A stretch of 64,000 bases of DNA from Planctomycetales bacterium (lineage in GTDB: Bacteria > Planctomycetota > Phycisphaerae > SM23-33), in NCBI GenBank assembly GCA_030612725.1, contig JAUWNJ010000004.1, positions 62,001 to 126,000 of the forward strand, in the 5' to 3' direction. The notes below the pieces were generated by a model. That model was not told where the DNA came from, searched no databases, and saw only the letters and a list, made by a program, of their open reading frames with translations. The position numbers and the translations under genes are program-made. This document shows positions 1-64,000 of this stretch, in pieces (within the stretch, counting starts at the first letter, position 1; each line of letters starts with the position of its first letter).

Positions 1-942
1 GCACTGGCCGAGCGGTCCAACACAGCCGAACTGAACGCCGATATTATCCAGACCTGGCAAAAACACGCCGCCGGCAGGCGCACTGTCGCATTCGCTGTCG
101 ATATTGCCCATTCGCGCGCAATTACTGAAGCGTTCTGCGAGGTGGGCGTCGCTGCAGAGCATCTGGATGGTAACACCTCACGGACTGAACGTGGGGAGAT
201 TCTACACCGCCTGAGAACCGGCCAAACGCAGGTTGTCTCCAACTGCATGGTGCTGACTGAGGGCTGGGATTTACCGGCGCTGGAATGCGCTATCATCGCC
301 CGCCCGACGGCCAGTCTGAACCTGCACCTTCAGATGATCGGGCGGGTAATGCGGGCCTGCGACGGTAAGGATGGCGCGATTGTCCTGGACCACGCTGGTA
401 ACCACCACGTCCACGGTCTGGTGACCCACCGACTGAACTACACGCTGAGCGATGAGAAGGTCGGTTTTTCAGAACCGCTTGGTCTTCGAAGGTGCGGCAA
501 CTGCGGTCTGTTGTTTGAGACCTCCGAGCCGTGCTGCCCGGAGTGCGGATGGGTTCCGGTTTCGACCGATTCTGGTCAACGCCGCCAATCTGCCGTTCAC
601 GGGCAAGGCGAACTGACCGAATTTGACGATACGTCCTTCGAGTACCGCCGGGAGGTCTGGATTCAGATTGAGGCCCAGCGGATGGTTAGCGGATACAAAC
701 CCGGCTGGAGTTACTACCGCTTCGAGGACCGTTTCGGCGTCAATCCCGTCGTCGTGGATGGCGAGTTGGTCAATCCATCCCACGCCACACTCGAACAGAA
801 GCGAGGTTACTTTACCCAACTGGCATCCGTCGCCGCAGCGAAGGGATACAAATTCGGCTGGGCATCTTATCGCTTCAAAGACGTCTTTGGGCACTGGCCT
901 CGCGGCTTCGTCGAGGAGGTACGGCGGGAGGTGGGCGCATGA
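1..942 (+). CDS. Superfamily II DNA helicase, C-terminal part (5' end outside window)
   Basis: The frame is open from the first base, so the gene starts before the window. The visible 313 residues hold the second RecA-like domain: TEGWDLPALE is motif V and QMIGRVMRA is motif VI. A four-cysteine zinc ribbon (CGNC...CPEC) follows, then two copies of a short aromatic repeat around GYKPGWSYYRF and GYKFGWASYRF. Phage helicases of this kind unwind DNA for replication or recombination beside primase genes, which fits the neighbours. The Walker A domain is not in the window, so ATPase competence cannot be judged. The stop overlaps the next ATG. Confidence 0.85.
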   Translation, partial: ALAERSNTAELNADIIQTWQKHAAGRRTVAFAVDIAHSRAITEAFCEVGVAAEHLDGNTSRTERGEILHRLRTGQTQVVSNCMVLTEGWDLPALECAIIARPTASLNLHLQMIGRVMRACDGKDGAIVLDHAGNHHVHGLVTHRLNYTLSDEKVGFSEPLGLRRCGNCGLLFETSEPCCPECGWVPVSTDSGQRRQSAVHGQGELTEFDDTSFEYRREVWIQIEAQRMVSGYKPGWSYYRFEDRFGVNPVVVDGELVNPSHATLEQKRGYFTQLASVAAAKGYKFGWASYRFKDVFGHWPRGFVEEVRREVGA

Positions 943-1103
943 GGACCTGCCAGGCCTGTAATCGTGAATTCGTCAGGAAAAGGCACGACCCGATGGCCTG
1001 CCCCTACTGCGGATACAACAACGCACCAAGCGGGATGCCAAGATCGGCGGCGTCGCTGCGACGCATAAAGGCCGAACGACAAGAAGCGGAAAGGGACAGA
1101 TAA
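939..1103 (+). CDS. Small zinc-ribbon protein, 54 aa
   Basis: An ATG overlaps the helicase stop as ATGA. The product has two CxxC pairs (CQAC near residue 4, CPYC near residue 21), the spacing of a compact zinc ribbon, and then a basic tail rich in Arg and Ala. It probably binds nucleic acid or docks onto a replication protein. No family assigned. It is in the same tight operon as the helicase and nuclease genes. Confidence 0.6.
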   Translation: MRTCQACNREFVRKRHDPMACPYCGYNNAPSGMPRSAASLRRIKAERQEAERDR

Positions 1104-1110
1104 GCAGAGC

Positions 1111-1422
1111 GTGAGCGAAAAGCAGACACAGAATGAAATCCTCCGAATGTTCGGAACCACGCCCCGGTTGCGGCTCTGGAGGGCAAACGTCGGCGCAGTC
1201 CGCATCGGCAATCGTGTCGTCCGGTTCGGTATTCCCGGCCAAGCCGACTTGACGGGCATCCTGCCCAACGGGAAGCGTTTGGAGATTGAGGTCAAGTCGC
1301 CGACCGGGCGCCAGACACCGTCGCAGCGGGCCTTTGAGGCGATGATTGAGAAGTTTAACGGCGTGTACGTACTCGCGCGGAGCACCGACGACGTGCGGCG
1401 CGCCTTGGAGAAATACCTGTGA
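1111..1422 (+). CDS. VRR-NUC type nuclease
   Basis: 103 residues from a GTG start. The core GIPGQADLTGILPNGKRLEI followed by EVKS matches the VRR-NUC branch of the PD-(D/E)XK nucleases: the Asp of ADLTG and the E-V-K triad bind metal. Stand-alone VRR-NUC proteins are common in phage replication modules next to helicases and primases and probably process branched DNA. The Gln and Arg after the catalytic Lys (RQTPSQRAF) are also typical. The next gene starts in the GTGA overlap at its stop. Confidence 0.8.
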   Translation: MSEKQTQNEILRMFGTTPRLRLWRANVGAVRIGNRVVRFGIPGQADLTGILPNGKRLEIEVKSPTGRQTPSQRAFEAMIEKFNGVYVLARSTDDVRRALEKYL

Positions 1423-1628
1423 CGGTTACGGAAGACCAGTTTACAGAGATCGAAAGCAAGTTCCGGGTCTGGTCGTTTGGAATTTACTACCACCGATCCT
1501 TCGCAAGCGAGCCGGACCTGACGTTGCGGTTCGCCAAGGCGCTGCTGGCATCGTTACGGCCCATAAGGGATCGAAAACCTCTTATCGAATGGCATCGCCA
1601 GCGATGCCGGAGGCGAGTAAAGAAATGA
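1419..1628 (+). CDS. Hypothetical phage protein, 69 aa
   Basis: Starts at a GTG overlapping the nuclease stop and ends in an ATGA overlap with the primase gene, so it is translationally coupled on both sides and probably real. The protein is basic at the C-terminus (WHRQRCRRRVKK) and has no recognisable domain. Confidence 0.5.
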   Translation: MTVTEDQFTEIESKFRVWSFGIYYHRSFASEPDLTLRFAKALLASLRPIRDRKPLIEWHRQRCRRRVKK

Positions 1629-3982
1629 TTTCGGACAAAACAATACCATCGGAACTGCGCGGCTACGTGGAATATGGACACGGACTTGGCTGGTCGTTCA
1701 CACCTCTGAACGGCAAACGCCCGGTACTGACCGCTTGGCAGAAGCGCCCACGCGAAACGCTCGAAGAAGCGCTCGCCTGGGCGACAAAGGGTAACGTTGG
1801 CCTTCGGACCGGCCGGGCGAGCGGGATTGTCGTTATCGACGTGGACGAAGGAGGCGATATCTCCGGGTTGGGCCTGCATCCCACCGCAACAGTGAACACC
1901 GGCGGAAACGGGATTCATCTCTACTACCGATGCGATCAGCCACTAGGCAACTCCTCCGGCAGGCTCGGTCCACACATCGACGTGCGTGGCGATGGCGGTC
2001 AGGTCGTCTTCCCCGGTTCTGTCCATCCCGATACCGGCGCTCTGTACACCTGGGCCGATGGCTTGGAACCGTGGAACGTTGAAATTACCGAGCTTCCCGG
2101 ACACATTATCGACCGCCTCAATGCCGCCCCGTCAACGCCAGGTGCCGCGAGGTTGGCACCTGTGGCGCGATCTTCCACCAAGGCGCCTCGTTCCTCCAGC
2201 AAGGCCGAACGCTACGCACAGACGGCGATGAAACTGGAACTGAACGCCGTCTGCTCAGCCGGCAACGGCACGCGGAACCAGACGCTTAACAAGGCGTCGT
2301 TCTCACTCGGCAGGCTTATCGGCGGCGGATATCTGGACCGGACCGAGGTCAAGACGGCCCTCCGCAGTGCAGCCGAGTCGGTGGGTCTGGAACCGGGCGA
2401 GATTGACGCGACCATTCACAGCGGCATCGACGCGGGCGTTCGCCAACCTCGTCAGATTGAACTGAAACCTTCACCGGCGGCGGCCGGCGCGGGCGCATGT
2501 GACGAATACATCCTGACACCGGGTGCCCACAAAGACGACCAGGACGCTCATATCGAACAGTCAAGTGCCACGTTTGCCGACGAGGTTCTATCCCGCCTGC
2601 CGGATGATGCGGTCTATCGGCGCGACTTCATCCCCGGTGAAATCCTCGGTTCGCCCGGCAAACGCAAGTGGGTCGAGTTCTCGGCCGACCGGATGCGAAT
2701 CGCAGTCGATACGCACGTCAGGCTCAGCAAGTGGGTCACCAGCCGTAAAAGCAAGGAGCAGGTATTGCTCTACCAGGCGTGCAACAAAGACGCCGCCGGC
2801 CTTGTCGTCGCCCGCGCCCAAAGCGCCCCCGACATCCGTGAACTGACACTCATTGTTCCGTACCCGGTCTATGGCCCCAACTTCGTTCGTGTCCTGCCCG
2901 GTTGGCACGACGGTCTGTATTACGACGAACCGGCCGACCTTCGCGGCCTCGAACCGGAGACTGACTGCGAGGTCATATACAACGTCCTGCACGATTTGGT
3001 GGTGGACTTTCCGTTCAAGACCGAGGCCGACCGACAGAACTTCTTCGGTCTGATGCTTACGCCTATCGTTGCCTCGGCACTGGACGGCCACCGTCCGATG
3101 CACCTGGTCAACTCACCTCTGGAACGGACCGGTAAAAGCAAACTGGTCAACGAGGTTTTCGGCGGCGTCATTGTCGGCCGGGCCGAAGTCGCCTCGATGC
3201 AGATAACCGAGCGGGAAGAAGAACGCGAAAAACGCATCATCGCCATGCTGCTTCAAGGCGAGACGCTCATGCATCTGGACAACCTCCCGCCGTTTATCGA
3301 CTCACAGTCGTTGTCGAGCCTGCTGACCTCGCACGTCGTCGGCGGACGTATCCTGGGCTTTTCTCGCACAGTCAAGCTGCCGAATAACCTGACCATCGTC
3401 GGCACCGGCAACAACATTCAGGGAAGCGGCGAGGTCTCCAAGCGGATTGTCCCCATTATGCTCGAGCCGACCTCAGCTGAACCGGAGCGGCGGACCGACT
3501 TCCAGCATCCCGACCTTCGTGCCTACGTGCGGGAGCACCGACGCACCGTCCTGGAATGTCTGCTGGGGCTTATCGAGAACTGGCTGGCGGCGGGCAGGCC
3601 TCGCTGTGCCAACCGGCTGGGCGGGTTCGAGAGCTGGTCGGAGACTATCGGTGGCATCCTTCAGGTTAACGCCCTTCGGAAATGGCGTACCAACGAGGCC
3701 GAATGGCGAAGACAGGCCGACCCGAGAGGACAGGAAATGGAGACCTTCGTCGAGCTCTGGCATGAAGCGCACGGCCACGCCGAGATTGCTGCAACCGACC
3801 TGATGAGTGTGGCCGAAGAGAACAACCTGTTCGCCTTTGTCTTTTCGAAGAGGTCCCCGCAGGCCCGCGGTGCGATGTTCGGCAAGATGCTTCGCCGCCA
3901 CGTGGATGCGCCCATCGGCCAGTGGTTCATCCGGCAACGCAAGTCGAGACATGCCCTCTATCGACTGGAGGCGATCTCATGA
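1625..3982 (+). CDS. Bifunctional primase-polymerase / helicase
   Basis: 785 residues. The ATG at 1625 is preferred because it overlaps the previous stop; the frame is open further upstream but there runs through two other genes. The N-terminal 230 residues are a prim-pol domain (PF09250 type): GWSFTPLNGKRP near the start, catalytic VIDVDEGGD, and a later HIDVRGDGGQVVFPGS block. Around residue 500 is a P-loop-like RTGKSKL, then a Walker B-like LMHLDN and a sensor-like GTGNN, so the C-terminal half is probably a helicase/ATPase. Such fusions prime and unwind DNA at phage and plasmid origins, and origin-like repeats lie directly downstream. Confidence 0.85.
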   Translation: MISDKTIPSELRGYVEYGHGLGWSFTPLNGKRPVLTAWQKRPRETLEEALAWATKGNVGLRTGRASGIVVIDVDEGGDISGLGLHPTATVNTGGNGIHLYYRCDQPLGNSSGRLGPHIDVRGDGGQVVFPGSVHPDTGALYTWADGLEPWNVEITELPGHIIDRLNAAPSTPGAARLAPVARSSTKAPRSSSKAERYAQTAMKLELNAVCSAGNGTRNQTLNKASFSLGRLIGGGYLDRTEVKTALRSAAESVGLEPGEIDATIHSGIDAGVRQPRQIELKPSPAAAGAGACDEYILTPGAHKDDQDAHIEQSSATFADEVLSRLPDDAVYRRDFIPGEILGSPGKRKWVEFSADRMRIAVDTHVRLSKWVTSRKSKEQVLLYQACNKDAAGLVVARAQSAPDIRELTLIVPYPVYGPNFVRVLPGWHDGLYYDEPADLRGLEPETDCEVIYNVLHDLVVDFPFKTEADRQNFFGLMLTPIVASALDGHRPMHLVNSPLERTGKSKLVNEVFGGVIVGRAEVASMQITEREEEREKRIIAMLLQGETLMHLDNLPPFIDSQSLSSLLTSHVVGGRILGFSRTVKLPNNLTIVGTGNNIQGSGEVSKRIVPIMLEPTSAEPERRTDFQHPDLRAYVREHRRTVLECLLGLIENWLAAGRPRCANRLGGFESWSETIGGILQVNALRKWRTNEAEWRRQADPRGQEMETFVELWHEAHGHAEIAATDLMSVAEENNLFAFVFSKRSPQARGAMFGKMLRRHVDAPIGQWFIRQRKSRHALYRLEAIS

Positions 3983-4524
3983 GTCTGGATCGGGTTTGCC
4001 AACTTCTGAAGAGCCATGCCGAGGTCGCCCAGGTTGCCGAGGTTTTGGGTGGTCGGGCTATGTCCGTGTGTCATGCGGGGGTGCATAGGTTGCCGAGGTC
4101 ATGCCGAGGTTTTTCCAAAACCTATACACCTGTAACTATGCCAAACAAAAGGCTTTGCGAAGAACGTGCCGAGGTTGCCGAGGTTTTTCTAAGTCTTAAC
4201 GCGTGCGCAGGCGCGCGCACACGCGCCCGGGGCGCACAGTCGGGTAATAAACCTATGCAACCTATGCAACCTATGCACGTACCACCGCCCGGTTCAGTCA
4301 CGATACTCAAGCACTGCCGGTGCATCGATTGTCGAAACTTCCACCGCATGGCTGGCGAGTACTACTGCACCGAGTACGTCGGCGGCACGAAGGTACGGTG
4401 GATTGACGGGCACCGACAGTGCGACCCGCCACCCGACGCGTGGCACTACTGCGCTTTCTATCACGGGCCTCAGGTCAGCAAGGACATATGGATTTGGAAA
4501 TACCAGAAAGGAGAAGCGTCATGA
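3979..4524 (+). CDS. Hypothetical protein with Cys/His-rich C-terminus, overlapping origin-like repeats
   Basis: 181 residues from an ATG in the ATGA overlap with the primase gene. The N-terminal half is low-complexity (AEVAQVAEV, PMQPMQPMH) because the DNA below it is made of short repeats. The C-terminal 80 residues look like a real domain, with CRCIDC, YYC, QC and HYC arranged as a possible metal-binding fold. The frame is coupled at both ends, so translation is likely, but the repeats may be kept for a DNA-level role. Confidence 0.5.
   Translation: MSLDRVCQLLKSHAEVAQVAEVLGGRAMSVCHAGVHRLPRSCRGFSKTYTPVTMPNKRLCEERAEVAEVFLSLNACAGARTRARGAQSGNKPMQPMQPMHVPPPGSVTILKHCRCIDCRNFHRMAGEYYCTEYVGGTKVRWIDGHRQCDPPPDAWHYCAFYHGPQVSKDIWIWKYQKGEAS
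4017..4184 (+). repeat. Six copies of TGCCGAGGT in three pairs
   Basis: The 9-mer TGCCGAGGT occurs at 4017, 4035, 4091, 4102, 4167 and 4176. Start-to-start distances within pairs are 18, 11 and 9 bases. All copies are in the same orientation. The cluster directly follows the primase-helicase gene, where phage and plasmid origins often carry iterons, so an initiator-binding role is possible. Confidence 0.7.
4081..4278. repeat. 13-bp inverted repeat with a triple 9-bp tandem repeat
   Basis: GTGCATAGGTTGC at 4081-4093 is the exact reverse complement of GCAACCTATGCAC at 4266-4278. The right arm is the end of three tandem copies of AACCTATGC (from about 4250). The inverted pair encloses four of the six TGCCGAGGT repeats. 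The arrangement resembles a replication origin. Confidence 0.65.
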
Positions 4525-4712
4525 GATTTGAAATCTATCAAGGCAAAGACAGTCAGTGGTACTGGCGCCTAATTGCGGGCAACAACCGCATCATCGCCGT
4601 CGGCGGTGAAGGGTACGTCAGCAAACATAACGCCAGGCGAGCGGTATCGACCGTTATCCGCGATGTACGCCGCAACGACGCGGAAGGAACGCTACGGGTT
4701 GCAACGGGGTGA
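4521..4712 (+). CDS. DUF1508 (YegP-like) small protein
   Basis: 63 residues, starting in the ATGA overlap with the previous stop. MRFEIYQGKDSQWYWRLIAG matches the DUF1508/YegP fold, a small beta-rich domain usually found in one or two copies; here there is one. Function in phages is unknown. About 100 bases without a gene follow before the methyltransferase. Confidence 0.7.
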   Translation: MRFEIYQGKDSQWYWRLIAGNNRIIAVGGEGYVSKHNARRAVSTVIRDVRRNDAEGTLRVATG

Positions 4713-4819
4713 AATGGTTCCTTCCCGGCAGAGGACGCAGGTGACATCGGCGGGAACAGTCGGGCGGTTTGTTTTTGTTGGTTGCCGATGAAAAAACGAT
4801 TTTCGAGGAGACACACGAC

Positions 4820-6154
4820 ATGGAAGTTAAACTGGTAAACATCAATGAAATCACACCTTACGAGAACAATCCCCGCATCAATGACTCGGCTGTAGATGCG
4901 GTTGCGGCGTCACTGAAGGAGTTCGGCTTCCGCCAGCCGATTGTGGTGGACGAGAACGGTGTGATCATCGTCGGCCACACCCGGTTGAAGGCCGCGCAGA
5001 AACTTGGCCTGGAGAAGGTGCCGGTCCACGTGGCCAAGGACCTCACCGAGGCCCAAATTAAGGCTTACCGCCTGGCCGACAACCAGACGGCCAGTATCGC
5101 CGACTGGAATTACGAACTTCTGCCCATCGAATTGGGCGATCTGAAGGAGATAAACTTCGACCTGAACCTTCTCGGTTTCGACCAGGACGAACTGTCGCAG
5201 TTGCTCGATCCCGGTGCCCAGGACGGCCTGACCGACCCGGACGAGGTACCCGCGCCGCCGGATGAGGCCATCACCCAGCCGGGCGATTTGTGGATATTGG
5301 GCGAGCATCGACTTCTCTGTGGCGACAGCAGCAAGTCCGAGGACGTCGACCGTCTCTTGGACGGCGCGAAGATTCATCTGGTCAACACCGACCCACCATA
5401 CAACGTGGGCGTTGCCTCCCGGAGCAACAACGCCATCGCCGCCTCCGGCGACAGGCCCATCGGCCAGCAGGGCATGGACATTGCCATCCGAACCGGGAAG
5501 CACAAGACGGACAAGAAGCTTCGGGCCAAGGACCGGTCGCTGGTCAATGATTTTATTTCCGACGAAGAGTTCGCCAGGCTGCTGCGGCTGTGGTTCGGCA
5601 ACATCACGCGGGTGCTGGAACCCGGGCGCGGCTTCTACATCTGGGGCGGGTATAGCAACATTTGGAACTATCCCAACGCGCTGAAGGAAAGCGAACTGTA
5701 CTTCTCGCAGATGATTATATGGGTCAAGGAGCACCCAGTCCTCACCCGCAAGGACTTCATGGGCAACCACGAGTGGTGTTTCTATGGCTGGAAGGAAGGG
5801 GCGGCGCACAAGTTCTACGGCCCGGCCAACATCACAGACGTCTGGTCGGTCAAGAAGGTCAACCCACAGTCGATGATCCATTTGACGGAGAAACCGGTCG
5901 AGCTGGCTGTCCGCGCTATCCAGTATTCGTCGCTGACCGGCGAGAACATCCTGGATCTGTTCGGCGGCTCGGGCAGCACGCTGATTGCGTGCGAGCAGAC
6001 GGGGCGGAAAGCATTCCTCATGGAGATCGACCCGCTGTATTGCGACGTGATTGTTCAAAGGTACGAGCAGTTCACGGGCAAGAAAGCCGAGAGGGTCACG
6101 GCCAAGAGCACCCCGGTCCCAACCGGAACCGGGGTGAAGGGGGAAATGAGTTGA
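4820..6154 (+). CDS. ParB-domain DNA methyltransferase
   Basis: 444 residues. The ATG at 4820 follows a GAGGAG ribosome site. Residues 1-90 are a ParB/Srx-like domain (ITPYENNPRIND, GHTRLKAAQKLG). The remainder is an amino-methyltransferase: catalytic motif IV is DPPYNVG (near residue 193) and the AdoMet motif is LDLFGGSGSTL (near residue 380), the order of the beta class. It should methylate adenine N6 or cytosine N4. ParB-methylase fusions are common in phages and modify phage or host DNA. No partner endonuclease is adjacent. Confidence 0.9.
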   Translation: MEVKLVNINEITPYENNPRINDSAVDAVAASLKEFGFRQPIVVDENGVIIVGHTRLKAAQKLGLEKVPVHVAKDLTEAQIKAYRLADNQTASIADWNYELLPIELGDLKEINFDLNLLGFDQDELSQLLDPGAQDGLTDPDEVPAPPDEAITQPGDLWILGEHRLLCGDSSKSEDVDRLLDGAKIHLVNTDPPYNVGVASRSNNAIAASGDRPIGQQGMDIAIRTGKHKTDKKLRAKDRSLVNDFISDEEFARLLRLWFGNITRVLEPGRGFYIWGGYSNIWNYPNALKESELYFSQMIIWVKEHPVLTRKDFMGNHEWCFYGWKEGAAHKFYGPANITDVWSVKKVNPQSMIHLTEKPVELAVRAIQYSSLTGENILDLFGGSGSTLIACEQTGRKAFLMEIDPLYCDVIVQRYEQFTGKKAERVTAKSTPVPTGTGVKGEMS

Positions 6155-6162
6155 TGGTGTCG

Positions 6163-6378
6163 CTATTGCTTATCTTCATTGTCGGCGTCGGGGACGAACA
6201 CCGCTGTCTCCCATGCGTCGAGGTAGTCCTCCAGTGCCCAGCGGACGATCTGGCTCGGTGTGATTCGCCGTTTCCGGTCAATGGTTTCCTTCGCGGACTG
6301 CCGGATCAGTCGGGCGTTCAGCGCCGGAGGCACCATAGCGGCGATGCGAACGCTTTTTTCGTCGCTCAGTCGCTTCAT
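6163..6378 (-). CDS. Probable ribbon-helix-helix regulator, 71 aa
   Basis: Basic 71-residue protein. The region VRIAAMVPPALNARLIRQSA followed by ITPSQIVRWALEDYL looks like a strand-helix-helix DNA-binding unit of the RHH type. A GGAAAGGGG ribosome site precedes the ATG. It is the last gene of a five-gene minus-strand group that converges on the methyltransferase and may hold lysogeny control. Target unknown. Confidence 0.6.
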   Translation of the reverse strand: MKRLSDEKSVRIAAMVPPALNARLIRQSAKETIDRKRRITPSQIVRWALEDYLDAWETAVFVPDADNEDKQ

Positions 6379-6381
6379 GGT

Positions 6382-6930
6382 TTATTTCCCCTTTCCGGTT
6401 GCCAGCGTGAACTTGCCGCGTTCGGTCTTGCGGAACCGGCTGGCGTCGCCCTTAGCGGCGATCTCGCGGATGATAGCGGCGTAGATGGTGGCCGTCGGCG
6501 TCTTGCCGTTGGTCTTCCAGTAGCCTTTGGCCAGCGCCCGCTCGACGATTTCCTTGCAGCCAAGCGGCCCGTCCGCTTCGGCCAGGACCTTTGCGGCTGC
6601 ATCCAGACCGCTGGGACGTTTGACCCCGTCGCCGCCACGTTTAGCCGTGTCGCGTTTGGCGGCCTTGGTCGCATCCTTGCTCGGCTTGGCGGGCTTCTTC
6701 ACCGGTGTCGCAACCTTGCCGGTCGGTGTGGTCGATTTTGGCATCCCCGGCCACCTCGCAGCCAGGCCCCGCAATCGTTGGGCGGATTTGATGAAGATGC
6801 GTTTCTTCGTGACCATATTGGTCGCTTCCCACCCGCCATGTGGGTTCACTGCGTCGATTCGGACCGGCACCATCTTGCCGGTTACCTTCGCGCTGTACAC
6901 CTTGCCGACTTTCACTTCGTTCTTCTTCAT
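6382..6930 (-). CDS. HARE-HTH winged-helix protein
   Basis: 182 residues with a GAGGAG ribosome site. An N-terminal beta-rich part (VGKVYSAKVTGKMVPVRIDA) is joined by a Lys/Ala/Pro linker to a C-terminal domain, LDAAAKVLAEADGPLGCKEI through RKTERGKFTL, that matches HARE-HTH (HB1/ASXL type winged helix). That domain occurs with restriction enzymes, RNA polymerase delta and chromatin proteins and is thought to sense or bind modified DNA. A DNA methyltransferase sits opposite, which would fit that idea. Function is inferred. Confidence 0.75.
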   Translation of the reverse strand: MKKNEVKVGKVYSAKVTGKMVPVRIDAVNPHGGWEATNMVTKKRIFIKSAQRLRGLAARWPGMPKSTTPTGKVATPVKKPAKPSKDATKAAKRDTAKRGGDGVKRPSGLDAAAKVLAEADGPLGCKEIVERALAKGYWKTNGKTPTATIYAAIIREIAAKGDASRFRKTERGKFTLATGKGK

Positions 6931-6969
6931 GACTTACTCCTCGTAATTAGGCCCCATTGGGGCGGTTCA

Positions 6970-7248
6970 CTAAAGTCCGACTTCGTCACAAAGTCGGTTC
7001 ATCGCGGCGTCGCCGCCGACCATTTTGATAAGTTGCTCGACGAACCATTCCATCTGACGGTTCACCTCGTCGTTCTTCGTCGTGGCCGCATCAAGGAACG
7101 CGGCAATAGCGGCCACCGCTTCCGGGCTGAGGTTGTCCTTCATAGCGTCCATCAAGGCGTCTTCGGCCTCAGTGTTCGGCGGTACGGTCACGCGGACCTT
7201 CCGTCCTTTGTGCTCCGCCTCGTAGGTTTTGGCTTTTTGTTTCGTCAT
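6970..7248 (-). CDS. Hypothetical phage protein, 92 aa
   Basis: The ATG at 7248 is chosen because AAAGGA lies the right distance before it; an in-frame ATG six codons upstream lacks this. N-terminal strand KGRKVRVTVPPN, then mostly helical and acidic to the end. No family recognised. Part of the minus-strand small-gene group. Confidence 0.5.
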   Translation of the reverse strand: MTKQKAKTYEAEHKGRKVRVTVPPNTEAEDALMDAMKDNLSPEAVAAIAAFLDAATTKNDEVNRQMEWFVEQLIKMVGGDAAMNRLCDEVGL

Positions 7249-7332
7249 GGTTCGTTGTCCTTTCATTTTCCGGCCTGGCCTATCCAGGCCCGGGCGCTCC
7301 CGCCCCGTAAGGCGGTCGCGTTCGGGTCCGGT

Positions 7333-7617
7333 CTAGTCGGCGAGCATTTCAATGGCGTTCATGTATGTCCGGATGTCGGTCCAGGTGCCTTCGAATCCGT
7401 CCATCGCTTCCTGGAGGCATTTGGCCATCGACCACTGGTCGTCGCTGTCGTCGGCCTTAACCTCGTGTGCCCGGTTGCTGGCGGCGGCTCCGGCGGTGGT
7501 GATGATTACGACGGAGATGTAGTCGTCGCTAAGTTTGCGGCTGATGCGGGCGAAGGTCCGTGGCAGATGTTTTCCTTCTTCGATGGTTCCGGCAAGTTCA
7601 ATGTTTGTGATTCTCAT
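7333..7617 (-). CDS. Hypothetical phage protein, 94 aa
   Basis: An AAAGGAG ribosome site precedes the ATG. Alternating strand pattern at the N-terminus (MRITNIELAGTIE, YISVVIITTAG) and an acidic helical end. No family recognised. Clear ribosome sites on each member of this cluster argue that all five genes are real. Confidence 0.5.
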   Translation of the reverse strand: MRITNIELAGTIEEGKHLPRTFARISRKLSDDYISVVIITTAGAAASNRAHEVKADDSDDQWSMAKCLQEAMDGFEGTWTDIRTYMNAIEMLAD

Positions 7618-7632
7618 GGTCGTGCTCCTTTC

Positions 7633-7863
7633 CTAGTTGATTTCGTTCCAGTCGGCGTTCAGCGACAGGATGGTGCTCGGCGTGTATCCGCACCGGCGGG
7701 CTTCGGTGTTGATGGCCTTGCGGATTTTGCTGCCGGGCCGGTTGGTGTAGTAAATCTTCGCCAGCCGCTTCCAGCCGAGCCTTTCGATTCGGCGTCCGAG
7801 GCGGGTCTTGGCCATCAGCCATTCGTAGGATTCCGTCGTCGTTGTTTTCGTTTTTTTCTGCAT
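7633..7863 (-). CDS. Hypothetical phage protein, 76 aa
   Basis: The ATG at 7863 follows AAAGGA; an in-frame ATG at 7887 would overlap the ribosome site. The N-terminus is Lys/Thr-rich and the rest is basic and helical (LGRRIERLGWKRLAKIYYTN). It could bind DNA, but no motif is decisive. First gene of the minus-strand group, so it may be expressed most strongly. Confidence 0.5.
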   Translation of the reverse strand: MQKKTKTTTTESYEWLMAKTRLGRRIERLGWKRLAKIYYTNRPGSKIRKAINTEARRCGYTPSTILSLNADWNEIN

Positions 7864-7939
7864 CGTGTTTTCCTTTCTGTTTTCCATGTTGACGATCCGA
7901 TCAGGCCATGGAACTGCGAACCTGCCAAGTCAATTCCTG

Positions 7940-7971
7940 AAAAAACATGCAGTTTTTTACATGCGACATGT
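7940..7971. promoter_or_regulatory. Two adjacent palindromes in a divergent promoter region
   Basis: The gap 7864-7990 separates the minus-strand group from the plus-strand late genes. It holds AAAAAACATGCAGTTTTTT (7940-7958, 7-bp arms) and directly next to it ACATG-CGA-CATGT (7959-7971, 5-bp arms). Both contain ACATG, so they may be operators for a phage repressor. A hairpin in RNA is an alternative. Confidence 0.45.
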
Positions 7972-7990
7972 GTTTGCGGGGCAAAGACTT

Positions 7991-8233
7991 ATGACGACTG
8001 ACGAACATTCCGGTGAGATTTATGGCGACGTTTCCGCCGGCCCGGCGGGCCGAATCGACCCCCAGGCGATGACCTCCGAACAGGCCGCCAAAATCCTGTC
8101 CGCAGCCGGTGGACGGCAGGTTACGGCGGCGATGGTTCAGGCCGCGATTGACGCAGGCGCACCGGCGCTGGCCGACGGTCGCGTCAGCCTGATCGAACTG
8201 ATGGCGTGGATGGAGAGAGAACTAGCAACGTGA
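7991..8233 (+). CDS. Small protein upstream of terminase, possible small-subunit analogue
   Basis: 80 residues. Part of it (TSEQAAKILSAAGG, VTAAMVQAAIDAGAP) has the look of a helix-turn-helix. It ends in a GTGA overlap with the large terminase gene, the usual place of a terminase small subunit, but it is shorter than that family. Assignment is by position only. Confidence 0.45.
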   Translation: MTTDEHSGEIYGDVSAGPAGRIDPQAMTSEQAAKILSAAGGRQVTAAMVQAAIDAGAPALADGRVSLIELMAWMERELAT

Positions 8234-10494
8234 ACATTGACCTTCGACAAATCCGTCCCGGTAAACTGGCCGGGCTGCTGAACTCGACGCCGCTGGGCGA
8301 GGTAACGACCGAATCGCGCGTGCGGCGGAATGTCGTTCGAGCCGGGCTGCGCGTCGGCGACGGTAAACGCGTCAACGTCCTTGGTTACGCGGCCTGGCTG
8401 CTTATCACCTGGTGCGGCCAACTCCGCGAAGCGGAGGCCGTCAGCGGCCTGACCGGCTACGAAGCGATGAAGGAACAGGCCCGGGCGCGAAACGCCTCCC
8501 TCTCAACATCGGGCCGGGACATCGGTGAAATCCCCGCCGTGGTCGATCCGCAGCGGAAGGGAAAAACCGTCACCGGCTTCCGCTCCTTCTGCGAGTCGTA
8601 CTTCCCCGATACGTTCACGCTGGCATGGTCGCCCGATCACTTGAAGGTCATGGCTAAAATTGAAGAAGCCGTCCTGCACGGCGGCCTGTTTGCCATGGCC
8701 ATGCCTCGCGGGTCCGGCAAGACGACCATCGCCGAGTGCGCCTGCCTGTGGGCCATCCTGACCGGGGCGAGGGAGTTCGTGTGCCTGATCGGCTCCGACG
8801 AGGGCCACGCCACCGACATGCTCGACAGCATCAAGATGGAACTGGACGGCAACGACCGCCTGCTGGAGGATTTTCCCGAAGCCGCTTATCCCATCCACTG
8901 TCTGGAGGGAATCCCCAACCGCTGCAACGGTCAACTTCATCACGGCCGGCGAACGCACATCGGCTGGACCGCCCAGGAGATTATCCTGCCGACCATTCCC
9001 GGCAGCCCAGCCAGCGGTGCCATTATCAAGGTCGCCGGACTTACCGGCCGGATTCGCGGCATGAAATACAAGCGCGCCGACGGCAAGACCGTTCGCCCGT
9101 CGCTGGTCGTCCTTGACGACCCACAGACCGACGAGTCGGCCCGGAGTCTGTCGCAGTGCGCCACGCGGGAGAGCATCCTGGCCGGTGCGGTTCTGGGCCT
9201 GGCCGGTCCGGGCAGTAAGATTGCGGGCGTCATGCCGTGCACCGTCATCCGCCCCGGCGACATGGCCGACCGAATCCTCGACCGCGAAAAGCATCCCACC
9301 TGGCAGGGCGAGCGGACGAAGATGGTCTATTCGTTCCCAGCCAATGAGAAACTCTGGGCGAAGTACGCCCAAATCCGGGCCGAGAGCCTGCGGAACGACA
9401 ACCGCGGCAGGGAGGCGACGGAGTTCTATCGCGCCAACCGCGAGGCGATGGACGTTGGGGCCGTCGTGGCCTGGCCGGAGCGACATAACCCCGACGAACT
9501 GTCCGCCATCCAGCACGCGATGAATCTTCGGCTCCAGGACGAGGCCGCGTTCTTCGCCGAATACCAGAACGACCCGCTGCCCGAAGATGAAGGCGACGCC
9601 GAGCAGTTGGGAGCCGAGCAGGTCGCCGACAAGACCAACGGCATGAAACGCGGCGTAATCCCTATCGGCTGCAACCACGTGACGATGTTTATCGACGTGC
9701 AGGGCAAGTTGCTGTACTGGGTCATCGCCGCCTGGGAGGACGACTTCACCGGCTACGTGATTGATTACGGGGCGTACCCCGACCAGAAGCGGGCGTATTT
9801 TACACTGCGGGATGCGACGCGGACGATGGCTCGGGCCGCTCCAAGTGCCGGACTGGAAGGTTCGATCTACGCCGGCCTCGAGAAACTCACCGGCGATTAT
9901 CTTGGCCGGGAGTGGCGACGGGACGACGGCGCGGCCATGCGGATTGAGCGGTGTCTAATCGACGCCAACTGGGGGCAATCGACGGACGTGGTGTATCAGT
10001 TTTGTCGCCAGAGCGCCCACGCCTCCATTGTCATGCCCAGCCACGGCCGGTTTGTCGGGGCATCCAGTATTCCGTTCTCCGAGTACAAGCGTAAGCGAGG
10101 TGACCGCGTTGGTCACCACTGGCGAATCCCGAACGTCCAGGGCCGTCGCCAGGTCCGGCACGTCCTGATCGACACGAATTACTGGAAGTCCTTCGTCCAC
10201 GCCCGCCTGGCCGTGGCCATGGGCGATAAGGGGTGCTTATCCCTGTTCGGAAAATACGACCACCGCCTCTTCGCCGACCAGATCACTGCCGAATACCGCG
10301 TCAAGACCGAAGGCCGAGGCCGGACGGTCGATGAATGGAAACTCCGCGCCGGACATCCCGACAACCACTGGTTTGATTGCCTGGTGGGATGTGCCGCCGC
10401 CGCTTCCGTGTGCGGTGTGAACCTGCCGGGCATGGCAGATTGGTCAAATCGGAAAAGGAAACGCTACACACAGGATGACTTGACGAGGCGGTAA
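8230..10494 (+). CDS. terL: Phage terminase large subunit
   Basis: 754 residues from a GTG overlapping the previous stop. The motor ATPase shows Walker A MPRGSGKTT (near residue 160) and Walker B LVVLDDPQ. The C-terminal RNase H-like nuclease shows acidic positions in MFIDVQG, LIDANWG and HPDNHWFDC. The protein cuts concatemeric phage DNA and pumps it into the prohead through the portal. The first 110 residues before the ATPase (TPLGEVTTESRVRRN, VLGYAAWLLI) are an extra domain that may recognise DNA. The next gene starts in the TAATG junction. Confidence 0.93.
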   Translation: MNIDLRQIRPGKLAGLLNSTPLGEVTTESRVRRNVVRAGLRVGDGKRVNVLGYAAWLLITWCGQLREAEAVSGLTGYEAMKEQARARNASLSTSGRDIGEIPAVVDPQRKGKTVTGFRSFCESYFPDTFTLAWSPDHLKVMAKIEEAVLHGGLFAMAMPRGSGKTTIAECACLWAILTGAREFVCLIGSDEGHATDMLDSIKMELDGNDRLLEDFPEAAYPIHCLEGIPNRCNGQLHHGRRTHIGWTAQEIILPTIPGSPASGAIIKVAGLTGRIRGMKYKRADGKTVRPSLVVLDDPQTDESARSLSQCATRESILAGAVLGLAGPGSKIAGVMPCTVIRPGDMADRILDREKHPTWQGERTKMVYSFPANEKLWAKYAQIRAESLRNDNRGREATEFYRANREAMDVGAVVAWPERHNPDELSAIQHAMNLRLQDEAAFFAEYQNDPLPEDEGDAEQLGAEQVADKTNGMKRGVIPIGCNHVTMFIDVQGKLLYWVIAAWEDDFTGYVIDYGAYPDQKRAYFTLRDATRTMARAAPSAGLEGSIYAGLEKLTGDYLGREWRRDDGAAMRIERCLIDANWGQSTDVVYQFCRQSAHASIVMPSHGRFVGASSIPFSEYKRKRGDRVGHHWRIPNVQGRRQVRHVLIDTNYWKSFVHARLAVAMGDKGCLSLFGKYDHRLFADQITAEYRVKTEGRGRTVDEWKLRAGHPDNHWFDCLVGCAAAASVCGVNLPGMADWSNRKRKRYTQDDLTRR

Positions 10495-10661
10495 TGACCA
10501 AGCGGATGGAAGAGAAAAACTACGGTCTGGAGTGCCGACGCTGTGGGTGCCGGCACTTCTACGTGATTTACACGCGCCGGGTTCTCGGCGGAAAGCTGAT
10601 ACGGCGCCGCGAGTGCCGCAACTGTGGGCAACGGATGACAACAGTGGAACAGGAGAAATGA
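10494..10661 (+). CDS. NrdR-like zinc-ribbon protein, 55 aa
   Basis: The ATG overlaps the terminase stop (TAATG). The pattern ECRRCGC...YTRR...RRRECRNCGQRMTT closely follows the zinc ribbon of NrdR and of small phage transcription factors such as Ogr. The ATP-cone of NrdR is absent, so it is not NrdR itself. A role as late-gene activator is possible. Confidence 0.6.
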   Translation: MTKRMEEKNYGLECRRCGCRHFYVIYTRRVLGGKLIRRRECRNCGQRMTTVEQEK

Positions 10662-10662
10662 C

Positions 10663-10953
10663 ATGGATCGTATGAGCGAGTTTGAACTGGAAGTGCTGGA
10701 AAGCCTGCCTTTCGAGCCAACTGGGCTGTCACTGGCCGAGCTGGCTGACGGACTGCTGGACGACCGGAGTCCCCGCGCCAAGGGTCGGATCAGACGGGCT
10801 TTGGACGGCATCGCGGGGGTGCTCGGTGGCCTCTATGTTCGCACCGGCAATGACTATTTGGGCGGCTTTGGCGTGGCAATGTATGGTGTGCCGCGCGACA
10901 AGATGCCCTTGGTGCGGGCATTCTTCGTTGAAAAAAGCCTCGTAAATGTCTAG
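10663..10953 (+). CDS. Hypothetical phage protein, 96 aa, possible winged helix
   Basis: The first residues (FELEVLESLPFEPTGLSLAE then LADGLL) and the following helix RAKGRIRRALDGIAG read like a winged-helix DNA-binding domain. An in-frame ATG three codons in is an alternative start. It sits between the zinc-ribbon gene and a terminator. Function unknown. Confidence 0.5.
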   Translation: MDRMSEFELEVLESLPFEPTGLSLAELADGLLDDRSPRAKGRIRRALDGIAGVLGGLYVRTGNDYLGGFGVAMYGVPRDKMPLVRAFFVEKSLVNV

Positions 10954-11075
10954 CCGTAGACATTTGGCAGAATTTCCTTTGGGATGCCGGAATCCGGTGT
11001 AACAATGCGAGCAGACAACCAGACCGGGCGACGGTTCGAAGGCTGATCACCGCCGGGCCGCTACCGATAGAAATC

Positions 11076-11113
11076 AGGCCGTGTGGGGCCACACACCCGC
11101 ACGGCCTTTTTTT
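11076..11113 (+). terminator. Rho-independent terminator inside the late region
   Basis: AGGCCGTG pairs with CACGGCCT, followed by a run of seven T. It would separate the terminase transcript from the portal-capsid transcript. The 200 bases between 10954 and 11153 hold no other gene that I can see. Confidence 0.75.
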
Positions 11114-11153
11114 ATTGGTTCGCCCGGACCGGTTGTCACAGAGAAACCGAACG

Positions 11154-11351
11154 ATGGCAGACGATTTGGAAAACACGATTCGAGAGAACGCCGCTGGCCC
11201 GAAGCAGGCGAGCGCGGACGGCGTAAGCACCCAGCAGCATTCTCTGGGCGAGCTGGTCGACGCCGACATGCACCTGGCCGGCAAGGGTGCCTTGGCGAAG
11301 AAGAACTTCGGCATGACGCGAGCAAAAATTATTCCTCCGGGAACGGCGTAG
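11154..11351 (+). CDS. Small head protein in gpW position, 65 aa
   Basis: MADDLENTIRENAAGPKQAS then QHSLGELVDADMHLA: a short helical protein directly before the portal gene, where lambda-like phages encode gpW-type connector or head-completion proteins. Role inferred from position and size. Confidence 0.55.
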   Translation: MADDLENTIRENAAGPKQASADGVSTQQHSLGELVDADMHLAGKGALAKKNFGMTRAKIIPPGTA

Positions 11352-11369
11352 TAGCCGGGAAAAACAGAC

Positions 11370-12806
11370 ATGAAACTTTGGCCTTGGAAAAAACGAGCGA
11401 AGCGAACCGGCGCGATGGCGCAGACGCTTGTTCTCCGCGCTAAGTTCGATTCGGCGCAGACAACGCCGGATAACCGGCGGCATTGGGCGAACGCCGATTA
11501 TCTGTCGGCTGACGCGGCGGCTTCGCCTTCTGTGCGGCGGACACTCCGCAACCGGGCACGGTATGAGGTGGCCAACAATTCCTATGCACGCGGGATTGTC
11601 TTGACGCTGGCGAACGACGTAGTTGGTACCGGGCCGAGGTTGCAGATGCTTACCGATGATGGCGAGGTGAACCGGCAAATCGAGGCTGAGTTCATGGCCT
11701 GGGCAAAAGCAATCGACCTGCCGGGAAAACTACGAACGATGCGGGAGACCCGGGCGCAGGACGGTGAGGCGTTCGCTGTCCTGTTCAACAACGACAAATT
11801 GGACTGCCCAGTCAATCTTGACATTCGCCTCATCGAGGCCGACCAGGTGACCACGCCCGATTTGCTGGTGCCCAAGAAGACGTCCGTCGATGGGATCGTC
11901 CTGGACGAATTCGGCAATCCGACCGAATACCACGTCCTGAAGAATCATCCCGGTGGCGGCAGGGCTGCTTTCACGGCTGAGTATGACCATGTTCCGGCTG
12001 AGTCGATGATTCACTGGTTCCGGGCTGACCGGCCTGGGCAGAATCGCGGTCTGCCGGACATACTGCCGGCGCTGCCGCTGTTCGCACAATTGCGGCGCTA
12101 CACGCTGGCCGTTATCGCGGCCGCAGAATCGGCGGCGAACATTGCCATATTCATGAAGACCAACACACCGGCCGGCGGCGAGGCTGCAGAAATTGAGCCG
12201 ATGGCCACGATGGAGTTCGAGCCGAACATGGCCATCTTCGGGCCGGAGGGTTGGGAGCCGTCGCAGATTCGAGCAGAGCAGCCGGCGACGGGGTACGGCG
12301 AGTTCAAGCGGGAGATTCTCAACGAGATAGCCCGTTGTCTGAACATGCCGTACAACATCGCGGCCTGCAATTCATCGGGCTACAACTACGCCTCGGGGCG
12401 ACTTGACCATCAAACCTATTTCAAGAATATCCGGGTGGAGCAGTCGCACATCGAGACGGTTGTCCTGGACCGTATCTTCGCCGCGTGGCTGGCTGAAGCG
12501 GTGCGGGTGTTCGGCTTCGGCGAAATAGCAGACCTCAGCGGGGCTGGTTTTCCGCACCAATGGTTCTGGGTCGGCCACGAGCACGTGGACCCGGCCAAGG
12601 AGGCCAAGGCCCAGGCGACCCGCCTGGCGAATCACACCACCACGCTGGCTACGGAATATGCCCGTGTCGGCCTGGACTGGGAAACGGAACTGCGCCAGCG
12701 GGCGAAGGAGAAGGAATTGATGCAGGAACTGGGATTGAGCGAAGCCGATGCCATCCCGCAAGCGGAAGAGGAGGAGGACAGCGATGTCGAACGAAAAGCA
12801 GCCTGA
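11370..12806 (+). CDS. Phage portal protein, lambda gpB family
   Basis: 478 residues. The N-terminal pattern RRTLRNRARYEVANNSYARG, then VVGTGPRLQM, and DRPGQNRGLPDILPAL in the middle are typical of lambda-type portals. The protein forms the dodecameric ring at one capsid vertex through which terminase packages DNA. The last 60 residues are acidic and helical. The next gene begins 23 bases before this one stops. Confidence 0.92.
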   Translation: MKLWPWKKRAKRTGAMAQTLVLRAKFDSAQTTPDNRRHWANADYLSADAAASPSVRRTLRNRARYEVANNSYARGIVLTLANDVVGTGPRLQMLTDDGEVNRQIEAEFMAWAKAIDLPGKLRTMRETRAQDGEAFAVLFNNDKLDCPVNLDIRLIEADQVTTPDLLVPKKTSVDGIVLDEFGNPTEYHVLKNHPGGGRAAFTAEYDHVPAESMIHWFRADRPGQNRGLPDILPALPLFAQLRRYTLAVIAAAESAANIAIFMKTNTPAGGEAAEIEPMATMEFEPNMAIFGPEGWEPSQIRAEQPATGYGEFKREILNEIARCLNMPYNIAACNSSGYNYASGRLDHQTYFKNIRVEQSHIETVVLDRIFAAWLAEAVRVFGFGEIADLSGAGFPHQWFWVGHEHVDPAKEAKAQATRLANHTTTLATEYARVGLDWETELRQRAKEKELMQELGLSEADAIPQAEEEEDSDVERKAA

Positions 12807-14796
12807 ATTTGTAACGATGACCGCCACAGCGAACATTGAAGCAACAGGTGATGAGAAGCAATTGCCGCGATTCCGCATGGTCGCTTACACCGGCGGGCTG
12901 ATGCGAATTGCGGGTTTTCCTCGGCCTGTCGTGGTGGACCTGGCCGGTCTGGAGATTCCCAATCAGAATCTGCCGATCCGTCTCGACCACGAACGGCGCC
13001 AAGGTGTCGGGCACACGCAGCGCGTGGCCATCGAAAACGGCGCGCTCGTAGCAGAGGGACTCATCAGCCGGGATACGTCGTGGGCGCGGGACGTGGCCAA
13101 AAGCGGCGTCAACGGATTCCCGTGGCAGGCGAGTATTGGCGCTGCCGTGGTGAGGGCAGATTTTGTGCCTGTCGGTCAGCAGGTTCAGGTCAACGGACAG
13201 ACGTTTACAGGCCCGGTGCACGTGGTGCGTCGCGCCATTCTCAAGGAAATCAGTTTTGTCGATAGCGGGGCCGACACGAACACGTCGGCCCGGATTGCAG
13301 CCCAAGATAAGGAGCAGGAAGAAATGACTGACAAGGAAGTCACCAACGTAGAGAAAACGGAAAACGAGGAAACCAATGTGGATACCCCTCAGGACGATCC
13401 GAAGCAAACGGACACCAGTCCAGAGGAGCAAGTTCAGGCGGCGGCAGTCGAGGGCACGGATGCCCTGACCGCCGTTGACCCGGTCGCCGATATGCGAGTT
13501 AAGGCTGCGGCTGAACAGCAGCGTATCGCTGTGGTTCGGAAGGTCTGCGGCGATGACTATCCAGACATTGCCGCCCGTGCAATCACCGAAGGCTGGGACG
13601 AGACCAAGGTCGAGTTGGAGGTGCTTCGCGCTTCCAGGCCCAAGGCACCGGCGGTCCATGTACCGGATAACTCGGTGGACGGGACCATCCTGGAAGCGGC
13701 GTGCATGTTGACGGCGGGTCTGAGCGACGTGGAAAAACTCCACGACGAAAAGACGCTCGACGTGGCCAGCAAACGTTACCGTGGCGGTATCGGTCTTCAG
13801 GAATTGCTTCTGGAGGCGGCATGGGCGAACGGTTACACCGGACGCAACTTCCGAAACAGCCGGGAGGTTCTGCGGTATGCGTTCGCTCCGAACATTCAGG
13901 CTGCGTTCTCGACCGTCGATATCGGCGGGATTCTGTCGAACGTCTCGAACAAGTTCCTGCTTGAAGGTTTTTTCAGCGTCGAGCGGGTCTGGCGGAACAT
14001 CTGCAACGTTCGCAACGTCAGCGATTTTAAGACCGTGACCAGTTACCGGCTGGTCGGCGCTGACCAGTATCAGCCGGTCGCGCCTGGCGGGGAGCTGAAG
14101 CACGGAACTCTCGGCGAGGAAAGTTACACCAACAAGGCCGACACCTACGGATTGCTGCTCTCTATCGACCGGCGGGACATCATCAACGACGACCTCGGTG
14201 CGATAACCACCGTTCCGCGAAAACTGGGTCGTGGCAGCGGCCTGAAGATCAACGACGTATTCTGGGCGATTTTCCTGAACAACAGTGCGTTCTTCAAGAC
14301 GGCCAACAAGAACTACATCTCCGGCGCAGACACCGCCTTGAGCATCGACGGGCTGACGAAGGCCGAGGTGAAGTTCATGGACCAGGTGGATCCCGACGGC
14401 AAACCCATCGGCATCATGCCGTCGGTCGTGCTGGTTCCCACGGCGCTCTCGGCAATCGGTACGCAACTGTTCAAGAGCCTGGAGATACGCGAAACGACGG
14501 CCAGCACGAAGTACCCAACCGCCAACCCGCACCAGGGCAAGTTCCGCGTCGAGGTCAGCCGCTACCTGTCCAACAGCCAGTACACCGGCAACAGCGACAA
14601 GGCGTGGTACCTGCTGGCCGACCCGTCGGACCTGCCGGTCATCGAGGTTGCGTTCCTCAACGGTCAGGAGTCGCCGACCATTGAGTCGGCAGAGGCGGAC
14701 TTCAACGTGCTCGGCGTCCAGATGCGAGGTTACCACGACTTCGGCGTGGCCCTTCAGGACCCCAAGGGCGGCGTGAAGGCCAAGGGCGAAGCATAA
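12784..14796 (+). CDS. Prohead protease / major capsid protein fusion
   Basis: 670 residues. Residues 1-180 are an S78-type prohead protease: likely catalytic His in LPIRLDHERR, Ser in WQASIGA, and the conserved KEISFVDSGAD. An acidic linker (about 181-245, many Glu, Asp and Thr) resembles a scaffold segment. The rest is a major capsid protein (EVLRYAFAPNIQAAFSTVDI, GILSNVSNKFLLEGF). Such fusions are a known class in Mu- and lambda-like phages and must self-cleave to release the capsid subunit. An internal ATG at 13324 preceded by AAGGAG could give a separate scaffold-capsid product. Confidence 0.9.
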   Translation: MSNEKQPEFVTMTATANIEATGDEKQLPRFRMVAYTGGLMRIAGFPRPVVVDLAGLEIPNQNLPIRLDHERRQGVGHTQRVAIENGALVAEGLISRDTSWARDVAKSGVNGFPWQASIGAAVVRADFVPVGQQVQVNGQTFTGPVHVVRRAILKEISFVDSGADTNTSARIAAQDKEQEEMTDKEVTNVEKTENEETNVDTPQDDPKQTDTSPEEQVQAAAVEGTDALTAVDPVADMRVKAAAEQQRIAVVRKVCGDDYPDIAARAITEGWDETKVELEVLRASRPKAPAVHVPDNSVDGTILEAACMLTAGLSDVEKLHDEKTLDVASKRYRGGIGLQELLLEAAWANGYTGRNFRNSREVLRYAFAPNIQAAFSTVDIGGILSNVSNKFLLEGFFSVERVWRNICNVRNVSDFKTVTSYRLVGADQYQPVAPGGELKHGTLGEESYTNKADTYGLLLSIDRRDIINDDLGAITTVPRKLGRGSGLKINDVFWAIFLNNSAFFKTANKNYISGADTALSIDGLTKAEVKFMDQVDPDGKPIGIMPSVVLVPTALSAIGTQLFKSLEIRETTASTKYPTANPHQGKFRVEVSRYLSNSQYTGNSDKAWYLLADPSDLPVIEVAFLNGQESPTIESAEADFNVLGVQMRGYHDFGVALQDPKGGVKAKGEA

Positions 14797-14802
14797 CAAA
14801 AA

Positions 14803-14870
14803 GGGACTTGGGATTAGGGACTTGGGACTTGGCAAAAACAAAATGAACCAGTCCCTAAACCCTAGCCCCT
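14803..14870. repeat. Intergenic GGGACTTGG repeats with partial inverted copy
   Basis: GGGACTTGG occurs at 14803, 14817 and 14824. CCAGTCCCT at 14848 is an inverted copy with one base missing, and CCCTAGCCCC follows. The element fills the gap between capsid and decoration genes and may fold as a hairpin that tunes downstream expression. It resembles chromosomal repeats seen elsewhere in this window. Confidence 0.55.
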
Positions 14871-14898
14871 GCGAAACGACTGGAAGGAGTAACACAAC

Positions 14899-15240
14899 AT
14901 GGCAACTGCAACATTTGTGCATGACGGAAATGCGATTGATTACACGCCCGGTGCCGACGTGGCCGCCGGGGCGGTGGTGCTTCAGGAAGCACTGATCGGC
15001 GTGGCGAAGCGGCCTATCGCGGCCAATACGCTCGGCGCTCTGGCCGTTACGGGCGTGTTCGATTTTCCAAAGACAACCGGCGTGGGCGAGGCGATTACTG
15101 TCGGGTCCAAGGTCTATTGGGACGTGGCCGACCAGGTGGCCAAGACCGACGATGAGACCGGCGCGAACGTTCTTCTCGGCAAGACTATCAAGGCTGCCGG
15201 CGACGACGATGCGACTGTCCGCGTTCGGCTGGACCAATGA
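14899..15240 (+). CDS. DUF2190 capsid decoration-type protein
   Basis: 113 residues with AAGGAG before the ATG. DYTPGADVAAGAVVLQEALI and KVYWDVADQVAKT are typical of DUF2190 proteins, which follow the capsid gene in many phages and probably stabilise the shell. Ends in an ATGA overlap with the next gene. Confidence 0.8.
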   Translation: MATATFVHDGNAIDYTPGADVAAGAVVLQEALIGVAKRPIAANTLGALAVTGVFDFPKTTGVGEAITVGSKVYWDVADQVAKTDDETGANVLLGKTIKAAGDDDATVRVRLDQ

Positions 15241-15590
15241 GTGATTTGATCCGCCAGGGATCGCAGTGGCTGGAACAGATGCGAGCCTCGCACATTTCCA
15301 GCCCGGTCACCTACCGCCGTGACGAAGACAGCCACGAGGTCAACGCTACGTTCGGACGGACGGAGTACGAGGTCGAGGACGAATACGGCCTACGCGTCGG
15401 GGCGCAGGTAACGGACTTCCTGATCTCGGCAGAAGTTTTCCCGTTCGACGAGCCGGAAGCGGGCGACCAGATTGTCGCTGACGGTGCGGTCTTTGAAGTG
15501 ATGAACCTGGCCGGTCAGGGGCACTGGCGATGGAGCGATCCGTATCGGCAAACATTACGGATTCACACGAAGGAAGTGGACAGCGAATGA
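15237..15590 (+). CDS. Head-tail joining (neck) protein
   Basis: 117 residues, overlapping both neighbours by four bases. Predicted mostly beta, with FPFDEPEAGDQIVADGAVFE followed by WSDPYRQTLRIHTKEV, a layout seen in small phage head-closure or joining proteins. Position after decoration protein supports this. No direct motif proof. Confidence 0.6.
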   Translation: MSDLIRQGSQWLEQMRASHISSPVTYRRDEDSHEVNATFGRTEYEVEDEYGLRVGAQVTDFLISAEVFPFDEPEAGDQIVADGAVFEVMNLAGQGHWRWSDPYRQTLRIHTKEVDSE

Positions 15591-15700
15591 GCGGATGCGA
15601 CGGACAGTACGAGCAGGTATGCAAGGGCGAATTCCCGTCGATCCGCGCGAAGCTCGACCGGATGGACGAGGCGATCTGGCAGCGAGTTCTTGGAGGCTGA
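15587..15700 (+). CDS. Tiny phage protein, 37 aa
   Basis: ATG overlaps the previous stop as ATGA. CKGEFPSIRAKLDRMDEAIW is a single amphipathic helix of the type found in small phage proteins before tail genes. Ends one base before the next ATG. Function unknown. Confidence 0.5.
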   Translation: MSGCDGQYEQVCKGEFPSIRAKLDRMDEAIWQRVLGG

Positions 15701-15701
15701 T

Positions 15702-16064
15702 ATGGCCAAAAGATGGATCAATTCGGTGGACGTGGAAGTCGGTGAAAACGGCGCTCCGCTGTTCGACGTGGCGGGTTGCGCCTCGTTTGCAGGTGGGACC
15801 AAGACGGTGTCGTCTTCGTCAACGCCGGAAAAACTCGTCCCTGACCCGACGCCGTGCAGGTTCGTCTGGGTCGGCGCTCGGGTGGACGGATCTGGCAACC
15901 CCCAGAACACCGCACCGTGCTTCATCGGCGATGCCGCCGGGCAGAACATCCCGATTCTCCAGAGCAATTACGAGGGCGTGGTCATCCGTGTTGACGACGC
16001 CAGCAAGGTGTACGTCAAGGTCGGCGTCAACGGCCAGGGCGTGGCGTATCGAATCTTCGCATAG
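15702..16064 (+). CDS. Hypothetical phage structural protein, 120 aa
   Basis: Starts one base after the previous stop. Beta-rich and Gly/Ser-rich, with PCRFVWVGARVDGSGNPQNT and an Asp/Val-rich end. The SSTPEKLVPDPTPCRFVWVG region resembles repeats found in phage head or fibre decoration proteins. Role inferred from its place in the structural operon. Confidence 0.5.
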   Translation: MAKRWINSVDVEVGENGAPLFDVAGCASFAGGTKTVSSSSTPEKLVPDPTPCRFVWVGARVDGSGNPQNTAPCFIGDAAGQNIPILQSNYEGVVIRVDDASKVYVKVGVNGQGVAYRIFA

Positions 16065-16072
16065 GACAGGAA

Positions 16073-17044
16073 ATGGCAACCATTACGTCCGCACAATCCG
16101 GCAACTGGCACGAGACGACGACCTGGGTCGGCGGCGTCGTGCCGAACCTGTACAGCGATGACGTGATCATCGCCGACACGCACGAGGTCATCATTGAGGC
16201 GGGCGAGTATATCTATTTCAGCTGGCCACGGTATATCACGGTGGACAGCGGTGGCTTGCTCGAGGTTCAAGGTGGGTTGGAAATATGCCAGGGAGGCGTC
16301 CTCAACGTCCACGGCGACCTGATCGCAGACGGCCACTACGTGGTGGCATACGACGACGGCACTCTGTCCGTGGAGAGCGGTGGAAACCTTCAGGTTTATC
16401 AAAGCCTGTACGTCGAATGGGACGCGAACCTCTACGTCCACGGGACGCTGACGGTGGAGCCGGGTGGCTGGGCGGCTGTTTACATGGACGGCATCATGAC
16501 CGTGGAGGACGACGGCACTGCACAGATTCACGGCAACCTGAACGTCGAGTATTACGGCAGCCTTTACGTTCACGGGTCTCTGGTCGTGGACGGGAGCCTG
16601 AGTGTATGGGACGACGGCTACATGTCTGTGGAGGCCGGCGGCTCCGCGCACGTTTCTGGTTATCTGTACGCGGATTACTACTCCCGTATTTACATCCACG
16701 GCGACCTGACAGTGGAGTCCAGCGGGTCCGCCTATCTGTACTACCGCAGTTCTCTGTCCGTCGAGCACGCAGGGGCCGTGTTCGTGTACGGCGGCCTGCA
16801 TGTCGAGGATTACGGGGCCTTGGTGGACGTGTACGGCCACTTGGCCGTGCACAGCAGCGGCAGTCTGTACGTGAACAGCCAGACCGTCGTGAAGGTTTAC
16901 AAGGACATCTACATCTCAGGCCGGATGTTCGGCGGCGGGAAGATCATCATGCTGCGGCGTGAGGGAAAAATCTTCGACGCCGATGGCGATTCCCTCTTCG
17001 TACTCGACCAGGCCTACGGCTACGGCCTGCTGAAAATCGCATAG
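16073..17044 (+). CDS. Repetitive beta-solenoid-like phage surface protein
   Basis: 323 residues. After an N-terminal segment SAQSGNWHETTTWVGGVVPN that resembles the start of G8-type domains, about twelve imperfect repeats follow, built on short units such as LYVHGTLTVEPGG, LNVEYYGSLYVHG and LTVESSGSAYLYY. Each turn of about 20 residues alternates strands with Gly-rich corners, as in a right-handed beta helix. Tyr is very frequent. It lies between head and tail genes, so it could be a fibre or carbohydrate-binding decoration on the virion. Confidence 0.6.
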   Translation: MATITSAQSGNWHETTTWVGGVVPNLYSDDVIIADTHEVIIEAGEYIYFSWPRYITVDSGGLLEVQGGLEICQGGVLNVHGDLIADGHYVVAYDDGTLSVESGGNLQVYQSLYVEWDANLYVHGTLTVEPGGWAAVYMDGIMTVEDDGTAQIHGNLNVEYYGSLYVHGSLVVDGSLSVWDDGYMSVEAGGSAHVSGYLYADYYSRIYIHGDLTVESSGSAYLYYRSSLSVEHAGAVFVYGGLHVEDYGALVDVYGHLAVHSSGSLYVNSQTVVKVYKDIYISGRMFGGGKIIMLRREGKIFDADGDSLFVLDQAYGYGLLKIA

Positions 17045-17055
17045 GAGAACGGGTA

Positions 17056-17412
17056 ATGGCGAAGCAAATGGAACTGACCGAGGCCGAGCAACAGATCATA
17101 GAACGGGTCCGTATGACGCCAGCCGAGCGGCGGGCAGAACAGGACGCCCGCAGGCAGTCGCGTCTTGACGCCATGACGACCGAGCAGCGCCAGGCCGAGG
17201 AGCAAAGGGCCGCCAAACTTGCGGCAATGACGCCGAGTGAGCGAAGGGCCTTTTTCGCGGGCAAGCGCCTGGCAGGCGTGGCCCAAGGGCTCAAGCGAGA
17301 AACCGAATACGGCGTGAGTCTGGCCCAGATCGTCGCTTCCCAGGAAACCGAGGACGCAGAGTCCATCGCGTGGCTGAGCAGCGAACTGTCAAAGCCCGCC
17401 GAGGAGAAATAA
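17056..17412 (+). CDS. Coiled-coil phage protein, 118 aa
   Basis: Glu/Arg/Ala-rich helix over most of its length, with two repeats of MTPAERRAEQDARRQ and MTPSERRAFFAGKRL and an intermediate MTTEQRQAEEQ. No known domain. Three bases before the next GTG. Possibly an assembly factor. Confidence 0.5.
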   Translation: MAKQMELTEAEQQIIERVRMTPAERRAEQDARRQSRLDAMTTEQRQAEEQRAAKLAAMTPSERRAFFAGKRLAGVAQGLKRETEYGVSLAQIVASQETEDAESIAWLSSELSKPAEEK

Positions 17413-17414
17413 CC

Positions 17415-17843
17415 GTGGCCATAATTACCGACATCGCGGACGCCGTGGTAACCGAACTGGCCGGCGGGGCTTTCAGCCAGCCGGTAAGCGCCGTTCGCCG
17501 GGTGTTGCCCGTTTACGAACTGGCGGACCTGAAGGACCTGCGGGTAACGGTCGTGCCCGCTGCTATGGAAATCAGCGGCGCGTCACGAAGCCTCTCGCAG
17601 CACGACGTGCGGGTTGACGTAGGTATCCAGAAGAAGCTCGGCAAGAACCTTGATGCTGAGGTCGCTCTGCTGCTCGGGCTGGTCGATGAGATTGCCGAGT
17701 TCCTCAAGCGTCGGCCTCTGCAGGCAGCGCCCTGGGCGGTATGGGTGCGGACGGTCAACGAGCCGGTCTATGCCCCAGACCATCTGTCCGAGCAACGGGC
17801 CTTTACCAGCGTCCTGACGCTGACTTACAGGGTGCTGAAATGA
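17415..17843 (+). CDS. Tail terminator / minor tail protein
   Basis: 142 residues from a GTG. An N-terminal helix, then RVTVVPAAMEISGASRSLSQ and HDVRVDVGIQKKLG, ending with a strand-rich VLTLTYRVLK. The order joining protein, this, HK97 gp10-like, tube matches tail-completion genes in siphophages. Overlaps the next ATG as ATGA. Confidence 0.6.
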   Translation: MAIITDIADAVVTELAGGAFSQPVSAVRRVLPVYELADLKDLRVTVVPAAMEISGASRSLSQHDVRVDVGIQKKLGKNLDAEVALLLGLVDEIAEFLKRRPLQAAPWAVWVRTVNEPVYAPDHLSEQRAFTSVLTLTYRVLK

Positions 17844-18277
17844 TCGGCATGGTAGCGAAAAAGATGTTCTTCGACCGCAAGGCGGTTCGCTCGGCAGTGG
17901 ACCGCACGGCCCGGCGGGTTCTGAGCAAGTTCGGGGCGTTTGTGCGGCGAGGTGCGAAGTCGTCCATCCGAAAGCGGAAGCGGGCCAGTTCGGCGGGCGA
18001 GCCACCGAGCAGTCATAGCGGCCTGCTGAAGAAGTTTATCTTCTTCGGCTACGAGCGAGACCGTCGCAGCGTGGTAATCGGCCCGGCGAGGCTGAATCAG
18101 AAAATCGGCGACGCACCGCACGCATTGGAACATGGCGGTGTCTCGACTGTAGTCGAAGGCCTGCGGGGACGCCGCAGGAAACGACGTGTAAGGATTAAGG
18201 CCAGACCGTTCATGGGACCGGCCTTTGAGAAGGAAAAACCCAAGCTGGCCGCCATGTGGCGAGACAGCGTGAAGTAG
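17840..18277 (+). CDS. HK97 gp10-like head-tail connector protein
   Basis: 145 residues, very basic. FGAFVRRGAKSSIRKRKRAS and HALEHGGVSTVVEG followed by IKARPFMGPAFEKEKPKLAA match the pattern of gp10-like connector proteins, whose C-terminal ARPFMxPA block is a hallmark. It should sit at the neck between connector and tail terminator. Confidence 0.75.
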   Translation: MIGMVAKKMFFDRKAVRSAVDRTARRVLSKFGAFVRRGAKSSIRKRKRASSAGEPPSSHSGLLKKFIFFGYERDRRSVVIGPARLNQKIGDAPHALEHGGVSTVVEGLRGRRRKRRVRIKARPFMGPAFEKEKPKLAAMWRDSVK

Positions 18278-18289
18278 GAGACCAGGAAA

Positions 18290-18730
18290 ATGGCGACATA
18301 CGTATTGGGCATGAACGCCGGGTTGTACCAGGGCGCAGCCGGTGAAACCGACCCGGCCCTGATGACCGAGGTGGACAACGTCCGCGATGTAACGCTCAGC
18401 CTCGAAGCAGGCGAAGCGGACATCACCACGCGCGGCAACAGCGGCTGGCGAGCAACGGCTCCGACGCTGCGGGAGTGCAGCGTCGAGTTCCAGATGGTCT
18501 GGCGGCCGGGCGATGCCGTTTTCGACGCGATAAAGGCCGCGTTCCTCTCGGCCGGGACCGTCGCATTGGCGGTGCTCGACCAGAAGCGGACCATCACCGG
18601 AGCACAGGGTCCGCTCGGTGATTTTTCAATCACCAACTTCAGCCGTAACGAGGCGCTGGAGGAGGCCATCGTCGCCGACGTAACGGCCAAACTCGCTCGG
18701 TTCGAAGAATGGCACGAGGTGACCCCGTAA
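18290..18730 (+). CDS. Major tail tube protein
   Basis: 146 residues, mostly beta: DVTLSLEAGEADITTRGNSG, CSVEFQMVW and GDFSITNFSRNEALEEAIVA. Arrangement and length fit phage tail tube proteins that stack as hexameric rings. It precedes the tail chaperone and the tape measure as in other siphophages. Its stop overlaps the next ATG. Confidence 0.75.
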   Translation: MATYVLGMNAGLYQGAAGETDPALMTEVDNVRDVTLSLEAGEADITTRGNSGWRATAPTLRECSVEFQMVWRPGDAVFDAIKAAFLSAGTVALAVLDQKRTITGAQGPLGDFSITNFSRNEALEEAIVADVTAKLARFEEWHEVTP

Positions 18731-19200
18731 TGAAAACCTTCACTGATACCGCCGGACGAACCTGGAGCATAAGTCTCAACCTCGGCACTGCACAGCAGGT
18801 CAAGGACGCGCTGAAAATCGACCTGCTCCAACCGGAAGCGGGCGACCCGCCGCTGTTGACGCGGCTGGGCACAGACGAATTGCTACTCGGCGAAGTTATT
18901 TGTTGCCTGTTGGGCGGTCAGTTCGAGGCCCACAAGGTAACCGAAGCTGACGTGCGGGCGAGTTTTGACGGCGCGACATTACTGGCGGCGCAGAAGGCGT
19001 TCTATGAGGAACTAATCGATTTTTTCCGCCAGCGCGGCCGGGCCGACCGCGCCCGAGCCGTGGAGACACAGGCAAAGATGATCGAAGCAGCCGTCAAGGC
19101 CATCGAGACGCGGATCGAAGGTCTGGACATCGACGCGGCGATCCGTGGCGCGATGTCTGGTTCATCGCCGGAAGTCTCAGCGTCGATCCCCGACCACTGA
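18730..19200 (+). CDS. Tail assembly chaperone (gpG-like)
   Basis: 156 residues from the ATG overlapping the tube gene stop. DTAGRTWSISLNLGTAQQVK, then a helical body, and a Ser-rich end SGSSPEVSASIPDH. This end is overlapped by a second conserved-looking frame, the arrangement of G and GT chaperone pairs that recruit the tape measure during tail assembly. Confidence 0.7.
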   Translation: MKTFTDTAGRTWSISLNLGTAQQVKDALKIDLLQPEAGDPPLLTRLGTDELLLGEVICCLLGGQFEAHKVTEADVRASFDGATLLAAQKAFYEELIDFFRQRGRADRARAVETQAKMIEAAVKAIETRIEGLDIDAAIRGAMSGSSPEVSASIPDH

Positions 19201-19439
19201 CGCTGCGGCAGTTGCTCTGGATGGCCGAGGGCCACGGCCGCGACGAATGGGGCCGGACGGCGCTGCTGTGTGCGTTAATTGGCAACGCCCACCGCGACCC
19301 GAAAAAGGGCCGGGCGTTCAAGGTCGCCGACTTCGACCCGTTCGACCGCGAGCCAGGCGAAGTGATTGAAGTGGACACCGAGAACATCGGTCTGCTGAAG
19401 CAGGCCTTCAAGGTCTCCAATGGAAGGAGCGAGAGATGA
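19143..19439 (+). CDS. Tail chaperone second frame (probable frameshift extension)
   Basis: In the frame shifted by -1 from the chaperone, reading runs on after the first ORF and encodes WRDVWFIAGSLSVDPRPLTL then RQLLWMAEGHGRDEWGRTAL. The block WxxAGxLxxDPxPLTLRxLxxMAEG is conserved in phage genes at this spot. No ATG or GTG precedes the block in this frame; the first possible starts (TTG 19212, ATG 19221) would remove it. It is therefore probably made as a frameshifted extension. The exact shift site is not clear. The end overlaps the next ATG. Confidence 0.55.
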   Translation, partial: PWRDVWFIAGSLSVDPRPLTLRQLLWMAEGHGRDEWGRTALLCALIGNAHRDPKKGRAFKVADFDPFDREPGEVIEVDTENIGLLKQAFKVSNGRSER

Positions 19440-19561
19440 AAGTGCAATGGATTGCAGTAGCGGCGGCCGTGGCCGTGCTTCTGATCGTAACCGGCTGTAA
19501 CGGTACGGGCGACATGGGCGGACAACCGGTTTGGCGAACACCAAGTAGCCATGCACGTTGA
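19436..19561 (+). CDS. 41-residue phage lipoprotein
   Basis: Basic start, hydrophobic stretch AVAAAVAVLLIV, then the lipobox VTGC at residue 21, followed by a 20-residue polar tail. The ATG overlaps the previous stop (ATGA), GGAAGGAG precedes it, and its end overlaps the Mom-like gene by 11 bases. A processed product would be a 21-residue lipopeptide. Candidates are an Rz1-like spanin part or a superinfection-exclusion lipoprotein. No Rz partner is visible. Confidence 0.6.
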   Translation: MKVQWIAVAAAVAVLLIVTGCNGTGDMGGQPVWRTPSSHAR

Positions 19562-20291
19562 TTGCATAAACATGGACGAGGCCAAGCGGCTCTGCCTGCG
19601 GTGGCATTACAGCAACATCTTCCCACCGCACTGCATGGTGTCTCTGGGCTTCTACGACGACCAGGGCCTGGGCGGCGCTGCGATATGGGGCTGGGGAACC
19701 CGGCCACGCCACACTATCCAGAAACTCTTCCCCAGCCTGGACACGGGCGATTATTGGGAACTGAACCGGCTGGTCTGCCGGGATGAACTGCCGCGCAACA
19801 CGGAAAGCGAATTCCTGGCCGGGTGCGCGCGGTGGTTTAGGGCGAATCAGCCGGAGCGTGTGCTGCTGTTCACCTGGGCCGACGGGATTCGCGGCAAGCC
19901 GGGCTATGTCTATCAGGGGTCCAACTGGCTCTACGGCGGTTACATCACCACGGAAATCTACCTGACCGCCGACAACGAGCCGGTCCATCCGAGATTCATG
20001 ATTACCCGCTTCGGCACGCGCAAGAAAAGCGTCTGGACGGCGCTGGGGCTTCGGAAGGTCTGGGGCCGGCAGTTCCGCTATGTAAGGTTCCTCTGCGACC
20101 ACGCGACGCGAAAGCGGCTGCTGCGTGAGAGTTCATTCGAGTGGACGCAGATGTATCCAAAGCACGACGATTTGTTATGGAAAATTGATGCGGGCGAGGG
20201 GTCAAGAGAGACCCACAATCCCCCCAGGATTGAGAGGGCGGGGCAGTTCCGCCAGCCCGCTTTTACCGCTGCAATGCAAATGAAGGTGTAA
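19551..20291 (+). CDS. Mom-like DNA modification protein (GNAT fold)
   Basis: 246 residues. The opening DEAKRLCLRWHYSNIFPPH, the middle WELNRLVCRDELPRNTESEF and the diagnostic YADxxxG..YQxxNW-type block, here TWADGIRGKPGYVYQGSNWL, follow the Mom family. Mu Mom changes adenines in phage DNA to a methylcarbamoyl form and protects it from restriction. The fold is GNAT-like. The C-terminal 50 residues are extra and basic. It lies between tail chaperone and tape measure. Function is inferred from motif pattern. Confidence 0.7.
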   Translation: MHVDCINMDEAKRLCLRWHYSNIFPPHCMVSLGFYDDQGLGGAAIWGWGTRPRHTIQKLFPSLDTGDYWELNRLVCRDELPRNTESEFLAGCARWFRANQPERVLLFTWADGIRGKPGYVYQGSNWLYGGYITTEIYLTADNEPVHPRFMITRFGTRKKSVWTALGLRKVWGRQFRYVRFLCDHATRKRLLRESSFEWTQMYPKHDDLLWKIDAGEGSRETHNPPRIERAGQFRQPAFTAAMQMKV

Positions 20292-20297
20292 TAACGA

Positions 20298-22295
20298 ATG
20301 GCCTCCTCACGTGGAATTCGAGCCGGTCGCGCGTTCGTCGAGTTGTTCGCCGACGACAGCAAACTCGTGCGCGGGCTGCGCCGGGCCGAGAAGAAGATCA
20401 AGGCGTTTGGCAGCTCCATCCGCAACATGGGCCTGAAAATGGCAGGGCTGGGTGCGGCGATACTTGCGCCTCTGCTGGGCGCGGCTAAGGCGTTCAGTTC
20501 CATGGGCGACCAGATAGCAAAGATGGCCAAGCGGACGGGCCTATCGGTCGAGGCGCTCAGCGAATTGAAGTTCGTCGCCAGTCAGACCGGCACATCCATC
20601 GAGGCCCTCGAGACCGGCTTTCGCCGGATGCAGCGCAGTATTTATGACGCCGGGCGCGGACTATCGACGCAGACCGACGCGCTGGCCGACCTCGGACTGG
20701 CGTACAAGGACCTCAAAGACCTCGCGCCGGAAGAGCAGTTCAAGCTCATGGCCGAGGCAATCTCCCGAATCGAAGACCCCACGCGCAAGGCCGCTCTCGC
20801 CCAGGCACTGTTCGGCCGGGCCGGTACGATGATGCTGCCCATGATGGCCAAGGGGGCCAAGGGAATCGAGCAACTCCAGAAGGAAGCCCGTCGGCTGGGT
20901 TTGACGATGAGCAGTGAGGACGCAGCGGCGGCCGAGGAGTTCACCGACACGCTCGACGCCCTCTGGAAGGTCGTCAAGATGGGCGTCTTCCGCGTGGGTG
21001 CGGCCCTTGCGCCGGTCCTCAAACAACTGGCTGAGACGATTACCGATGTGGCCATGAAGGTCAGCGCGTGGATTCAGGCCAATCGCCAAATCATCGTAAC
21101 AGTCCTGAAAGTCGCGGCGGCTGTGCTGGCCGGTGGAATTGCACTGGTAGTACTCGGCACGATTATCAGTGGATTAGGCAGCGCCCTCGGCGGGCTAATC
21201 ACCATCGTTACGACGGTCGGAACGGTCTTCAAACTCCTGGCCGGCGTGATCGCCTTTCTGCTGTCGCCGATTGGCCTGGTTATCTCCGCCGTTGCGGCGA
21301 TGGGGGCATACCTTATATATGCGACCGGCGCAGGCGGCAAGGCGCTGACCTGGCTGGGCGAGAAGTTCGGTGTCCTCAAGGACGACGCACTCACCGCCTA
21401 TCAGGGCATCGCTGATGCGCTTGCCGCCGGCGACATCTCCCTGGCCGTCAAGGTCCTGTGGCTGACGCTGAAGATGGAATGGACGCGCGGCGTGAACTTC
21501 CTGGAGAAGGCTTGGCTGAATTTTCGGAACTTCTTCATCAAGATCGGCTACGACGCATGGCACGGCCTGCTGGCCGTCGTCGAGGTCGTCTGGCACGCAC
21601 TGGAGGTCGGCTGGATTGAGACCACCGCGTTCTTCGCCAAGGCCTGGTATGGGTTCGTGGGCTTCTTCGCCAAGACGTGGGAACGCATCAAGTCCGGTGC
21701 CAAAAAGGCCTGGAACTGGATCAAGAGCCTGTTCGACGATTCGGTCGATTTGGAGGCCGAGAACAAACTCGTCGAGCAGGAAAAGCAGCGGGCCATCTCG
21801 CAGATCGACGATGAGCAGCAACGCAAGACCGCCGAGCGGGAGGCTAAGCGCGAAGCGGAACGTCGTCGCGCGACAGCGGTCCATGAAGCGACGATGGGCG
21901 AGATTGGCCGGGAGAATCTCCAGAAGCACAGCGAACTCGACGCCGAATACGAGCGTCGCATGTCCGACAACGAGGCCGACCTGGCCAATGCCCGCAAGGA
22001 GTGGCGAGACGCCGTCGAGGAGGCCCGCAAGAAGCGCAAGGCAAAAGAGGCCGCCGGTCCGGACAAACTGGAAGGGGCCGATGACATCATCGCCAGGGCG
22101 AACCGCGCCATTGCCGGGATGGGCGACCTGCTCGGTCGCCAGGCCGCGAAGATCGGCTCGCAGGGAACGTTCGTCGCTGCCAACGTCCTGGGCCTCCAGA
22201 CCGGCGGCGTAACCGACCGCATGGCCAACGGTATCGACAAGATCGAAAAGAACACCCGCCCGCTACGGAACGCGGATAGGATGGCGTTCCAGTAG
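20298..22295 (+). CDS. Tail tape measure protein
   Basis: 665 residues. An N-terminal helical part (GIRAGRAFVELFADDSKLVR), then the recurring tape-measure block GLSVEALSELKFVASQTGTS. Three or more hydrophobic stretches lie at about residues 270-350 (VLAGGIALVVLGTIISGLG and others), and a long Glu/Arg/Lys coiled coil covers about 480-590. It sets tail length and may help DNA pass the membrane. Its last 55 residues reappear, inverted and partly changed, at 55680-55860. Confidence 0.88.
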   Translation: MASSRGIRAGRAFVELFADDSKLVRGLRRAEKKIKAFGSSIRNMGLKMAGLGAAILAPLLGAAKAFSSMGDQIAKMAKRTGLSVEALSELKFVASQTGTSIEALETGFRRMQRSIYDAGRGLSTQTDALADLGLAYKDLKDLAPEEQFKLMAEAISRIEDPTRKAALAQALFGRAGTMMLPMMAKGAKGIEQLQKEARRLGLTMSSEDAAAAEEFTDTLDALWKVVKMGVFRVGAALAPVLKQLAETITDVAMKVSAWIQANRQIIVTVLKVAAAVLAGGIALVVLGTIISGLGSALGGLITIVTTVGTVFKLLAGVIAFLLSPIGLVISAVAAMGAYLIYATGAGGKALTWLGEKFGVLKDDALTAYQGIADALAAGDISLAVKVLWLTLKMEWTRGVNFLEKAWLNFRNFFIKIGYDAWHGLLAVVEVVWHALEVGWIETTAFFAKAWYGFVGFFAKTWERIKSGAKKAWNWIKSLFDDSVDLEAENKLVEQEKQRAISQIDDEQQRKTAEREAKREAERRRATAVHEATMGEIGRENLQKHSELDAEYERRMSDNEADLANARKEWRDAVEEARKKRKAKEAAGPDKLEGADDIIARANRAIAGMGDLLGRQAAKIGSQGTFVAANVLGLQTGGVTDRMANGIDKIEKNTRPLRNADRMAFQ

Positions 22296-22352
22296 ACTGT
22301 TATTATGTCACAAGGTATTCATGTGTCCGCCTTCCGAGAAAGGAGCATATAG

Positions 22353-23213
22353 ATGGCACTAACAAAGGATGAGATAGAACGGCTGGTCGCAATTACATTC
22401 CGTGACCACTTGGATTCAAACTGGAAAATACTTCCCAATCACAGAGAATCGCCCGATTTTCTTCTTTCCAATCAGATGTCCACAATCGGCCTAGAGCTGA
22501 CAGAGTATCGCCAGCCTGGCGCTAAGGACAAAGCCGTAAACTACGATGGACAATTCAAGCGGTTTGTTCTGAATGCCTGGATTGATGATCCCAAAGTTAA
22601 TCACTGGTCTGTCAGTCTTATATACAGGCTGACGCAGGCGGGAGAAATGAACGGGCGTTACATGGTTCCACTCCCCCAGGAACGGGACAGTGCCATCGAG
22701 GAACTCAAAGAGTTGGTTTGCATTATCCCAACTCCTCATGATCAGCAGATGATTGAGGTCCGCTTCAGGCAAGACAACCTACGTTTGGCGAACTCTCCTT
22801 ACGGTTCACGATATCATTGGGTTGACGAGGTGGACTTTCCGATTCTCCATAAGTGCGTTGAGTCTTTCCGTTTTACTTACCACTCGGGACTCGTTCTAGG
22901 GTGGCCAAGAAGCAATCTCGATGTGGGTTGGTTGGGCGTGATAGAAAGCGATCTCATAGAACACGTCCAGAAGAAGCTTTCAAAGCTTCCAGACTACAGG
23001 CGGAACGTCCCTGCAGAAACGGAGATTCACCTTCTCATTTGGAGCAGTGGCCGATCCGTGACACAGCGTTTCGGCCCACAGCACATAGAGACCGTCCGCC
23101 AGATTGTAGCAGAGGAACAGGAACTGGGTGGCGATCAGTTTGATGCCGTTTGGTGGGGCTCCGATTTGCTCATGGACAATGGTACGAAGCACGAATTTGT
23201 GAAGTTGGCGTAG
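22353..23213 (+). CDS. Cargo protein with PD-(D/E)XK-like motif, 286 aa
   Basis: A GAAAGGAG ribosome site precedes the ATG. The motif SPDFLLSNQMSTIGLELTEY near residue 30 has the P-D...E-x-T layout of restriction-like nucleases, but with Thr in place of the usual Lys. Base composition is lower in GC than the tail genes on either side. The gene splits the tape measure from the next tail gene, a spot where a related phage copy carries other cargo. I therefore infer an accessory (moron) gene, perhaps for defence. No family name can be given. Confidence 0.6.
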   Translation: MALTKDEIERLVAITFRDHLDSNWKILPNHRESPDFLLSNQMSTIGLELTEYRQPGAKDKAVNYDGQFKRFVLNAWIDDPKVNHWSVSLIYRLTQAGEMNGRYMVPLPQERDSAIEELKELVCIIPTPHDQQMIEVRFRQDNLRLANSPYGSRYHWVDEVDFPILHKCVESFRFTYHSGLVLGWPRSNLDVGWLGVIESDLIEHVQKKLSKLPDYRRNVPAETEIHLLIWSSGRSVTQRFGPQHIETVRQIVAEEQELGGDQFDAVWWGSDLLMDNGTKHEFVKLA

Positions 23214-23294
23214 CGCCTGCAACAAAATCAAGCGATGACTCAGTACTGAGCGAAACAACGAGCGATCCCCTAACCAGGATCATACGAGGCACGG

Positions 23295-24104
23295 ATGCCT
23301 ACACTGACCGAAAAGATCGACAGCCGCGAGTGGACCACCGGCGAGAAGCCGACGGTTACAATGCACTACACACTCGACGGCACGCCCGACGACCTTACAG
23401 CCAAGATGCTCCTGCTGAACTCGACGCCCACCGAATACGACGGTCTGGTGCGCGACGAGTGCACGCTCGATCCGATCTTCGTCGATACCACCACCGGCCA
23501 GGGCAAGTGGGAATGCACGGTCCGCTACGTCGCTCCGGAAAACACCCAGCCGCCCGTCGGCGAGTCGTCCTTTTCCTTCGACACCGGCGGCGGTACGCAG
23601 CACATCACGCAGTCCATCACCACCGTCAGCAAGTACGCCCCGCCGGGCAAGACCGCTCCCGACTTCAAGGGGGCCGTCGGCGTTACGCACGACAACGTCG
23701 AGGGCGTGGACATTACCGTTCCGGTCTATAACTTCTCCGAGACGCACTACATCGATGATGGAGATGTGAACAAGGGTGCCTATTTTGCACTGACCGGCAA
23801 GACCAACAACGCCGCCTGGAAGGGTTTCGCCGCCGGCGAGGTCCTGTTCCTGGGCGCATCCGGCTCAAAACGCGGCAGCGACGACTGGGAAATCACCTTC
23901 CGCTTCGCCGCCAGTCCGAACAAGACCGGCCTGACCGTCGGCGACATCGTCGGCATCGACAAGAAGGGCTGGGAGTACATGTGGGTCCGCTACGCCGATG
24001 CCGAGGACGCCGTCGCCAAGGCCATAGTCAAGAAGCCGGTGGCCGTGTACGTCGAGAAGGTCTACGAGGACGGCGACTTCTCGACTCTGGGGATCGGGAC
24101 GTGA
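23295..24104 (+). CDS. Distal tail protein, 269 aa
   Basis: Beta-rich protein beginning LTEKIDSREWTTGEKPTVTM. It contains an inner 92-residue segment (about 92-183) absent from a second copy at 54747-55280 that is otherwise very similar. Located after the tape measure, so probably a baseplate or tip component. The stop overlaps the next GTG (GTGA). Family not recognised. Confidence 0.65.
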   Translation: MPTLTEKIDSREWTTGEKPTVTMHYTLDGTPDDLTAKMLLLNSTPTEYDGLVRDECTLDPIFVDTTTGQGKWECTVRYVAPENTQPPVGESSFSFDTGGGTQHITQSITTVSKYAPPGKTAPDFKGAVGVTHDNVEGVDITVPVYNFSETHYIDDGDVNKGAYFALTGKTNNAAWKGFAAGEVLFLGASGSKRGSDDWEITFRFAASPNKTGLTVGDIVGIDKKGWEYMWVRYADAEDAVAKAIVKKPVAVYVEKVYEDGDFSTLGIGT

Positions 24105-24895
24105 GCGACCACCTCAAGAAAGTCAAGTCCGGCGACGCGCTGGTCATCCCAGCCCAGACATTCAATACGTTTATCGACGCCGCCCGCGACTTCCGCAGCC
24201 GCCAGCAGGGACGCGCCCAAACCGCCCAACAGACCTTCCGTTCCAGCGGCATTATCCTTGTCAAGAACGCCAGCGGCTACGACCAGAACCGCTTCGCCGT
24301 CATCGGCATCGACTCACCCGTTATCACGCCGACGGACAACGAGGATGAATTCAAGAACCGCATTGCACTGCGCGGCGTTGTGCCGGTCGAGGATGAGCAC
24401 ATCGGGCGATTCGTGATCATCGCCGAGCCACTGGCTGACGGCGAGATTGGACGGGCATTCGCCCATGGTATCTGCCCGGTGAAGGTCAACGTGGAGGATG
24501 AAGCGCACACCTTCGCTGATATCGAAGACGCCCAGACTCAGTACCTGATTAGCGGCACGTCGGGTGCGGCCCAAATCCTCTGGGCCGAGTCCGGCATCGG
24601 TGAAGTCTGGGCCATCGTGCGACTCGGCGTCCCCTCCATCGGCACGCACGAGAACCCCAAGGTCCTCGGCGGCAGTGGCGAGACAGCCGACATCGAAGAA
24701 TGGGACGTTGATAACCAGGAGACCGGCTACGACGGCGTCCAGTTCAAGGCCATTCGGCTCTACTGGTCCGGCAATTCCGGCGACCCGGTCTATCAGTTCA
24801 TCCGCACGCCGACGTATGACTCCATTGGTCGTTTGGTCTTCGTCTCGTCCGAGGTGCGTAGCGTCGCCTTCGACACCGGCCCGTGTGAGGTATAG
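24101..24895 (+). CDS. Distal tail / tip protein, 264 aa
   Basis: GTG start overlapping the previous stop. The N-terminus SDHLKKVKSGDALVIPAQTF and NTFIDAARDFRSRQQGRAQ is almost identical to a relic at 53471-53698. The body is beta-rich with many Ile, Gly and Asp. This N-terminal block precedes tail tip proteins in other phages I associate with this type. Function inferred from location. Confidence 0.6.
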   Translation: MSDHLKKVKSGDALVIPAQTFNTFIDAARDFRSRQQGRAQTAQQTFRSSGIILVKNASGYDQNRFAVIGIDSPVITPTDNEDEFKNRIALRGVVPVEDEHIGRFVIIAEPLADGEIGRAFAHGICPVKVNVEDEAHTFADIEDAQTQYLISGTSGAAQILWAESGIGEVWAIVRLGVPSIGTHENPKVLGGSGETADIEEWDVDNQETGYDGVQFKAIRLYWSGNSGDPVYQFIRTPTYDSIGRLVFVSSEVRSVAFDTGPCEV

Positions 24896-24897
24896 CA

Positions 24898-25863
24898 ATG
24901 CCCGACACGATCAAAGCCGAAGGCGGCAATATCCTCACCCGGCCGACAGGCGGCGTGCTCGCCACCGACTGCAAGACCGGCTGTCGCATCACGCTGTACC
25001 TGGAAGACCAGCAGTGCTCCAGCACGCCGCGCGATGTAACCGTCAGGCTGACCGGCAGACTGTGTTACCGGATCGTCGAAGCGACGTCGTGCTTCGGCGC
25101 GGACCAAGCCATCAATATCTACGCCGCCGAGGATACGACCGTACTCGTCGAGTACATCGGCCGGGCCGGGGCGTGCTACCAGCGACTCCAGCCTCGAGTC
25201 AACGGCACAATCGTACTTTGGGACAGCGGCGCGGAATTGCTCCTGCCGTATGAGTCGGACACGATCACGCTCCAGGCCGATGACCGGCTGCAAATCTACA
25301 TGAACATCACGGGCGGCTGTGTCAACGGCGACCACGATGACCACGGCGGCCGGGCCGTCTGGTCGATTGACGGCTGCCCCGAGTGCGGTTTCTGCAGCCC
25401 GTGCATCAGGCACGACCAGGACGATGCGAGCCTCGCCATTGCAGGCGCGTGCTTGGGCAATCCCTTCTGGCAGAGCGGCCTGATACAGATGCACCCTGAC
25501 GCGCTGTTTTACTGCGAGGCCTGGGAAGGCCCGACGTGGGCGGGCGACTGCTGCTGGATTTGGGCGAACTACGTGGACATCTCCGAGTGGACGGCCCCCG
25601 GCTGGGTGTTTAACTGGGTGCTGATCGTCTGCTACGACTCGGCCACGGAAACCTATAACGCCAACATCTACGTCGGCAGCGACATCGACAACGGCGACCC
25701 GTGCGACTGGATGGTTGGCGATACCCCCGCATTCACAGCGGCCGATGTGGACGTAACCTGCGGGCCGGACGGCAAACTCCACGGCACATTCGACATGACC
25801 GGCCAGGACACCGGCTGGGGCGGCGGCGACGCCACCGGCTGCACAGCCACGGTGACAATATGA
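24898..25863 (+). CDS. Cysteine-rich tail protein, 321 aa
   Basis: Contains about 20 Cys residues, many in pairs or clusters (DCKTGCR, CPECGFCSPC, GDCCWIW, GDPCDW), and many Trp. High Cys plus Trp suggests a disulfide- or metal-stabilised beta domain exposed at the tail tip, perhaps for receptor binding. It follows the tip gene by two bases and overlaps the next ATG. No family recognised. Confidence 0.55.
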   Translation: MPDTIKAEGGNILTRPTGGVLATDCKTGCRITLYLEDQQCSSTPRDVTVRLTGRLCYRIVEATSCFGADQAINIYAAEDTTVLVEYIGRAGACYQRLQPRVNGTIVLWDSGAELLLPYESDTITLQADDRLQIYMNITGGCVNGDHDDHGGRAVWSIDGCPECGFCSPCIRHDQDDASLAIAGACLGNPFWQSGLIQMHPDALFYCEAWEGPTWAGDCCWIWANYVDISEWTAPGWVFNWVLIVCYDSATETYNANIYVGSDIDNGDPCDWMVGDTPAFTAADVDVTCGPDGKLHGTFDMTGQDTGWGGGDATGCTATVTI

Positions 25864-26150
25864 CGCAACACACAAAGGAAAACTTCGCCCGCTACCTCGG
25901 CACCGGCCAAATCATCCGTCGTCGGAATTTGTCCGTCCGCGTCGCTCACACCGCCACCAACCGCACTCAACAAGTCTCTCGACAGACCACCGACCCTAAG
26001 GTCGTCGCCGAAACCAAACGCCGCTTCGACATTTGCAAATCCTGCGAACACAGCCGCGACAACGCCTTCGAATGCGACCTTCACCCCGGCTGCTGCTTCG
26101 GCAAATTCCGTAGCAATCCCGAAAGCCAATGCCCGCTCGGGAAATGGTGA
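25860..26150 (+). CDS. Small Cys-rich phage protein, 96 aa
   Basis: ATG overlaps the previous stop (ATGA). The last 38 residues form a Cys cluster, CKSCEHSRDNAFECDLHPGC followed by CFGKFRSNPESQCPLGKW, likely to bind zinc. The same C-terminal block is found fused to another gene's start in the relic at 53471-53698. Last gene of the structural operon. Confidence 0.6.
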   Translation: MTQHTKENFARYLGTGQIIRRRNLSVRVAHTATNRTQQVSRQTTDPKVVAETKRRFDICKSCEHSRDNAFECDLHPGCCFGKFRSNPESQCPLGKW

Positions 26151-26323
26151 TAGGCCGGGAAAGACTTGTCCAGTGCCCTCCTTGCAACAAAAAAACATAG
26201 GTGGGGGAAAAATATTTCTGCCATAGAGCAATTCGGCCTATTTCATGTAACCTATTGCTACCAAAGAGAATACGCGCACCCAGGCCCCTCAACCCATCAA
26301 ACTTTGTGATCGAGTAGCGAAAA

Positions 26324-26397
26324 TACTGCAAAAAAGATGTGGCAGACCATGCCGCTTGCAGTATAATAGTTTTAGTGAAGCATTTATATTACTGCAA
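26324..26397 (+). promoter_or_regulatory. Promoter-like region with three TACTGCAA sites ahead of the defence island
   Basis: The gap 26151-26702 is AT-richer than its surroundings and has no convincing gene. TACTGCAA lies at 26324 and 26390 and in reverse (TTGCAGTA) at 26356, spaced 32 and 34 bases, about three helix turns. A perfect -10 box TATAAT (26362-26367) overlaps the middle copy; the -35 is weak. A repressor that binds all three sites could control the downstream genes. Confidence 0.45.
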
Positions 26398-26702
26398 TCT
26401 GATTCTCTTGACGGTCATGAAAACTTCATTATGTCAAAAGAAGCAGAGGCGTTTAGCCGCCGCGACAGCCGAACAGCCCCGTGCTGGCACACAGAGCCGT
26501 TGGGTGTATTGTCCCAATCTGAGTTTGGCTGGAATAGAGACGTTGTCAACACCAGAACGATCATACCTGCCTCCCTTCTTCCAGTCAAGTATCAGCCGCA
26601 TTGTAAAAGGAGTTGCGTATCGAACGAGACTATGAGTTGAATGCGTATGGGACTGGGGATTTGAAGTGATTTGTGCCTTTTTGAGCAGACAGGAGCAAAG
26701 GA

Positions 26703-27008
26703 ATGTTCATTCAAGCAACAGCAGACAGCATTGCAGCGCAGATCGAAAACCACGTTTCTCTGCACGGCGGTGGCTATTCCGCTTGGTATGTCGGAATTAC
26801 CTCAGACCCAACCGACCGTATCGTCAATGGTCACAATGCAAACAGCCAGCGTAATGCGGCGATGTATTGGGATGCCCAGAACGAGGAAACTGTCCGAGTC
26901 ATTGAGCAGCACTTTATCGACAAGGGTTGCCAAGGTGGCGGAGGCGGCGGAAACTGGGACACGAGGTACGTTTACGTCTACAAGACCGATTACCTAACAA
27001 CTGAGTGA
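26703..27008 (+). CDS. Small GIY-YIG-like protein
   Basis: 101 residues, with AGGAGCAAAGGA before the ATG. WYVGITSDPTDRIVNGHNAN has the Y-V-G-I-T...R layout of GIY-YIG nucleases, and VIEQHFIDKGCQGG gives the Glu and Gly-rich end. Seen as a family of short stand-alone proteins in bacteria; nuclease activity is not proven. First gene of the defence island. Confidence 0.6.
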   Translation: MFIQATADSIAAQIENHVSLHGGGYSAWYVGITSDPTDRIVNGHNANSQRNAAMYWDAQNEETVRVIEQHFIDKGCQGGGGGGNWDTRYVYVYKTDYLTTE

Positions 27009-27087
27009 TGTCCGGACGGGAGTCGGGGCTGCTCGGATGAGTGGCTCCGACACCGCCATAGGACAAGTGTTGCATGAGGAAACCAGC

Positions 27088-27681
27088 GTGAAGACGAAGA
27101 TAGAAAATATCGTTGACATCCAAATCGGCTACCAGTTTCGGGAGAAACTGGACATGGCCTTGGATGGCACGCATCAGGTGATCCAGGCGAAGAACATCGA
27201 TGCGGAGAATGATCACCGGCTGAATTTCACGAGCATCGTCCGGGTGACGCTGAAGCGGGACGCTAAGAAATACGTGGTCAATAATGGCGATGTCATTTTC
27301 CTATCCAAAGGCCGTCGGAATTACGCCACGCTGATTGAGGGGTTATCCTCGGATACCAAGGCCATCGCCGCAGGATACTTCTTCATTCTCAGGCCGAAGG
27401 TCGAAACCATCCGAACGGACTACCTTGCCTTGGCGATCAACGAACCGTCGGCCCAGAGTTATTTGAAGAGTGTGGCGAGCGGCAGCGGCATGCCGTTTAT
27501 CTCTAAGCAGGCGTTTGCCGCCCTTGAGATTGATATACCGGCGGCCGAAACGCAGGAAAAGGTTGTCAAACTACACCAACTTTCGTTTAGGGAGAGTGCC
27601 TTACTGAAGCGGTTAGAGCAGAAACGAAATAAACTTATCCGTGGCATCTGTCTTAAGGCTATTAGGCAAGCAGCGCGGTAA
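27088..27681 (+). CDS. Single-TRD type I specificity-like protein (half HsdS)
   Basis: 197 residues from GTG 27088, which has GAGGAAACC upstream; a frame-compatible ATG at 27037 is the alternative. IENIVDIQIGYQFREKLD opens one target-recognition domain, and LEQKRNKLIRGICLKAIR closes it with the conserved helix. Normal HsdS has two such domains (about 400 residues), as does the gene at 31935. Half-size S subunits can dimerise or come from another system. It sits 14 bases before hsdM. Confidence 0.65.
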   Translation: MKTKIENIVDIQIGYQFREKLDMALDGTHQVIQAKNIDAENDHRLNFTSIVRVTLKRDAKKYVVNNGDVIFLSKGRRNYATLIEGLSSDTKAIAAGYFFILRPKVETIRTDYLALAINEPSAQSYLKSVASGSGMPFISKQAFAALEIDIPAAETQEKVVKLHQLSFRESALLKRLEQKRNKLIRGICLKAIRQAAR

Positions 27682-27695
27682 ACCAAGGAGAAATC

Positions 27696-29186
27696 ATGGC
27701 AAGCAAACTAACCCAAAAGGAAATCGAGAACATTGTATGGCGGGCGTGCGACACGTTCCGCGGGGCCATCGACCCATCGGAGTATAAAAACTACATCTTG
27801 ACTATGCTCTTCGTGAAATTTCTCAGCGACTTGGCCAAGGACAAGCGCGAAGAATACATGAAGAAGTACAATGGCGACGAGAAGCGAGTCGAGCGAGCCA
27901 TGAGCCGCGAGCGCTTCGTTGTGCCGCCTGAGTGCGATTTTGATCACCTCTACGCCAAGCGTGACGCGGCGAACATCGGAGAACTGATCAACGTCGCTTT
28001 GGAAGGAATAGAAGATGCCAACAAGGCCAAACTAGAAAACGTCTTCCGCAACATTGACTTTAACTCCGAGCCCGCCCTCGGCCAAACGAGGGATCGCAAC
28101 CGCCGCCTCCGAAACCTTCTGGACGATTTTGCCGAGGTCGATTTGCGTCCGTCGAACCTGAACGGCCGGGATATCATTGGCGACGTATATGAGTACCTCA
28201 TTGGCCGCTTTGCAGCCGGAGCAGGCAAGAAGGCGGGCGAATTCTACACGCCGCCGGAGGTCTCAACGTTGCTGGCAAGGTTACTCGCTCCTAAATCCGG
28301 CGACCGTATCTGCGACCCGGCTTGCGGGTCCGGCTCGCTGCTGATCAAGGTTGGCAGACAGGTCGGCTCGGAAAATTTCTCCCTGGCCGGGCAGGAATCT
28401 AACGGCAGCACATGGGCGCTGTGCAAGATGAACATGTTCTTGCACGGCATGGATTCGGGCCGCATAGAGTGGTGCGATACAATCAACAACCCCCGGCTCA
28501 TCGAGGGCGACGACCTGATGAGGTTCAACGTCGTGGTAGCCAATCCCCCGTTCAGCCTGGATAAATGGGGTCAGGAGCACGCCGAGACCGACCGTTTTCG
28601 CCGTTTCACTCGCGGCATTCCCCCCAAGAGCCGTGGCGACTATGCGTTTATCTCCCACATGGTCGAGATCGCTCTGCACGGCGAGGGTAAGGTAGGCGTA
28701 ATTGTACCGCACGGCGTGCTGTTCCGCAGCGGCAGTGAAGGCAAAATCCGACGGAAATTCTTGGAAGAGAACCTCATCGAAGCCGTCATCGGCCTGCCGC
28801 CTAACCTCTTCTACGGCACCGGCATACCGGCCGCAATCTTGCTGTTCAACAAGGGCAAGAAGAAAAAGGGCGTTCTTTTCATCGATGCCAGCCGGGAATA
28901 CCAGAACGGCACGAACCAGAACTATCTCAGGCCGGAGGACCTCGACAAGATCGTCACCACCTTCCAGGCTTTCCAAACCGTGGATAAGTACGCCTATCGA
29001 GCCACGTTTGACGAGATTGCCGAGAATGACTTTAACCTCAACATTCCTCGCTATGTGGATACATTCGAGGAGGAAGAGGAAATCGACATTCAGGCAGTGC
29101 AGAGAGAAATTGCCGAGATAGAGGCGCAACTCGACGAGACGCGCAGGGAAATGGCGGGCCACATGAGGGAACTGGGGTTGGAATAA
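27696..29186 (+). CDS. hsdM: Type I restriction-modification methyltransferase subunit
   Basis: 496 residues with AAGGAG before the ATG. An N-terminal helical domain is followed by the AdoMet motif DPACGSGSLL (near residue 208) and catalytic NPPFSLD (near residue 284), the gamma-class N6-adenine order. GEFYTPPEV marks the usual HsdM region. The C-terminal 50 residues are acidic coiled coil that contacts HsdS. It is followed after two bases by the CBASS effector gene, not by hsdS. Confidence 0.93.
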   Translation: MASKLTQKEIENIVWRACDTFRGAIDPSEYKNYILTMLFVKFLSDLAKDKREEYMKKYNGDEKRVERAMSRERFVVPPECDFDHLYAKRDAANIGELINVALEGIEDANKAKLENVFRNIDFNSEPALGQTRDRNRRLRNLLDDFAEVDLRPSNLNGRDIIGDVYEYLIGRFAAGAGKKAGEFYTPPEVSTLLARLLAPKSGDRICDPACGSGSLLIKVGRQVGSENFSLAGQESNGSTWALCKMNMFLHGMDSGRIEWCDTINNPRLIEGDDLMRFNVVVANPPFSLDKWGQEHAETDRFRRFTRGIPPKSRGDYAFISHMVEIALHGEGKVGVIVPHGVLFRSGSEGKIRRKFLEENLIEAVIGLPPNLFYGTGIPAAILLFNKGKKKKGVLFIDASREYQNGTNQNYLRPEDLDKIVTTFQAFQTVDKYAYRATFDEIAENDFNLNIPRYVDTFEEEEEIDIQAVQREIAEIEAQLDETRREMAGHMRELGLE

Positions 29187-29188
29187 CC

Positions 29189-30337
29189 ATGTCGAGCACA
29201 GCAATACCAGGCAAAGTGAAACTCCGCCTCTGGGTTAAAGCCGGAGGTCGATGTCAGTACGCCGGATGCAACAAACCACTCTGGCGCGACGATCTGACTA
29301 TGGCTGATATGAACCGCGCCTACATCGCTCACATCATTGCCGATTCACCCAATGGGCCTCGAGGAGATGCCGTGCTCTCACCGCAATTGGCCGACGATAT
29401 CAGCAACCTGATGCTGTTGTGCGACGAGCACCACCGGTTGATCGACCATGAGGGCAAAGATGACCACTCGGTCGAGACGCTTCAATGCATGAAGCGCGAA
29501 CACGAGCAGCGGATCGAAACCGTCACTAGCATAGATTCGGATAGGCAAAGCCACATTCTGCTCTACGGAGCCAACGTGGGCGACCATAACTCCTCGGTAT
29601 CCTATCGCAAAGCAAAATTGGCTATGTTGCTCGACAAGCGATATCCGGCGTCCCCCCATCCATTGTTGTTAGGAATGGTCAACAGTTCGTTTCGTGATCG
29701 AACGGAAGAATTCTGGCGAATCGAGAGCGACCACCTCCGCAATATGGTCCAGCAGCAGATTCGTCCACAGTTGGCTAGTGGCGGCATTGAGCATCTTTCG
29801 GTCTTTGCGCTCGCTCCACAACCGCTACTTATGCTCCTCGGCTATCTGCTTTCTGATATCCCCGCCGCCCAAGTCTACCAGCTCCACCGCGAACCGCAGG
29901 ATTGGTGCTGGCAAAACGATTCCGACGGGTTCGAATACATGGTTCAAGAGCCTGGTGAAGCCACGGGGCAGCCAGCCCTGGTGCTGTCGCTCAGCGCGAC
30001 GATCATGGACGACCGCATCAGTGCTGTGCTGGGGGACGACGCAGCAATCTGGCGTGTGACCGTACCCGAGCCGAACAACGATTTCCTGAAGTCACGCCGG
30101 CAACTCCAACAATTCCGCGAGATAATGCGTCAGTTGCTGAACAGTATCAAGGCCCGGCATGGCCAAGACGCCGTACTTCACGTCTTTCCCGCCGCACCCG
30201 TTGCCGTCGCCGTTGAAATGGGGCGGATTATTATGCCCAAGGCGGATGTGCGGTTACGCATCTATGACCAAAACAACGACCTCGGCGGCTTCATGCACGC
30301 CTTGGACCTCGCAACAGCACAGGGAGGTGCTAAATGA
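29189..30337 (+). CDS. cap5: CBASS effector: HNH endonuclease-SAVED (Cap5-like)
   Basis: 382 residues. Residues 15-85 are an HNH nuclease: CQYAGC, IAHIIADSPNG and NLMLLCDEHHRLID provide metal and catalytic residues. The rest is a SAVED domain, with the typical FALAPQPLLMLLGYLLSD and VYQLHREPQDWCW. Known Cap5 proteins bind a cyclic nucleotide through SAVED, assemble and cut DNA, killing the infected cell. The stop overlaps the CD-NTase ATG by four bases, giving the usual two-gene unit, here set inside a type I restriction operon. Confidence 0.88.
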   Translation: MSSTAIPGKVKLRLWVKAGGRCQYAGCNKPLWRDDLTMADMNRAYIAHIIADSPNGPRGDAVLSPQLADDISNLMLLCDEHHRLIDHEGKDDHSVETLQCMKREHEQRIETVTSIDSDRQSHILLYGANVGDHNSSVSYRKAKLAMLLDKRYPASPHPLLLGMVNSSFRDRTEEFWRIESDHLRNMVQQQIRPQLASGGIEHLSVFALAPQPLLMLLGYLLSDIPAAQVYQLHREPQDWCWQNDSDGFEYMVQEPGEATGQPALVLSLSATIMDDRISAVLGDDAAIWRVTVPEPNNDFLKSRRQLQQFREIMRQLLNSIKARHGQDAVLHVFPAAPVAVAVEMGRIIMPKADVRLRIYDQNNDLGGFMHALDLATAQGGAK

Positions 30338-31872
30338 CTGAAACCCAATACAGACAGCAACTGAACCTGATCCTCGGCGATTTGGCCGATGAACTGGATG
30401 TCCCGCCGTCCAAGTATGAGGAGGCCAAGGAGCACTACGACGCTGTCGGAACCTGGCTCGGCGAGGACGATTCGGAACTGGCCTCCTACGGCCCTGTGAT
30501 TTATCCACAGGGATCGTTCGCTTTGGGCACTGCGGTCAAGCCAATTGGCGATGACGACTACGATGTCGATGCCGTTTGCTCGCTTCAACTTGACGAGGAC
30601 CAAGTTAGCCAACCACTTCTCAAGAAGATGGTCGGTGACCGGCTAAAGCATCCCCACAGCCGCTACAGGAACATGCTCGACCCCGCAGATGGCGGCCGCC
30701 GATGCTGGACCATCAAATATGCCGATGCTTCCAAGTTTCACTTGGACGTGCTTCCGGCCATCCCCGATGAATATGCCTGGCTCATCGCTTTGGGTGTACC
30801 CGAGCAGTTGGCCAAGTACACCATCTGCATCACCGACAGGAATACATGGGACACGGATATTGATTGGCCGAAGAGCAACCCCAAGGGGTATGCGGCCTGG
30901 TTCAAAAACCAGATGCTGGTCCGGCTGGAGGAGGGCAGACGCACCGTCGCTATGCAGAAGAAGGTCGAAGTTCAGCAAGTTCCTGATTACGAGGTACGCA
31001 CGCCGCTGCAGCGGGTTGTCCAATTGCTCAAACGCCACCGCGACTTGCGTTACAACGGCGACGACGATAAGCCCGTCTCCATCATCATCACGACCCTCGC
31101 GGCCCAGGCCTACAATAATGAAGCGGACATTGTTGATGCACTCCTGAATGTCGTTCCGGGCATGCGCGACGCCATTGAGGAGCGGGACGGCATTTTGTGG
31201 GTGCCGAATCCCGTTAACCCGGAGGAGAACTTCGCCGACAAATGGGCCGAGACGCCCCGAAAACAGGAGATTTTCTTTGAATGGTTGGCTGTCGTCGAGC
31301 AGGAACACAGAAACCTGCTGACAAGTCGCGGCTTCGAGAAGGTCGGAACCTACCTGACCGAGGCCTATGGTTACCGCGATGCCTCCGCGGCTATGACGAA
31401 ATACGCCAGCAGAGCCAGCCAGCCAGAGGCTGAGAGCAACCTCCGAGCCGGCAGTATCATCCAAGCAGCCTCCACACCGCTCGCACGCTTTGATGTCCCG
31501 CATCGTGAGCCCCTACGCTGGCCGGAGCAACCCCGTTACGATGTGACGATTTCTGCTACTGCCTCAAGAAAAGACAAGAGTTCATTTCAGTTCAATTCTG
31601 ATTCAGTGCCGCTGCCGGAGCACTGGGACCTTAAGTTCACGGCCACCACAACTGCTCCGGAACCTTTTGACGTCTACTGGCAAGTCGTTAACACAGGTGA
31701 AGAGGCTGCATCACATGGCGCGCGCGGACTCCGCGGCATAATCTTCCCAGGAACCAACCTGAATCGCGACGAGAAAACTGAGTACACCGGATTCCACTGG
31801 ATCGAGTGCTTCCTCGTCAAAGACGGCGTGTGTGTGGCGCGCAGTGGCGAGTTCGTGGTTAACATTGAATAA
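30334..31872 (+). CDS. CBASS CD-NTase with AGS-C sensor domain
   Basis: 512 residues. The nucleotidyltransferase signature is QGSFALG (Gly60-Ser61) with DYDVD (Asp77 and Asp79), and a third Asp in FHLDVLP (about 138). The C-terminal 90 residues, PEPFDVYWQVVNTGEEA to GFHWIECFLVKDGV, match the AGS-C domain found in such enzymes. It should make a cyclic oligonucleotide on phage infection that activates the SAVED effector. Pairing with Cap5 suggests clade G, but this is inference. No Cap2/Cap3 genes are nearby, so it would be a short (type I-like) CBASS. Confidence 0.88.
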   Translation: MTETQYRQQLNLILGDLADELDVPPSKYEEAKEHYDAVGTWLGEDDSELASYGPVIYPQGSFALGTAVKPIGDDDYDVDAVCSLQLDEDQVSQPLLKKMVGDRLKHPHSRYRNMLDPADGGRRCWTIKYADASKFHLDVLPAIPDEYAWLIALGVPEQLAKYTICITDRNTWDTDIDWPKSNPKGYAAWFKNQMLVRLEEGRRTVAMQKKVEVQQVPDYEVRTPLQRVVQLLKRHRDLRYNGDDDKPVSIIITTLAAQAYNNEADIVDALLNVVPGMRDAIEERDGILWVPNPVNPEENFADKWAETPRKQEIFFEWLAVVEQEHRNLLTSRGFEKVGTYLTEAYGYRDASAAMTKYASRASQPEAESNLRAGSIIQAASTPLARFDVPHREPLRWPEQPRYDVTISATASRKDKSSFQFNSDSVPLPEHWDLKFTATTTAPEPFDVYWQVVNTGEEAASHGARGLRGIIFPGTNLNRDEKTEYTGFHWIECFLVKDGVCVARSGEFVVNIE

Positions 31873-31934
31873 AGGGAATACACGCATGAATACGGTGCGT
31901 TCAATGATAGCCCGGCATATGAAGGAGCCGAGAT

Positions 31935-33167
31935 ATGGTACCTGACGGGTGGATCGAAACAAGGTTAGGAAACGTAGTGGAAGTAAATCCGCGACGGGCA
32001 AACAACCTAAGCCCCGAAGATCAGGTTACATTCCTGGCGATGCCGGATGTGGCCGTAGGGGGCGGGATCGCTAATCGGCAAGTTCGCGATCTATCTGAAG
32101 TCAATAACGGTTACACGGCCTTTCGTGAGAAAGATGTTCTCATTGCCAAAATTACGCCATGTTTCGAGAACTGCAAGGGTGCGATTGCGACCGGATTGAC
32201 GAATGGGTACGGATTCGGGAGTACCGAGTTTCACGTACTTCGCGCAACGGAAAAATGTGACATACATTTCATCTACTATCTGACAATGTCGCATCACTTT
32301 AGGGGACGAGGTGCGGCCAACATGACAGGCTCTGCTGGCCAAAAGCGAGTCCCCACTGATTTCATTAGGGCTTACCATTTTGCCCTGCCACCTCTCATTG
32401 AACAACACAGGATATCTCAGACCCTCTTCACCTGGGACCGAGCCATTGAGCAGGCATCTCGTCTGATTTCGGCCAAGACGAGGATCAAGAAGGCCCTGAT
32501 GCAGCAACTGCTCACCGGCAAACGACGATTCAAGGAGTTCGTGAAATCAACTGTGATGATTGACACCCACTTCGGGCTGGTGCCTGAGGACTGGCCGTAT
32601 ATCAAGATGAGCCAGGTTGCTCGTGAGGTGTCGGAGCGAAACGGGAAAAGGAACTCGATTCCGGTACTGTCGTGTACCAAATACGACGGCCTGGTGGACT
32701 CGCTGAAGTACTTCGGCAAGCAAATCTTCAGCGACGATACATCGAATTACAAACTGGTCCGTCGTGGCCAGTTTGCCTATGCGACTAACCATATCGAGGA
32801 AGGTTCAATTGGCCTGCTTACCCACCTGGAAGCGGGCTTGGTCAGCCCGATGTACACGGCCTTCGAGACAAACGACAAGGTTCACGCGCCGTTCTTATAT
32901 GCCCTGTTCAAGACCGAGTTATACAGACACATCTTCCAGGTGAACACTAATGCTTCAATCAATAGGCGCGGCAGCCTTCGCTGGAAGCAGTTCGCCGAAA
33001 TCCGAGTGGCGCTGCCGAGCCTCGACGAGCAGAAAAACATCGCGTCCGTCCTGGCGGCCGTCGACGCTGAAATTAACTTGCTGTGCCAGCGAATGGGCCG
33101 GCTTAAGGAGCAGAAGCGCGGCCTGATGCAGAAATTACTCACGGGCAAGGTGCGCGTGAAAGTGTAA
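31935..33167 (+). CDS. hsdS: Type I restriction-modification specificity subunit
   Basis: 410 residues, GAAGGAG ribosome site. Two target-recognition domains, each closed by a conserved helix: ALMQQLLTGKRRFKE (near residue 195) and GLMQKLLTGKVRVKV at the end. It would set the bipartite DNA target of the HsdM/HsdR complex. Sixty bases separate it from the CD-NTase gene, so it may have its own promoter. Confidence 0.92.
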   Translation: MVPDGWIETRLGNVVEVNPRRANNLSPEDQVTFLAMPDVAVGGGIANRQVRDLSEVNNGYTAFREKDVLIAKITPCFENCKGAIATGLTNGYGFGSTEFHVLRATEKCDIHFIYYLTMSHHFRGRGAANMTGSAGQKRVPTDFIRAYHFALPPLIEQHRISQTLFTWDRAIEQASRLISAKTRIKKALMQQLLTGKRRFKEFVKSTVMIDTHFGLVPEDWPYIKMSQVAREVSERNGKRNSIPVLSCTKYDGLVDSLKYFGKQIFSDDTSNYKLVRRGQFAYATNHIEEGSIGLLTHLEAGLVSPMYTAFETNDKVHAPFLYALFKTELYRHIFQVNTNASINRRGSLRWKQFAEIRVALPSLDEQKNIASVLAAVDAEINLLCQRMGRLKEQKRGLMQKLLTGKVRVKV

Positions 33168-33192
33168 ACCCCTTACATAAGGAACAACGATC

Positions 33193-33432
33193 ATGGCTAA
33201 ACGAGGACCGAAGACGCATCATGTGGTGCCGAACAAGAATGAAGGTGGCTGGGACGTTCGACGCGGAGGCGCAATCCGCGCCAGCGGGCACTTTGACACG
33301 AAACAGGACGCCGTTGACGCTGCGCGCGAGATCAGCCGGAACCAGGACACTGAACTGCGTATCCACAACATGGACGGCAAGATATCACAATCCGACAGCC
33401 ACGGGAATGACCCGTATCCGCCCAAAGGGTAA
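33193..33432 (+). CDS. DUF2188 small protein
   Basis: 79 residues. THHVVPNKNEGGWDVRRGGA and KQDAVDAAREISRNQDTELR fit DUF2188, a small beta-alpha domain of unknown function common in mobile elements. Located between hsdS and a nuclease-like gene. Confidence 0.75.
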   Translation: MAKRGPKTHHVVPNKNEGGWDVRRGGAIRASGHFDTKQDAVDAAREISRNQDTELRIHNMDGKISQSDSHGNDPYPPKG

Positions 33433-33443
33433 GGGAGCAAATC

Positions 33444-34697
33444 ATGGCCCAAGACAACCTGCTTTTCTATGAAGGCGATCTGTCGGCGATGCTCAACGGG
33501 CATTTTGCAAAGGCCGTGGAGAAGGTGAACGCCATTCCCGAAGCGCAGTTCCTCAACACCGACGATGACAAGATAGTCGAGCACATCGTTTCGGACATGG
33601 AAGTCCAGGCCATCGAATTGCACGAAGACGCGACGGAGATGGACCAGGAGGAAACGCGAGTAGATGTCTCCGGGCGGTTCGACTACTTCACCGTTCCGGG
33701 TGAACGAACGGAAGTTCCGGGCCTCATGGTCACGGTGTCAATTCCGTTCACCGGCGATCCGTTGCTTTGGAAGCTGCGACCAAACAGGTTCCAGACTATC
33801 TTCCCTCGAGCGCATATCCGGCACCCCGGAAGCGATGGGATTGGGTATCTGGACATCGTTATGGAACAGCCCAGCAGTGCAAGCCCCGATAGCTATAAGC
33901 AAGGTCTTGAGCATACCTTGCAGAGCGTCCGGTTTTACCTGGACGCTCAGAAGAGCCAGATTGAAGCAGAGAACCATAGGCTTCCGCAGCGTGTTCGGGA
34001 AGCCGTGGTGAAACGGCGAGAGCGGCTTAAGAGCCACTCGGCGGTCATCCAGGTGCTGAACATACCCCTTAAGAAACGGCCGGGTGCCCCAGATGTTTCA
34101 ATGATACCGGTTAAGCGAAAGCTGGTGAAACCGCTGCCGCCGGTCCCGAACAAGCCGCCGGAACCAGGGATCGCCGTGGAGGACTACGAGCATATCCTTG
34201 GCGTGATTCGGCACGAGGGCCGATCCTTCGAGGCGACGCCAGTGACGTTTGCGAAGCACAATGAGGAAGAGCTTCGGGACATCATTCTCGCTCATTTGAA
34301 TGGGCATTATCAGGGAGACGCAACAGGAGAGACGTTCCGGCGGCACGGTAAAACGGACATCCGAATCGAGGATAAGGAACGGGCCGCATTTGTAGGGGAA
34401 TGCAAGGTCTGGCGAGGCGCTAAGGAGTTGTCAGAGGCTGTCGATCAACTGCTGAGCTATCTTACATGGCGGGACTGCAAGGCGGCCCTTGTCATCTTCA
34501 ACAAACACGTAGCAGGTTTTGCGGAAATCCAGAAGAAGGTTCCTGATATTCTGAATTCGCACGACTGCTGCCTCAGGTCCGTGGAAAGCGGGCATGCAGG
34601 TGAATGGCGATTCATCCTTCGGTCAAAGGAGGACCAAGATCGCCACATCACCATTCACGTTTTCCTCTTTAACCTGTACGTGAGCAAGAATGACTAA
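33444..34697 (+). CDS. Restriction-like nuclease-domain protein, 417 aa
   Basis: AAGGGAGC precedes the ATG. The N-terminal 240 residues are unassigned. The C-terminal part has a PD-(D/E)XK pattern: RHGKTDIRIEDKERAAFVGE then CKVWRG gives D...E-x-K. It lies between hsdS and hsdR, which already has its own nuclease, so it may add a second cutting activity or act independently. Function not assigned. Confidence 0.65.
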   Translation: MAQDNLLFYEGDLSAMLNGHFAKAVEKVNAIPEAQFLNTDDDKIVEHIVSDMEVQAIELHEDATEMDQEETRVDVSGRFDYFTVPGERTEVPGLMVTVSIPFTGDPLLWKLRPNRFQTIFPRAHIRHPGSDGIGYLDIVMEQPSSASPDSYKQGLEHTLQSVRFYLDAQKSQIEAENHRLPQRVREAVVKRRERLKSHSAVIQVLNIPLKKRPGAPDVSMIPVKRKLVKPLPPVPNKPPEPGIAVEDYEHILGVIRHEGRSFEATPVTFAKHNEEELRDIILAHLNGHYQGDATGETFRRHGKTDIRIEDKERAAFVGECKVWRGAKELSEAVDQLLSYLTWRDCKAALVIFNKHVAGFAEIQKKVPDILNSHDCCLRSVESGHAGEWRFILRSKEDQDRHITIHVFLFNLYVSKND

Positions 34698-34741
34698 ATC
34701 GCAGCGCGGCCACCTGATGGTCACAAAGGTAGGTGATAGAC

Positions 34742-37700
34742 ATGGAACATGAAACGCCACTAATCAAAGAGGACCACATCTCCCAGGTTCCGGCGCTGCA
34801 ATTGCTACAGAACCTTGGTTGGGAGTATCTGTTGCCGGCCGAGGCGATGGCGCTACGCGGCGGACGAACGTCGGGTGTGATCCTGGACGGCATCCTGGAG
34901 AAGCAACTGCGGGCAATGAACAAGGTCCGCTTTAAAGGGCAGGAATACCCGTTCACCGAGGGCAACATCCACACTGCGATCCGAGCACTCAAGGATGAGG
35001 TCTATGACGGACTGGTGCGGACAAACGAGAAGATCTATGACCTGCTGTGTCTGGGAAAGAGCCTTCAGCAGTCCATCGAGGGCGACCTGAAGAGTTTCAC
35101 GCTGCACTATATTGACTGGGAACATCCGGAGCGGAACGTCTATCACGTTACGGAGGAGTTTTCCGTCGAGCGGACCGGCAGCAAGGAGACATACCGACCG
35201 GACATTATGCTGTTCGTCAATGGAATTCCACTGGTGGTGATTGAGTGCAAGAGGACCGACCTCGGGCCGGGCAAGGACCCGGTGGAGCAGGCAATTAGTC
35301 AGCACATCCGCAACCAGAAGGAAGACGGCATCCCGAAGTTGTTCACGTACGTGCAATTGCTTATGGCCGTCTCCAAGAACGAGGCAAAGTTCGGCACGGT
35401 CGGGACGCCGATGAAGTTCTGGGCGCGGTGGAAGGAGCCGGGTGACCACGAAGCGGAGGTTCGTGAACTGACTGGCCGGCCGCTTTCGGCAGAGAAAAAG
35501 GACAGGCTTTTCGACGACCGGTTTGCTTATGTGCGTGAGTATTTCGACGCGATGGAGGCCGAGGGTGGCCGCGAGGTAACCGAGCAGGATCGGGCAATCT
35601 GGGCGCTATGCCGTCCCGAGCGGCTGCTGGAATTGATTTTTCGATATATCCTGTTCGACGCAGGGGCAAAGAAGATAACCCGGTATCAGCAATACTTCTG
35701 CGTCAAGAAGATCATGGACCGGATCAGGCGAATGGAGGGTGGCAAACGTAAGGGTGGCGTGGTCTGGCACACCCAAGGCAGCGGCAAGAGCCTGACGATG
35801 GTGATGCTTGCTAAGGCCATCGCGATGGACGATTCCATTGACGACTTCAAGATTGTCCTGGTAACGGACCGCGTGGATCTGGATGACCAGATATACAAGA
35901 CTTTCAAGCATTGCGGCGCGGAGTTGGAGCAGGCAACGACGGGAGCCAATCTGGTCGAGATGCTCATAAGCAAAAAACAGCGGATCACCACCACTGTTAT
36001 CAACAAGTTTGAGGCAGCCGTCGGCAGGCAGGGCGTGCGCAACGAAGACCCGAATGTCTTTGTCTTGGTAGATGAAGGGCACCGCACCCAATATGGGCCG
36101 TTGCACGCCAAGATGCGTAAGGCCCTGCCCAACGCCTGCTTCATCGGCTTTACCGGCACACCAGTGATGAAGCGGAATAAGAACACGGTGCAGAAATTCG
36201 GCGGCTTGATCGATACCTACACGATCTCCGAGGCAGTAAAAGACGAGGCCGTTGTGCCTCTATTATACGAAGGTCGGCACGTCCGGGAGAAAGTTGACGC
36301 CAAGGCAATTGATGAATGGTTTGAGCGAATCACTGAGGACTTGTCCGATGAGCAAAAGGCGGACTTAAAGAAAAAGTTCAGCACGGCGGAAATGCTGATG
36401 CGAGCAAAACCTGTCGTTCGAGAGATTGCCTGGGATGTCAGCAATCACTTCCGTGACAATTGGCAGCACACGCCATTCAAGGCCCAGTTGGTTGCTCCGC
36501 GAAAGGAGACGGCCTTGCTGTACAAGAAGTACCTTGATGAGTTCGGCGTGGTGAGGTCGCAGGTGCTCATTTCCGGCCCAGACGAGCGCGAAGGTGAGGA
36601 GGACATCTACAAGGTAAACAAGGATCCTGTTATCCGGTTCTGGAAGGCAATAATGGACCGGTACGGCACAGAGAAGGAGTACAACCGTCAGGTTATCAGT
36701 GCCTTCAAAGACGGCGATGCATCCGACTTGGAGGGTGACGCGCCGGAGATCATTATTGTCGTAGATAAGCTTCTGACAGGGTTTGATGCACCGTGCAATA
36801 CGGTGCTCTACCTGGCAAGAAAGTTCACCGAGCATACGCTATTACAGGCTATTGCTCGTGTGAACCGTCTGCATGACGGGAAGGAGTTCGGGTACATCCT
36901 CGATTATCGCGGCGTCCTGGAGAACTTAGATCACGCATTGGACATGTACAGCAATCTGTCTGAATTCGAGCGTGAAGACTTGGCCGACATGATGACGGAC
37001 GTACGGGCGATTACCGAGAAGCTTCCGCAGAAACACTCGGTCCTGTGGGACACCTTCAAAGAGGTCAAAAACACTCGCGACTACGAGGCCTACGAGCGGT
37101 TGCTATCGGACGATGCGTTGCGGGTGCATTTCTATGAGCGGTTTGCCGACTTCGCCCGGACTTTGAGTGTGGCGATGTCCACGGCCGCTTTTCTGGAAGA
37201 AACGCCCGAAAAGAAGATCAACGAATATCGCAAGGACCTGAAGTTTTTCCAGGAGCTTCGTAGTTCAGTGCGGCGGCGTTATGCCGAGGTCGTGGACTTC
37301 TCCGAATACGAGTCGAAGATTCGCAAGCTACTGGATACACATTTGGGCACTGAAGCAGTTGAGCAGATCACTGGAGCCATTGACCTTTTCAACAAGGAGG
37401 AGCGAGAGAAGGCTATAGCGGAGCCCCTAAGTGACGAAGCCAAGGCCGACATGATCGCCCACAATACGAAGCGAGTACTCGATGTCAAATGGCAAAGAGA
37501 AGACCCGGCGTTCTACAAAAAGTTCTCTAGGATTCTTCAGGACGTAATCAATGCGTTCCGTGCAGAGCGTATCCGAGCAACGGAATACCTGAAGAAGGCG
37601 ACAGACATTATGAACTCAGTTCTTAATAGGACCGGGGATGAAGTACCCGAAACACTCGACGGCAAGGATGTGGCCAAAGCGTACTACGGTTGTATAAGGG

Positions 37701-37960
37701 AGATCTTCGAGGGGTACCAGGGAGATGGCCTTGATGTTCAAGGCCATAGCGCCGAGGCAAGCCTTGCAATTGATAAGATCATCGAGGATCGTCGAATTGT
37801 GAACTGGGTGGATAACACTGATGTTAAGAACCGGATGCGTCAGGAAATCGAGGATTATCTGTTCGAGTTGAAGGATCGGCTCAGCGCCAATCTGACATTC
37901 GAGGACATGGACTTGATTATGGATCAGTGCCTGGATATTGCAAAAGCGAGGCGGCCGTGA
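34742..37960 (+). CDS. hsdR: Type I restriction endonuclease/translocase subunit
   Basis: 1072 residues from ATG 34742, with AGGTAGGTGAT upstream; a GTG at 34733 is less likely. Residues 1-250 carry the nuclease core (RPDIMLFVNG then IECKRT). The SF2 translocase follows: Walker A QGSGKSLT (near 350), DEGHRTQ, GFTGTPV and ARVNRLHD motif VI. The C-terminal helical domain anchors it to HsdM. Cleaves unmodified DNA after translocation. Its stop overlaps the next gene's GTG. Confidence 0.93.
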   Translation: MEHETPLIKEDHISQVPALQLLQNLGWEYLLPAEAMALRGGRTSGVILDGILEKQLRAMNKVRFKGQEYPFTEGNIHTAIRALKDEVYDGLVRTNEKIYDLLCLGKSLQQSIEGDLKSFTLHYIDWEHPERNVYHVTEEFSVERTGSKETYRPDIMLFVNGIPLVVIECKRTDLGPGKDPVEQAISQHIRNQKEDGIPKLFTYVQLLMAVSKNEAKFGTVGTPMKFWARWKEPGDHEAEVRELTGRPLSAEKKDRLFDDRFAYVREYFDAMEAEGGREVTEQDRAIWALCRPERLLELIFRYILFDAGAKKITRYQQYFCVKKIMDRIRRMEGGKRKGGVVWHTQGSGKSLTMVMLAKAIAMDDSIDDFKIVLVTDRVDLDDQIYKTFKHCGAELEQATTGANLVEMLISKKQRITTTVINKFEAAVGRQGVRNEDPNVFVLVDEGHRTQYGPLHAKMRKALPNACFIGFTGTPVMKRNKNTVQKFGGLIDTYTISEAVKDEAVVPLLYEGRHVREKVDAKAIDEWFERITEDLSDEQKADLKKKFSTAEMLMRAKPVVREIAWDVSNHFRDNWQHTPFKAQLVAPRKETALLYKKYLDEFGVVRSQVLISGPDEREGEEDIYKVNKDPVIRFWKAIMDRYGTEKEYNRQVISAFKDGDASDLEGDAPEIIIVVDKLLTGFDAPCNTVLYLARKFTEHTLLQAIARVNRLHDGKEFGYILDYRGVLENLDHALDMYSNLSEFEREDLADMMTDVRAITEKLPQKHSVLWDTFKEVKNTRDYEAYERLLSDDALRVHFYERFADFARTLSVAMSTAAFLEETPEKKINEYRKDLKFFQELRSSVRRRYAEVVDFSEYESKIRKLLDTHLGTEAVEQITGAIDLFNKEEREKAIAEPLSDEAKADMIAHNTKRVLDVKWQREDPAFYKKFSRILQDVINAFRAERIRATEYLKKATDIMNSVLNRTGDEVPETLDGKDVAKAYYGCIREIFEGYQGDGLDVQGHSAEASLAIDKIIEDRRIVNWVDNTDVKNRMRQEIEDYLFELKDRLSANLTFEDMDLIMDQCLDIAKARRP

Positions 37961-38691
37961 CTGCCGGGCAAATTCAACGGGACGGACGCCTGCACAAAAT
38001 CGAATTTGGCAGTGAGCGTATCGACTGCTTCGTTCGCTTTGGGCAAAGGAACCGTTTACGGATCAGCGTTCATCCTGATCTTCGTGTAACGGTCGATGCG
38101 CCCGCAGGCAAGTCGCTGGAAGACGTGCTTGCTAGAGTGAAGAGGCGAGCCGGTTGGATTGTCAAGCAGAGGACTTTCTTCAAACAGTTCATGCCACGTC
38201 TTCCGGAGAAGCGGTACGTTAGCGGAGAGACCTTCTACTACCTTGGCAGGCAGTATCGCCTAAAGGTGGTTCAAAACAGTGGGGGTTCAGTCAAACTCAT
38301 CGGCCGGTTTATTTGGGTCCACACGCCTAATCGTCACGAGAGAAGGATTGTGAAGCGACTTGTGCAGCGGTGGTACAGGGAGCACGCTGTCGCTGCCTTC
38401 GAGCGACGCCTCGATATTTGCCACGAGACGGCCAAGCGATATGGCATTTCCCGCCCCCTGATAAGGTTGCGGCGAATGACTCGACGGTGGGGAAGCTCAA
38501 ACGGCAGGAAGGTCATTTTGTTGAACACGGAGCTAGTCAAGGCTCCCATCCACTGCATTGACTATGTGATAATGCACGAGATGTGTCACCTGAAAATCAC
38601 CGATCACAGTAGAGGTTTCTATCGTCTTCTTTCGCTATGTATGTCTGATTGGGAGCGCCGGAAGGCACGTTTGGAACAGTTCGGCTTTTAA
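37957..38691 (+). CDS. YgjP-family (DUF45) metallopeptidase-like protein
   Basis: 244 residues from a GTG overlapping the hsdR stop. The zinc motif is HEMCHLKITDHS (HExxH plus a third His), and RMTRRWGSSN is typical of the YgjP/DUF45 group. Such genes are frequently found next to hsdR, but their role in restriction is not known. The tight overlap argues for co-expression. Confidence 0.85.
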   Translation: MTAGQIQRDGRLHKIEFGSERIDCFVRFGQRNRLRISVHPDLRVTVDAPAGKSLEDVLARVKRRAGWIVKQRTFFKQFMPRLPEKRYVSGETFYYLGRQYRLKVVQNSGGSVKLIGRFIWVHTPNRHERRIVKRLVQRWYREHAVAAFERRLDICHETAKRYGISRPLIRLRRMTRRWGSSNGRKVILLNTELVKAPIHCIDYVIMHEMCHLKITDHSRGFYRLLSLCMSDWERRKARLEQFGF

Positions 38692-38770
38692 TTATGCGTC
38701 TGTCTGGGCATTGCGACGACATGCTCTTTACGGTAGCCTGTGCCACAGGTCAAATATGAAGAGGTGGCAC

Positions 38771-39481
38771 ATGGCAAAGAAGAACTCGCAACTCGTCTCT
38801 CAGCATTTAGAAAACATTTCTCGAAAAATGCTGGAAGAATACCAGGATGTTATTCGGAATTTTGTTCGCAAGCGGCACGGTGTTTATGCTTTGTACCGCC
38901 GCGGGAAGCTGTACTACGTTGGTTTGGCCAGCAGCCTGCTTGGCCGATTGAAACAGCATCTTACGAATAAGCACGGCGATACATGGGATCGATTCAGCGT
39001 GTATTTGACCATCGGACCAGCGTACATGAAGGAAATCGAATCGGTTCTGATTCGAATATCCGACCCGCCCGGCAACAAGCAACGAGGCAAGTTCGCCAAA
39101 TCGGAAAACCTTCTGCCGAAAGTGAAAGCAGAATATCGCCGCCGAAAGAAGGAAGAAGAGGAGGATATCTTTGGCCCTCGCAAAAAGGGGAAGAAAAAAG
39201 TCAAACCGGCAAGAAAAAAGGTGACCAAGGCCAAAGGCCGTGTGCCCGTGATGGCCCAATACGCTGAGCGAGTGAAAAAACTTCGAGCTAGGTTCAAGGG
39301 TAAACTGGTCCATGCGCGTGTACTGAAAGACGGCCAGGTGAGTTATGGCGGCAAGAGATACACATCTCCGTCACTTGCTGCGGGGGCAGCATGTAAGCGT
39401 CACGCCCGCAATGGCTGGACGTTTTGGACTTACGAACGTGCGCCCGGGGATTGGGTGCTGATCAACGATCTTCGGAAATGA
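38771..39481 (+). CDS. GIY-YIG nuclease-like protein with DUF2924-type tail
   Basis: 236 residues; GAGGTGG precedes ATG 38771. GVYALYRRGKLYYVGLASSL then GRLKQHL is a GIY-YIG-like block (GVYALY...YYVGL) with its Arg. A Lys-rich linker (about residues 130-160) leads to a C-terminal unit FKGKLVHARVLKDGQVSYGG then KRYTSPSLAAGAACK that resembles DUF2924/RAMA. This links a nuclease fold to a putative DNA-modification sensor. The function is inferred. Confidence 0.65.
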   Translation: MAKKNSQLVSQHLENISRKMLEEYQDVIRNFVRKRHGVYALYRRGKLYYVGLASSLLGRLKQHLTNKHGDTWDRFSVYLTIGPAYMKEIESVLIRISDPPGNKQRGKFAKSENLLPKVKAEYRRRKKEEEEDIFGPRKKGKKKVKPARKKVTKAKGRVPVMAQYAERVKKLRARFKGKLVHARVLKDGQVSYGGKRYTSPSLAAGAACKRHARNGWTFWTYERAPGDWVLINDLRK

Positions 39482-39490
39482 GGTCCGGCA

Positions 39491-42400
39491 ATGACATCTA
39501 GCTACTCTTCCATAAGAACCGAGAACGAGGGGCGGTATGGTACTGACATCGGCCGCATCGGCAAGATGCTACTGGCAAACCTTTATGCCGACCGGACTCA
39601 TTTCATCTTTGAGCTTCTTCAGAACGCCGAGGACGCCATGGCCCGACGCGGTATATGGCAAGGAAGCCGCGCGGTTCAGTTCACCCTCTCGAAGGTTGCG
39701 CTTCGGGTTTTGCATTTCGGGGAGCCGTTTGATGAGCGGGATGTGCGCGCTATCTGCAATATCGCAGAGACCACGAAGGATCTGACTGGCATCGGGCGTT
39801 TTGGCATTGGCTTCAAGTCGGTGTATGCTTTCACGGACCTGCCGGAAGTTCACTCTGGCGAAGAAGACTTTGCGATTGAGAACTACGTGCGGCCTGCCTC
39901 TGCCGGACCAGTAGACCGACAACATGATGAGACTGTGTTTCTTCTCCCACTGCGACCGCAGGACACTACTGCAGTGGACGACGTTACCGATGGTTTACGG
40001 AAACTTGGCCCCAAAACGCTGCTGTTCCTACGCCAGATCGATGAGATCGAATGGAGCGTCGAGGGTGGACCTTCTGGCCTGTACCTTCGCAGCAAACCGG
40101 AGACGATTGGTGAAAACGTCCGTCGAATTACCGTCATTGGTCAGGAAAAAGGCAAACCCGATATTGAGGAAACGTGGCTGGTCTTTTCCCGTGCGGCCCA
40201 AACTGACGGAGGTGCCGTTGCCGGTCAGGTGGAGATCGCCTTCTCGATCACACAGGACAAAGAATCCCACCAGTGGTCGGTTCAGGCAGTCAGCGATTCT
40301 CCCCTTGTCGCCTTTTTCCCGACTGTGCTTCAGACCCACCTCGGCTTTCTTGTGCAAGGACCTTACCGCACGACGCCAAGCCGCGACAACGTGCCGCCCC
40401 ATGATCTTTGGAACCAGCACCTTGTGCAAGAGACGACGTCGCTTCTCGTCGAAACGCTGCATTCGCTGCGAGACCTCGGCCTTCTCGATACGGGTGCCCT
40501 GAACAGTTTACCGCTCGACCGCACAAAATTCGCAGAAGGGCAGATGTTCGCGCCGCTGTTCGAGGCAGTACGATCCGCGCTGGCATCCGAACCCCTTCTG
40601 CCTCGTTTCGACGATGGACACATATCTGCCAGCAGAGCAAAGCTCGCGCGCACACAGGAGTTGCGAGAGATCTTCAGCCCAACCCAGATTGCCACATTGT
40701 TCGGCGTCGACGGAGAGATTCCATGGCTGAGCGGTGACATCTCGCAGGACCGCACACCAGAACTGCGCCAGTATCTCATGCGCGAGCTGGACATTACGGA
40801 GGTCACGCCGGAGACGATTCTCCCAAGACTTACCAAGTTATTTCTTGAGGCGCAGAGCGACGATTGGATTCTCAAACTGTACGAGTTCTTAAACGGTCAG
40901 CCGGCGCTGCGGGGGCGGTTGAACGACCTGCCGCTGATTCGACTCGAGGATGGCGTGCACGTTCCCGCCCGCTCGGACGGCCAGCCGAAGGCATTCTTGC
41001 CGAGCACGATTGAATCGGCCTTCCCCACTGTACGCCGAACGGTGTGTGCGACAGATGGGGCTCGGCAGTTCCTCCAGTCTCTCGGCCTCACCGAACCCGA
41101 CCCCGTAGATGATGTTATCTGGAACGTGTTGCCCAGGTATCGAGCCGAGGACGCCTGCGTCACCAACGCAGATTATGGAGCCGACATTCGCCGCATCCTG
41201 ACGGCTTTCGGCACGGATTCGAAGACCCAGCGCGAGAAGCTGCTGGCGGCCCTGCGCGACTCCTTCTTCGTGAAAGCGGTGGATAGCGGCAGTGGTACGA
41301 AGAAGTGGGCCAAGCCCGGTGCTGCGTACTTGGCAACGGAGCGACTGAAGGGGCTGTTCGCGGGCGTGACGGATGTTCTCCTTGTGGATGATTCGTATGC
41401 ATGTCTCAAAGGCGAGGACGTCCGCGACCTGCTGGAGGCCTGCGGGGCAACGCGGTATCTGCAGCTTGTGACCATCGAGTCGAACTTGACATGGAAGCAG
41501 CGTCACGAGATGCGTATTGCCGCGGGTTGTGAGAGCTGCACCTGGGAGGAACCCATCCAAGATCACACGCTGCGCGGACTCGACCTACTGCTCAGTGTGC
41601 TGCCAAGGCTTGATGTCGAGAACCATCAGAAGAGGGCTGCTTTACTTTGGGAGGCCTTGGGCGATGTAGAAGACCGACGTGGCGCGAGCAGTTTTTCTGG
41701 AACGTACCGGTGGACTTACTACCACCAACGGAACACTACCTTCGACGCAGCCTTTGTGCGACAATTGAACGAGACCGCTTGGGTGTCAGATGGCAACGGC
41801 GACTTGCAGCGGCCTGAGTTCGTCATCTTCGATACGCTTGGCTGGAAACCGAACCCATTCCTGCTTTCCAAGATAAGGTTCAAGCCTCCCATCATCGAGA
41901 CTCTGGCCCAAGAAGCGGGTATTGAGCCAGGGGTGCTTGACTTACTCAAGAAATGTGGCGTTACCAGCGTAGAGGAGTTGAAGAGGCGTCTTGGCATTGA
42001 GGAAGAACCGCAACCGCCCGAAGGCGACCGCGTTTCAGAGGAACCGCAGGGTGGTCGAGGCGGCGGTGGAACAGGAGGCGAGATTGGCCCAAGTGGTGGC
42101 GGTGGCAAGGGCGCGGGTACTACCGGCGGTGACCAAGCAGGTGGGCGATCCCAGGGTATTGATGCTGGCGGCAAGAAGCAAACCTCACCCGGCACTGGCG
42201 GCCGACCGTTCATCTCCTATGTCGCCGCGCACCCGGACGGCGAGGACCCTGACCCAGATGGGCTGGGCCAACAGGCTCGGATGACGCTGGAGGAGAAGGC
42301 GATTCAGTTCATCCTCCAACGCGAGCCGCAATTGCACCGCACGCCCACCAACAACCCGGGCTACGACCTGTTCGAGACCGGAGATGATGAGCAAACGATC

Positions 42401-42652
42401 CGCTGGGTTGAGGTAAAGGCGATGACACGCAGCCTCAACGACCGGCCCGTGGGGCTTTCGCGCACGCAGTTCGAGTGCGCACGGGAACACGGCGAGGCAT
42501 ACTGGCTCTATGTGGTTGAGCACGTCGGTTCCCTGGAAGACGCCAGAATCGTACGCGTTCAAGACCCGGCGGGAAAGGCGCGGACATTCACTTTCGACCA
42601 TGGTTGGCTCAGTGTGGCTGACATCGACGACAAGAACAACAACATCAGGTAA
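39491..42652 (+). CDS. Hsp90-type ATPase / DUF3883 (NOV_C) defence-like protein
   Basis: 1053 residues. N-terminal 120 residues are a GHKL/sacsin-like ATPase: FELLQNAEDA (N box, near 45) and GIGRFGIGFKSVY (G box, near 100). The middle 700 residues are mostly helical. A Gly/Gln-rich linker (about 840-900) precedes a C-terminal DUF3883/NOV_C domain with NPGYDLFE and WVEVKAM, a layout close to PD-(D/E)XK nucleases (D...E-V-K). The combination ATPase plus nuclease-like domain is seen in defence genes and in plant NO VEIN proteins. Last gene of the island. Confidence 0.75.
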   Translation: MTSSYSSIRTENEGRYGTDIGRIGKMLLANLYADRTHFIFELLQNAEDAMARRGIWQGSRAVQFTLSKVALRVLHFGEPFDERDVRAICNIAETTKDLTGIGRFGIGFKSVYAFTDLPEVHSGEEDFAIENYVRPASAGPVDRQHDETVFLLPLRPQDTTAVDDVTDGLRKLGPKTLLFLRQIDEIEWSVEGGPSGLYLRSKPETIGENVRRITVIGQEKGKPDIEETWLVFSRAAQTDGGAVAGQVEIAFSITQDKESHQWSVQAVSDSPLVAFFPTVLQTHLGFLVQGPYRTTPSRDNVPPHDLWNQHLVQETTSLLVETLHSLRDLGLLDTGALNSLPLDRTKFAEGQMFAPLFEAVRSALASEPLLPRFDDGHISASRAKLARTQELREIFSPTQIATLFGVDGEIPWLSGDISQDRTPELRQYLMRELDITEVTPETILPRLTKLFLEAQSDDWILKLYEFLNGQPALRGRLNDLPLIRLEDGVHVPARSDGQPKAFLPSTIESAFPTVRRTVCATDGARQFLQSLGLTEPDPVDDVIWNVLPRYRAEDACVTNADYGADIRRILTAFGTDSKTQREKLLAALRDSFFVKAVDSGSGTKKWAKPGAAYLATERLKGLFAGVTDVLLVDDSYACLKGEDVRDLLEACGATRYLQLVTIESNLTWKQRHEMRIAAGCESCTWEEPIQDHTLRGLDLLLSVLPRLDVENHQKRAALLWEALGDVEDRRGASSFSGTYRWTYYHQRNTTFDAAFVRQLNETAWVSDGNGDLQRPEFVIFDTLGWKPNPFLLSKIRFKPPIIETLAQEAGIEPGVLDLLKKCGVTSVEELKRRLGIEEEPQPPEGDRVSEEPQGGRGGGGTGGEIGPSGGGGKGAGTTGGDQAGGRSQGIDAGGKKQTSPGTGGRPFISYVAAHPDGEDPDPDGLGQQARMTLEEKAIQFILQREPQLHRTPTNNPGYDLFETGDDEQTIRWVEVKAMTRSLNDRPVGLSRTQFECAREHGEAYWLYVVEHVGSLEDARIVRVQDPAGKARTFTFDHGWLSVADIDDKNNNIR

Positions 42653-42851
42653 TGGCCTCGAACGCCGCAGTTTGCAGTTCGGGAAATTGAAGAAGGGTGA
42701 TGGGCCGAAGGCAGCGTTCGGAGATGGCGGAGCATGCATCCGTTGGCGACAAGGCGAGGATGCGTTTCTGAATCTCCGGCGCGAGGCGCAGGAGCATAAG
42801 GACCTGGGTTACCTTGGCGCGGGTGCCTCCTTCCCGGTGGGCACAGGTCAC
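42645..42851 (-). pseudogene. ParB/HTH-type fragment
   Basis: GTRAKVTQVLMLLRLAPEIQ, then SERCLRPITLLQFPEL, is the C-terminal half of a ParB-like helix-turn-helix protein often found beside serine integrases. Only about 68 residues are left. The upstream sequence on the minus strand no longer encodes the expected N-terminus. It converges with and overlaps the end of the ATPase/DUF3883 gene. Confidence 0.5.
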
Positions 42852-42935
42852 GTCTCGCCGTAAGTGTGTCGCAGCATTGCGTCACAGCTTGTCATAGCTA
42901 CCTGTCGTAGCATGTCGCAAGTATGCGTCGCAAGT

Positions 42936-43150
42936 TCATTGCTTTGCCAGCATGAGCCTGTAAATCAGGCGGTTGGTCGCGCTCTCGGCGGCCAACAACC
43001 CCTTGCCCATCAGACCCTTAAGGTCGCGTTGGAGCGTCCGGCGGTTGGTGCCTGAGCACAGGGCCTCCAAATGCCAAAAACGAGAGCGGTTATGAAGAGG
43101 GTTGCGTTCGGGGAGGTCCGAGGCGGCAATCGAGCACGCCGCCGCCTTTT
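42936..43150 (-). pseudogene. Winged-helix protein C-terminal fragment
   Basis: The minus strand encodes RFWHLEALCSGTNRRTLQRD then LKGLMGKGLLAAESATNRLI and stops at 42936, a typical winged-helix segment. Reading upstream meets a TAA near 43150 with no start codon, so this is a gene remnant. It lies opposite the start of the DUF2924 frame. Confidence 0.45.
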
Positions 43151-43406
43151 CTTACACGCCGACCACGCCAGCCAACGGCCATGTCGATTCCGCCGCAATC
43201 TCGACGCTCGGCTGCCGATGCCCGGCACGCGACTGAAGCGGGACTACAAAGGTCATGCCTACGAGGTCGAGGTCCTCGATAATGGTTTCGCTTATGATGG
43301 CGAGGTCTATCAAAGCCTGTCCGCCGTTGCTACTGCTATCACCGGCGGCCACTGGAATGGCTACCTGTTCTTCAACTTGAAGGACCCCGGCAAGGAGAAT
43401 GAATGA
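43071..43406 (+). pseudogene. DUF2924 protein, likely 5'-truncated
   Basis: From about 43195 the frame encodes PMPGTRLKRDYKGHAYEVEV and YQSLSAVATAITGGHWNGYL, the conserved half of DUF2924. The preceding 40 codons are basic and do not resemble the family, and they run opposite a winged-helix remnant. DUF2924 genes are usually directly upstream of large serine recombinases, as here. The stop overlaps the recombinase start. Confidence 0.6.
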
Positions 43407-43834
43407 TCGCCAACGCCGACAAGAAGATTCGATGTGCCATCTATACCCGCAAGAGCACCGAAGAGGGCCTGGAACAGGATTTCAATTCGCTTGATGCCCA
43501 GCGCGAAGCCGCCGAGGCGTACATTGCCAGCCAGAAGTCCGAAGGTTGGGTCTGCCTGTCGACGCATTACGGCTTTGTCGGTTACGTTATAGCCGTGGCC
43601 TTTGGGGGTGTCGGTGGCGTGTTGTATTTATCAGTAGTGTTTATCCTGAATCGTAACGATGGGGCAGGAGAAATGTCCGTCGGAGAAGAAGACGCCGCTT
43701 TTCTGATCGGCCTTCAGTTTGGCGTTCTGAAAGTCGAAACCGGCAGGCAGTTCGTTGATGATTTCAATCCGGCTCCAGGGCACGATTCTTTTGCAAATCG
43801 CTCCCACTGTAATGTCTTTGGGGCCGTTGACTGA
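43403..43834 (+). pseudogene. Large serine recombinase, truncated after about 55 codons
   Basis: [20 protein letters not shown] then [13 protein letters not shown] is the catalytic start of a large serine integrase (Ser in TRKST, Arg and Gln in LDAQREA). Similarity ends near 43570, and the frame then runs into non-homologous sequence to a stop at 43834. Normal proteins of this kind are over 450 residues. It marks the phage/chromosome edge or a deletion junction. Confidence 0.75.
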
Positions 43835-43975
43835 CCGGCCGTAGTGGAAGGTCCTGCACACCAACTCCACGCATACCTGGTCTCGGCCAACAACCTGGCC
43901 GATCAGCAGATGGTTGTGGGCATCAGGATAGGGCTTGATGGACCTTACCTTCCAGATTAGACGAGTGTCGTTCAT
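43631..43975 (-). CDS. Hypothetical protein, 114 aa
   Basis: The start is ATG 43975 ([20 protein letters not shown]). Beta-rich protein with many Val, Ile and His, perhaps a small barrel. No family recognised. It is the first gene on the chromosomal side of the broken recombinase and its 3' end lies under the aberrant part of that frame. Confidence 0.55.
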
Positions 43976-43992
43976 ATGTATTCCCCGGTTCC

Positions 43993-44028
43993 GGTCAGCC
44001 GGCCTGTCCCTCCGCAGGCCGGCTGACC
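43993..44028. other. Perfect 14-bp stem-loop
   Basis: GGTCAGCCGGCCTG (43993-44006) pairs exactly with CAGGCCGGCTGACC (44015-44028) around an 8-base loop. It follows the porin gene stop in the minus direction. There is no T-run on either side, so it is a poor intrinsic terminator. It could protect the mRNA end. Confidence 0.6.
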
Positions 44029-44089
44029 CTGATTTCCCTCCCCTTTGCCGGGTCGATTTCCTCCATAATTGATGTGTGCCGAGTATCAA

Positions 44090-45385
44090 TCAGAATTTCC
44101 AGACGAGGTCGGCCTGAACTGTGGTGTCGCGTTCGTTCTGGTTGTCGCCTGTAACCGATTCGGTCCAGAGAACCTTTCCGCCAATGGTCAGCGAATCGGT
44201 CAAATTGTACTTAGCGCCCCAGGTGTGGCCCTTACGATTAGCGCCTCCGAAGTCGCTGTCGTTGAACTCGCCCGGCACACAGTTGGCCTCAATGTAGGCG
44301 TATTTGTATCCGGCGGACCAATCGCCTTTTTTCTTGTTCTTCCCGACCTTCAGCCCGATGGCGTAGCCGTTGCTCTGACTATCATAATTCTCTGCGCGGT
44401 CCGAGTCGCCGCAGTTGTGAACCCAGTCGAAATAGGTGCTCATCGGCAGGCCGAAGGCCTTGAAACCGACCTTGTTGGTCAGGTTGAACATGTGAAACTG
44501 TCCGGCTGCAAGGTCGCCGTCGGCGTTAATATTGTTACCGTTGGCATCGATATAATTATTGTCGATGTGATCGTAGTCGTAGAACGTCGCGGCACAGGTC
44601 CACTTGATGTCCTTTGCGAGTTTCCAGTTAAAACCGGCTTGGTATGCAACCAGTATAGCGTCGTGGTCGCCGCCATGTTCTTCCACCACGAAGTAACCGG
44701 CGCCGGCGAAAGGTTCAAAGCCGCCCATCTTGTGCTTGTACTGCCCCCAGACGCCTTCTGGGTTCACGTCGGAGTCCCAGACCAGGTCGGTGTGAACCAT
44801 CGGCTTCTTCATCTTTCCACCGATAATCGTGAAACCCTTCAGCCACTTGGGGCTGTACTTCGCGTAGGCTAGGTCAATCCAGACGTTCTTTTCCGAGAAA
44901 CTTCCGTCGAAGGTCTGGTTGGTCGAGGTGGGGTTGTTGTTGGATCCGCTGGCCAGGCGAAAACCTACTTCCATCTGTTTATCAAGCCATGTTTTCTTGA
45001 ATCCGAATCTCAGGCGGAACCTTGCCCGATTGCGGGTTTTCCGGTTTCTGCCGCTGAAGCATTCGCCTTGGTATCGAAGGCGCAGGTCGCCGGAGAATTT
45101 CAGATTGTCAAGCCACTTCGGCGTGGACGAATGTCCGTCGGCATTGAGATTCATCTCCTTGAGTACTTCCCGGATCGCCTCGCGGCGGGCCCTTTCGAGA
45201 TGCTGTTGGTCCTGCTGCGATTCCAACTCGGCCAGACGGTGTTCCTGATCCTTAATCCGCGTTTTCAGGGCCTTGATGGTAGTTTGAATGTCCTGGCTGT
45301 CCGGTGGAGGGTCGCTCCTTGCGATTGCTGTAACCATACATAACAGCAACACTCCAACCACAATTCTCACAACATTATTGCGCAT
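44090..45385 (-). CDS. Putative outer-membrane porin, probably phosphate-starvation induced
   Basis: 431 residues. A signal peptide (VVRIVVGVLLLCMVTAIARS) is followed by an N-terminal coiled coil (about 30-80), then alternating strands rich in Tyr, Trp, Gly and Asp, ending with the outer-membrane terminal Phe in DLVWKF. The domain order signal, coil, barrel is that of porins with a peptidoglycan-facing coil. A Pho-box-like array is 100-140 bases upstream, and phoU and the pst genes lie beside it, so phosphate uptake across the outer membrane is the likely role. Substrate is not shown by sequence. Confidence 0.8.
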   Translation of the reverse strand: MRNNVVRIVVGVLLLCMVTAIARSDPPPDSQDIQTTIKALKTRIKDQEHRLAELESQQDQQHLERARREAIREVLKEMNLNADGHSSTPKWLDNLKFSGDLRLRYQGECFSGRNRKTRNRARFRLRFGFKKTWLDKQMEVGFRLASGSNNNPTSTNQTFDGSFSEKNVWIDLAYAKYSPKWLKGFTIIGGKMKKPMVHTDLVWDSDVNPEGVWGQYKHKMGGFEPFAGAGYFVVEEHGGDHDAILVAYQAGFNWKLAKDIKWTCAATFYDYDHIDNNYIDANGNNINADGDLAAGQFHMFNLTNKVGFKAFGLPMSTYFDWVHNCGDSDRAENYDSQSNGYAIGLKVGKNKKKGDWSAGYKYAYIEANCVPGEFNDSDFGGANRKGHTWGAKYNLTDSLTIGGKVLWTESVTGDNQNERDTTVQADLVWKF

Positions 45386-45485
45386 ATGTTGCTCCTTTCA
45401 ATACTGCGCCTTCAGGTTCGAATCCGCCGGCTGAACGCTCAGCCACAAACGAACCCGTTACCTGAAAAGGAATATGCCAAAGGAG

Positions 45486-45525
45486 TGTTAAGGAATTATG
45501 AAGACCGTGTGAAATGCGTGTTAAT
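45486..45525 (-). promoter_or_regulatory. Pho-box-like array upstream of the porin gene
   Basis: Four 7-base half-sites at exactly 11-bp steps, read on the + strand: TGTTAAG (45486), TATGAAG (45497), TGTGAAA (45508), TGTTAAT (45519). On the gene strand the first reads CTTAACA, containing the TTAACA core known for PhoP-type regulators. It lies 101-140 bases before the porin start. Confidence 0.65.
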
Positions 45526-45529
45526 AACT

Positions 45530-45604
45530 CGTATCCGGTATCCGGTAGCCAGTAGCCGGTGAGTTGGTATGCTTTTCCCGGCTACTGACTACTGGCTACC
45601 GACT
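45530..45604. repeat. Imperfect tandem/inverted repeat (GTAGCCAGTAG type)
   Basis: Several copies of TATCCGGTA/TAGCCGGT-like words are followed by the inverted CTACTGGCTAC, so GTAGCCAGTAG and CTACTGGCTAC can pair in a stem of at least 11 bp. It lies just after the phoU stop in the minus direction and may end or stabilise that transcript. Similar low-complexity repeats occur at 14803 and 47184. Confidence 0.55.
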
Positions 45605-45605
45605 A

Positions 45606-46286
45606 CTACATTGTTTGTTCGTCGAATGCGTCGGCGTGTCGGATGATGTCTCCGGTTCGCAGAAAGATGATGTCCTCAGCGACATTGGTGCACAGGTCGC
45701 CGATGCGTTCCATCGCTTTGGCGACGTTAATCATTGTCATAGCGGCTTCGACGCCTCCGGTCTTTTTGCCTTCGGAATCCAGGACGCTGCGGACAAAACT
45801 TCTGTAGGCATCGTCAATCAGGTCGTCGGAGTCGATTACGCCCTTTGAGCCGGCTGTGTCGCTGGCGCGAAGCGTTCTTACGGTTCGGCCAAGGGTGTCG
45901 GTTGTGCTTTCCGTGAGCAAATCGAACGAATTGTATAGGTCAAAGTCGATACCGTCTTCAACGACGTGCTTGATTCGCCTCCCGATACTGGCAGCCAGGT
46001 CGGCGATGCGCTCCAGGTCGCTGTTGACCTTGATGATGGTGCAGATTGTCCTCAGGTCGATAGCCGCCGGCTGATAGAGCGCAAGCAGGCGAATACACTC
46101 CTGCTCAATCTCCACTTCTTCCCGGTCGATTAACGAATCCCGCTGGTCCACTTCCAAACCCGCTTTCGCATCGCCGTCTTTTATCGCGCGCAGTGCGTCG
46201 GCCAAGGCTTGCTCAACTCGCATGCCCATCAGGTCAAGGCGAAGCAGCAGTTTCTCCAGTCGTTCCTGTAGTTCAGCCATTTTCAT
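45606..46286 (-). CDS. phoU: Phosphate transport regulator PhoU
   Basis: 226 residues, two three-helix bundles. Metal-binding repeats are seen as VNSDLERIADLAASIGRRIK and INVAKAMERIGDLCTNVAED, the E-R-I-x-D pattern of PhoU. It restrains PhoR when phosphate is plentiful and acts with PstB. Nine bases downstream of pstB, as usual for a pst operon. Confidence 0.93.
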   Translation of the reverse strand: MKMAELQERLEKLLLRLDLMGMRVEQALADALRAIKDGDAKAGLEVDQRDSLIDREEVEIEQECIRLLALYQPAAIDLRTICTIIKVNSDLERIADLAASIGRRIKHVVEDGIDFDLYNSFDLLTESTTDTLGRTVRTLRASDTAGSKGVIDSDDLIDDAYRSFVRSVLDSEGKKTGGVEAAMTMINVAKAMERIGDLCTNVAEDIIFLRTGDIIRHADAFDEQTM

Positions 46287-46294
46287 ACTCCGTA

Positions 46295-47158
46295 TCAGCC
46301 AAATCGGCCTGTAATATAATCTTCAGTCTGTTTGCTTTGCGGGTTCGTAAAGACATCCCGCGTCAGCCCATATTCGATAAGGTCGCCCAGGCAGAAGAAA
46401 GCCGTCCGGTCGGATACTCTGGCGGCCTGTTGCATGTTATGGGTAACGATTACGATTGTATAATCGGTCTTGAGTTTGCGGATCAGTTCTTCGATCCGGC
46501 CCGTTGCAATGGGGTCCAGTGCCGAGCACGGTTCGTCCATCAGCAGCACCCTAGGCCCGGTTGCCAAGGTCCGTGCAATGCAAAGCCGCTGCTGCTGACC
46601 ACCGGAAAGCGCCAGCGCCGATTTTTTTAACTCGTCCTTTGCCTCCTCCCACAAAGCGGCGTCATGAAGACACTTTTCCACGATTTCATCAAGCCGACTA
46701 CGCTTTCGGATGCCCTGTAATCGCGGGCCGTAGGCTACGTTGTCGTAGATGCTCTTGGGGAATGGGTTGGGCCTTTGGAAGACCATGCCCACCTGCTGGC
46801 GGAGGTTCACCAGGTTAACCCGCTTGTCATAGACGTCTTGCCCGTTGACTGCGAGTTTTCCGGCTGCTCGCGTATGAGGTATCAGGTCGTTCATCCGGTT
46901 GATGCTGCGCAGAAACGTGCTTTTTCCGCACCCGCTGGGACCGATAATGGCCGTTACCGCACGCGGGTAAATGTCCATCGTGATGTCCTTGACGCCCGCT
47001 TTCGAGCCGTAGTAGAGACAGAAACCGTCGGAGACAATCACCGGGCCTGATGTATTAGTCTCCACCCGTTCTGCCTGCTCCGGCAGGGCGCTATGAAATT
47101 CATGCAACTGTTTCATTTCCGTTACATCAACAACAGGTGTCTGTTTCAGTTCCATCAT
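46295..47158 (-). CDS. pstB: Phosphate ABC transporter ATPase
   Basis: 287 residues from ATG 47158. Walker [10 protein letters not shown] (near residue 74), signature [16 protein letters not shown], Walker [14 protein letters not shown] and [12 protein letters not shown] are as in PstB. The N-terminal 40 residues are an extension. A long in-frame extension upstream runs antisense-like through pstA and is not the gene. It powers phosphate import with PstA and PstC. Confidence 0.95.
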
Positions 47159-47183
47159 GTTTTTTCTTCTTTTATCTGTTTCT

Positions 47184-47216
47184 AAATCCGCAATCCGCAA
47201 TCCACAATCCGCAATC
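47184..47216. repeat. AATCCGCA tandem repeat between pstA and pstB
   Basis: Four near-copies of the 8-9 base unit AATCCGCA/AATCCACA fill the short gap between the two genes. It may space or weaken coupling of the genes. Related intergenic repeats are noted at 14803 and 45530. Confidence 0.6.
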
Positions 47217-47217
47217 A

Positions 47218-48855
47218 TTATTGTCCGCGTAGTTTTGCTTCGAGTCTTCGTCTGATAATTATGGCTGCCAGGTTCAGCACCAGCACAAGCGCTATCAGTG
47301 TCATTACCATTCCGTACTGCTGATGCGGGACCAGTGCGGCGATACGGTCGCCGACGGCAATGTCGTAACTGCCGTAGGAGAGTGTCCGCGTCGGCTGGGT
47401 GAGGGTTTCGGGTATCGGTCCCAGCGCCACTGCTGCGGTGAACAATATCGGAGCCGTTTCGCCTGCGGCTCGGCTTATGCTTAATATGATGCCGGTCAGT
47501 ATGCCCGGTGCAGCGGCAGGTAGTGTTACAGTTACGAACGTCCGGAACTTTCCCGCCCCCAACGCCAGCGACGCTTCCTTGTAGGAACGCGGAACTGCCC
47601 GGATTGCCTCCTCCGAAGCCCGGATAAGCACCGGAAGCACCAGCGCCGCCAGCGTCATCGCTCCGGCCAGTATGCTCGATCCTTTCGGCAGCCCCAACTT
47701 GGGCTGGAGATACAACACGAAGAACGCCAGCCCGAACAGGCCGAAGACGACGCTGGGCACGCCGGCCAACGTGTTGATGCACGTGCGAATGACTCGGACG
47801 AATCGGCTGTCGCCGGCGCACTCGACCAGATACCCAGCCGCCGTTACGCCCAGCGGGACCGCGAAGACCATCGAAAGCAGCGTCAGAAGCAACGTTCCGA
47901 GGATTTCGGGGCCGACGCCTCCGAAAAAGTGCCCCGGCGTGCTGTCGTCGATGAAGTACTGCCAGTAGAACGTCCGCTGCGGGCAGAGCATCTTTTCGAG
48001 ATTCTGCTCCACCATCGGGAACAGCCCGGCAAGTTCCGTACCGGCGAATTGCTCTGCCCGTTTGGTGCGAACCTTCTTTAGCGACTTGCCCGAACCCTGC
48101 TCTACCCATTCTTCATTCCATACCAGGCGGTCCAGCAGAAGTTGCGCGCGGTCCCAGCGAGTGGCCCCGTATTGAAACTGCGACAGTTCCGGCAGCGGTT
48201 CGCCGGGACGCGGGCCAAGCAACTCCCTGATGATTTCCTGAACCTCGTTCAATGTCTCGCCATATTCTTCCCGACGGGTCAGGTCCACCGTGATAACAAT
48301 TTGCAGATACTGCCTCGCCATATCAAAAAACTGCCCTGCCACCGATCCGGCCAGATTTTCGTCGCCTGCATGTTTAAGTACGAAATCAAGACTTTGCTTC
48401 GCCTCATCGGGCTTTGTCGTTTCGTATGCTTCCAGCAGGTGGTTCCGCAATTTCTTGCCGACAGACTTCAGCAAAGACGCTTCTTCGGGCGTGATGGCGA
48501 TGTTTTCGACCTTGTTGCGAAGTTGTGTCTTGAATTGCCTGTAGATACGCCTCGCCTCTTTTTGGAGGCCGGTGGTGTCAATCCCGGCTGCGAAGCTCTC
48601 GAGCAGGTCATAGGCGTCCTTGCGGACATGAGCAGCTTGGTCCGATTCGGCGTTCAGTGTTTCTTTGTTCCCCCTGCCGTGCATGTCGTACTGCATTCTG
48701 CGGAATTCAACCGTTCCGCGGAACACCACAGCCCCGGCTCCTCGCCAAAACAGCGGACCAAGTATCACTACCAACGCCCCAGTCAGCAGCAGTACCGACA
48801 GTCCCGAAACGGTTGTGAATGTCCTGTCACCGAACTGGCGAAGGCGGGTTCTCAC
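47218..48855 (-). CDS. pstA: Phosphate ABC transporter permease, with large periplasmic insert
   Basis: 545 residues, nearly twice the usual 280-300. TM1 ([20 protein letters not shown]) is followed by about 260 mostly helical, charged residues before the normal permease core starts at [20 protein letters not shown]. The core contains the EAA loop [20 protein letters not shown]. The insert should lie in the periplasm and might contact PstS or sense something. The pstC stop overlaps its start by four bases. Confidence 0.92.
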
Positions 48856-49835
48856 TTGGCGCCTCCCCGGGCGCGCCTTGCCCGCGAGAGGAAGTACTCG
48901 CCGATGAGGTTCAGAGTGAACGTAATCACCAACAGCACAAAGCCCAGGGCGAAGAGGCAGTGATAGTGTTGTGAGCCTCTGACGGTTTCACCCATCTCGC
49001 CGGCGATAGTGGCAGTCATCGTTCGCACCGACTGGCTCAAGTCCCACCACGGCGAGGGAACCTGGGCGGCGTTGCCCGAAGCCATCCAGACCACCATCGT
49101 CTCGCCGATTGCACGCATCATTCCGAGGATCACCGCTGCGATAATCCCGCTATGAGCGGCGGGTATGACGACCTTGATTAATGTTTCCGCCCGCGTCGCG
49201 CCAAGTGCGTAGGAGCCTTCGCGCAATTCACGACCTGCCGCCGTCAGGGCGTCTTCGGCGATGCTGATAATCGTCGGAACGGCCATAATTGCCAGAATCA
49301 GCGACGCATTCAGTGCGTTGGTCCCAGAGGGCAGACCGAGGTTCTCCTGCATCCACGGAGCCAGCACCAGGTATGCGAAGAATCCGTACGCCACCGACGG
49401 GATAGCCGCCAGCAACTCAATAATCGGCTTGACAATCTGTCGCAGACGGAACGGGACGATGTCACTGAGGAACACTGCCGCCAGCAGTCCGACCGGAACG
49501 GCGATAATCAGCGCTCCAGCCGTTACGTACAGCGATCCCGCCAGCAGCGCCAGCGCGCCGAACTCGGCAGCAGAGTCGTGTGCGGGATACCAATTCGAAC
49601 TGCTGAGCAGTTCTCCAAGGCTGCCGGACGTTAGAAAAGGCCAGGCCTCCCGCGTGATGAAAACGAATATGAGAATAACCGCCAGCACCGACGCGCAGGT
49701 AACCGCCAGCAACAGCGTTTTTCCAATTGCCGCTGTAAGATATCCCGTCATATCCTCGCCGGGAGTCAGCAGCAGCGGTCGGTCGAAATCAACCGCCTTT
49801 GAAGCGTTGCCTGTTTGTCTGGTGGTGTTTGGCAT
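48852..49835 (-). CDS. pstC: Phosphate ABC transporter permease
   Basis: 327 residues with six predicted membrane helices. The EAA loop is EGSYALGATRAETLIKVVIP and the conserved AIPSVAYGFFAYLVLAPW and RAIGETMVVWMASGNA blocks are present. Forms the channel with PstA. Separated from pstS by a hairpin that may give pstS higher expression. Confidence 0.95.
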   Translation of the reverse strand: MPNTTRQTGNASKAVDFDRPLLLTPGEDMTGYLTAAIGKTLLLAVTCASVLAVILIFVFITREAWPFLTSGSLGELLSSSNWYPAHDSAAEFGALALLAGSLYVTAGALIIAVPVGLLAAVFLSDIVPFRLRQIVKPIIELLAAIPSVAYGFFAYLVLAPWMQENLGLPSGTNALNASLILAIMAVPTIISIAEDALTAAGRELREGSYALGATRAETLIKVVIPAAHSGIIAAVILGMMRAIGETMVVWMASGNAAQVPSPWWDLSQSVRTMTATIAGEMGETVRGSQHYHCLFALGFVLLVITFTLNLIGEYFLSRARRARGGAK

Positions 49836-49853
49836 TTCGGTTCAATTGCGAAG

Positions 49854-49878
49854 CGGCAAGCCCCCCCCCGGCTTGCCG
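49854..49878 (-). other. Hairpin between pstS and pstC
   Basis: CGGCAAGCC (49854-49862) pairs with GGCTTGCCG (49870-49878) around a run of C (G in the transcript). No U tract follows, so it is more likely an RNA-processing or stabilising hairpin than a full terminator. In other bacteria such a hairpin lets pstS exceed the permease genes. Confidence 0.6.
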
Positions 49879-49922
49879 TTTCACGTCCTGTATCTTTTCC
49901 CACGCAGGATAAAGACAACTCA

Positions 49923-50786
49923 TCAATAATTTGTTACCGGTACGAACCCTTTTGCCTCGATAACTTCCTGTCCCTTTTCGGTCAGGTGAAACGTTACGAA
50001 GGCATGGATGGTCGAGCCGAGTTTGGGATAGCCGTTGGTGAACATAAACAGCGGGCGGCTGATCGGATATTTTCCGGTGGCGATTGTCTTTCGCGTCGGC
50101 ATCACGCCGTCGAGCTTCAGAGCCTTGACGGACTTATCCACGAAGCCCAGACCGACGTAGCCGATTGCCCCGGTAGTGGTCTTGACGCGGGCATGGGCCT
50201 GCGGGTTGGAATTGACATACTCGACACCCTTGGCCACCTTCTGCTTCTTCATCAGAAGTTTGTGGAACGTCTCATAGGTTCCCGATGATGTATCCCGGCT
50301 GATGACCACGATGACCTTGTTCGCCCCGCCGAGTTGCCTCCAGTTTTCAATTTCGCCTTTGTAGATTTTACGGATCTGCTCGCTGCTCAACGCCTTGACG
50401 GGATTTGACGGGTGAACAATGACGCACACGCCGTCCATCGCCACGGCGTGAGCGACCGGCATTATGCCTTTTTCGACGGCCTTCTTGAATTCCTTGGCTT
50501 TCATAAACCGGCTCATCGTTGCGATGTCGCATCGCCCGTCGATCAGCGCCGCTGCTCCGTCGCCGCTTCCGGTCTTCTTGACTGTAATTGAAACGTTTTT
50601 GTACTTCCTTCCGAACACCTCGGCGAAGGCGTCGGCAATCGGCCCGACGGTCGTCGAACCTTCGATCTGCAACTTTGCCTTCTTCTCCTTCGCTGCGGGC
50701 TTCTCGCCCGCACCGGCTCCGCACGGAACCATGCACAAACCTGCGACCATCACCAACTGCACAACCTTCTGCCATTGCTTCTTCAT
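49923..50786 (-). CDS. pstS: Phosphate-binding periplasmic protein
   Basis: 287 residues; ATG 50786 follows GAGGAGAGCAGAG. Signal peptide to about residue 27 (VVQLVMVAGLCMVPCGAGAG). Ligand motifs: IEGSTTVGP (phosphate loop), TGSGDGAAALIDGRCDIA, and SRDTSSGTYE. Delivers phosphate to PstC/PstA. A Pho-box-like array and a palindrome lie upstream. Confidence 0.95.
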   Translation of the reverse strand: MKKQWQKVVQLVMVAGLCMVPCGAGAGEKPAAKEKKAKLQIEGSTTVGPIADAFAEVFGRKYKNVSITVKKTGSGDGAAALIDGRCDIATMSRFMKAKEFKKAVEKGIMPVAHAVAMDGVCVIVHPSNPVKALSSEQIRKIYKGEIENWRQLGGANKVIVVISRDTSSGTYETFHKLLMKKQKVAKGVEYVNSNPQAHARVKTTTGAIGYVGLGFVDKSVKALKLDGVMPTRKTIATGKYPISRPLFMFTNGYPKLGSTIHAFVTFHLTEKGQEVIEAKGFVPVTNY

Positions 50787-50819
50787 CTCTGCTCTCCTCA
50801 AAAAGGGGTTTCTGATTTC

Positions 50820-50853
50820 TCACGTCCGACAACGGATGCATTGTCTGACGTGA
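50820..50853. promoter_or_regulatory. 13-bp inverted repeat in the pstS leader / divergent promoter
   Basis: TCACGTCCGACAA and TTGTCTGACGTGA match in 12 of 13 positions around an 8-base loop. It lies between the pstS start and the Pho-box-like array. It may be a second operator or an RNA hairpin of the pstS leader. Confidence 0.55.
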
Positions 50854-50854
50854 T

Positions 50855-50894
50855 TGTTAAGGCGGTATTCCCGAAGCGTTAAGATTGCGCTAAT
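50855..50894 (-). promoter_or_regulatory. Pho-box-like array between pstS and phoB
   Basis: Half-sites at 11-bp steps on the + strand: TGTTAAG (50855), TATTCCC (50866, poor), CGTTAAG (50877), CGCTAAT (50888). Same orientation relative to the gene and similar distance as the porin array. It is 69-108 bases upstream of pstS and 53 bases from the phoB start, so it may serve both. Confidence 0.6.
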
Positions 50895-50946
50895 GCGTTC
50901 AAGGGCGGTTGCGGAGAGATTGACTGGTTTGTTAGAATAACCTGCG

Positions 50947-51648
50947 ATGTCAAAGAAACGCATCATCATCGTAGAAGATGAACCTGACATGGCCGAACTG
51001 GTGGCCATGCGGCTCCAGCGTGAAGGATACATCGTCGAGACGGTCGGCGACGGGGCCGAGGCGCTGGAGATGATCCGCTGCTCGCCTCCGGACCTGGTGC
51101 TGCTTGACCTGATGCTTCCGGGGATGCCGGGGACGGAAGTGGCGACGAAACTTCGCAACGACGCCCGCACCGCCGGCGTGCCCATCATCATGCTGACGGC
51201 CAGGAGCGAGGAAAGCGACATTGTCGTCGGGCTGCACCTCGGAGCCGACGATTACATCACCAAACCTTTCAGCATGTCGGTTCTCGTAGCGCGGATATCG
51301 GCCCTGATGCGCCGAAGCCGGGATGTCGCCTCATCCGACGGTCTGATGCTCGAGGTCGGCCCAATAAAAATAAACGTCGAACGTCACCTGGTGGAAGTGA
51401 ACGGGAAAAGAATAACGCTGACGCTGACCGAGTTCCGTTTGCTGGTGGCGATTGTCTCAGCCAAAGGACGAGTGCTGGATCGGAATCAACTGATGGATCA
51501 GGCGATGGGAATAGACACGGTGGTTACGGACCGCACCATTGACGTTCACCTGACCGCGTTGCGGAAGAAACTGGGGAAAGCGCGAAAATACATCCAGACC
51601 GTTCGCGGACTGGGATACAAACTGGCGGATGAAAATGATACGGCATAG
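50947..51648 (+). CDS. phoB: Phosphate response regulator PhoB
   Basis: 233 residues. Receiver domain with acidic pocket (EDEPD near 10-14), phospho-acceptor Asp54 in VLLDLMLPG and Lys in TKPFS. The OmpR-type winged helix shows LTLTEFRLL and DRTIDVHLTALRKKLG. It binds direct repeats of the Pho-box kind. The last 20 bases overlap phoR, and pstS is divergent. Confidence 0.95.
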   Translation: MSKKRIIIVEDEPDMAELVAMRLQREGYIVETVGDGAEALEMIRCSPPDLVLLDLMLPGMPGTEVATKLRNDARTAGVPIIMLTARSEESDIVVGLHLGADDYITKPFSMSVLVARISALMRRSRDVASSDGLMLEVGPIKINVERHLVEVNGKRITLTLTEFRLLVAIVSAKGRVLDRNQLMDQAMGIDTVVTDRTIDVHLTALRKKLGKARKYIQTVRGLGYKLADENDTA

Positions 51649-53422
51649 GTTCTTCTGGAAACTCTTCGCGGGCAACCTGTTGCTGATGGCGATTATCCTG
51701 TCGGTCGGTGGAGTCCTCTCGTATCGCCACCTCAACGCCGACTATCAGCGCGAAAACACCGAAGACCAGCACCGCATGGCCCGGATATCCCAGTTGCATT
51801 TCCAGCATTCCTGGCCTCGCCCGGCGAGCGAGATTGATGTTGAATGTAAGCAGATGTTCGGCGATTCGCCGATGCGGATGACCGTGATAGACGCCGACGG
51901 CCGCGTCCTCGGCGACAGTCAGGCCGATCCGCTTACCATGGAAAACCACAAGACCGACGACAGGCCTGAGGTTCTCGACGCCTTACAAGGAAAAGAAAGC
52001 CAAGACACCCGCTCCAGTGAAACCTTGGGGGTGGAGTTTCGATATTTCGCCGAACCAATCAGGAAAGACAACAAAATCGTCGGCGTCGTTCGTGTTGCTA
52101 TGCCCATCCGAGCCATCGCGGAGGGTCGAGCCGTCATCCGCAATGCACTGCTTTGGGCGGCCCTGGCTGCGGTGGCCGTTGCGGTTGTGATTGCGGGGTT
52201 GCTGGGATGGATATGGCATAGACCACTGGAGCAAATCACACGGACAGCACGGGCAGTCGCCGCCGGCGACCTCACCGCAAAGGCCCACGTTCGCGGCTCG
52301 GACGAACTTTCCCAATTGGCAACGGCCCTGAACGAAATGCGACAAAACCTTGCCGCCCAGATTGATACGATTACCTCACAGCGCGAACACCTGTCGGCCG
52401 TCGTTCAGAACCTCCGCGAAGGCGTTATCGCACTGGACGGACAGGGACATATAGTCCTTATGAATAAGTCGGCAGCCGACATGCTCGACGCCGATGCCGG
52501 AGATGCAACAGGTCAATATATCCAGACGGTCGTGCGAGTACCGGGCGTTCTGGACGTATTCAATCAGGCCGACGAAACGGGCAAATCTGTGGGCAGGCAA
52601 GTCGAGGTTATTATAGGCAATGTGCAGCGGACACTCGACTTGCATGCAGCCAAGGTCTCCGGAACCGCCCCGGACGGAATCGCCGTATTGCTGGTGCTGC
52701 GGGACATCACAGAGATCGCCCGCGCCGCCGCGATGAAGGCCGATTTCGCCGCAAATGCATCACACGAACTTCGCACCCCGCTGGCCACTCTTCGAGCAGC
52801 CGTCGATTCGCTGCTTCACACACAAGGCGAAGAGCCGGAAAATCTCAGCAGGATATTGCCTATTCTGGACCGGCACGTCGCGCGTCTGGAAGATATGACA
52901 AAGGACCTGCTCGACCTGAATATCATCGAAACCGCCAGGCAGCAACTCAGGACAGAGAAGATTGAATTGGCCTCGCTCGTCGGCTGGGCCGAGGAGCGTT
53001 TCGCCCAGGCCGCCGGCGACAAGAACATCGAACTGAAAATCGCCGCCGACCAGCCGGCCTCCGTGTTCGAGTCCGACCGGACGCTGATACAACTGATCCT
53101 TCAAAATCTGCTCGACAACGCGATAAAATTCACGCCCGCCGACGGTCGGGTCGAATGTGATCTCCGGCTCGAAGATAAGCACCTGCGGATACAGGTACGC
53201 GACACAGGCTGTGGTATCCCAGCCGAGATGACCGAGAGGGTTTTCGAGCGGTTCTTCCAGATCGAACCGTCCCGCACCGGCGATACGAAGGTCCGCGGCA
53301 CGGGCCTGGGCCTGGCCATCGTCAAGCACGCCACCGAACGCCTCGGCGGGAGTGTGACGCTCGATAGTGAACCCGGCAAAGGAACAACTGTAATCGTGAG
53401 TATCCCAAAAATATCTGATTGA
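51629..53422 (+). CDS. phoR: Phosphate sensor histidine kinase PhoR
   Basis: 597 residues, ATG inside the end of phoB. Two TM helices (about 8-28 and 170-190) flank a periplasmic domain of about 140 residues, larger than in enteric PhoR. Then HAMP (PLEQITRTARAVAAGDLTAK), PAS (VVQNLREGVIALDGQG), HisKA with ANASHELRTPL (His near 378) and HATPase with DNAIKFTP, DTGCGIP and GTGLGLAI. Phosphorylates PhoB when phosphate is low. Confidence 0.93.
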   Translation: MKMIRHRFFWKLFAGNLLLMAIILSVGGVLSYRHLNADYQRENTEDQHRMARISQLHFQHSWPRPASEIDVECKQMFGDSPMRMTVIDADGRVLGDSQADPLTMENHKTDDRPEVLDALQGKESQDTRSSETLGVEFRYFAEPIRKDNKIVGVVRVAMPIRAIAEGRAVIRNALLWAALAAVAVAVVIAGLLGWIWHRPLEQITRTARAVAAGDLTAKAHVRGSDELSQLATALNEMRQNLAAQIDTITSQREHLSAVVQNLREGVIALDGQGHIVLMNKSAADMLDADAGDATGQYIQTVVRVPGVLDVFNQADETGKSVGRQVEVIIGNVQRTLDLHAAKVSGTAPDGIAVLLVLRDITEIARAAAMKADFAANASHELRTPLATLRAAVDSLLHTQGEEPENLSRILPILDRHVARLEDMTKDLLDLNIIETARQQLRTEKIELASLVGWAEERFAQAAGDKNIELKIAADQPASVFESDRTLIQLILQNLLDNAIKFTPADGRVECDLRLEDKHLRIQVRDTGCGIPAEMTERVFERFFQIEPSRTGDTKVRGTGLGLAIVKHATERLGGSVTLDSEPGKGTTVIVSIPKISD

Positions 53423-53435
53423 AAAGATACACCTT

Positions 53436-53454
53436 CCCAAGTTTGATTCTTGGG
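53436..53454 (+). terminator. Weak hairpin after phoR
   Basis: CCCAAG and CTTGGG pair around a 7-base loop, 14 bases after the phoR stop. There is no T-run, so termination strength is doubtful. Confidence 0.35.
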
Positions 53455-53470
53455 CATCAACTATTACGTG

Positions 53471-53698
53471 TTATCCCGTAGTGTGTTTCGGGGCCTGTTT
53501 TCTCCACTTGCCCGTAGGGCATTGTTTTGTTGGATTGCTACGGGATCTACCAAAGCAACAGCCGGTTTGCTGGGCAGTTTGGGCGCGTCCCTGCTGGCGG
53601 CTGCGGAAGTCGCGGGCGGCGTCGATAAACGTGTTGAACGTCTGGGCCGGGATGACCAGCGCATCGCCGGACTTGACTTTTTTGAGGTTGTCTGGCAT
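53471..53698 (-). pseudogene. Chimeric relic of two phage tail genes
   Basis: Starts NLKKVKSGDALVIPAQTFNT, like the gene at 24101. After 45 residues it changes to GCCFGRSRSNPTKQCPTGKW, matching the end of the gene at 25860. A deletion has therefore joined the start of one tail gene to the end of another further downstream, removing about 1.8 kb. GGGAGG precedes ATG 53698, so a 75-residue product could still be made. Confidence 0.7.
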
Positions 53699-53745
53699 TT
53701 CGCCTCCCTGCCCACTCAACGCCATCGCCGTCCATGGTCAATGGC

Positions 53746-54633
53746 CTATGCCTCCGTCCCAGAGCCGCCTGCGGAATCCTCAGCACCTTCTTGAACTGGC
53801 TTTGCCGCCAAGCCGCTAGCAACGAGCCTGCCAAATTCTGCAACATGTCTGCCCAAACCGTCAGCTCCGGGGAATAGCGAGGCACCAGTGATGTTCATCA
53901 TGCGGAGATTGGCAAGAAACTGCACCTTCGCCGAAGACGTGATGACCATCTTGTGCAGAAACGGTTCCGCGCTAGCCTTCTTGGCGATCTCGTCCATTAC
54001 TTCGTCGTGGGCTCGCCTGGGATCCTCGCACACCATGTAGAACCCTTGCTGGGCGTACATTCGTTCGGGACGCTGCATTTTCTGGAAGACGGCACATATT
54101 CCCGGGGGAGCGGAAGGCGTCTCAGCTTTGCCGGCAAGTGCCTTGTCAACGCGGCCCAGGCTCACATCGGTCTTTGGCGGAGCTTGCAGAGCCTTCACCA
54201 ATGCTGGGTAATAATGCATCCACAGCACTCCATCCTCCTCTGGTGCTTCCCGAACGGCGAAGTATGCGGCGACATAGGGAGAGAAAGTCCAGTCAAGAAG
54301 TCGGGTGGGAGCGCCGTACTGCTGCATGGCCATGAGCCAACCCAGCAACTGATAAGCGTTGCGTGGATCGGGAATCTCCCAATTCGGTAGATTCCGGTGT
54401 CCATCTTGCCGGAATTCCTGCAGCAGGAGCCTTTCAATCCCAAGTGCCGCCTCGAACGTACAGTTACTGGGAAGCTGGCGGGCAATTGAAGGCTGAAGCC
54501 TCCAAGTCGATGATTTTCTCTCCTGCCCACGAAAACCCATTTGCCCATAGGGCTTGTCCGGCTTGGGAATGAATTTGACAATATAGTCGAGGAACCCTTG
54601 CCAGTTTTCAACAGTGTGTTCATTTCTTGGCAT
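53746..54633 (-). CDS. FRG-domain protein
   Basis: 295 residues. The FRG domain shows its name motif in MGFRGQERKSSTWRLQPSIA and the conserved QQYGAPTRLLDWTFSPYVAA. FRG proteins are found in mobile elements and defence loci; their biochemistry is not settled. The gene separates two phage tail-gene relics that are adjacent (4-base overlap) in the intact phage, so it was acquired as cargo. Codon and base composition are lower in GC than neighbours. Confidence 0.8.
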   Translation of the reverse strand: MPRNEHTVENWQGFLDYIVKFIPKPDKPYGQMGFRGQERKSSTWRLQPSIARQLPSNCTFEAALGIERLLLQEFRQDGHRNLPNWEIPDPRNAYQLLGWLMAMQQYGAPTRLLDWTFSPYVAAYFAVREAPEEDGVLWMHYYPALVKALQAPPKTDVSLGRVDKALAGKAETPSAPPGICAVFQKMQRPERMYAQQGFYMVCEDPRRAHDEVMDEIAKKASAEPFLHKMVITSSAKVQFLANLRMMNITGASLFPGADGLGRHVAEFGRLVASGLAAKPVQEGAEDSAGGSGTEA

Positions 54634-54746
54634 ATCTAATCTCCTTCACTGCATATTACAGATTATCAAATATCTCAATTGTATTCTTCTTAAATCACCT
54701 GATCTTGGCTTCATCTGACGAACCAACGACTTCGGCCGACTACATC

Positions 54747-55280
54747 CTACGTCCCAATCCCCAATCCGGAAAAGTCGCCGTCCTCATAGACCTTCTCGAC
54801 ATAGACGGCCACGGGCTTCTTGACTATGGCCTTTGCGACGGCGTCTTCGGCGTCGGCATAGCGGACCCACATGTATTCCCAGCCCTTCTTGTTGATGTTG
54901 ACGATGTCGCCGACCGTCAGGCCGGTCTTGTTCGGACTGGCGGCGAAGCGGAAGGTGATTTCCCAGTCGTCGCTGCCGCGTTTCGAGCCGGACGCGCCCA
55001 GGAACAGTACCTCGCCGACGGGCGGCTGGGTGTTTTCCGGCGCGACGTACCGGACCGTGCATTCCCACTTGCCCTGTCCGGTGGTGGTATCGACGAAAAT
55101 CGGCTCGAGCGTGCACTCGTCGCGCACCAGGCCGTCATACTCGGTGGGCGTCGAGTTCAGCAGGAGCATCTTGGCCGTCAGGTCGTCGGGCGTGCCGTCG
55201 AGTGTGTAGTGCATTGTAACCGTCGGCTTCTCGCCGGTGGTCCACTCGCGGCTGTCGATTTTTTCGGTCAGTGTGGCCAT
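54747..55280 (-). CDS. Shortened copy of a distal tail gene
   Basis: 177 residues, nearly identical in protein sequence to the 269-residue gene at 23295 but lacking 92 internal residues in frame; GGCGAG stands at both ends of the missing part. The end has TAG where the intact phage has TGA. Still open, so possibly translated, but its partners are lost. It belongs to a decayed inverted prophage tail region. Confidence 0.75.
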   Translation of the reverse strand: MATLTEKIDSREWTTGEKPTVTMHYTLDGTPDDLTAKMLLLNSTPTEYDGLVRDECTLEPIFVDTTTGQGKWECTVRYVAPENTQPPVGEVLFLGASGSKRGSDDWEITFRFAASPNKTGLTVGDIVNINKKGWEYMWVRYADAEDAVAKAIVKKPVAVYVEKVYEDGDFSGLGIGT

Positions 55281-55378
55281 GGTAACGTGAAGGCTACGAA
55301 GTCATTGAAAAGGTAGCGGTTGACATAAATGTCACTCCCGATATGATTCAGCGTATGGGACTTGGGGAGAACTAGATC

Positions 55379-55615
55379 ATGAAGCGACTCGAATCGTGGA
55401 CACGCCCCCATATGCGCAAACTTCTTCTTATCTTCGGATGCGGAGGTGTGGCGGGAACGGTTGCGATGGGGCTGTTGGCCTTGTTGTTTAAGTGGATGGG
55501 CTGGGGCGGAGTTTCCTCTGGACTGTTCTTTATACCTTGGATGGTCGGAGGTCTCCTTATTATACCCGCTGCATTCCAGCAGGGTGTCAAGTTGGAGAGA
55601 GGTAGGCAGCAGTAG
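55379..55615 (+). CDS. Small two-helix membrane protein, 78 aa
   Basis: GGGGAGAAC precedes the ATG. After a basic start (RLESWTRPHMRK) come two hydrophobic helices, LLLIFGCGGVAGTVAMGLLA and GGVSSGLFFIPWMVGGLLII, and a basic end. Opposite in direction to the phage relics on both sides and placed where the intact phage carries another cargo gene. Function unknown. Confidence 0.5.
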   Translation: MKRLESWTRPHMRKLLLIFGCGGVAGTVAMGLLALLFKWMGWGGVSSGLFFIPWMVGGLLIIPAAFQQGVKLERGRQQ

Positions 55616-55679
55616 GTCCTCCGCTGAGGGCTCGCAATTGCCTTTCCTGTCCTTGTGACTCATTCGCTACCTTCCCAAA

Positions 55680-55860
55680 TCATGTGAAGCTCACTCCCTC
55701 GGCGTTGCGTAGCGGACGGGTGTTCTTCTCGATCTTGTCGATGCCGTTGGCCATGCGGTCGGTTACGCCGCCGGATTGGAGGCCCAGGACGTTGGCGGCG
55801 ACAAAGGTTCCCTGCGAGCCGATCTTCGCGGCCTGACGGTTCACGCCAAGGCCCGGCAGC
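55680..55860 (-). pseudogene. Tape measure protein, C-terminal fragment
   Basis: On the minus strand NRQAAKIGSQGTFVAANVLG then LQSGGVTDRMANGIDKIEKN repeats the end of the tape measure at 22130-22295, with a different last few residues and stop. The remainder of the gene is missing. About 25 bases after its stop, ATGAGTCACAAGG resembles the ATGTCACAAGG found after the intact tape measure. Confidence 0.75.
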
Positions 55861-56007
55861 GAGAGCGCCCGGGCTTTCGTCGTATCTTCGCTCGACTTGC
55901 TCTGAAGTCTCGGCTTACAGACCTGAGTGGCTTTTGCCGGCAGACGTAGTTACTACTCGTTCTGAAAAATTTGCGGGAAATCGACTTTGTCATGCAATAT
56001 AGTACTG

Positions 56008-56017
56008 ACTGATCAGT
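56008..56017. promoter_or_regulatory. Palindrome ACTGATCAGT upstream of efflux operon
   Basis: A perfect 10-bp palindrome, preceded by GTACTG, 75 bases before the efflux operon. The ACTG...CAGT form is common in operators of TetR-type repressors that control efflux genes. No regulator gene is adjacent. The interval 55861-56091 holds no gene that I can support. Confidence 0.35.
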
Positions 56018-56091
56018 TCTATCCAGTAATCGGTGGAGCAGTCAAGGGAACAAGGCCGTGACGAAAAGGGGCAGGCGAGCGGAGATCGGAA

Positions 56092-57966
56092 ATGAAAGTT
56101 TCACTACGGTTTATCTTTTTGCTGACATTGTGGCTCTGCTGCGTAACAGGATGTCGGCCTGCGGATTATCGGCGCGAGGCGGACAAGGTTGGTTACGGTA
56201 TCATTGGCAAGGCGCAGAAGCAGGCTTTTGGACGGACCGAGCCGTTCACCGTTGAACGTCCTGCAGATGCGTTACGCAGGAAACTCATGCTGAACCAGAG
56301 TTTGCCCCACGCCGGACCGGCGTCGTTGGGAACGGACAATCTCAAGCCGATCGCCCATTGGCCCGAAAAGGACTACCCCGCCCGTCCGGCAAAGTCGCAG
56401 CCCCAAGCGCCGTGGCGGAAGGATCGTTCACTGACGCTGGGCCTGACCGACGCGTTACAGGTGGCTGCGCTAAACAATCGGGAATACCAGACGCGAAAGG
56501 AGGACTTCTTCCGTACCGCCTTGGCGCTTGACCTGGAAGCGAACCAGTTCCGCAACCTTCTGTTCGGCGACGCAGAGTCGGAATTCAGTATGGACTACAG
56601 CGGCGAGAAACCGGTCCGTGGTCTGGCCAACACGGGCACTGTCTCCTGGCAGCGGAAACTCAAAACCGGCGCGCTACTGACGACAGGCTTTGCCATCGAC
56701 CTGGTCAAGTTACTCACGTTTGACCATTCTTCTTCTCTGGGGCTTTATGCGGACGCGACGATTACGATACCCTTGCTGCGAGGTTCCGGACGGCACATTG
56801 TAACGGAGCCTCTGACCCAGGCTGAGCGGGATGTAATCTATTCGCTGTACACCTTTGCGCGTTTCAAGCGGACGCTGGCGGTGAAAGTGGCAAGCGAGTA
56901 CCTCTCCGTGCTCCAGCAGTTAGACCAGGTTCAGAACGCCGAGGACAACTATCGCAGCCTCATTACCGGGACGCGCCGCGCGCGCCGCCTCGCCGACGCG
57001 GGGCGACTTCCGCAGATACAAGTGGACCAGGCCATGCAGGACGAGCTTCGGGCGCGGAATCGGTGGATCATCGACCAGCAGACATATGCCCGCCGAAGGG
57101 ACTCGTTCAAGATTACGCTCGGGCTGCCGACGGACGCCAACATCGACCTGGACCGCGACGAGTTGAAGCGATTGGCCAAAGCGGTCGTATCCGGTAGCGG
57201 GGCGACTGCGACCACACAACCAGCCGGGGCGACTTCGGCCCCTGCCAAGGCGCTGAGCGCCGACGTACCCGTCAAACTTGTCCAGCCAACCCGCAAAGGC
57301 GGCGGCCCGCTGGAAATGTCGGATGAGAAAGCGGTTTCAATCGCCCTGGACAATCGGCTTGACCTGCGGACGGCGCTGGGCGGGGTCTTCGACGCGCAGC
57401 GTCAGGTCGTGGTTATGGCTGACGCTTTGCGCGCCGGGCTGACCCTGACGGGCGCCGGACAGGCCGGAGCACGCCGCGGACTCGGTTCGGCCAGGATGCC
57501 AAACGCACACCTCAGGCCCGAAAAGGGTATTTACACAGCCGGTCTGCTTCTTGACCTTCCGCTGGAGCGAACCGCCGAGCGCAACGCTTATCGCAGCAGT
57601 TTCATCGCGTTGGAACGAGCGACCCGCGACCTTCAGGAAACCGAGGATCAGATAAAACTACAGGTGCGCGACGCCTTGCGGGGCCTCCTTCAGGCGAGAG
57701 AAAGCCACATGATTCAGGCGCGGGCGGTAAATCTGGCCAAGCGGCGTGTAAAGAGCACCGAGTTGTTCCTTCAGGCCGGACGAGCGGAAATCCGCGACGT
57801 CCTGGAGGCCCGGGAATCGCTCGTTTCGGCACAGAATGCTTTGACGGCGGCGCTGGTGAACTATCGCGTAGCCGAACTGGAACTACAGCGAGACATGGGC
57901 GTACTGGAAGTGGACGAGAAAGGGAATTGGCGTGAATACCAACCTGAAAAACCTAATCAACAATAG
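56092..57966 (+). CDS. TolC-family outer-membrane efflux lipoprotein
   Basis: 624 residues. The signal peptide ends in a lipobox (CVTGC, Cys near 21), so the protein is lipid-anchored like OprM. Two TolC-type helical repeats are visible: LTLGLTDALQVAALNNREYQ near 115 and DEKAVSIALDNRLDLRTALG near 410, with long coiled coils after each. A Thr/Pro/Ala linker separates them. It forms the exit channel for the pump encoded downstream; the next gene starts 35 bases before this one ends. Confidence 0.88.
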   Translation: MKVSLRFIFLLTLWLCCVTGCRPADYRREADKVGYGIIGKAQKQAFGRTEPFTVERPADALRRKLMLNQSLPHAGPASLGTDNLKPIAHWPEKDYPARPAKSQPQAPWRKDRSLTLGLTDALQVAALNNREYQTRKEDFFRTALALDLEANQFRNLLFGDAESEFSMDYSGEKPVRGLANTGTVSWQRKLKTGALLTTGFAIDLVKLLTFDHSSSLGLYADATITIPLLRGSGRHIVTEPLTQAERDVIYSLYTFARFKRTLAVKVASEYLSVLQQLDQVQNAEDNYRSLITGTRRARRLADAGRLPQIQVDQAMQDELRARNRWIIDQQTYARRRDSFKITLGLPTDANIDLDRDELKRLAKAVVSGSGATATTQPAGATSAPAKALSADVPVKLVQPTRKGGGPLEMSDEKAVSIALDNRLDLRTALGGVFDAQRQVVVMADALRAGLTLTGAGQAGARRGLGSARMPNAHLRPEKGIYTAGLLLDLPLERTAERNAYRSSFIALERATRDLQETEDQIKLQVRDALRGLLQARESHMIQARAVNLAKRRVKSTELFLQAGRAEIRDVLEARESLVSAQNALTAALVNYRVAELELQRDMGVLEVDEKGNWREYQPEKPNQQ

Positions 57967-59713
57967 TAAGATTTCGACGTATTTGCGGCTTAAACCGGTG
58001 CGGATTACCCTGGTCGTTGTGTGCGTTGCGTTGCTGACGGTAGTCGTGTACGCTGTCTGGTTCTCCGGTGATAGTGATACAAAGCGCGTCGCTACCGCAT
58101 CCGTCAAGCGCGGCCCGTTGGTTATCAGCCTGACCGAATCCGGCACGATTCAGAATCGCCAGCGGGCAATCGTAAAGAGCGAAGTTGAAGGTACGGTAAC
58201 CATTCTGTACCTCATTGACGAAGGCGTGAACGTCAAGAAGGGCGACCTGCTGCTGGAGCTTGATTCCAGCCGGTTGCTGGACCAAAAGGACCAACAACAA
58301 ATCACCGTGCTGAATTCCGAAGCGGGTTTCATTCGCGCCCGGGAAAACCTGGCCGTTACGAAGAGCCAGGCGGACAGTGATATCTCCAAAGCGGACCTCG
58401 CCTACAAATTCGCCGGGCAGGACCTTGAGAAGTACCTTGAGGGCGAGTACCCGCGCGAAATCCAGAAGGCCGGAGCCGACATCGACATTGCCAAGGAAGA
58501 ACTTACGCGAGCCAAGGATAAGCTGGAATGGTCCGAGCGTTTGGCCCGCGAGGGCTACATCACCGATATGGAACTCAAGGCCGACGAGATTGCGGTCAAT
58601 AGGGCCGAAATCAACCTGAAACTGGCTAATTCCGCTTTGGTTCTGTTGAAGGACTTCACGTATAAGAGGAACCTCGACCAATTGAAAAGTGACGTGGTGC
58701 AGGCCAGGGAGGCATTGAGCCGCACTAAATTAAAGGCCTCTGCCGACATGGTCCAGGCCGGGGCGGAACTGAGGGCCAAGCAGTCTGAACACGGACGACA
58801 AAAGGCGAAGCTGGAGAAGATCGACGATCAGATCGCCAAATGCAGGATAAAATCGCCCGTGAGCGGTATGGTCGTGTATGCCACAACCGGACAGAGTCAC
58901 CGTTGGCGCAACGTCGAACCCCTGGACGAAGGTCAGCAGGTGCGGGAACGCCAGCACCTGATCTACCTTCCGACCGATGCGGCTATGATGGTGGAAACAA
59001 AAGTCCACGAGGCAAGCCTGAAGAAGGTCCGTCAGGGTATGCCCGTTAGCGTTACCGTCGATGCCGTTCCGGGTAAAGTCTTCTGGGGGCGCGTCGGGAA
59101 AATCGGTTTACTTCCGGATGCGCAGATGGCTCGCATGAACCCTGACCTGAAGGTGTATAGCACGGAAATCCATATAGAGGGTAACGCCGCCGGCGCGCTG
59201 CGTCCGGGCATGACGTGCCGGGCCGAAATCATTATCGAGCAACATGCAGATGCTCTTTACGTTCCGGTGCAGTCGATTGTGCGCGTTGGCGGGAAGACAG
59301 TAGCGTACGTCCAGACGCCAAGCGGTCCGAAGCGGCGTGAAGTCAAAGTGGGTCTGGACAATAATCGAGTAATACGGATTATCGATGGGCTTAAAGAAGG
59401 TGAACTGGTTCTCCTTGCACCACCGCTGGCCCCATCGGCCGTTGCAGACGGAGGAGGCCAACAATTCGGGCAACCCCTGACGATTCCTGCCGGCACAACC
59501 ATGCCCGCACGAACCGACTCGGTACAAAGCCCGAAGGAGAAACCGCCTTCGACCCAACCGGCTTTCGACCCGAGCAAGTTGCGGAATATGTCGCGCGAGG
59601 AGCGTCAAAAACTGTTCGAAAGCCTTACGCCCCAGCAGCGTGAGGAACTGCGAAAACGCCGTGGCGGTCAAGGCCAAGGCAGACGACCTCGTAATTCTCC
59701 GAGGGAAGAATGA
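57932..59713 (+). CDS. Membrane fusion protein (HlyD/MacA type)
   Basis: 593 residues from a GTG. One N-terminal TM helix (ITLVVVCVALLTVVVYAVWF), a lipoyl half (EGTVTILYLIDEGVNVKKGD), long hairpin coiled coil (about 110-300), second lipoyl half (IKSPVSGMVVYAT), then barrel and membrane-proximal domains (DAVPGKVFWGRVGKIGLLPD, AGALRPGMTCRAEIIIEQHA). The last 70 residues are a Pro/Arg-rich tail with EERQKLFESLTPQQREELRK, longer than usual. It links the ABC permease to the TolC-like protein. Confidence 0.9.
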   Translation: MNTNLKNLINNSKISTYLRLKPVRITLVVVCVALLTVVVYAVWFSGDSDTKRVATASVKRGPLVISLTESGTIQNRQRAIVKSEVEGTVTILYLIDEGVNVKKGDLLLELDSSRLLDQKDQQQITVLNSEAGFIRARENLAVTKSQADSDISKADLAYKFAGQDLEKYLEGEYPREIQKAGADIDIAKEELTRAKDKLEWSERLAREGYITDMELKADEIAVNRAEINLKLANSALVLLKDFTYKRNLDQLKSDVVQAREALSRTKLKASADMVQAGAELRAKQSEHGRQKAKLEKIDDQIAKCRIKSPVSGMVVYATTGQSHRWRNVEPLDEGQQVRERQHLIYLPTDAAMMVETKVHEASLKKVRQGMPVSVTVDAVPGKVFWGRVGKIGLLPDAQMARMNPDLKVYSTEIHIEGNAAGALRPGMTCRAEIIIEQHADALYVPVQSIVRVGGKTVAYVQTPSGPKRREVKVGLDNNRVIRIIDGLKEGELVLLAPPLAPSAVADGGGQQFGQPLTIPAGTTMPARTDSVQSPKEKPPSTQPAFDPSKLRNMSREERQKLFESLTPQQREELRKRRGGQGQGRRPRNSPREE

Positions 59714-60438
59714 TGACAGGAAAACCTGCCGATACTTCAGATCACGCCGACAGGGAAGAACTCATTGTCCTGCAGGACGTGCATAAGATATACCAGATGG
59801 GGATTACGCAGGTGAAGGCGCTTGCCGGGGTGAACCTGTCCATTCCCAAGGGTGGCTTCTGGGCCATCATGGGTCCCAGCGGATCGGGAAAGAGCACCAT
59901 GCTCAACCTCCTTGGCTGTCTGGATCGCCCGACCCGTGGGCGTTACATCTTGAACAATCATGACGTCAGCACGCTCGACGACGACGACCTAAGCGAAATC
60001 CGTCTGCGAGAGATCGGTTTCGTTTTCCAGAGTTTCAACCTAATTCCGCAATTGACGGTACAGGAAAACATCGAGTTACCACTGTACTACCAGGGTTGGA
60101 CGGCGGCCAACAGTGCCGAACGGGCCGAAGAACTCGCTGCCATGGTTGATATGGATGATCGCCTGCGGCATCGACCGATGGAACTGTCCGGTGGCGAGCA
60201 GCAACGCGTAGCCGTTGCCCGCTCGCTGGCGAACGATCCGACCGTTCTGCTGGCGGATGAACCGACCGGAAACCTGGATTCGGCCACCGGGGAACAAATC
60301 ATGGAATTGTTTGTAGAACTGAACCGTCGGGGCAAGACAATCATTCTTGTTACCCATGAACCCTACATTGCCGCTTATGCCGGTCGGCGCCTGCACATGC
60401 TGGACGGTCTGATAGACCGCATTGACGGAGATGCATAA
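59710..60438 (+). CDS. ABC transporter ATPase, MacB/LolD type
   Basis: 242 residues, ATGA overlap with the fusion protein. Walker [10 protein letters not shown], signature [16 protein letters not shown], Walker [13 protein letters not shown]. The order fits the MacB/LolD family. In MacB the ATPase is fused to the permease; here it is a separate gene whose stop directly abuts the permease start. Confidence 0.92.
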
Positions 60439-61704
60439 ATGCACCAGTCACGCGCCATTCGCAACATTCGCCTGGGCATCAAGAACCTGATGCTGCATAA
60501 ATTGCGATCGCTGCTGACGGTTTTGGGAATGGTTTTCGGCGTTGGGAGTGTCATAGCGATGCTTGCCGTTGGTGAGGGCGCCAGTAGGGAGGCGATGGAA
60601 CAGATACGAAAGCTCGGTAGCAACAACATCATCCTGACCGCCGTCAAGCCGATTGAGGAAGAACAGGGTACTGCTCGCAGTGGATGGATGAGCGTCTATG
60701 GTTTGCTGTACGAAGACGAACAGCGCATACGTGAGACGATGCCGGCGGTTTTGCGAACCGTGCCGGTAAAACACGTCCGAAAAGAAGGCCGGCTTGGCGA
60801 GCGGGCAATGGAACTTCGCTTAATGGGCACGACACCCGACTGGTTCGACCTGGTCTCTCGCCCCCTGGTAGCAGGCAGGACGCTTACTCAAATGGATTGC
60901 GACCGGCAGGCGTCTGTCTGCATCCTGACCGAGCATGGCGCTCGGCGACTCCTGGCTACGGAGCATACAATAGGCCAGCCACTGCGTATTGGCGGCGACT
61001 ACTACAAGGTCATCGGGATCGTCCGATCCGAGCAGTCCAGCGGTAGTATCCAGACGCCCGACCAGAATGTCGATGCCTATATCCCCCTGAACGTAGCCCG
61101 CGCCCGATTTGGCGACATCTCCATACGGCGAACCACAGGTTCTCGCGAAATGAAATTGGTGGAACTACACATGATCCTCGTGCAGGTGCGTTCCATCGAC
61201 CAGGTCGAATCCACTGCCGATGCTATCCGGTCCATGCTGAAGAGGTTTCACAAGAAGGAGGACTACCGTATCAGCGTTCCCCTGGCCCTGCTTCAGCAGG
61301 CCGAGGCCACGAAGCGAACGTTCAATATCGTACTGGGTTCCATCGCTGGTATCAGTCTCCTCGTCGGTGGTATCGGTATTATGAACATCATGCTTGCCTC
61401 GGTAACCGAGCGGACGCGCGAAATCGGAATCCGCCGGGCCATTGGAGCCAAGCGGCGCCAGATTATCGTGCAGTTCCTCATTGAGACGATCGTACTATCC
61501 ACCGTCGGCGGTCTTATCGGGATTGTTATCGGCATGACGATTCCCTGGGTGATCACGCGACTTGCGGGCATGCCTACGGTCGTTCCAGCATACAGTATCG
61601 TGCTTTCCCTGTGCATTAGTGTGGGCGTGGGAATTATTTTCGGCCTGTACCCAGCCGTACGCGCCGCCAAACTGGAACCCATCGTCGCCTTGCGACACGA
61701 ATAG
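60439..61704 (+). CDS. ABC transporter permease, MacB type
   Basis: 421 residues. One TM helix near 25-45 (LTVLGMVFGVGSVIAMLAVG), a periplasmic MacB core of about 230 residues (AEQS-type turns, DWFDLVSRPLVAGRTLTQMD), then three TM helices with SIAGISLLVGGIGIMNIMLA, conserved TREIGIRRAIGAKRRQI and the end VRAAKLEPIVALRHE. Together with the ATPase, fusion protein and TolC it should form a tripartite exporter; substrate unknown. Confidence 0.92.
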   Translation: MHQSRAIRNIRLGIKNLMLHKLRSLLTVLGMVFGVGSVIAMLAVGEGASREAMEQIRKLGSNNIILTAVKPIEEEQGTARSGWMSVYGLLYEDEQRIRETMPAVLRTVPVKHVRKEGRLGERAMELRLMGTTPDWFDLVSRPLVAGRTLTQMDCDRQASVCILTEHGARRLLATEHTIGQPLRIGGDYYKVIGIVRSEQSSGSIQTPDQNVDAYIPLNVARARFGDISIRRTTGSREMKLVELHMILVQVRSIDQVESTADAIRSMLKRFHKKEDYRISVPLALLQQAEATKRTFNIVLGSIAGISLLVGGIGIMNIMLASVTERTREIGIRRAIGAKRRQIIVQFLIETIVLSTVGGLIGIVIGMTIPWVITRLAGMPTVVPAYSIVLSLCISVGVGIIFGLYPAVRAAKLEPIVALRHE

Positions 61705-61782
61705 ATGGGGACGAATGAACGACGGGCAAGCATATAACAAGACTGCGAAGGCGTTGGCCCCGAATCAGGAAGGGGCGGCTCA

Positions 61783-63195
61783 TTGACGGCGCAAAGAGAC
61801 GATCCTGAAGCAGGACTAAAGAGCGAATCCTGGATTACTCACGGCAGTCTGGTCGGCGCTACATGGCGTCTGGCATTGCCGATGATTGCCACCGGACTGC
61901 TGCATAACTCGTTTTCCCTTGTGGACCTGTATTTCGTCGGTCGTTTGGGACCGGCTGCGATTTCCGCGGTAACCATCAGCGGTATCGCCGTGAGCATCCT
62001 TCTGATGCTTGGGCTGGGGATTACGATTGGATGCACAACCCTGGTTTCACAGGCTATCGGCGCCGAAAACCGAGACCGGGCGAGCATGATTACAGTTCAG
62101 GGCCTGCTGATGGCTGCTGTCATGTCGCTGGTAACGGCCTCGGCGTTTCCGTTCGCCTCATCGTGCCTGAAGATTCTCGGCGCGAGTCCCGAAGTGGTAA
62201 AGGCAGGAACGCCGTACCTTCAAGTCTCCCTAATCGGTTCGGTCACTATGTACATGAGTATCACCTTCGCCGCTGTTTTGCGGGGTGCGGGAGACGCCGT
62301 TACACCTCTGAAGATTATCGGCTTGGGAAACCTGATCAATATCGCCCTGGACCCGATTCTCATTTTTGGTTGGATTGGAATACCGGCCTTAGGCGTTACC
62401 GGTTCGGCGGTGGCGACTGTGATTGCAAGATTTGTCGCCACGGTGCTGCTGGCAAAGGTGTTCTTTGTGGACGGGCATGAGCATTTCCATCTGCACGTGC
62501 GCGACCTCAAGCCGCACGGGAAAACCATCCGGGAAATGCTCAGGATCGGCGTGTTCGGCTCCGGTCAGATGTTGACTCGTAGCCTCTCGGCGCTTGCCAT
62601 GGTCAGCATTGTGGCGATGTTCGGGACAGTCCCCGTTGCGGCATACGGTATCGGGATGCGCATGTGGATGGCTGTGCTGATGCCATCCATGGGATTCGGG
62701 AACGCGGCGATGACCCTCGTCGGGCAAAACCTGGGCGCTCATAAGCCTGAACGATCGGCGCGGGCGGCATGGTTTGCGACAGGTATGTGTGCAGCCGTCG
62801 CGATGGTTGTGGGAATCGCCTTCATTCTCTTCGCCGAGCCGCTGGTCGCGGTATTCACTTCCCAGAGAGAGGTAGTTTCCATCGGATCAAACCTTCTTTT
62901 CTGGCTGGGTGTAACCATGCCGTTTTTCGCTTTCTCGTTGGTGCTTGGGCGAGCGATGAACGGTGCGGGCGATACGTTCTGGCCAATGCTGACTACGGCC
63001 GCTGCCATGCTGGTGGTTCGAGTTCCGCTTGCATACTGCCTTGCGAACGCCTGGGGCAGCCCCACAGGCGTGTGGGTCGCGCTGGCTGCATCTAATGTGT
63101 TGCAGGGAGTGCTGTTTGTCTTTGCTTTCTGGTGGGGTCGATGGAAAAAAATCGGTAAAAAACATGTGGCGTTAGCCGACCTGACCGTCTCTTGA
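61783..63195 (+). CDS. MATE-family multidrug efflux protein
   Basis: 470 residues, twelve predicted helices. TTG start with AGGAAGGGG upstream; no nearer ATG. Typical blocks: LALPMIATGLLHNSFSLVDL, AISAVTISGIAVSILLMLGL, TLVSQAIGAENRDRA and FGNAAMTLVGQNLGAHKPER. Exports cationic compounds with Na+ or H+ in the family. About 80 bases after the MacB-type permease gene. Confidence 0.9.
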   Translation: MTAQRDDPEAGLKSESWITHGSLVGATWRLALPMIATGLLHNSFSLVDLYFVGRLGPAAISAVTISGIAVSILLMLGLGITIGCTTLVSQAIGAENRDRASMITVQGLLMAAVMSLVTASAFPFASSCLKILGASPEVVKAGTPYLQVSLIGSVTMYMSITFAAVLRGAGDAVTPLKIIGLGNLINIALDPILIFGWIGIPALGVTGSAVATVIARFVATVLLAKVFFVDGHEHFHLHVRDLKPHGKTIREMLRIGVFGSGQMLTRSLSALAMVSIVAMFGTVPVAAYGIGMRMWMAVLMPSMGFGNAAMTLVGQNLGAHKPERSARAAWFATGMCAAVAMVVGIAFILFAEPLVAVFTSQREVVSIGSNLLFWLGVTMPFFAFSLVLGRAMNGAGDTFWPMLTTAAAMLVVRVPLAYCLANAWGSPTGVWVALAASNVLQGVLFVFAFWWGRWKKIGKKHVALADLTVS

Positions 63196-63283
63196 AGGAG
63201 GAGGGCGGGCCGTAAAAACTTCACACCCCGTTATTACCCGGCGACGCCGCGCCGGACGAAAACCGCTCACCCTGCGGAAATCC

Positions 63284-63352
63284 TTGACATTGTCGGACGG
63301 GAAAATTAGGCTTTTGTGAGTTTGACAAGCCTTAAGGTCGGAGCGGTATAAC
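63284..63352 (+). promoter_or_regulatory. Two sigma-70-like promoters before the solute-binding protein
   Basis: TTGACA (63284-63289) with 17 bp to TAGGCT (63307-63312). A second TTGACA (63322-63327) has 19 bp to TATAAC (63347-63352), which is rather wide. Either could drive the gene at 63366. Confidence 0.5.
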
Positions 63353-63365
63353 AGGTGAGTGGCCG

Positions 63366-64000
63366 ATGAAAGTTGTTGTTTGGTTGCTGATAGCACTGGT
63401 GCTGGTGGGAATAGCGTACTCATTCTCCACCTGTCGGGCGGAGCAATCCGACGGACGGGTGGAGTTGACGCTGTTCGATTGGAACTGGCCTCCCTATAAC
63501 AAGATGAACCGCGAACGGATAGCGATCTTCGAGCGGGACAATCCCGACATCAGAGTTCGATTGGTTACCGGCAACGAGGACAAATACCTGACGATGGTTA
63601 GCGGCAACGTGGCCCCCGATATAACCATCACGGACCACACGGTTATCGGCTACTTCGCCAAGCGCAACGCCATACTCCCGCTGGATGATTTCATCGCTGC
63701 CGACAAGGACTTCAGCCTCGACATGTTCTTTCCGATTACAGTGGAAACGCTGCGGTATCGGGGCAGGCTTTATGCCCTGCCGTCCAGCGGCTCGCCGGTG
63801 GCGATGTTCTATAACAAGGAACTGTTCGACGAGTACAATCGCAATCACCCGAAAGAGCCGTTGACCTATCCCGGCGGGGAGTGGACATGGGACGACTTCC
63901 GCCACGCCGCCAAGGCGCTTACGCAGGACCGCGACGGTGACGGGAAGACCGACGTATATGGCGCCATTATCTCGTTCACCTTCCATCGCTTTCCCATCTA
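63366..64000 (+). CDS. ABC transporter solute-binding protein, family 1 (3' end outside window)
   Basis: The first 211 residues are present. An N-terminal hydrophobic stretch VVVWLLIALVLVGIAYSFST is a signal peptide or anchor. ELTLFDWNWP, then IAIFERDNPDIRVRLVTGNE and KYLTMVSGNVAPDITITDHT are typical of sugar-binding family 1, as are LPSSGSPVAMFYNKELFDEY and WTWDDFRHAAKALTQDRDGD. Probably binds a sugar or oligosaccharide for import; partners would be beyond the window. Confidence 0.85.
   Translation, partial: MKVVVWLLIALVLVGIAYSFSTCRAEQSDGRVELTLFDWNWPPYNKMNRERIAIFERDNPDIRVRLVTGNEDKYLTMVSGNVAPDITITDHTVIGYFAKRNAILPLDDFIAADKDFSLDMFFPITVETLRYRGRLYALPSSGSPVAMFYNKELFDEYNRNHPKEPLTYPGGEWTWDDFRHAAKALTQDRDGDGKTDVYGAIISFTFHRFPI

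Follow-up and report, generated by a model that had tools for sequence, protein, structure and literature searches.

A Mom-family gene in the tail operon of a planctomycete prophage and evidence for its transfer as a single gene among related phages

We characterized a gene at positions 19551 to 20291 of a 64,000-nucleotide stretch of a planctomycete MAG (G000, 3.16 Mb in 65 contigs); the whole stretch, G000:C36:62001-126000, is called the window below. Sequence, fold and active-site residues together strongly support that its product is a genuine Mom-family protein. The family is already known, and the planctomycete prophage gene is a new member of it. Our best explanation, with a probability of about 0.82, is a working Mom that would be made late and protect virion DNA, for which no Com-type control was found and which appears to move as a one-gene cassette between two slots. 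The argument draws on the following features of the window.

4769..6154, + strand, ParB-N and N6_N4 methyltransferase with DPPY motif (PF01555 2.5e-28, PF02195 3.8e-9)
6089..6101, unstranded, slot B, empty in the window prophage; flanking DNA matches contig C10
11370-12806, portal
12748-14796, protease-capsid fusion
14899-15240, cement
18290-18730, tail tube (Pfam Phage_tail_2)
18709..19200, + strand, tail assembly chaperone, first frame (by position; conserved in slot-A relatives)
19212..19439, + strand, tail assembly chaperone, second frame (by position; conserved in slot-A relatives)
19436..19561, + strand, 41-codon ORF with lipoprotein-like N-terminus, stop inside mom codons 3-4
19551..20291, + strand, mom, predicted 246-aa Mom-family (GNAT-fold) DNA adenine-modification enzyme (PF25680, PHROG 1384, 8bv8, dN/dS)
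20298..22295, + strand, tape measure, directly 3' of mom (phrog_9483 4e-45 and other tape-measure families)
27037..29186, + strand, type I specificity subunit (HsdS) and HsdM
29189..31872, + strand, CBASS pair, HNH-SAVED effector and CD-NTase cyclase
31935..37960, + strand, second HsdS, PDC-S54 protein and HsdR

The mom ORF runs uninterrupted over 246 codons from ATG to TAA. It matches the Pfam Mom family PF25680 (5.6e-43, 147.4 bits, profile positions 3-193 of 202) at 120 bits above the curated cut-off of 27.1 bits, PHROG 1384 'Mom-like DNA modification protein' at 1.1e-38 and, by sequence, the solved Mu Mom 8bv8 at 7.7e-16. These matches lie far beyond chance. Using tblastn against 50,697 phage records, 227 records with a match were found, every one less than 60% identical. 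The best was Methylophilales phage Melnitz (38.8% identity over 86% of the protein), a 141-kb phage in which mom sits among small genes of unknown function, whereas the window gene sits in a tail module.

An AlphaFold2 model was built from an alignment of 68 diverse Mom rows (the window protein plus viral and genome contigs) and reached a mean pLDDT of 92.7 and a pTM of 0.87, replacing an earlier model from 9 close relatives with a mean pLDDT of 40.1. Foldseek returned Mu Mom 8bv8 as the top PDB match to this model (E 3.0e-14; second entry 2.0e-5). With VIA-align, the comparison to 8bv8_A gave Z 21.1 and an rmsd of 3.3 over 188 aligned residues at 30% identity, while the runner-up, a glyphosate acetyltransferase, reached Z 13.4. 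Hundreds of GNATs match this fold, which is what would be expected if the protein were an ordinary GNAT acyltransferase carried as phage cargo and acting on a protein or small molecule, not on DNA. We consider this very unlikely, given that the Mom match stands far above those to other GNATs, that the PF25680 score exceeds its cut-off so clearly, that related phages have mom adjoining DNA methyltransferases and that the residues invariant in 25 Moms, including Mu, are kept.

Those residues were identified from 17 Moms of the planctomycete clade and 8 from named phages, Mu included; H19, Y20, E70, N83, D111, G118 and Y121 were the same in all 25, as were Q122, E143, H146, R176, Y177, P203 and K204. 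Karambelkar et al. are said to have found in 2020 that H48, Y49, R101, D139 and Y149 are essential in Mu Mom. The window residues H19, Y20, R73, D111 and Y121 align with these; H48, Y49, D139 and Y149 are obtained when 10 is subtracted from the positions in the 241-aa Mu record. Not all of these residues appear to be strictly kept across the family, because R73 (Mu R101) is replaced by K in 46 of the 68 wider rows. H19 and Y20 were found in 56 of the 68 rows and are gapped in 12, whose N-terminus was probably lost through the chosen start. Further, the 8bv8 entry is titled 'inactive mutant S124A', and Mu S124 aligns with S86, a position that is S in 67 of 68 rows. The first-pass annotation had named a structural match to Mom as a check on its proposal and a fold without the Mom active-site residues as speaking against it; 8bv8 is the best structural match, and the five residues as well as S86 are present. 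Window Mom and Mu Mom thus have family, fold and these residues in common. Unlike Mu Mom, the window protein is without the N-terminal extension and has a tail at its C-terminus, spanning about residues 206-240, that is kept throughout the planctomycete clade.

Comparisons of the window gene with five relatives gave dN/dS values of 0.113 (C10), 0.056 (L022), 0.087 (L035), 0.135 (L037) and 0.113 (L034), a range of about 0.06-0.13 that indicates maintenance by purifying selection. The location inside a tail module could also suggest a degenerate or structural tail gene that merely resembles Mom. This is extremely unlikely in view of the low dN/dS, the retained active-site residues and the presence of mom relatives outside the tail module at 7 loci, one of which is in a second prophage of G000.

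Their location after the tail tube led us to interpret the ORFs at 18709-19200 and 19212-19439 as a tail assembly chaperone encoded in two frames; Pfam and PHROG scans gave no family match for the first of them. The earlier reading of this DNA, a Mom-like gene between tail chaperone and tape measure, therefore stands, with the chaperone assigned by position only. Host-type genes (porin, PhoU, phosphate transport) start at about 44 kb and the phage region is thus a prophage. Close to this right end, at 43071-43561, a DUF2924 ORF is accompanied by the initial portion of a serine recombinase, a remnant with 70% DNA identity to a left pair at L006:10151-12207. The two prophage ends showed no convincing att repeat, the longest exact match common to both being 16 bases.

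Directly after the tape measure, a 286-aa ORF (22353-23213) possibly carries, as judged by eye, a PD-(D/E)XK nuclease N-terminus. It had no Pfam, PHROG or PADLOC match and is absent from the sibling phage L022. A link between mom and this ORF was considered and dropped, as the ORF has no relatives in viral_contigs. A nuclease at this place, not seen in relatives, would suit a phage restriction-modification pair in which Mom marks phage DNA and the nuclease cuts unmarked host or rival DNA. Such pairing was proposed for jumbo-phage Mom-REase fusions (PMC7824862), where a Mom domain occurs in a phage, as in the window, with a nuclease fused to it. The window Mom has none fused, and the 286-aa ORF is without family matches or viral relatives and is missing in the sibling G003, which keeps mom, the tape measure and the next gene. 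We regard this pairing as very unlikely.

The window prophage carries a defence island at 27-43 kb, which in addition to the type I and CBASS genes listed above holds a RAMA/GIY-YIG protein and a TmtA-like protein. The CBASS pair lies within the type I locus, with HsdM on one side and the second HsdS on the other (effector PDLC00739 2.7e-162, CD-NTase PDLC00770 1.9e-167). A ParB-methylase (4769-6154) and a type I restriction system (27037-37960) are therefore both present in this phage, as the first-pass annotation had noted, and its suggestion that mom could protect the phage from its own restriction system finds its motive in their shared prophage. Type I restriction systems bring their own protective methylase, and the complete system here has its own HsdM. 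Moreover, the C10 prophage keeps mom although no HsdM, HsdR or HsdS match was found in the 60 kb around it. A role for mom in shielding the prophage against its own type I system and CBASS island is thus highly improbable. On the - strand, a cluster of small ORFs at 6163-7887 is convergent with the ParB-methylase. Parts of this cluster are 84-89% identical in DNA to C10, compared with mostly 65-75% for other matching phage parts, and its 182-aa ORF (6382-6930, - strand) looks HARE-HTH-like by eye.

To place mom in related phages, we surveyed 20 distinct stretches with a Mom match besides the window (21 loci, L022 and L033 being one contig). Slots were defined by neighbouring genes, and the counts describe gene location only, by themselves no test of association. 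In 8 of the 20 stretches, mom lies between chaperone and tape measure (slot A: L022, L023, L024, L034, L035, L036, L037 and L038), and in 7 it lies beside a homologue of the ParB-methyltransferase (slot B: L004, L019, L025, L026, L027, L028 and L040), ahead of the methylase in L027. The other five (L029, L030, L031, L032 and L039) were unplaced, being partial, weak or without a common neighbour; in L030 a C-terminal mom fragment adjoins the start of the tape measure. In the slot-A loci L023 and L024, mom is followed on its 3' side by an open frame that contains the methylase motif SPPY, with a Pfam N6_N4_Mtase match of 5e-47 in L023.

A wider neighbour survey covered 86 Mom loci of viral contigs, with 69 of 84 upstream and 55 of 70 downstream ORFs scanned and with opposite-strand neighbours and most Mu-type near-duplicates left out. 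N6_N4 methylases made up 4 of the 69 immediate upstream proteins and tape-measure families 4 of the 55 immediate downstream ones (three planctomycete slot-A loci and one unrelated phage, L063). Neither kind of neighbour is therefore characteristic of Mom genes in general. In L063, outside the planctomycete group, mom lies directly ahead of the tape measure (682-4224). In several viral contigs two Mom genes are immediate neighbours, the additional, diverged one lying either upstream (L057, L059, L060, L066, L069 and L089) or downstream (L070 and L118).

G000 itself carries two mom genes, the window copy in slot A and a copy in slot B of a second prophage on contig C10. The two are 88.0% identical, compared with 31.2-66.0% for the 15 other genes common to both prophages. 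At the mom locus, DNA similarity to C10 is confined to 19549-20273 (725 bp, 85.2%), covering the mom ORF only and no flanks. At the empty slot B, matches of the window to C10 stop at 6088 and resume at 6102, and in C10 the two matching parts lie on either side of mom. Parts of the adjoining block at 6102-7974 are also 84-89% alike in DNA, and because of this C10 may have acquired mom together with the block from a single donor. Transfer of mom independently of its neighbours is seen a second time in L036 (slot A), whose mom is 86.1% identical to that of the window, compared with 48.0% for the tail tube, 54.3/45.5% for the chaperone and 36.8% for the tape measure.

A tree of 17 Moms places the C10 gene among slot-A genes, with the six other slot-B genes standing apart. 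Forcing slot A to form one clade was rejected only marginally, with a borderline AU p of 0.046. Synonymous divergence of the window gene is higher against C10 (0.61) than against L022 (0.41), which argues that the transfer was not recent within G000. In the C10 prophage, a neck-protein homologue (L003:15026-15523) lies directly ahead of the tape measure, where related phages have mom. Altogether, there is good evidence from these comparisons that mom travels as a one-gene cassette among related planctomycete phages. A more tentative extension, which we hold at somewhat worse than even odds, is that the cassette has two fixed homes, one in the late tail operon and one paired with a methyltransferase, and that modification timing evolves by relocation and not through Mu-style regulators. 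Moving mom between homes would then alter both timing and strength of phage-DNA modification. Our literature searches, with subscription papers outside their reach, returned no report of a planctomycete Mom or of mom being exchanged between slots.

Control of the window gene was compared with that of Mu, where mom lies at the genome end with its own C-dependent promoter under Dam/OxyR control and where Com, a zinc-ribbon translational activator, overlaps the mom start; the window gene lies inside the tail operon. No match to the Com zinc-ribbon family PF10122 was found in G000, and the same search recovered Com in both control records (Mu and one viral contig). On the + strand between 17500 and 23500, a scan for sigma-70-type promoters and for terminator-like sites found neither, which is consistent with read-through from the tail operon. 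One GATC lies within about -350 to +150 of the mom start. A Com-like RNA control structure at the mom start was considered and found no support (z-score -0.42). The 41-codon ORF at 19436-19561 has a single cysteine and no Pfam family, and at its place L035 carries about 460 bp extra. The ORF is probably the remnant of a longer accessory gene block that was deleted, and since it may be an accident of deletion we do not claim translational coupling to mom.

The Mom family has an established function in the protection of phage DNA, and in Mu the group added to adenine is N6-carbamoylmethyl, also written methylcarbamoyl. By analogy, the window gene product most likely makes a Mu-type N6-modified adenine that would protect virions in the next host; protection of phage DNA is our best inference for its role. 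Upon prophage induction, late transcription would pass through the tail operon, and Mom and the tail proteins would be produced at the same late stage of the lytic cycle. Mom would put its group on adenines of replicated phage DNA before packaging, and the packaged, modified DNA would resist the restriction enzymes of the next host. In the lysogen, silence of the late operon would be enough to keep the toxic gene off without Com. In the Mu literature, Mom modification is described as shielding Mu DNA from restriction (PMC6483171) and Mom as silent in lysogens (PMC12707154). The first-pass annotation had treated expression with late genes as a contrast to Mu. This contrast falls away, as Mu mom is itself a C-dependent late transcription unit, harmful if expressed at the wrong time (PMC4461284). 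Both genes reside in temperate phages, and the difference from Mu control is that no Com was found, not late timing.

These results extend the Mom family, with support from fold and active-site residues, to temperate phages of uncultured planctomycetes, and provide a natural test case for the control of a toxic DNA-modification gene in the absence of Com. Close mom copies in different operons of two prophages in one genome would allow the effect of position on timing and extent of modification to be compared. The less ordinary part is that one gene has moved precisely from one home to another, which can be observed in the genome of one host.

Mom matches were far more numerous among viral contigs than within the phylum. 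A match to the window protein was present in 8 of 100 relatives (8 genomes, the genome itself among them if included as listed), and PF25680 matched 8 of 294 phylum genomes at E 0.001, 5 of them over the family cut-off. Among 600 viral-contig stretches matching one motif, at least 385 were Mom relatives. Two further genomes of the phylum, G183 and G303, gave weak Mom-profile matches that score under the family cut-off, at L132, L133 and other loci; the matching ORFs are 207-710 aa long, are repeated 10 and 5 times in the two genomes, respectively, and possibly encode mobile-element proteins.

Follow-up and report, generated by a model that had tools for sequence, protein, structure and literature searches.

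A second, inverted copy of phage tail genes was found on the minus strand at positions 53471-55860 of the window, the 64,000-nucleotide stretch of planctomycete DNA analysed here. In this region, termed copy B, the phage genes are reduced to short ends, or stubs, and two intact passenger genes lie between them. The explanation that we favour, with a probability of about one half, is that copy B represents a short array of two cargo cassettes set in the host's chromosome, made from a third member of the phage family, and that its stubs exchange cargo with phages. The stub-cargo-stub anatomy recurs in other genomes, takes tandem forms and carries cargo shared with phages. No description of such arrays was found in the literature, which was covered in part.

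Relationship of copy B to prophage A

Prophage A, whose tail genes at 22.1-26.1 kb of the same window are matched by copy B, served as the reference. Its proteins match PHROG families for terminase, portal, capsid/protease, decoration, major tail and tape-measure proteins, and the genes that concern copy B were delimited as follows.

20298-22295, plus strand: tape measure (PHROG tail tape measure, 4e-45)
22353-23213, plus strand: slot-1 cargo of 286 aa, no known family (from the reading frames)
23295-24104, plus strand: tail gene (from the reading frames)
24101-24895, plus strand: next gene, with a four-base overlap with the tail gene

Comparison of the window with itself, together with a more sensitive alignment, gave five matching blocks of 137, 267, 273, 129 and 49 bp. 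Their E-values, from 7e-120 to about 1e-6, far exceed chance. The similarity is discontinuous, the blocks making up about 36% of 53517-55838, and is interrupted by in-frame gaps, one of 92 codons within the tail gene and one of about 1.85 kb separating the next-gene and last-gene matches. The features of the locus are:

51629..53422, plus strand: phoR, host flank (ORF; phoR query tracked in relatives)
53517..53565, minus strand: C-terminal fragment of the last tail-region gene (GCCFG..RSNP..QCP.GKW); block 5, 53565-53517 against 26086-26134, 80%, added by the sensitive alignment
53564..53698, minus strand: next-gene N-terminal stub (residues 1-45, from translation); block 4, 53692-53564 against 24107-24235, 93.0%
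53746..54633, minus strand: FRG-domain gene, 295 aa, in slot 2, between the tail-gene C-end and the next-gene N-end
54747..55010, minus strand: tail-gene C-terminal stub (residues 183-269); block 3, 55021-54749 against 23830-24102, 91.6%
55011..55280, minus strand: tail-gene N-terminal stub (residues 1-90); block 2, 55277-55011 against 23297-23564, 95.5% DNA identity
55379..55615, plus strand: gene for a 78-aa small membrane protein, antisense cargo in slot 1, between the tape-measure C-end and the tail-gene N-end
55680..55838, minus strand: tape-measure C-terminal stub (prophage A residues 614-665); block 1, 55838-55702 against 22137-22273, 92.7% in the self-comparison; 89% to the sister-species phage
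55824..55890, no strand assigned: 68-bp sequence shared with a tRNA-Asn flank on the same contig, 93%, abutting the tape-measure stub
56092..57966, plus strand: TolC-like efflux gene, host flank (ORF; tolC query, 75% identical protein in genome G018)

An inverted second copy of the tail region had been proposed in a preliminary description of this DNA, and nucleotide alignment of copy B with prophage A bears this out: the similarity is extended, in five minus-strand blocks at 80-95.5% identity, and the order tape-measure end, tail gene, next-gene start was read correctly, as was the orientation. The divergence had been put at one base in 15-20, which is about right, the measured values being one in 12-22. 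The placement between phoR and the efflux operon is also correct. The term "decayed copy" is misleading: the phage pieces have neither frameshift nor internal stop, and the two intact passenger genes between them had been overlooked.

Copy B retains gene ends only. The two tail-gene stubs are fused in frame at a CGGCGAG repeat, giving a shortened tail ORF of 177 aa that is intact and in frame. The last-gene fragment lies in frame behind the next-gene stub, and this ORF continues to 53471. Several deletions and two insertions set copy B apart from an intact phage. No mutational decay in the form of stops, frameshifts or loss of codon bias was seen, and the frames are open. Because only short gene ends remain, in open frames and without such decay, the trimming was probably rapid, slow decay being the poorer fit.

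A three-way comparison of copy B, prophage A and an intact prophage of a sister species (G003:C75) covered 272 aligned codons. Identity was 91.7% between prophage A and copy B, 92.0% between copy B and the G003 phage, and 90.4% between prophage A and the G003 phage. Private changes, synonymous/nonsynonymous, numbered 18/3 in copy B, 23/7 in prophage A and 24/7 in the G003 phage. Since those of copy B are mostly synonymous, its pieces appear to have evolved as live phage genes until recently. The preliminary description favoured a related phage over a recent duplication, and this is supported by the near-equal distances of copy B from the two prophages. Judged from these sequences, copy B comes from a third phage, belonging to the family of prophage A, and is not a duplication. 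Had the tail region of prophage A itself been duplicated recently, the gene order would be identical, as it is. However, the divergence is 8% and mostly synonymous, another phage is equally close, and the tape-measure end of copy B (RNAEGVSFT) is like that of the sister-species phage and unlike that of prophage A (RNADRMAFQ); the divergence pattern and the equal closeness rule a recent duplication out, so that it deserves practically no weight.

phoR and the efflux operon (51629-57966) are adjacent here and were found at separate places in the more distant relatives examined; the position of copy B may be a rearrangement point between them. A search for an empty chromosomal phoR-efflux site found none, the contig of the nearest relative stopping inside phoR. 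No integrase-like ORF was seen within 53423-56091, no Rfam family matched at the locus, and the phage genes of copy B do not form an unbroken run accompanied by attachment sites or an integrase. Copies of the tRNA-Asn flank sequence occur at 55824-55890, at L008 15067-15134 and at L131 8135-8202; its presence both beside copy B and beside a serine recombinase in G003:C216 is no more than suggestive of an attachment-site flank.

The two passenger genes

The FRG-domain gene is preceded by AAGGAG, which by eye resembles a ribosome-binding site, and by an AT-rich leader of 113 bp (38% GC). Its product matches the Pfam FRG family at 4.4e-19 (69.6 bits against a curated cut-off of 25), the PADLOC candidate defence family PDC-S15 at 5.6e-38 and PHROG 4962 at 4.7e-27. 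In an alignment with 25 relatives, all five invariant columns and most conserved positions are kept. It shares with FRG-domain proteins and PDC-S15 both the domain and the motifs FRGQ, PTRLLDWT, R..Q and LFP.DG; unlike them, it is set within the ends of phage-tail genes, and its nearest relatives are just 38% identical. A pattern search of the viral contigs and genome contigs found no relative. The possibility that this is a known phage gene was set aside, as phage and plasmid records gave only distant matches.

The structure model of the FRG protein had a pLDDT of 80.7 and a pTM of 0.83. Comparison of the model with the PDB and with viral structures gave no significant match; several ADP-ribosyltransferases were among the weak PDB matches. 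The FRG domain has been placed in the ART superfamily, whose members are proposed to be NAD+-consuming immune effectors (PMC9503650). The chemistry of the copy B protein is inferred from its domain membership, and by sequence the gene appears to resemble a phage-defence gene.

The gene for the 78-aa protein has a promoter-like element, TTGACA-16-TATGAT at 55320-55347, with 11 of 12 positions matched. A full-length relative, 43% identical, lies beside host genes in genome G036; the membrane nature of the protein was judged by eye. The two cargo genes face opposite directions.

Cargo slots in phages and stub-bordered units in chromosomes

At least 93 relatives of the tail gene, 80 of them kept, were found in viral contigs, and relatives were also found in 34 of 100 related genomes; none was found by tblastn in 50,697 phage records, and none in cultured phages. 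The order tape measure, tail gene, next gene is conserved, and the spacing is mostly tight. At the tail/next-gene junction, 12 of the 88 measurable loci have at least 250 bp of extra DNA. At the tape-measure/tail junction (slot 1), which was assessed by tape-measure homology, a few loci have extra DNA; L012, for instance, has an EcsC-family gene there, in antisense orientation. Several viral contigs carry cargo at the holin/tape-measure junction. These three junctions are cargo slots in the phage family. In P2/P4-like phages, variable accessory genes, often defensive, occupy hotspots at fixed junctions between conserved phage genes (2022, PMC9122126). Variable cargo at a fixed junction is common to these phages and the family studied here, whereas the cargo of copy B lies outside a phage or satellite genome, is framed by short phage-gene ends and in relatives is sometimes in tandem. 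One 102-kb viral contig (IMGVR_UViG_3300048599_000897; L041, L042) has two differing tail-gene copies about 56 kb apart.

The layout of copy B, an upstream-gene C-end, cargo and a downstream-gene N-end, is also present in the chromosomes of further genera in this bacterial family. The cargo differs, and the units are sometimes in tandem:

G018:C220: two units, with an antisense GNAT gene of 364 aa and an antisense GNAT gene of 193 aa
G018:C92: tandem of tail-end/GNAT/next-start, then directly tail-end/FGE-sulfatase/next-start
G018:C195: one unit, with an ECF sigma gene and a 145-aa gene
G007:C158: one unit, with a methyltransferase
G007:C294: antisense 118-aa gene adjoining a tape-measure start
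G010:C58: 191-aa gene
G010:C94: three tandem tape-measure-start units, with SUKH, radical SAM and SUFU
G010:C111: two tandem holin-end/cargo/tape-measure-start units, with a 130-aa gene and a PD-(D/E)XK nuclease
G010:C248: single holin-end/cargo/tape-measure-start unit, 181 aa
G010:C133: portal C-end, HEAT protein, capsid N-end
G032:C9: antisense 164-aa gene adjoining a tape-measure start

The plan of G018:C220 is that of copy B, with one GNAT gene in the tape-measure/tail slot and the other in the tail/next slot. Its stubs comprise tape-measure residues 614-664, closely preceded by a stop codon, tail residues 1-46 and 243-269, and next-gene residues 1-40. The phage pieces can exceed a minimal stub: G010:C94 has a whole outer holin gene, with at least two phage-like genes upstream, and no holin end was found for the radical SAM unit. 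This locus contains repeats of 420-460 bp. Three G018 units have a common 31-bp frame-breaking insertion in the next gene together with different cargo, and in G003:C262 a tail-end/next-gene-start stub of about 160 bp has no cargo. Most of the genomes compared are drafts, and the units were found by searching with phage genes, so that only stub-bearing cargo is detectable. For some stubs with no known close phage, the apparent ends may be due in part to falling conservation. Furthermore, conservation is poor in the central part of the tape measure, and small internal fragments could escape detection.

The nuclease of G010:C111 is 57-60% identical to the product of a gene in viral contigs L043, L054 and L076. 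In L043 and L054, this gene lies antisense between holin and tape measure, as it does in G010:C111. The common nuclease implies that the chromosomal units share their pool of cargo with the phage slots, and transfer may have gone in either direction.

A palindromic repeat, GACGCTCCAAAGCT[A/T]TGGCGACGGAGCG, occupies the same position at the tail-gene end in two genera (L217 and L134 in G018; L218 in G007). A second palindromic repeat is the 31-bp insertion that breaks the next gene in the three G018 units. When the G018 palindromic insertions were used as a phage marker, none was found in viral contigs, and a scan of the genome collection gave only SM23_33. At the end of the G010:C111 array is an AAA_15 and DUF4276 pair (L239 581-2316) like the candidate defence systems HEC-01 and AriA-like.

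Proposed cassette exchange and its alternatives

For the proposed cassette exchange, copy B comprises two units, an arrangement seen both at this locus and in relatives. Cassette 1 is the tape-measure C-end, the 78-aa membrane gene and the tail-gene N-end, and cassette 2 the tail-gene C-end, the FRG gene and the next-gene N-end. The phage-gene ends of 80-270 bp would act as homology arms, through which cargo could pass by homologous recombination between the chromosome and infecting or resident phages. The cargo would land at gene junctions, with no phage gene broken. The FRG protein could be an ART-like effector, NAD+-consuming or otherwise toxic, that stops competing phages, and the 78-aa membrane protein may have a similar accessory role. 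Against this reading, no recombination event was observed among the loci examined, the search for an empty site found none, the FRG gene was found in no viral contig, its structure model gave no significant match, and the phage pieces of G010:C94 exceed minimal stubs.

The main alternative, a real possibility if one short of an even chance, is prophage decay with selective retention, in which useful cargo and the adjoining gene ends are kept, the rest is deleted, and tandem units arise by repeated integration at remnants. Phage cargo at gene junctions is already known, and grounded or cryptic prophages, phage DNA stuck in the chromosome that keeps genes possibly helpful to the host, are well described (PMC6379469). 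Copy B is like these in that pieces of phage structural genes lie in a chromosome. Stub ends necessarily adjoin cargo; as the remnants were found with phage-gene queries, retention also predicts cargo-adjoining stubs, and the long repeats in G010:C94 could mediate deletions. However, copy B has no long remnant, its stubs, short on both sides in a fresh locus, are free of mutational decay despite several deletions, and the stub-cargo-stub layout is repeated elsewhere. Moreover, the G003:C262 stub lacks cargo, and long capsid-gene stubs, the most detectable kind, were not seen except at contig edges. The three G018 units share a frame-breaking insertion yet carry different cargo, which also tells against retention.

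Integrons consist of tandem small cargo units with repeated borders and an integrase. The single-gene tandem units with repeated borders in G018:C92, G010:C94 and G010:C111 recall such arrays. In addition, the tape-measure stubs of copy B and G018:C220 begin at CAGGCC, at residues only a few codons apart, as might be expected of integrase-used recombination sites inside the phage-gene ends. However, the borders are protein-coding phage-gene ends that vary by slot (tape measure, tail, next gene, holin, portal), a variation not expected of a single site. The element has no integrase and no Rfam match, and a common cargo orientation is absent, the copy B genes being opposed and many relatives' cargo antisense; site-specific cassettes are accordingly improbable. 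A domesticated two-gene system, in which the 177-aa tail protein would sense or poison phage tail assembly and the FRG protein would be the effector, as in the tail-sensing Tha or tail-inhibiting Tai systems, would account for the intact shortened frame. Phage structural proteins can trigger bacterial defence (PMC11087260), and tail assembly is a possible defence target (PMC11364771). In the related units, though, the tail gene is often broken or down to 27 residues and the cargo varies, which makes such a system very improbable. The genome is a draft of 65 contigs, but an assembly artefact is scarcely credible, as the architecture also occurs in independently assembled genomes, such as that of Phycisphaerae bacterium SM23_33.

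Orphan toxin-immunity modules of CDI/Rhs systems combine partial homologous segments with cargo and could feed recombination with the full-length gene. The units described here are likewise arrays of partial segments and cargo; in contrast to those modules, their segments are pieces of phage structural genes and are unfused to the cargo. As a tentative extension of cassette exchange, this planctomycete family might keep chromosomal cargo libraries, each gene framed by 80-270 bp ends of two adjacent phage genes, from which infecting phages take up cargo precisely at junctions, bringing it to new hosts, and into which they write cassettes back, refreshing the arms. Such libraries would form a gene-cassette system powered by homologous recombination with phages, without an integrase, the arms being like those used in recombineering.

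Phages and hosts may thus trade genes through short end-pieces of phage genes. If this layout truly serves as a unit of exchange, it would account for the way in which accessory and defence genes enter phages precisely between essential genes, the long-standing moron puzzle. The signature of an upstream-gene C-end, an unknown gene and a downstream-gene N-end outside phages would then lead to new defence or accessory genes in uncultured bacteria. If selective retention is true instead, the signature still flags cargo worth testing, here the FRG gene.

Additional features were noted around prophage A. A Mom-like DNA modification gene (19551-20291) lies directly 5' of the tape measure and has counterparts of 74-96% identity in several viral contigs and in the G003 prophage. 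The right arm (27037-33167) encodes a SMODS/AGS_C nucleotide cyclase (CBASS-like), a type I specificity subunit, an HNH endonuclease and a methyltransferase-like gene, and is a probable defence cluster. DUF2924 and serine recombinase genes are present at both ends of prophage A (43071-43834; L009 4151-6207). The left copy is intact (522 aa) and the right copy breaks off after about 58 codons, which suggests that an element junction lies near 43.58 kb. The window's own genome also contains a second, more divergent prophage of the family (G000:C10:33700-47211), with a tail gene that is 48% identical.
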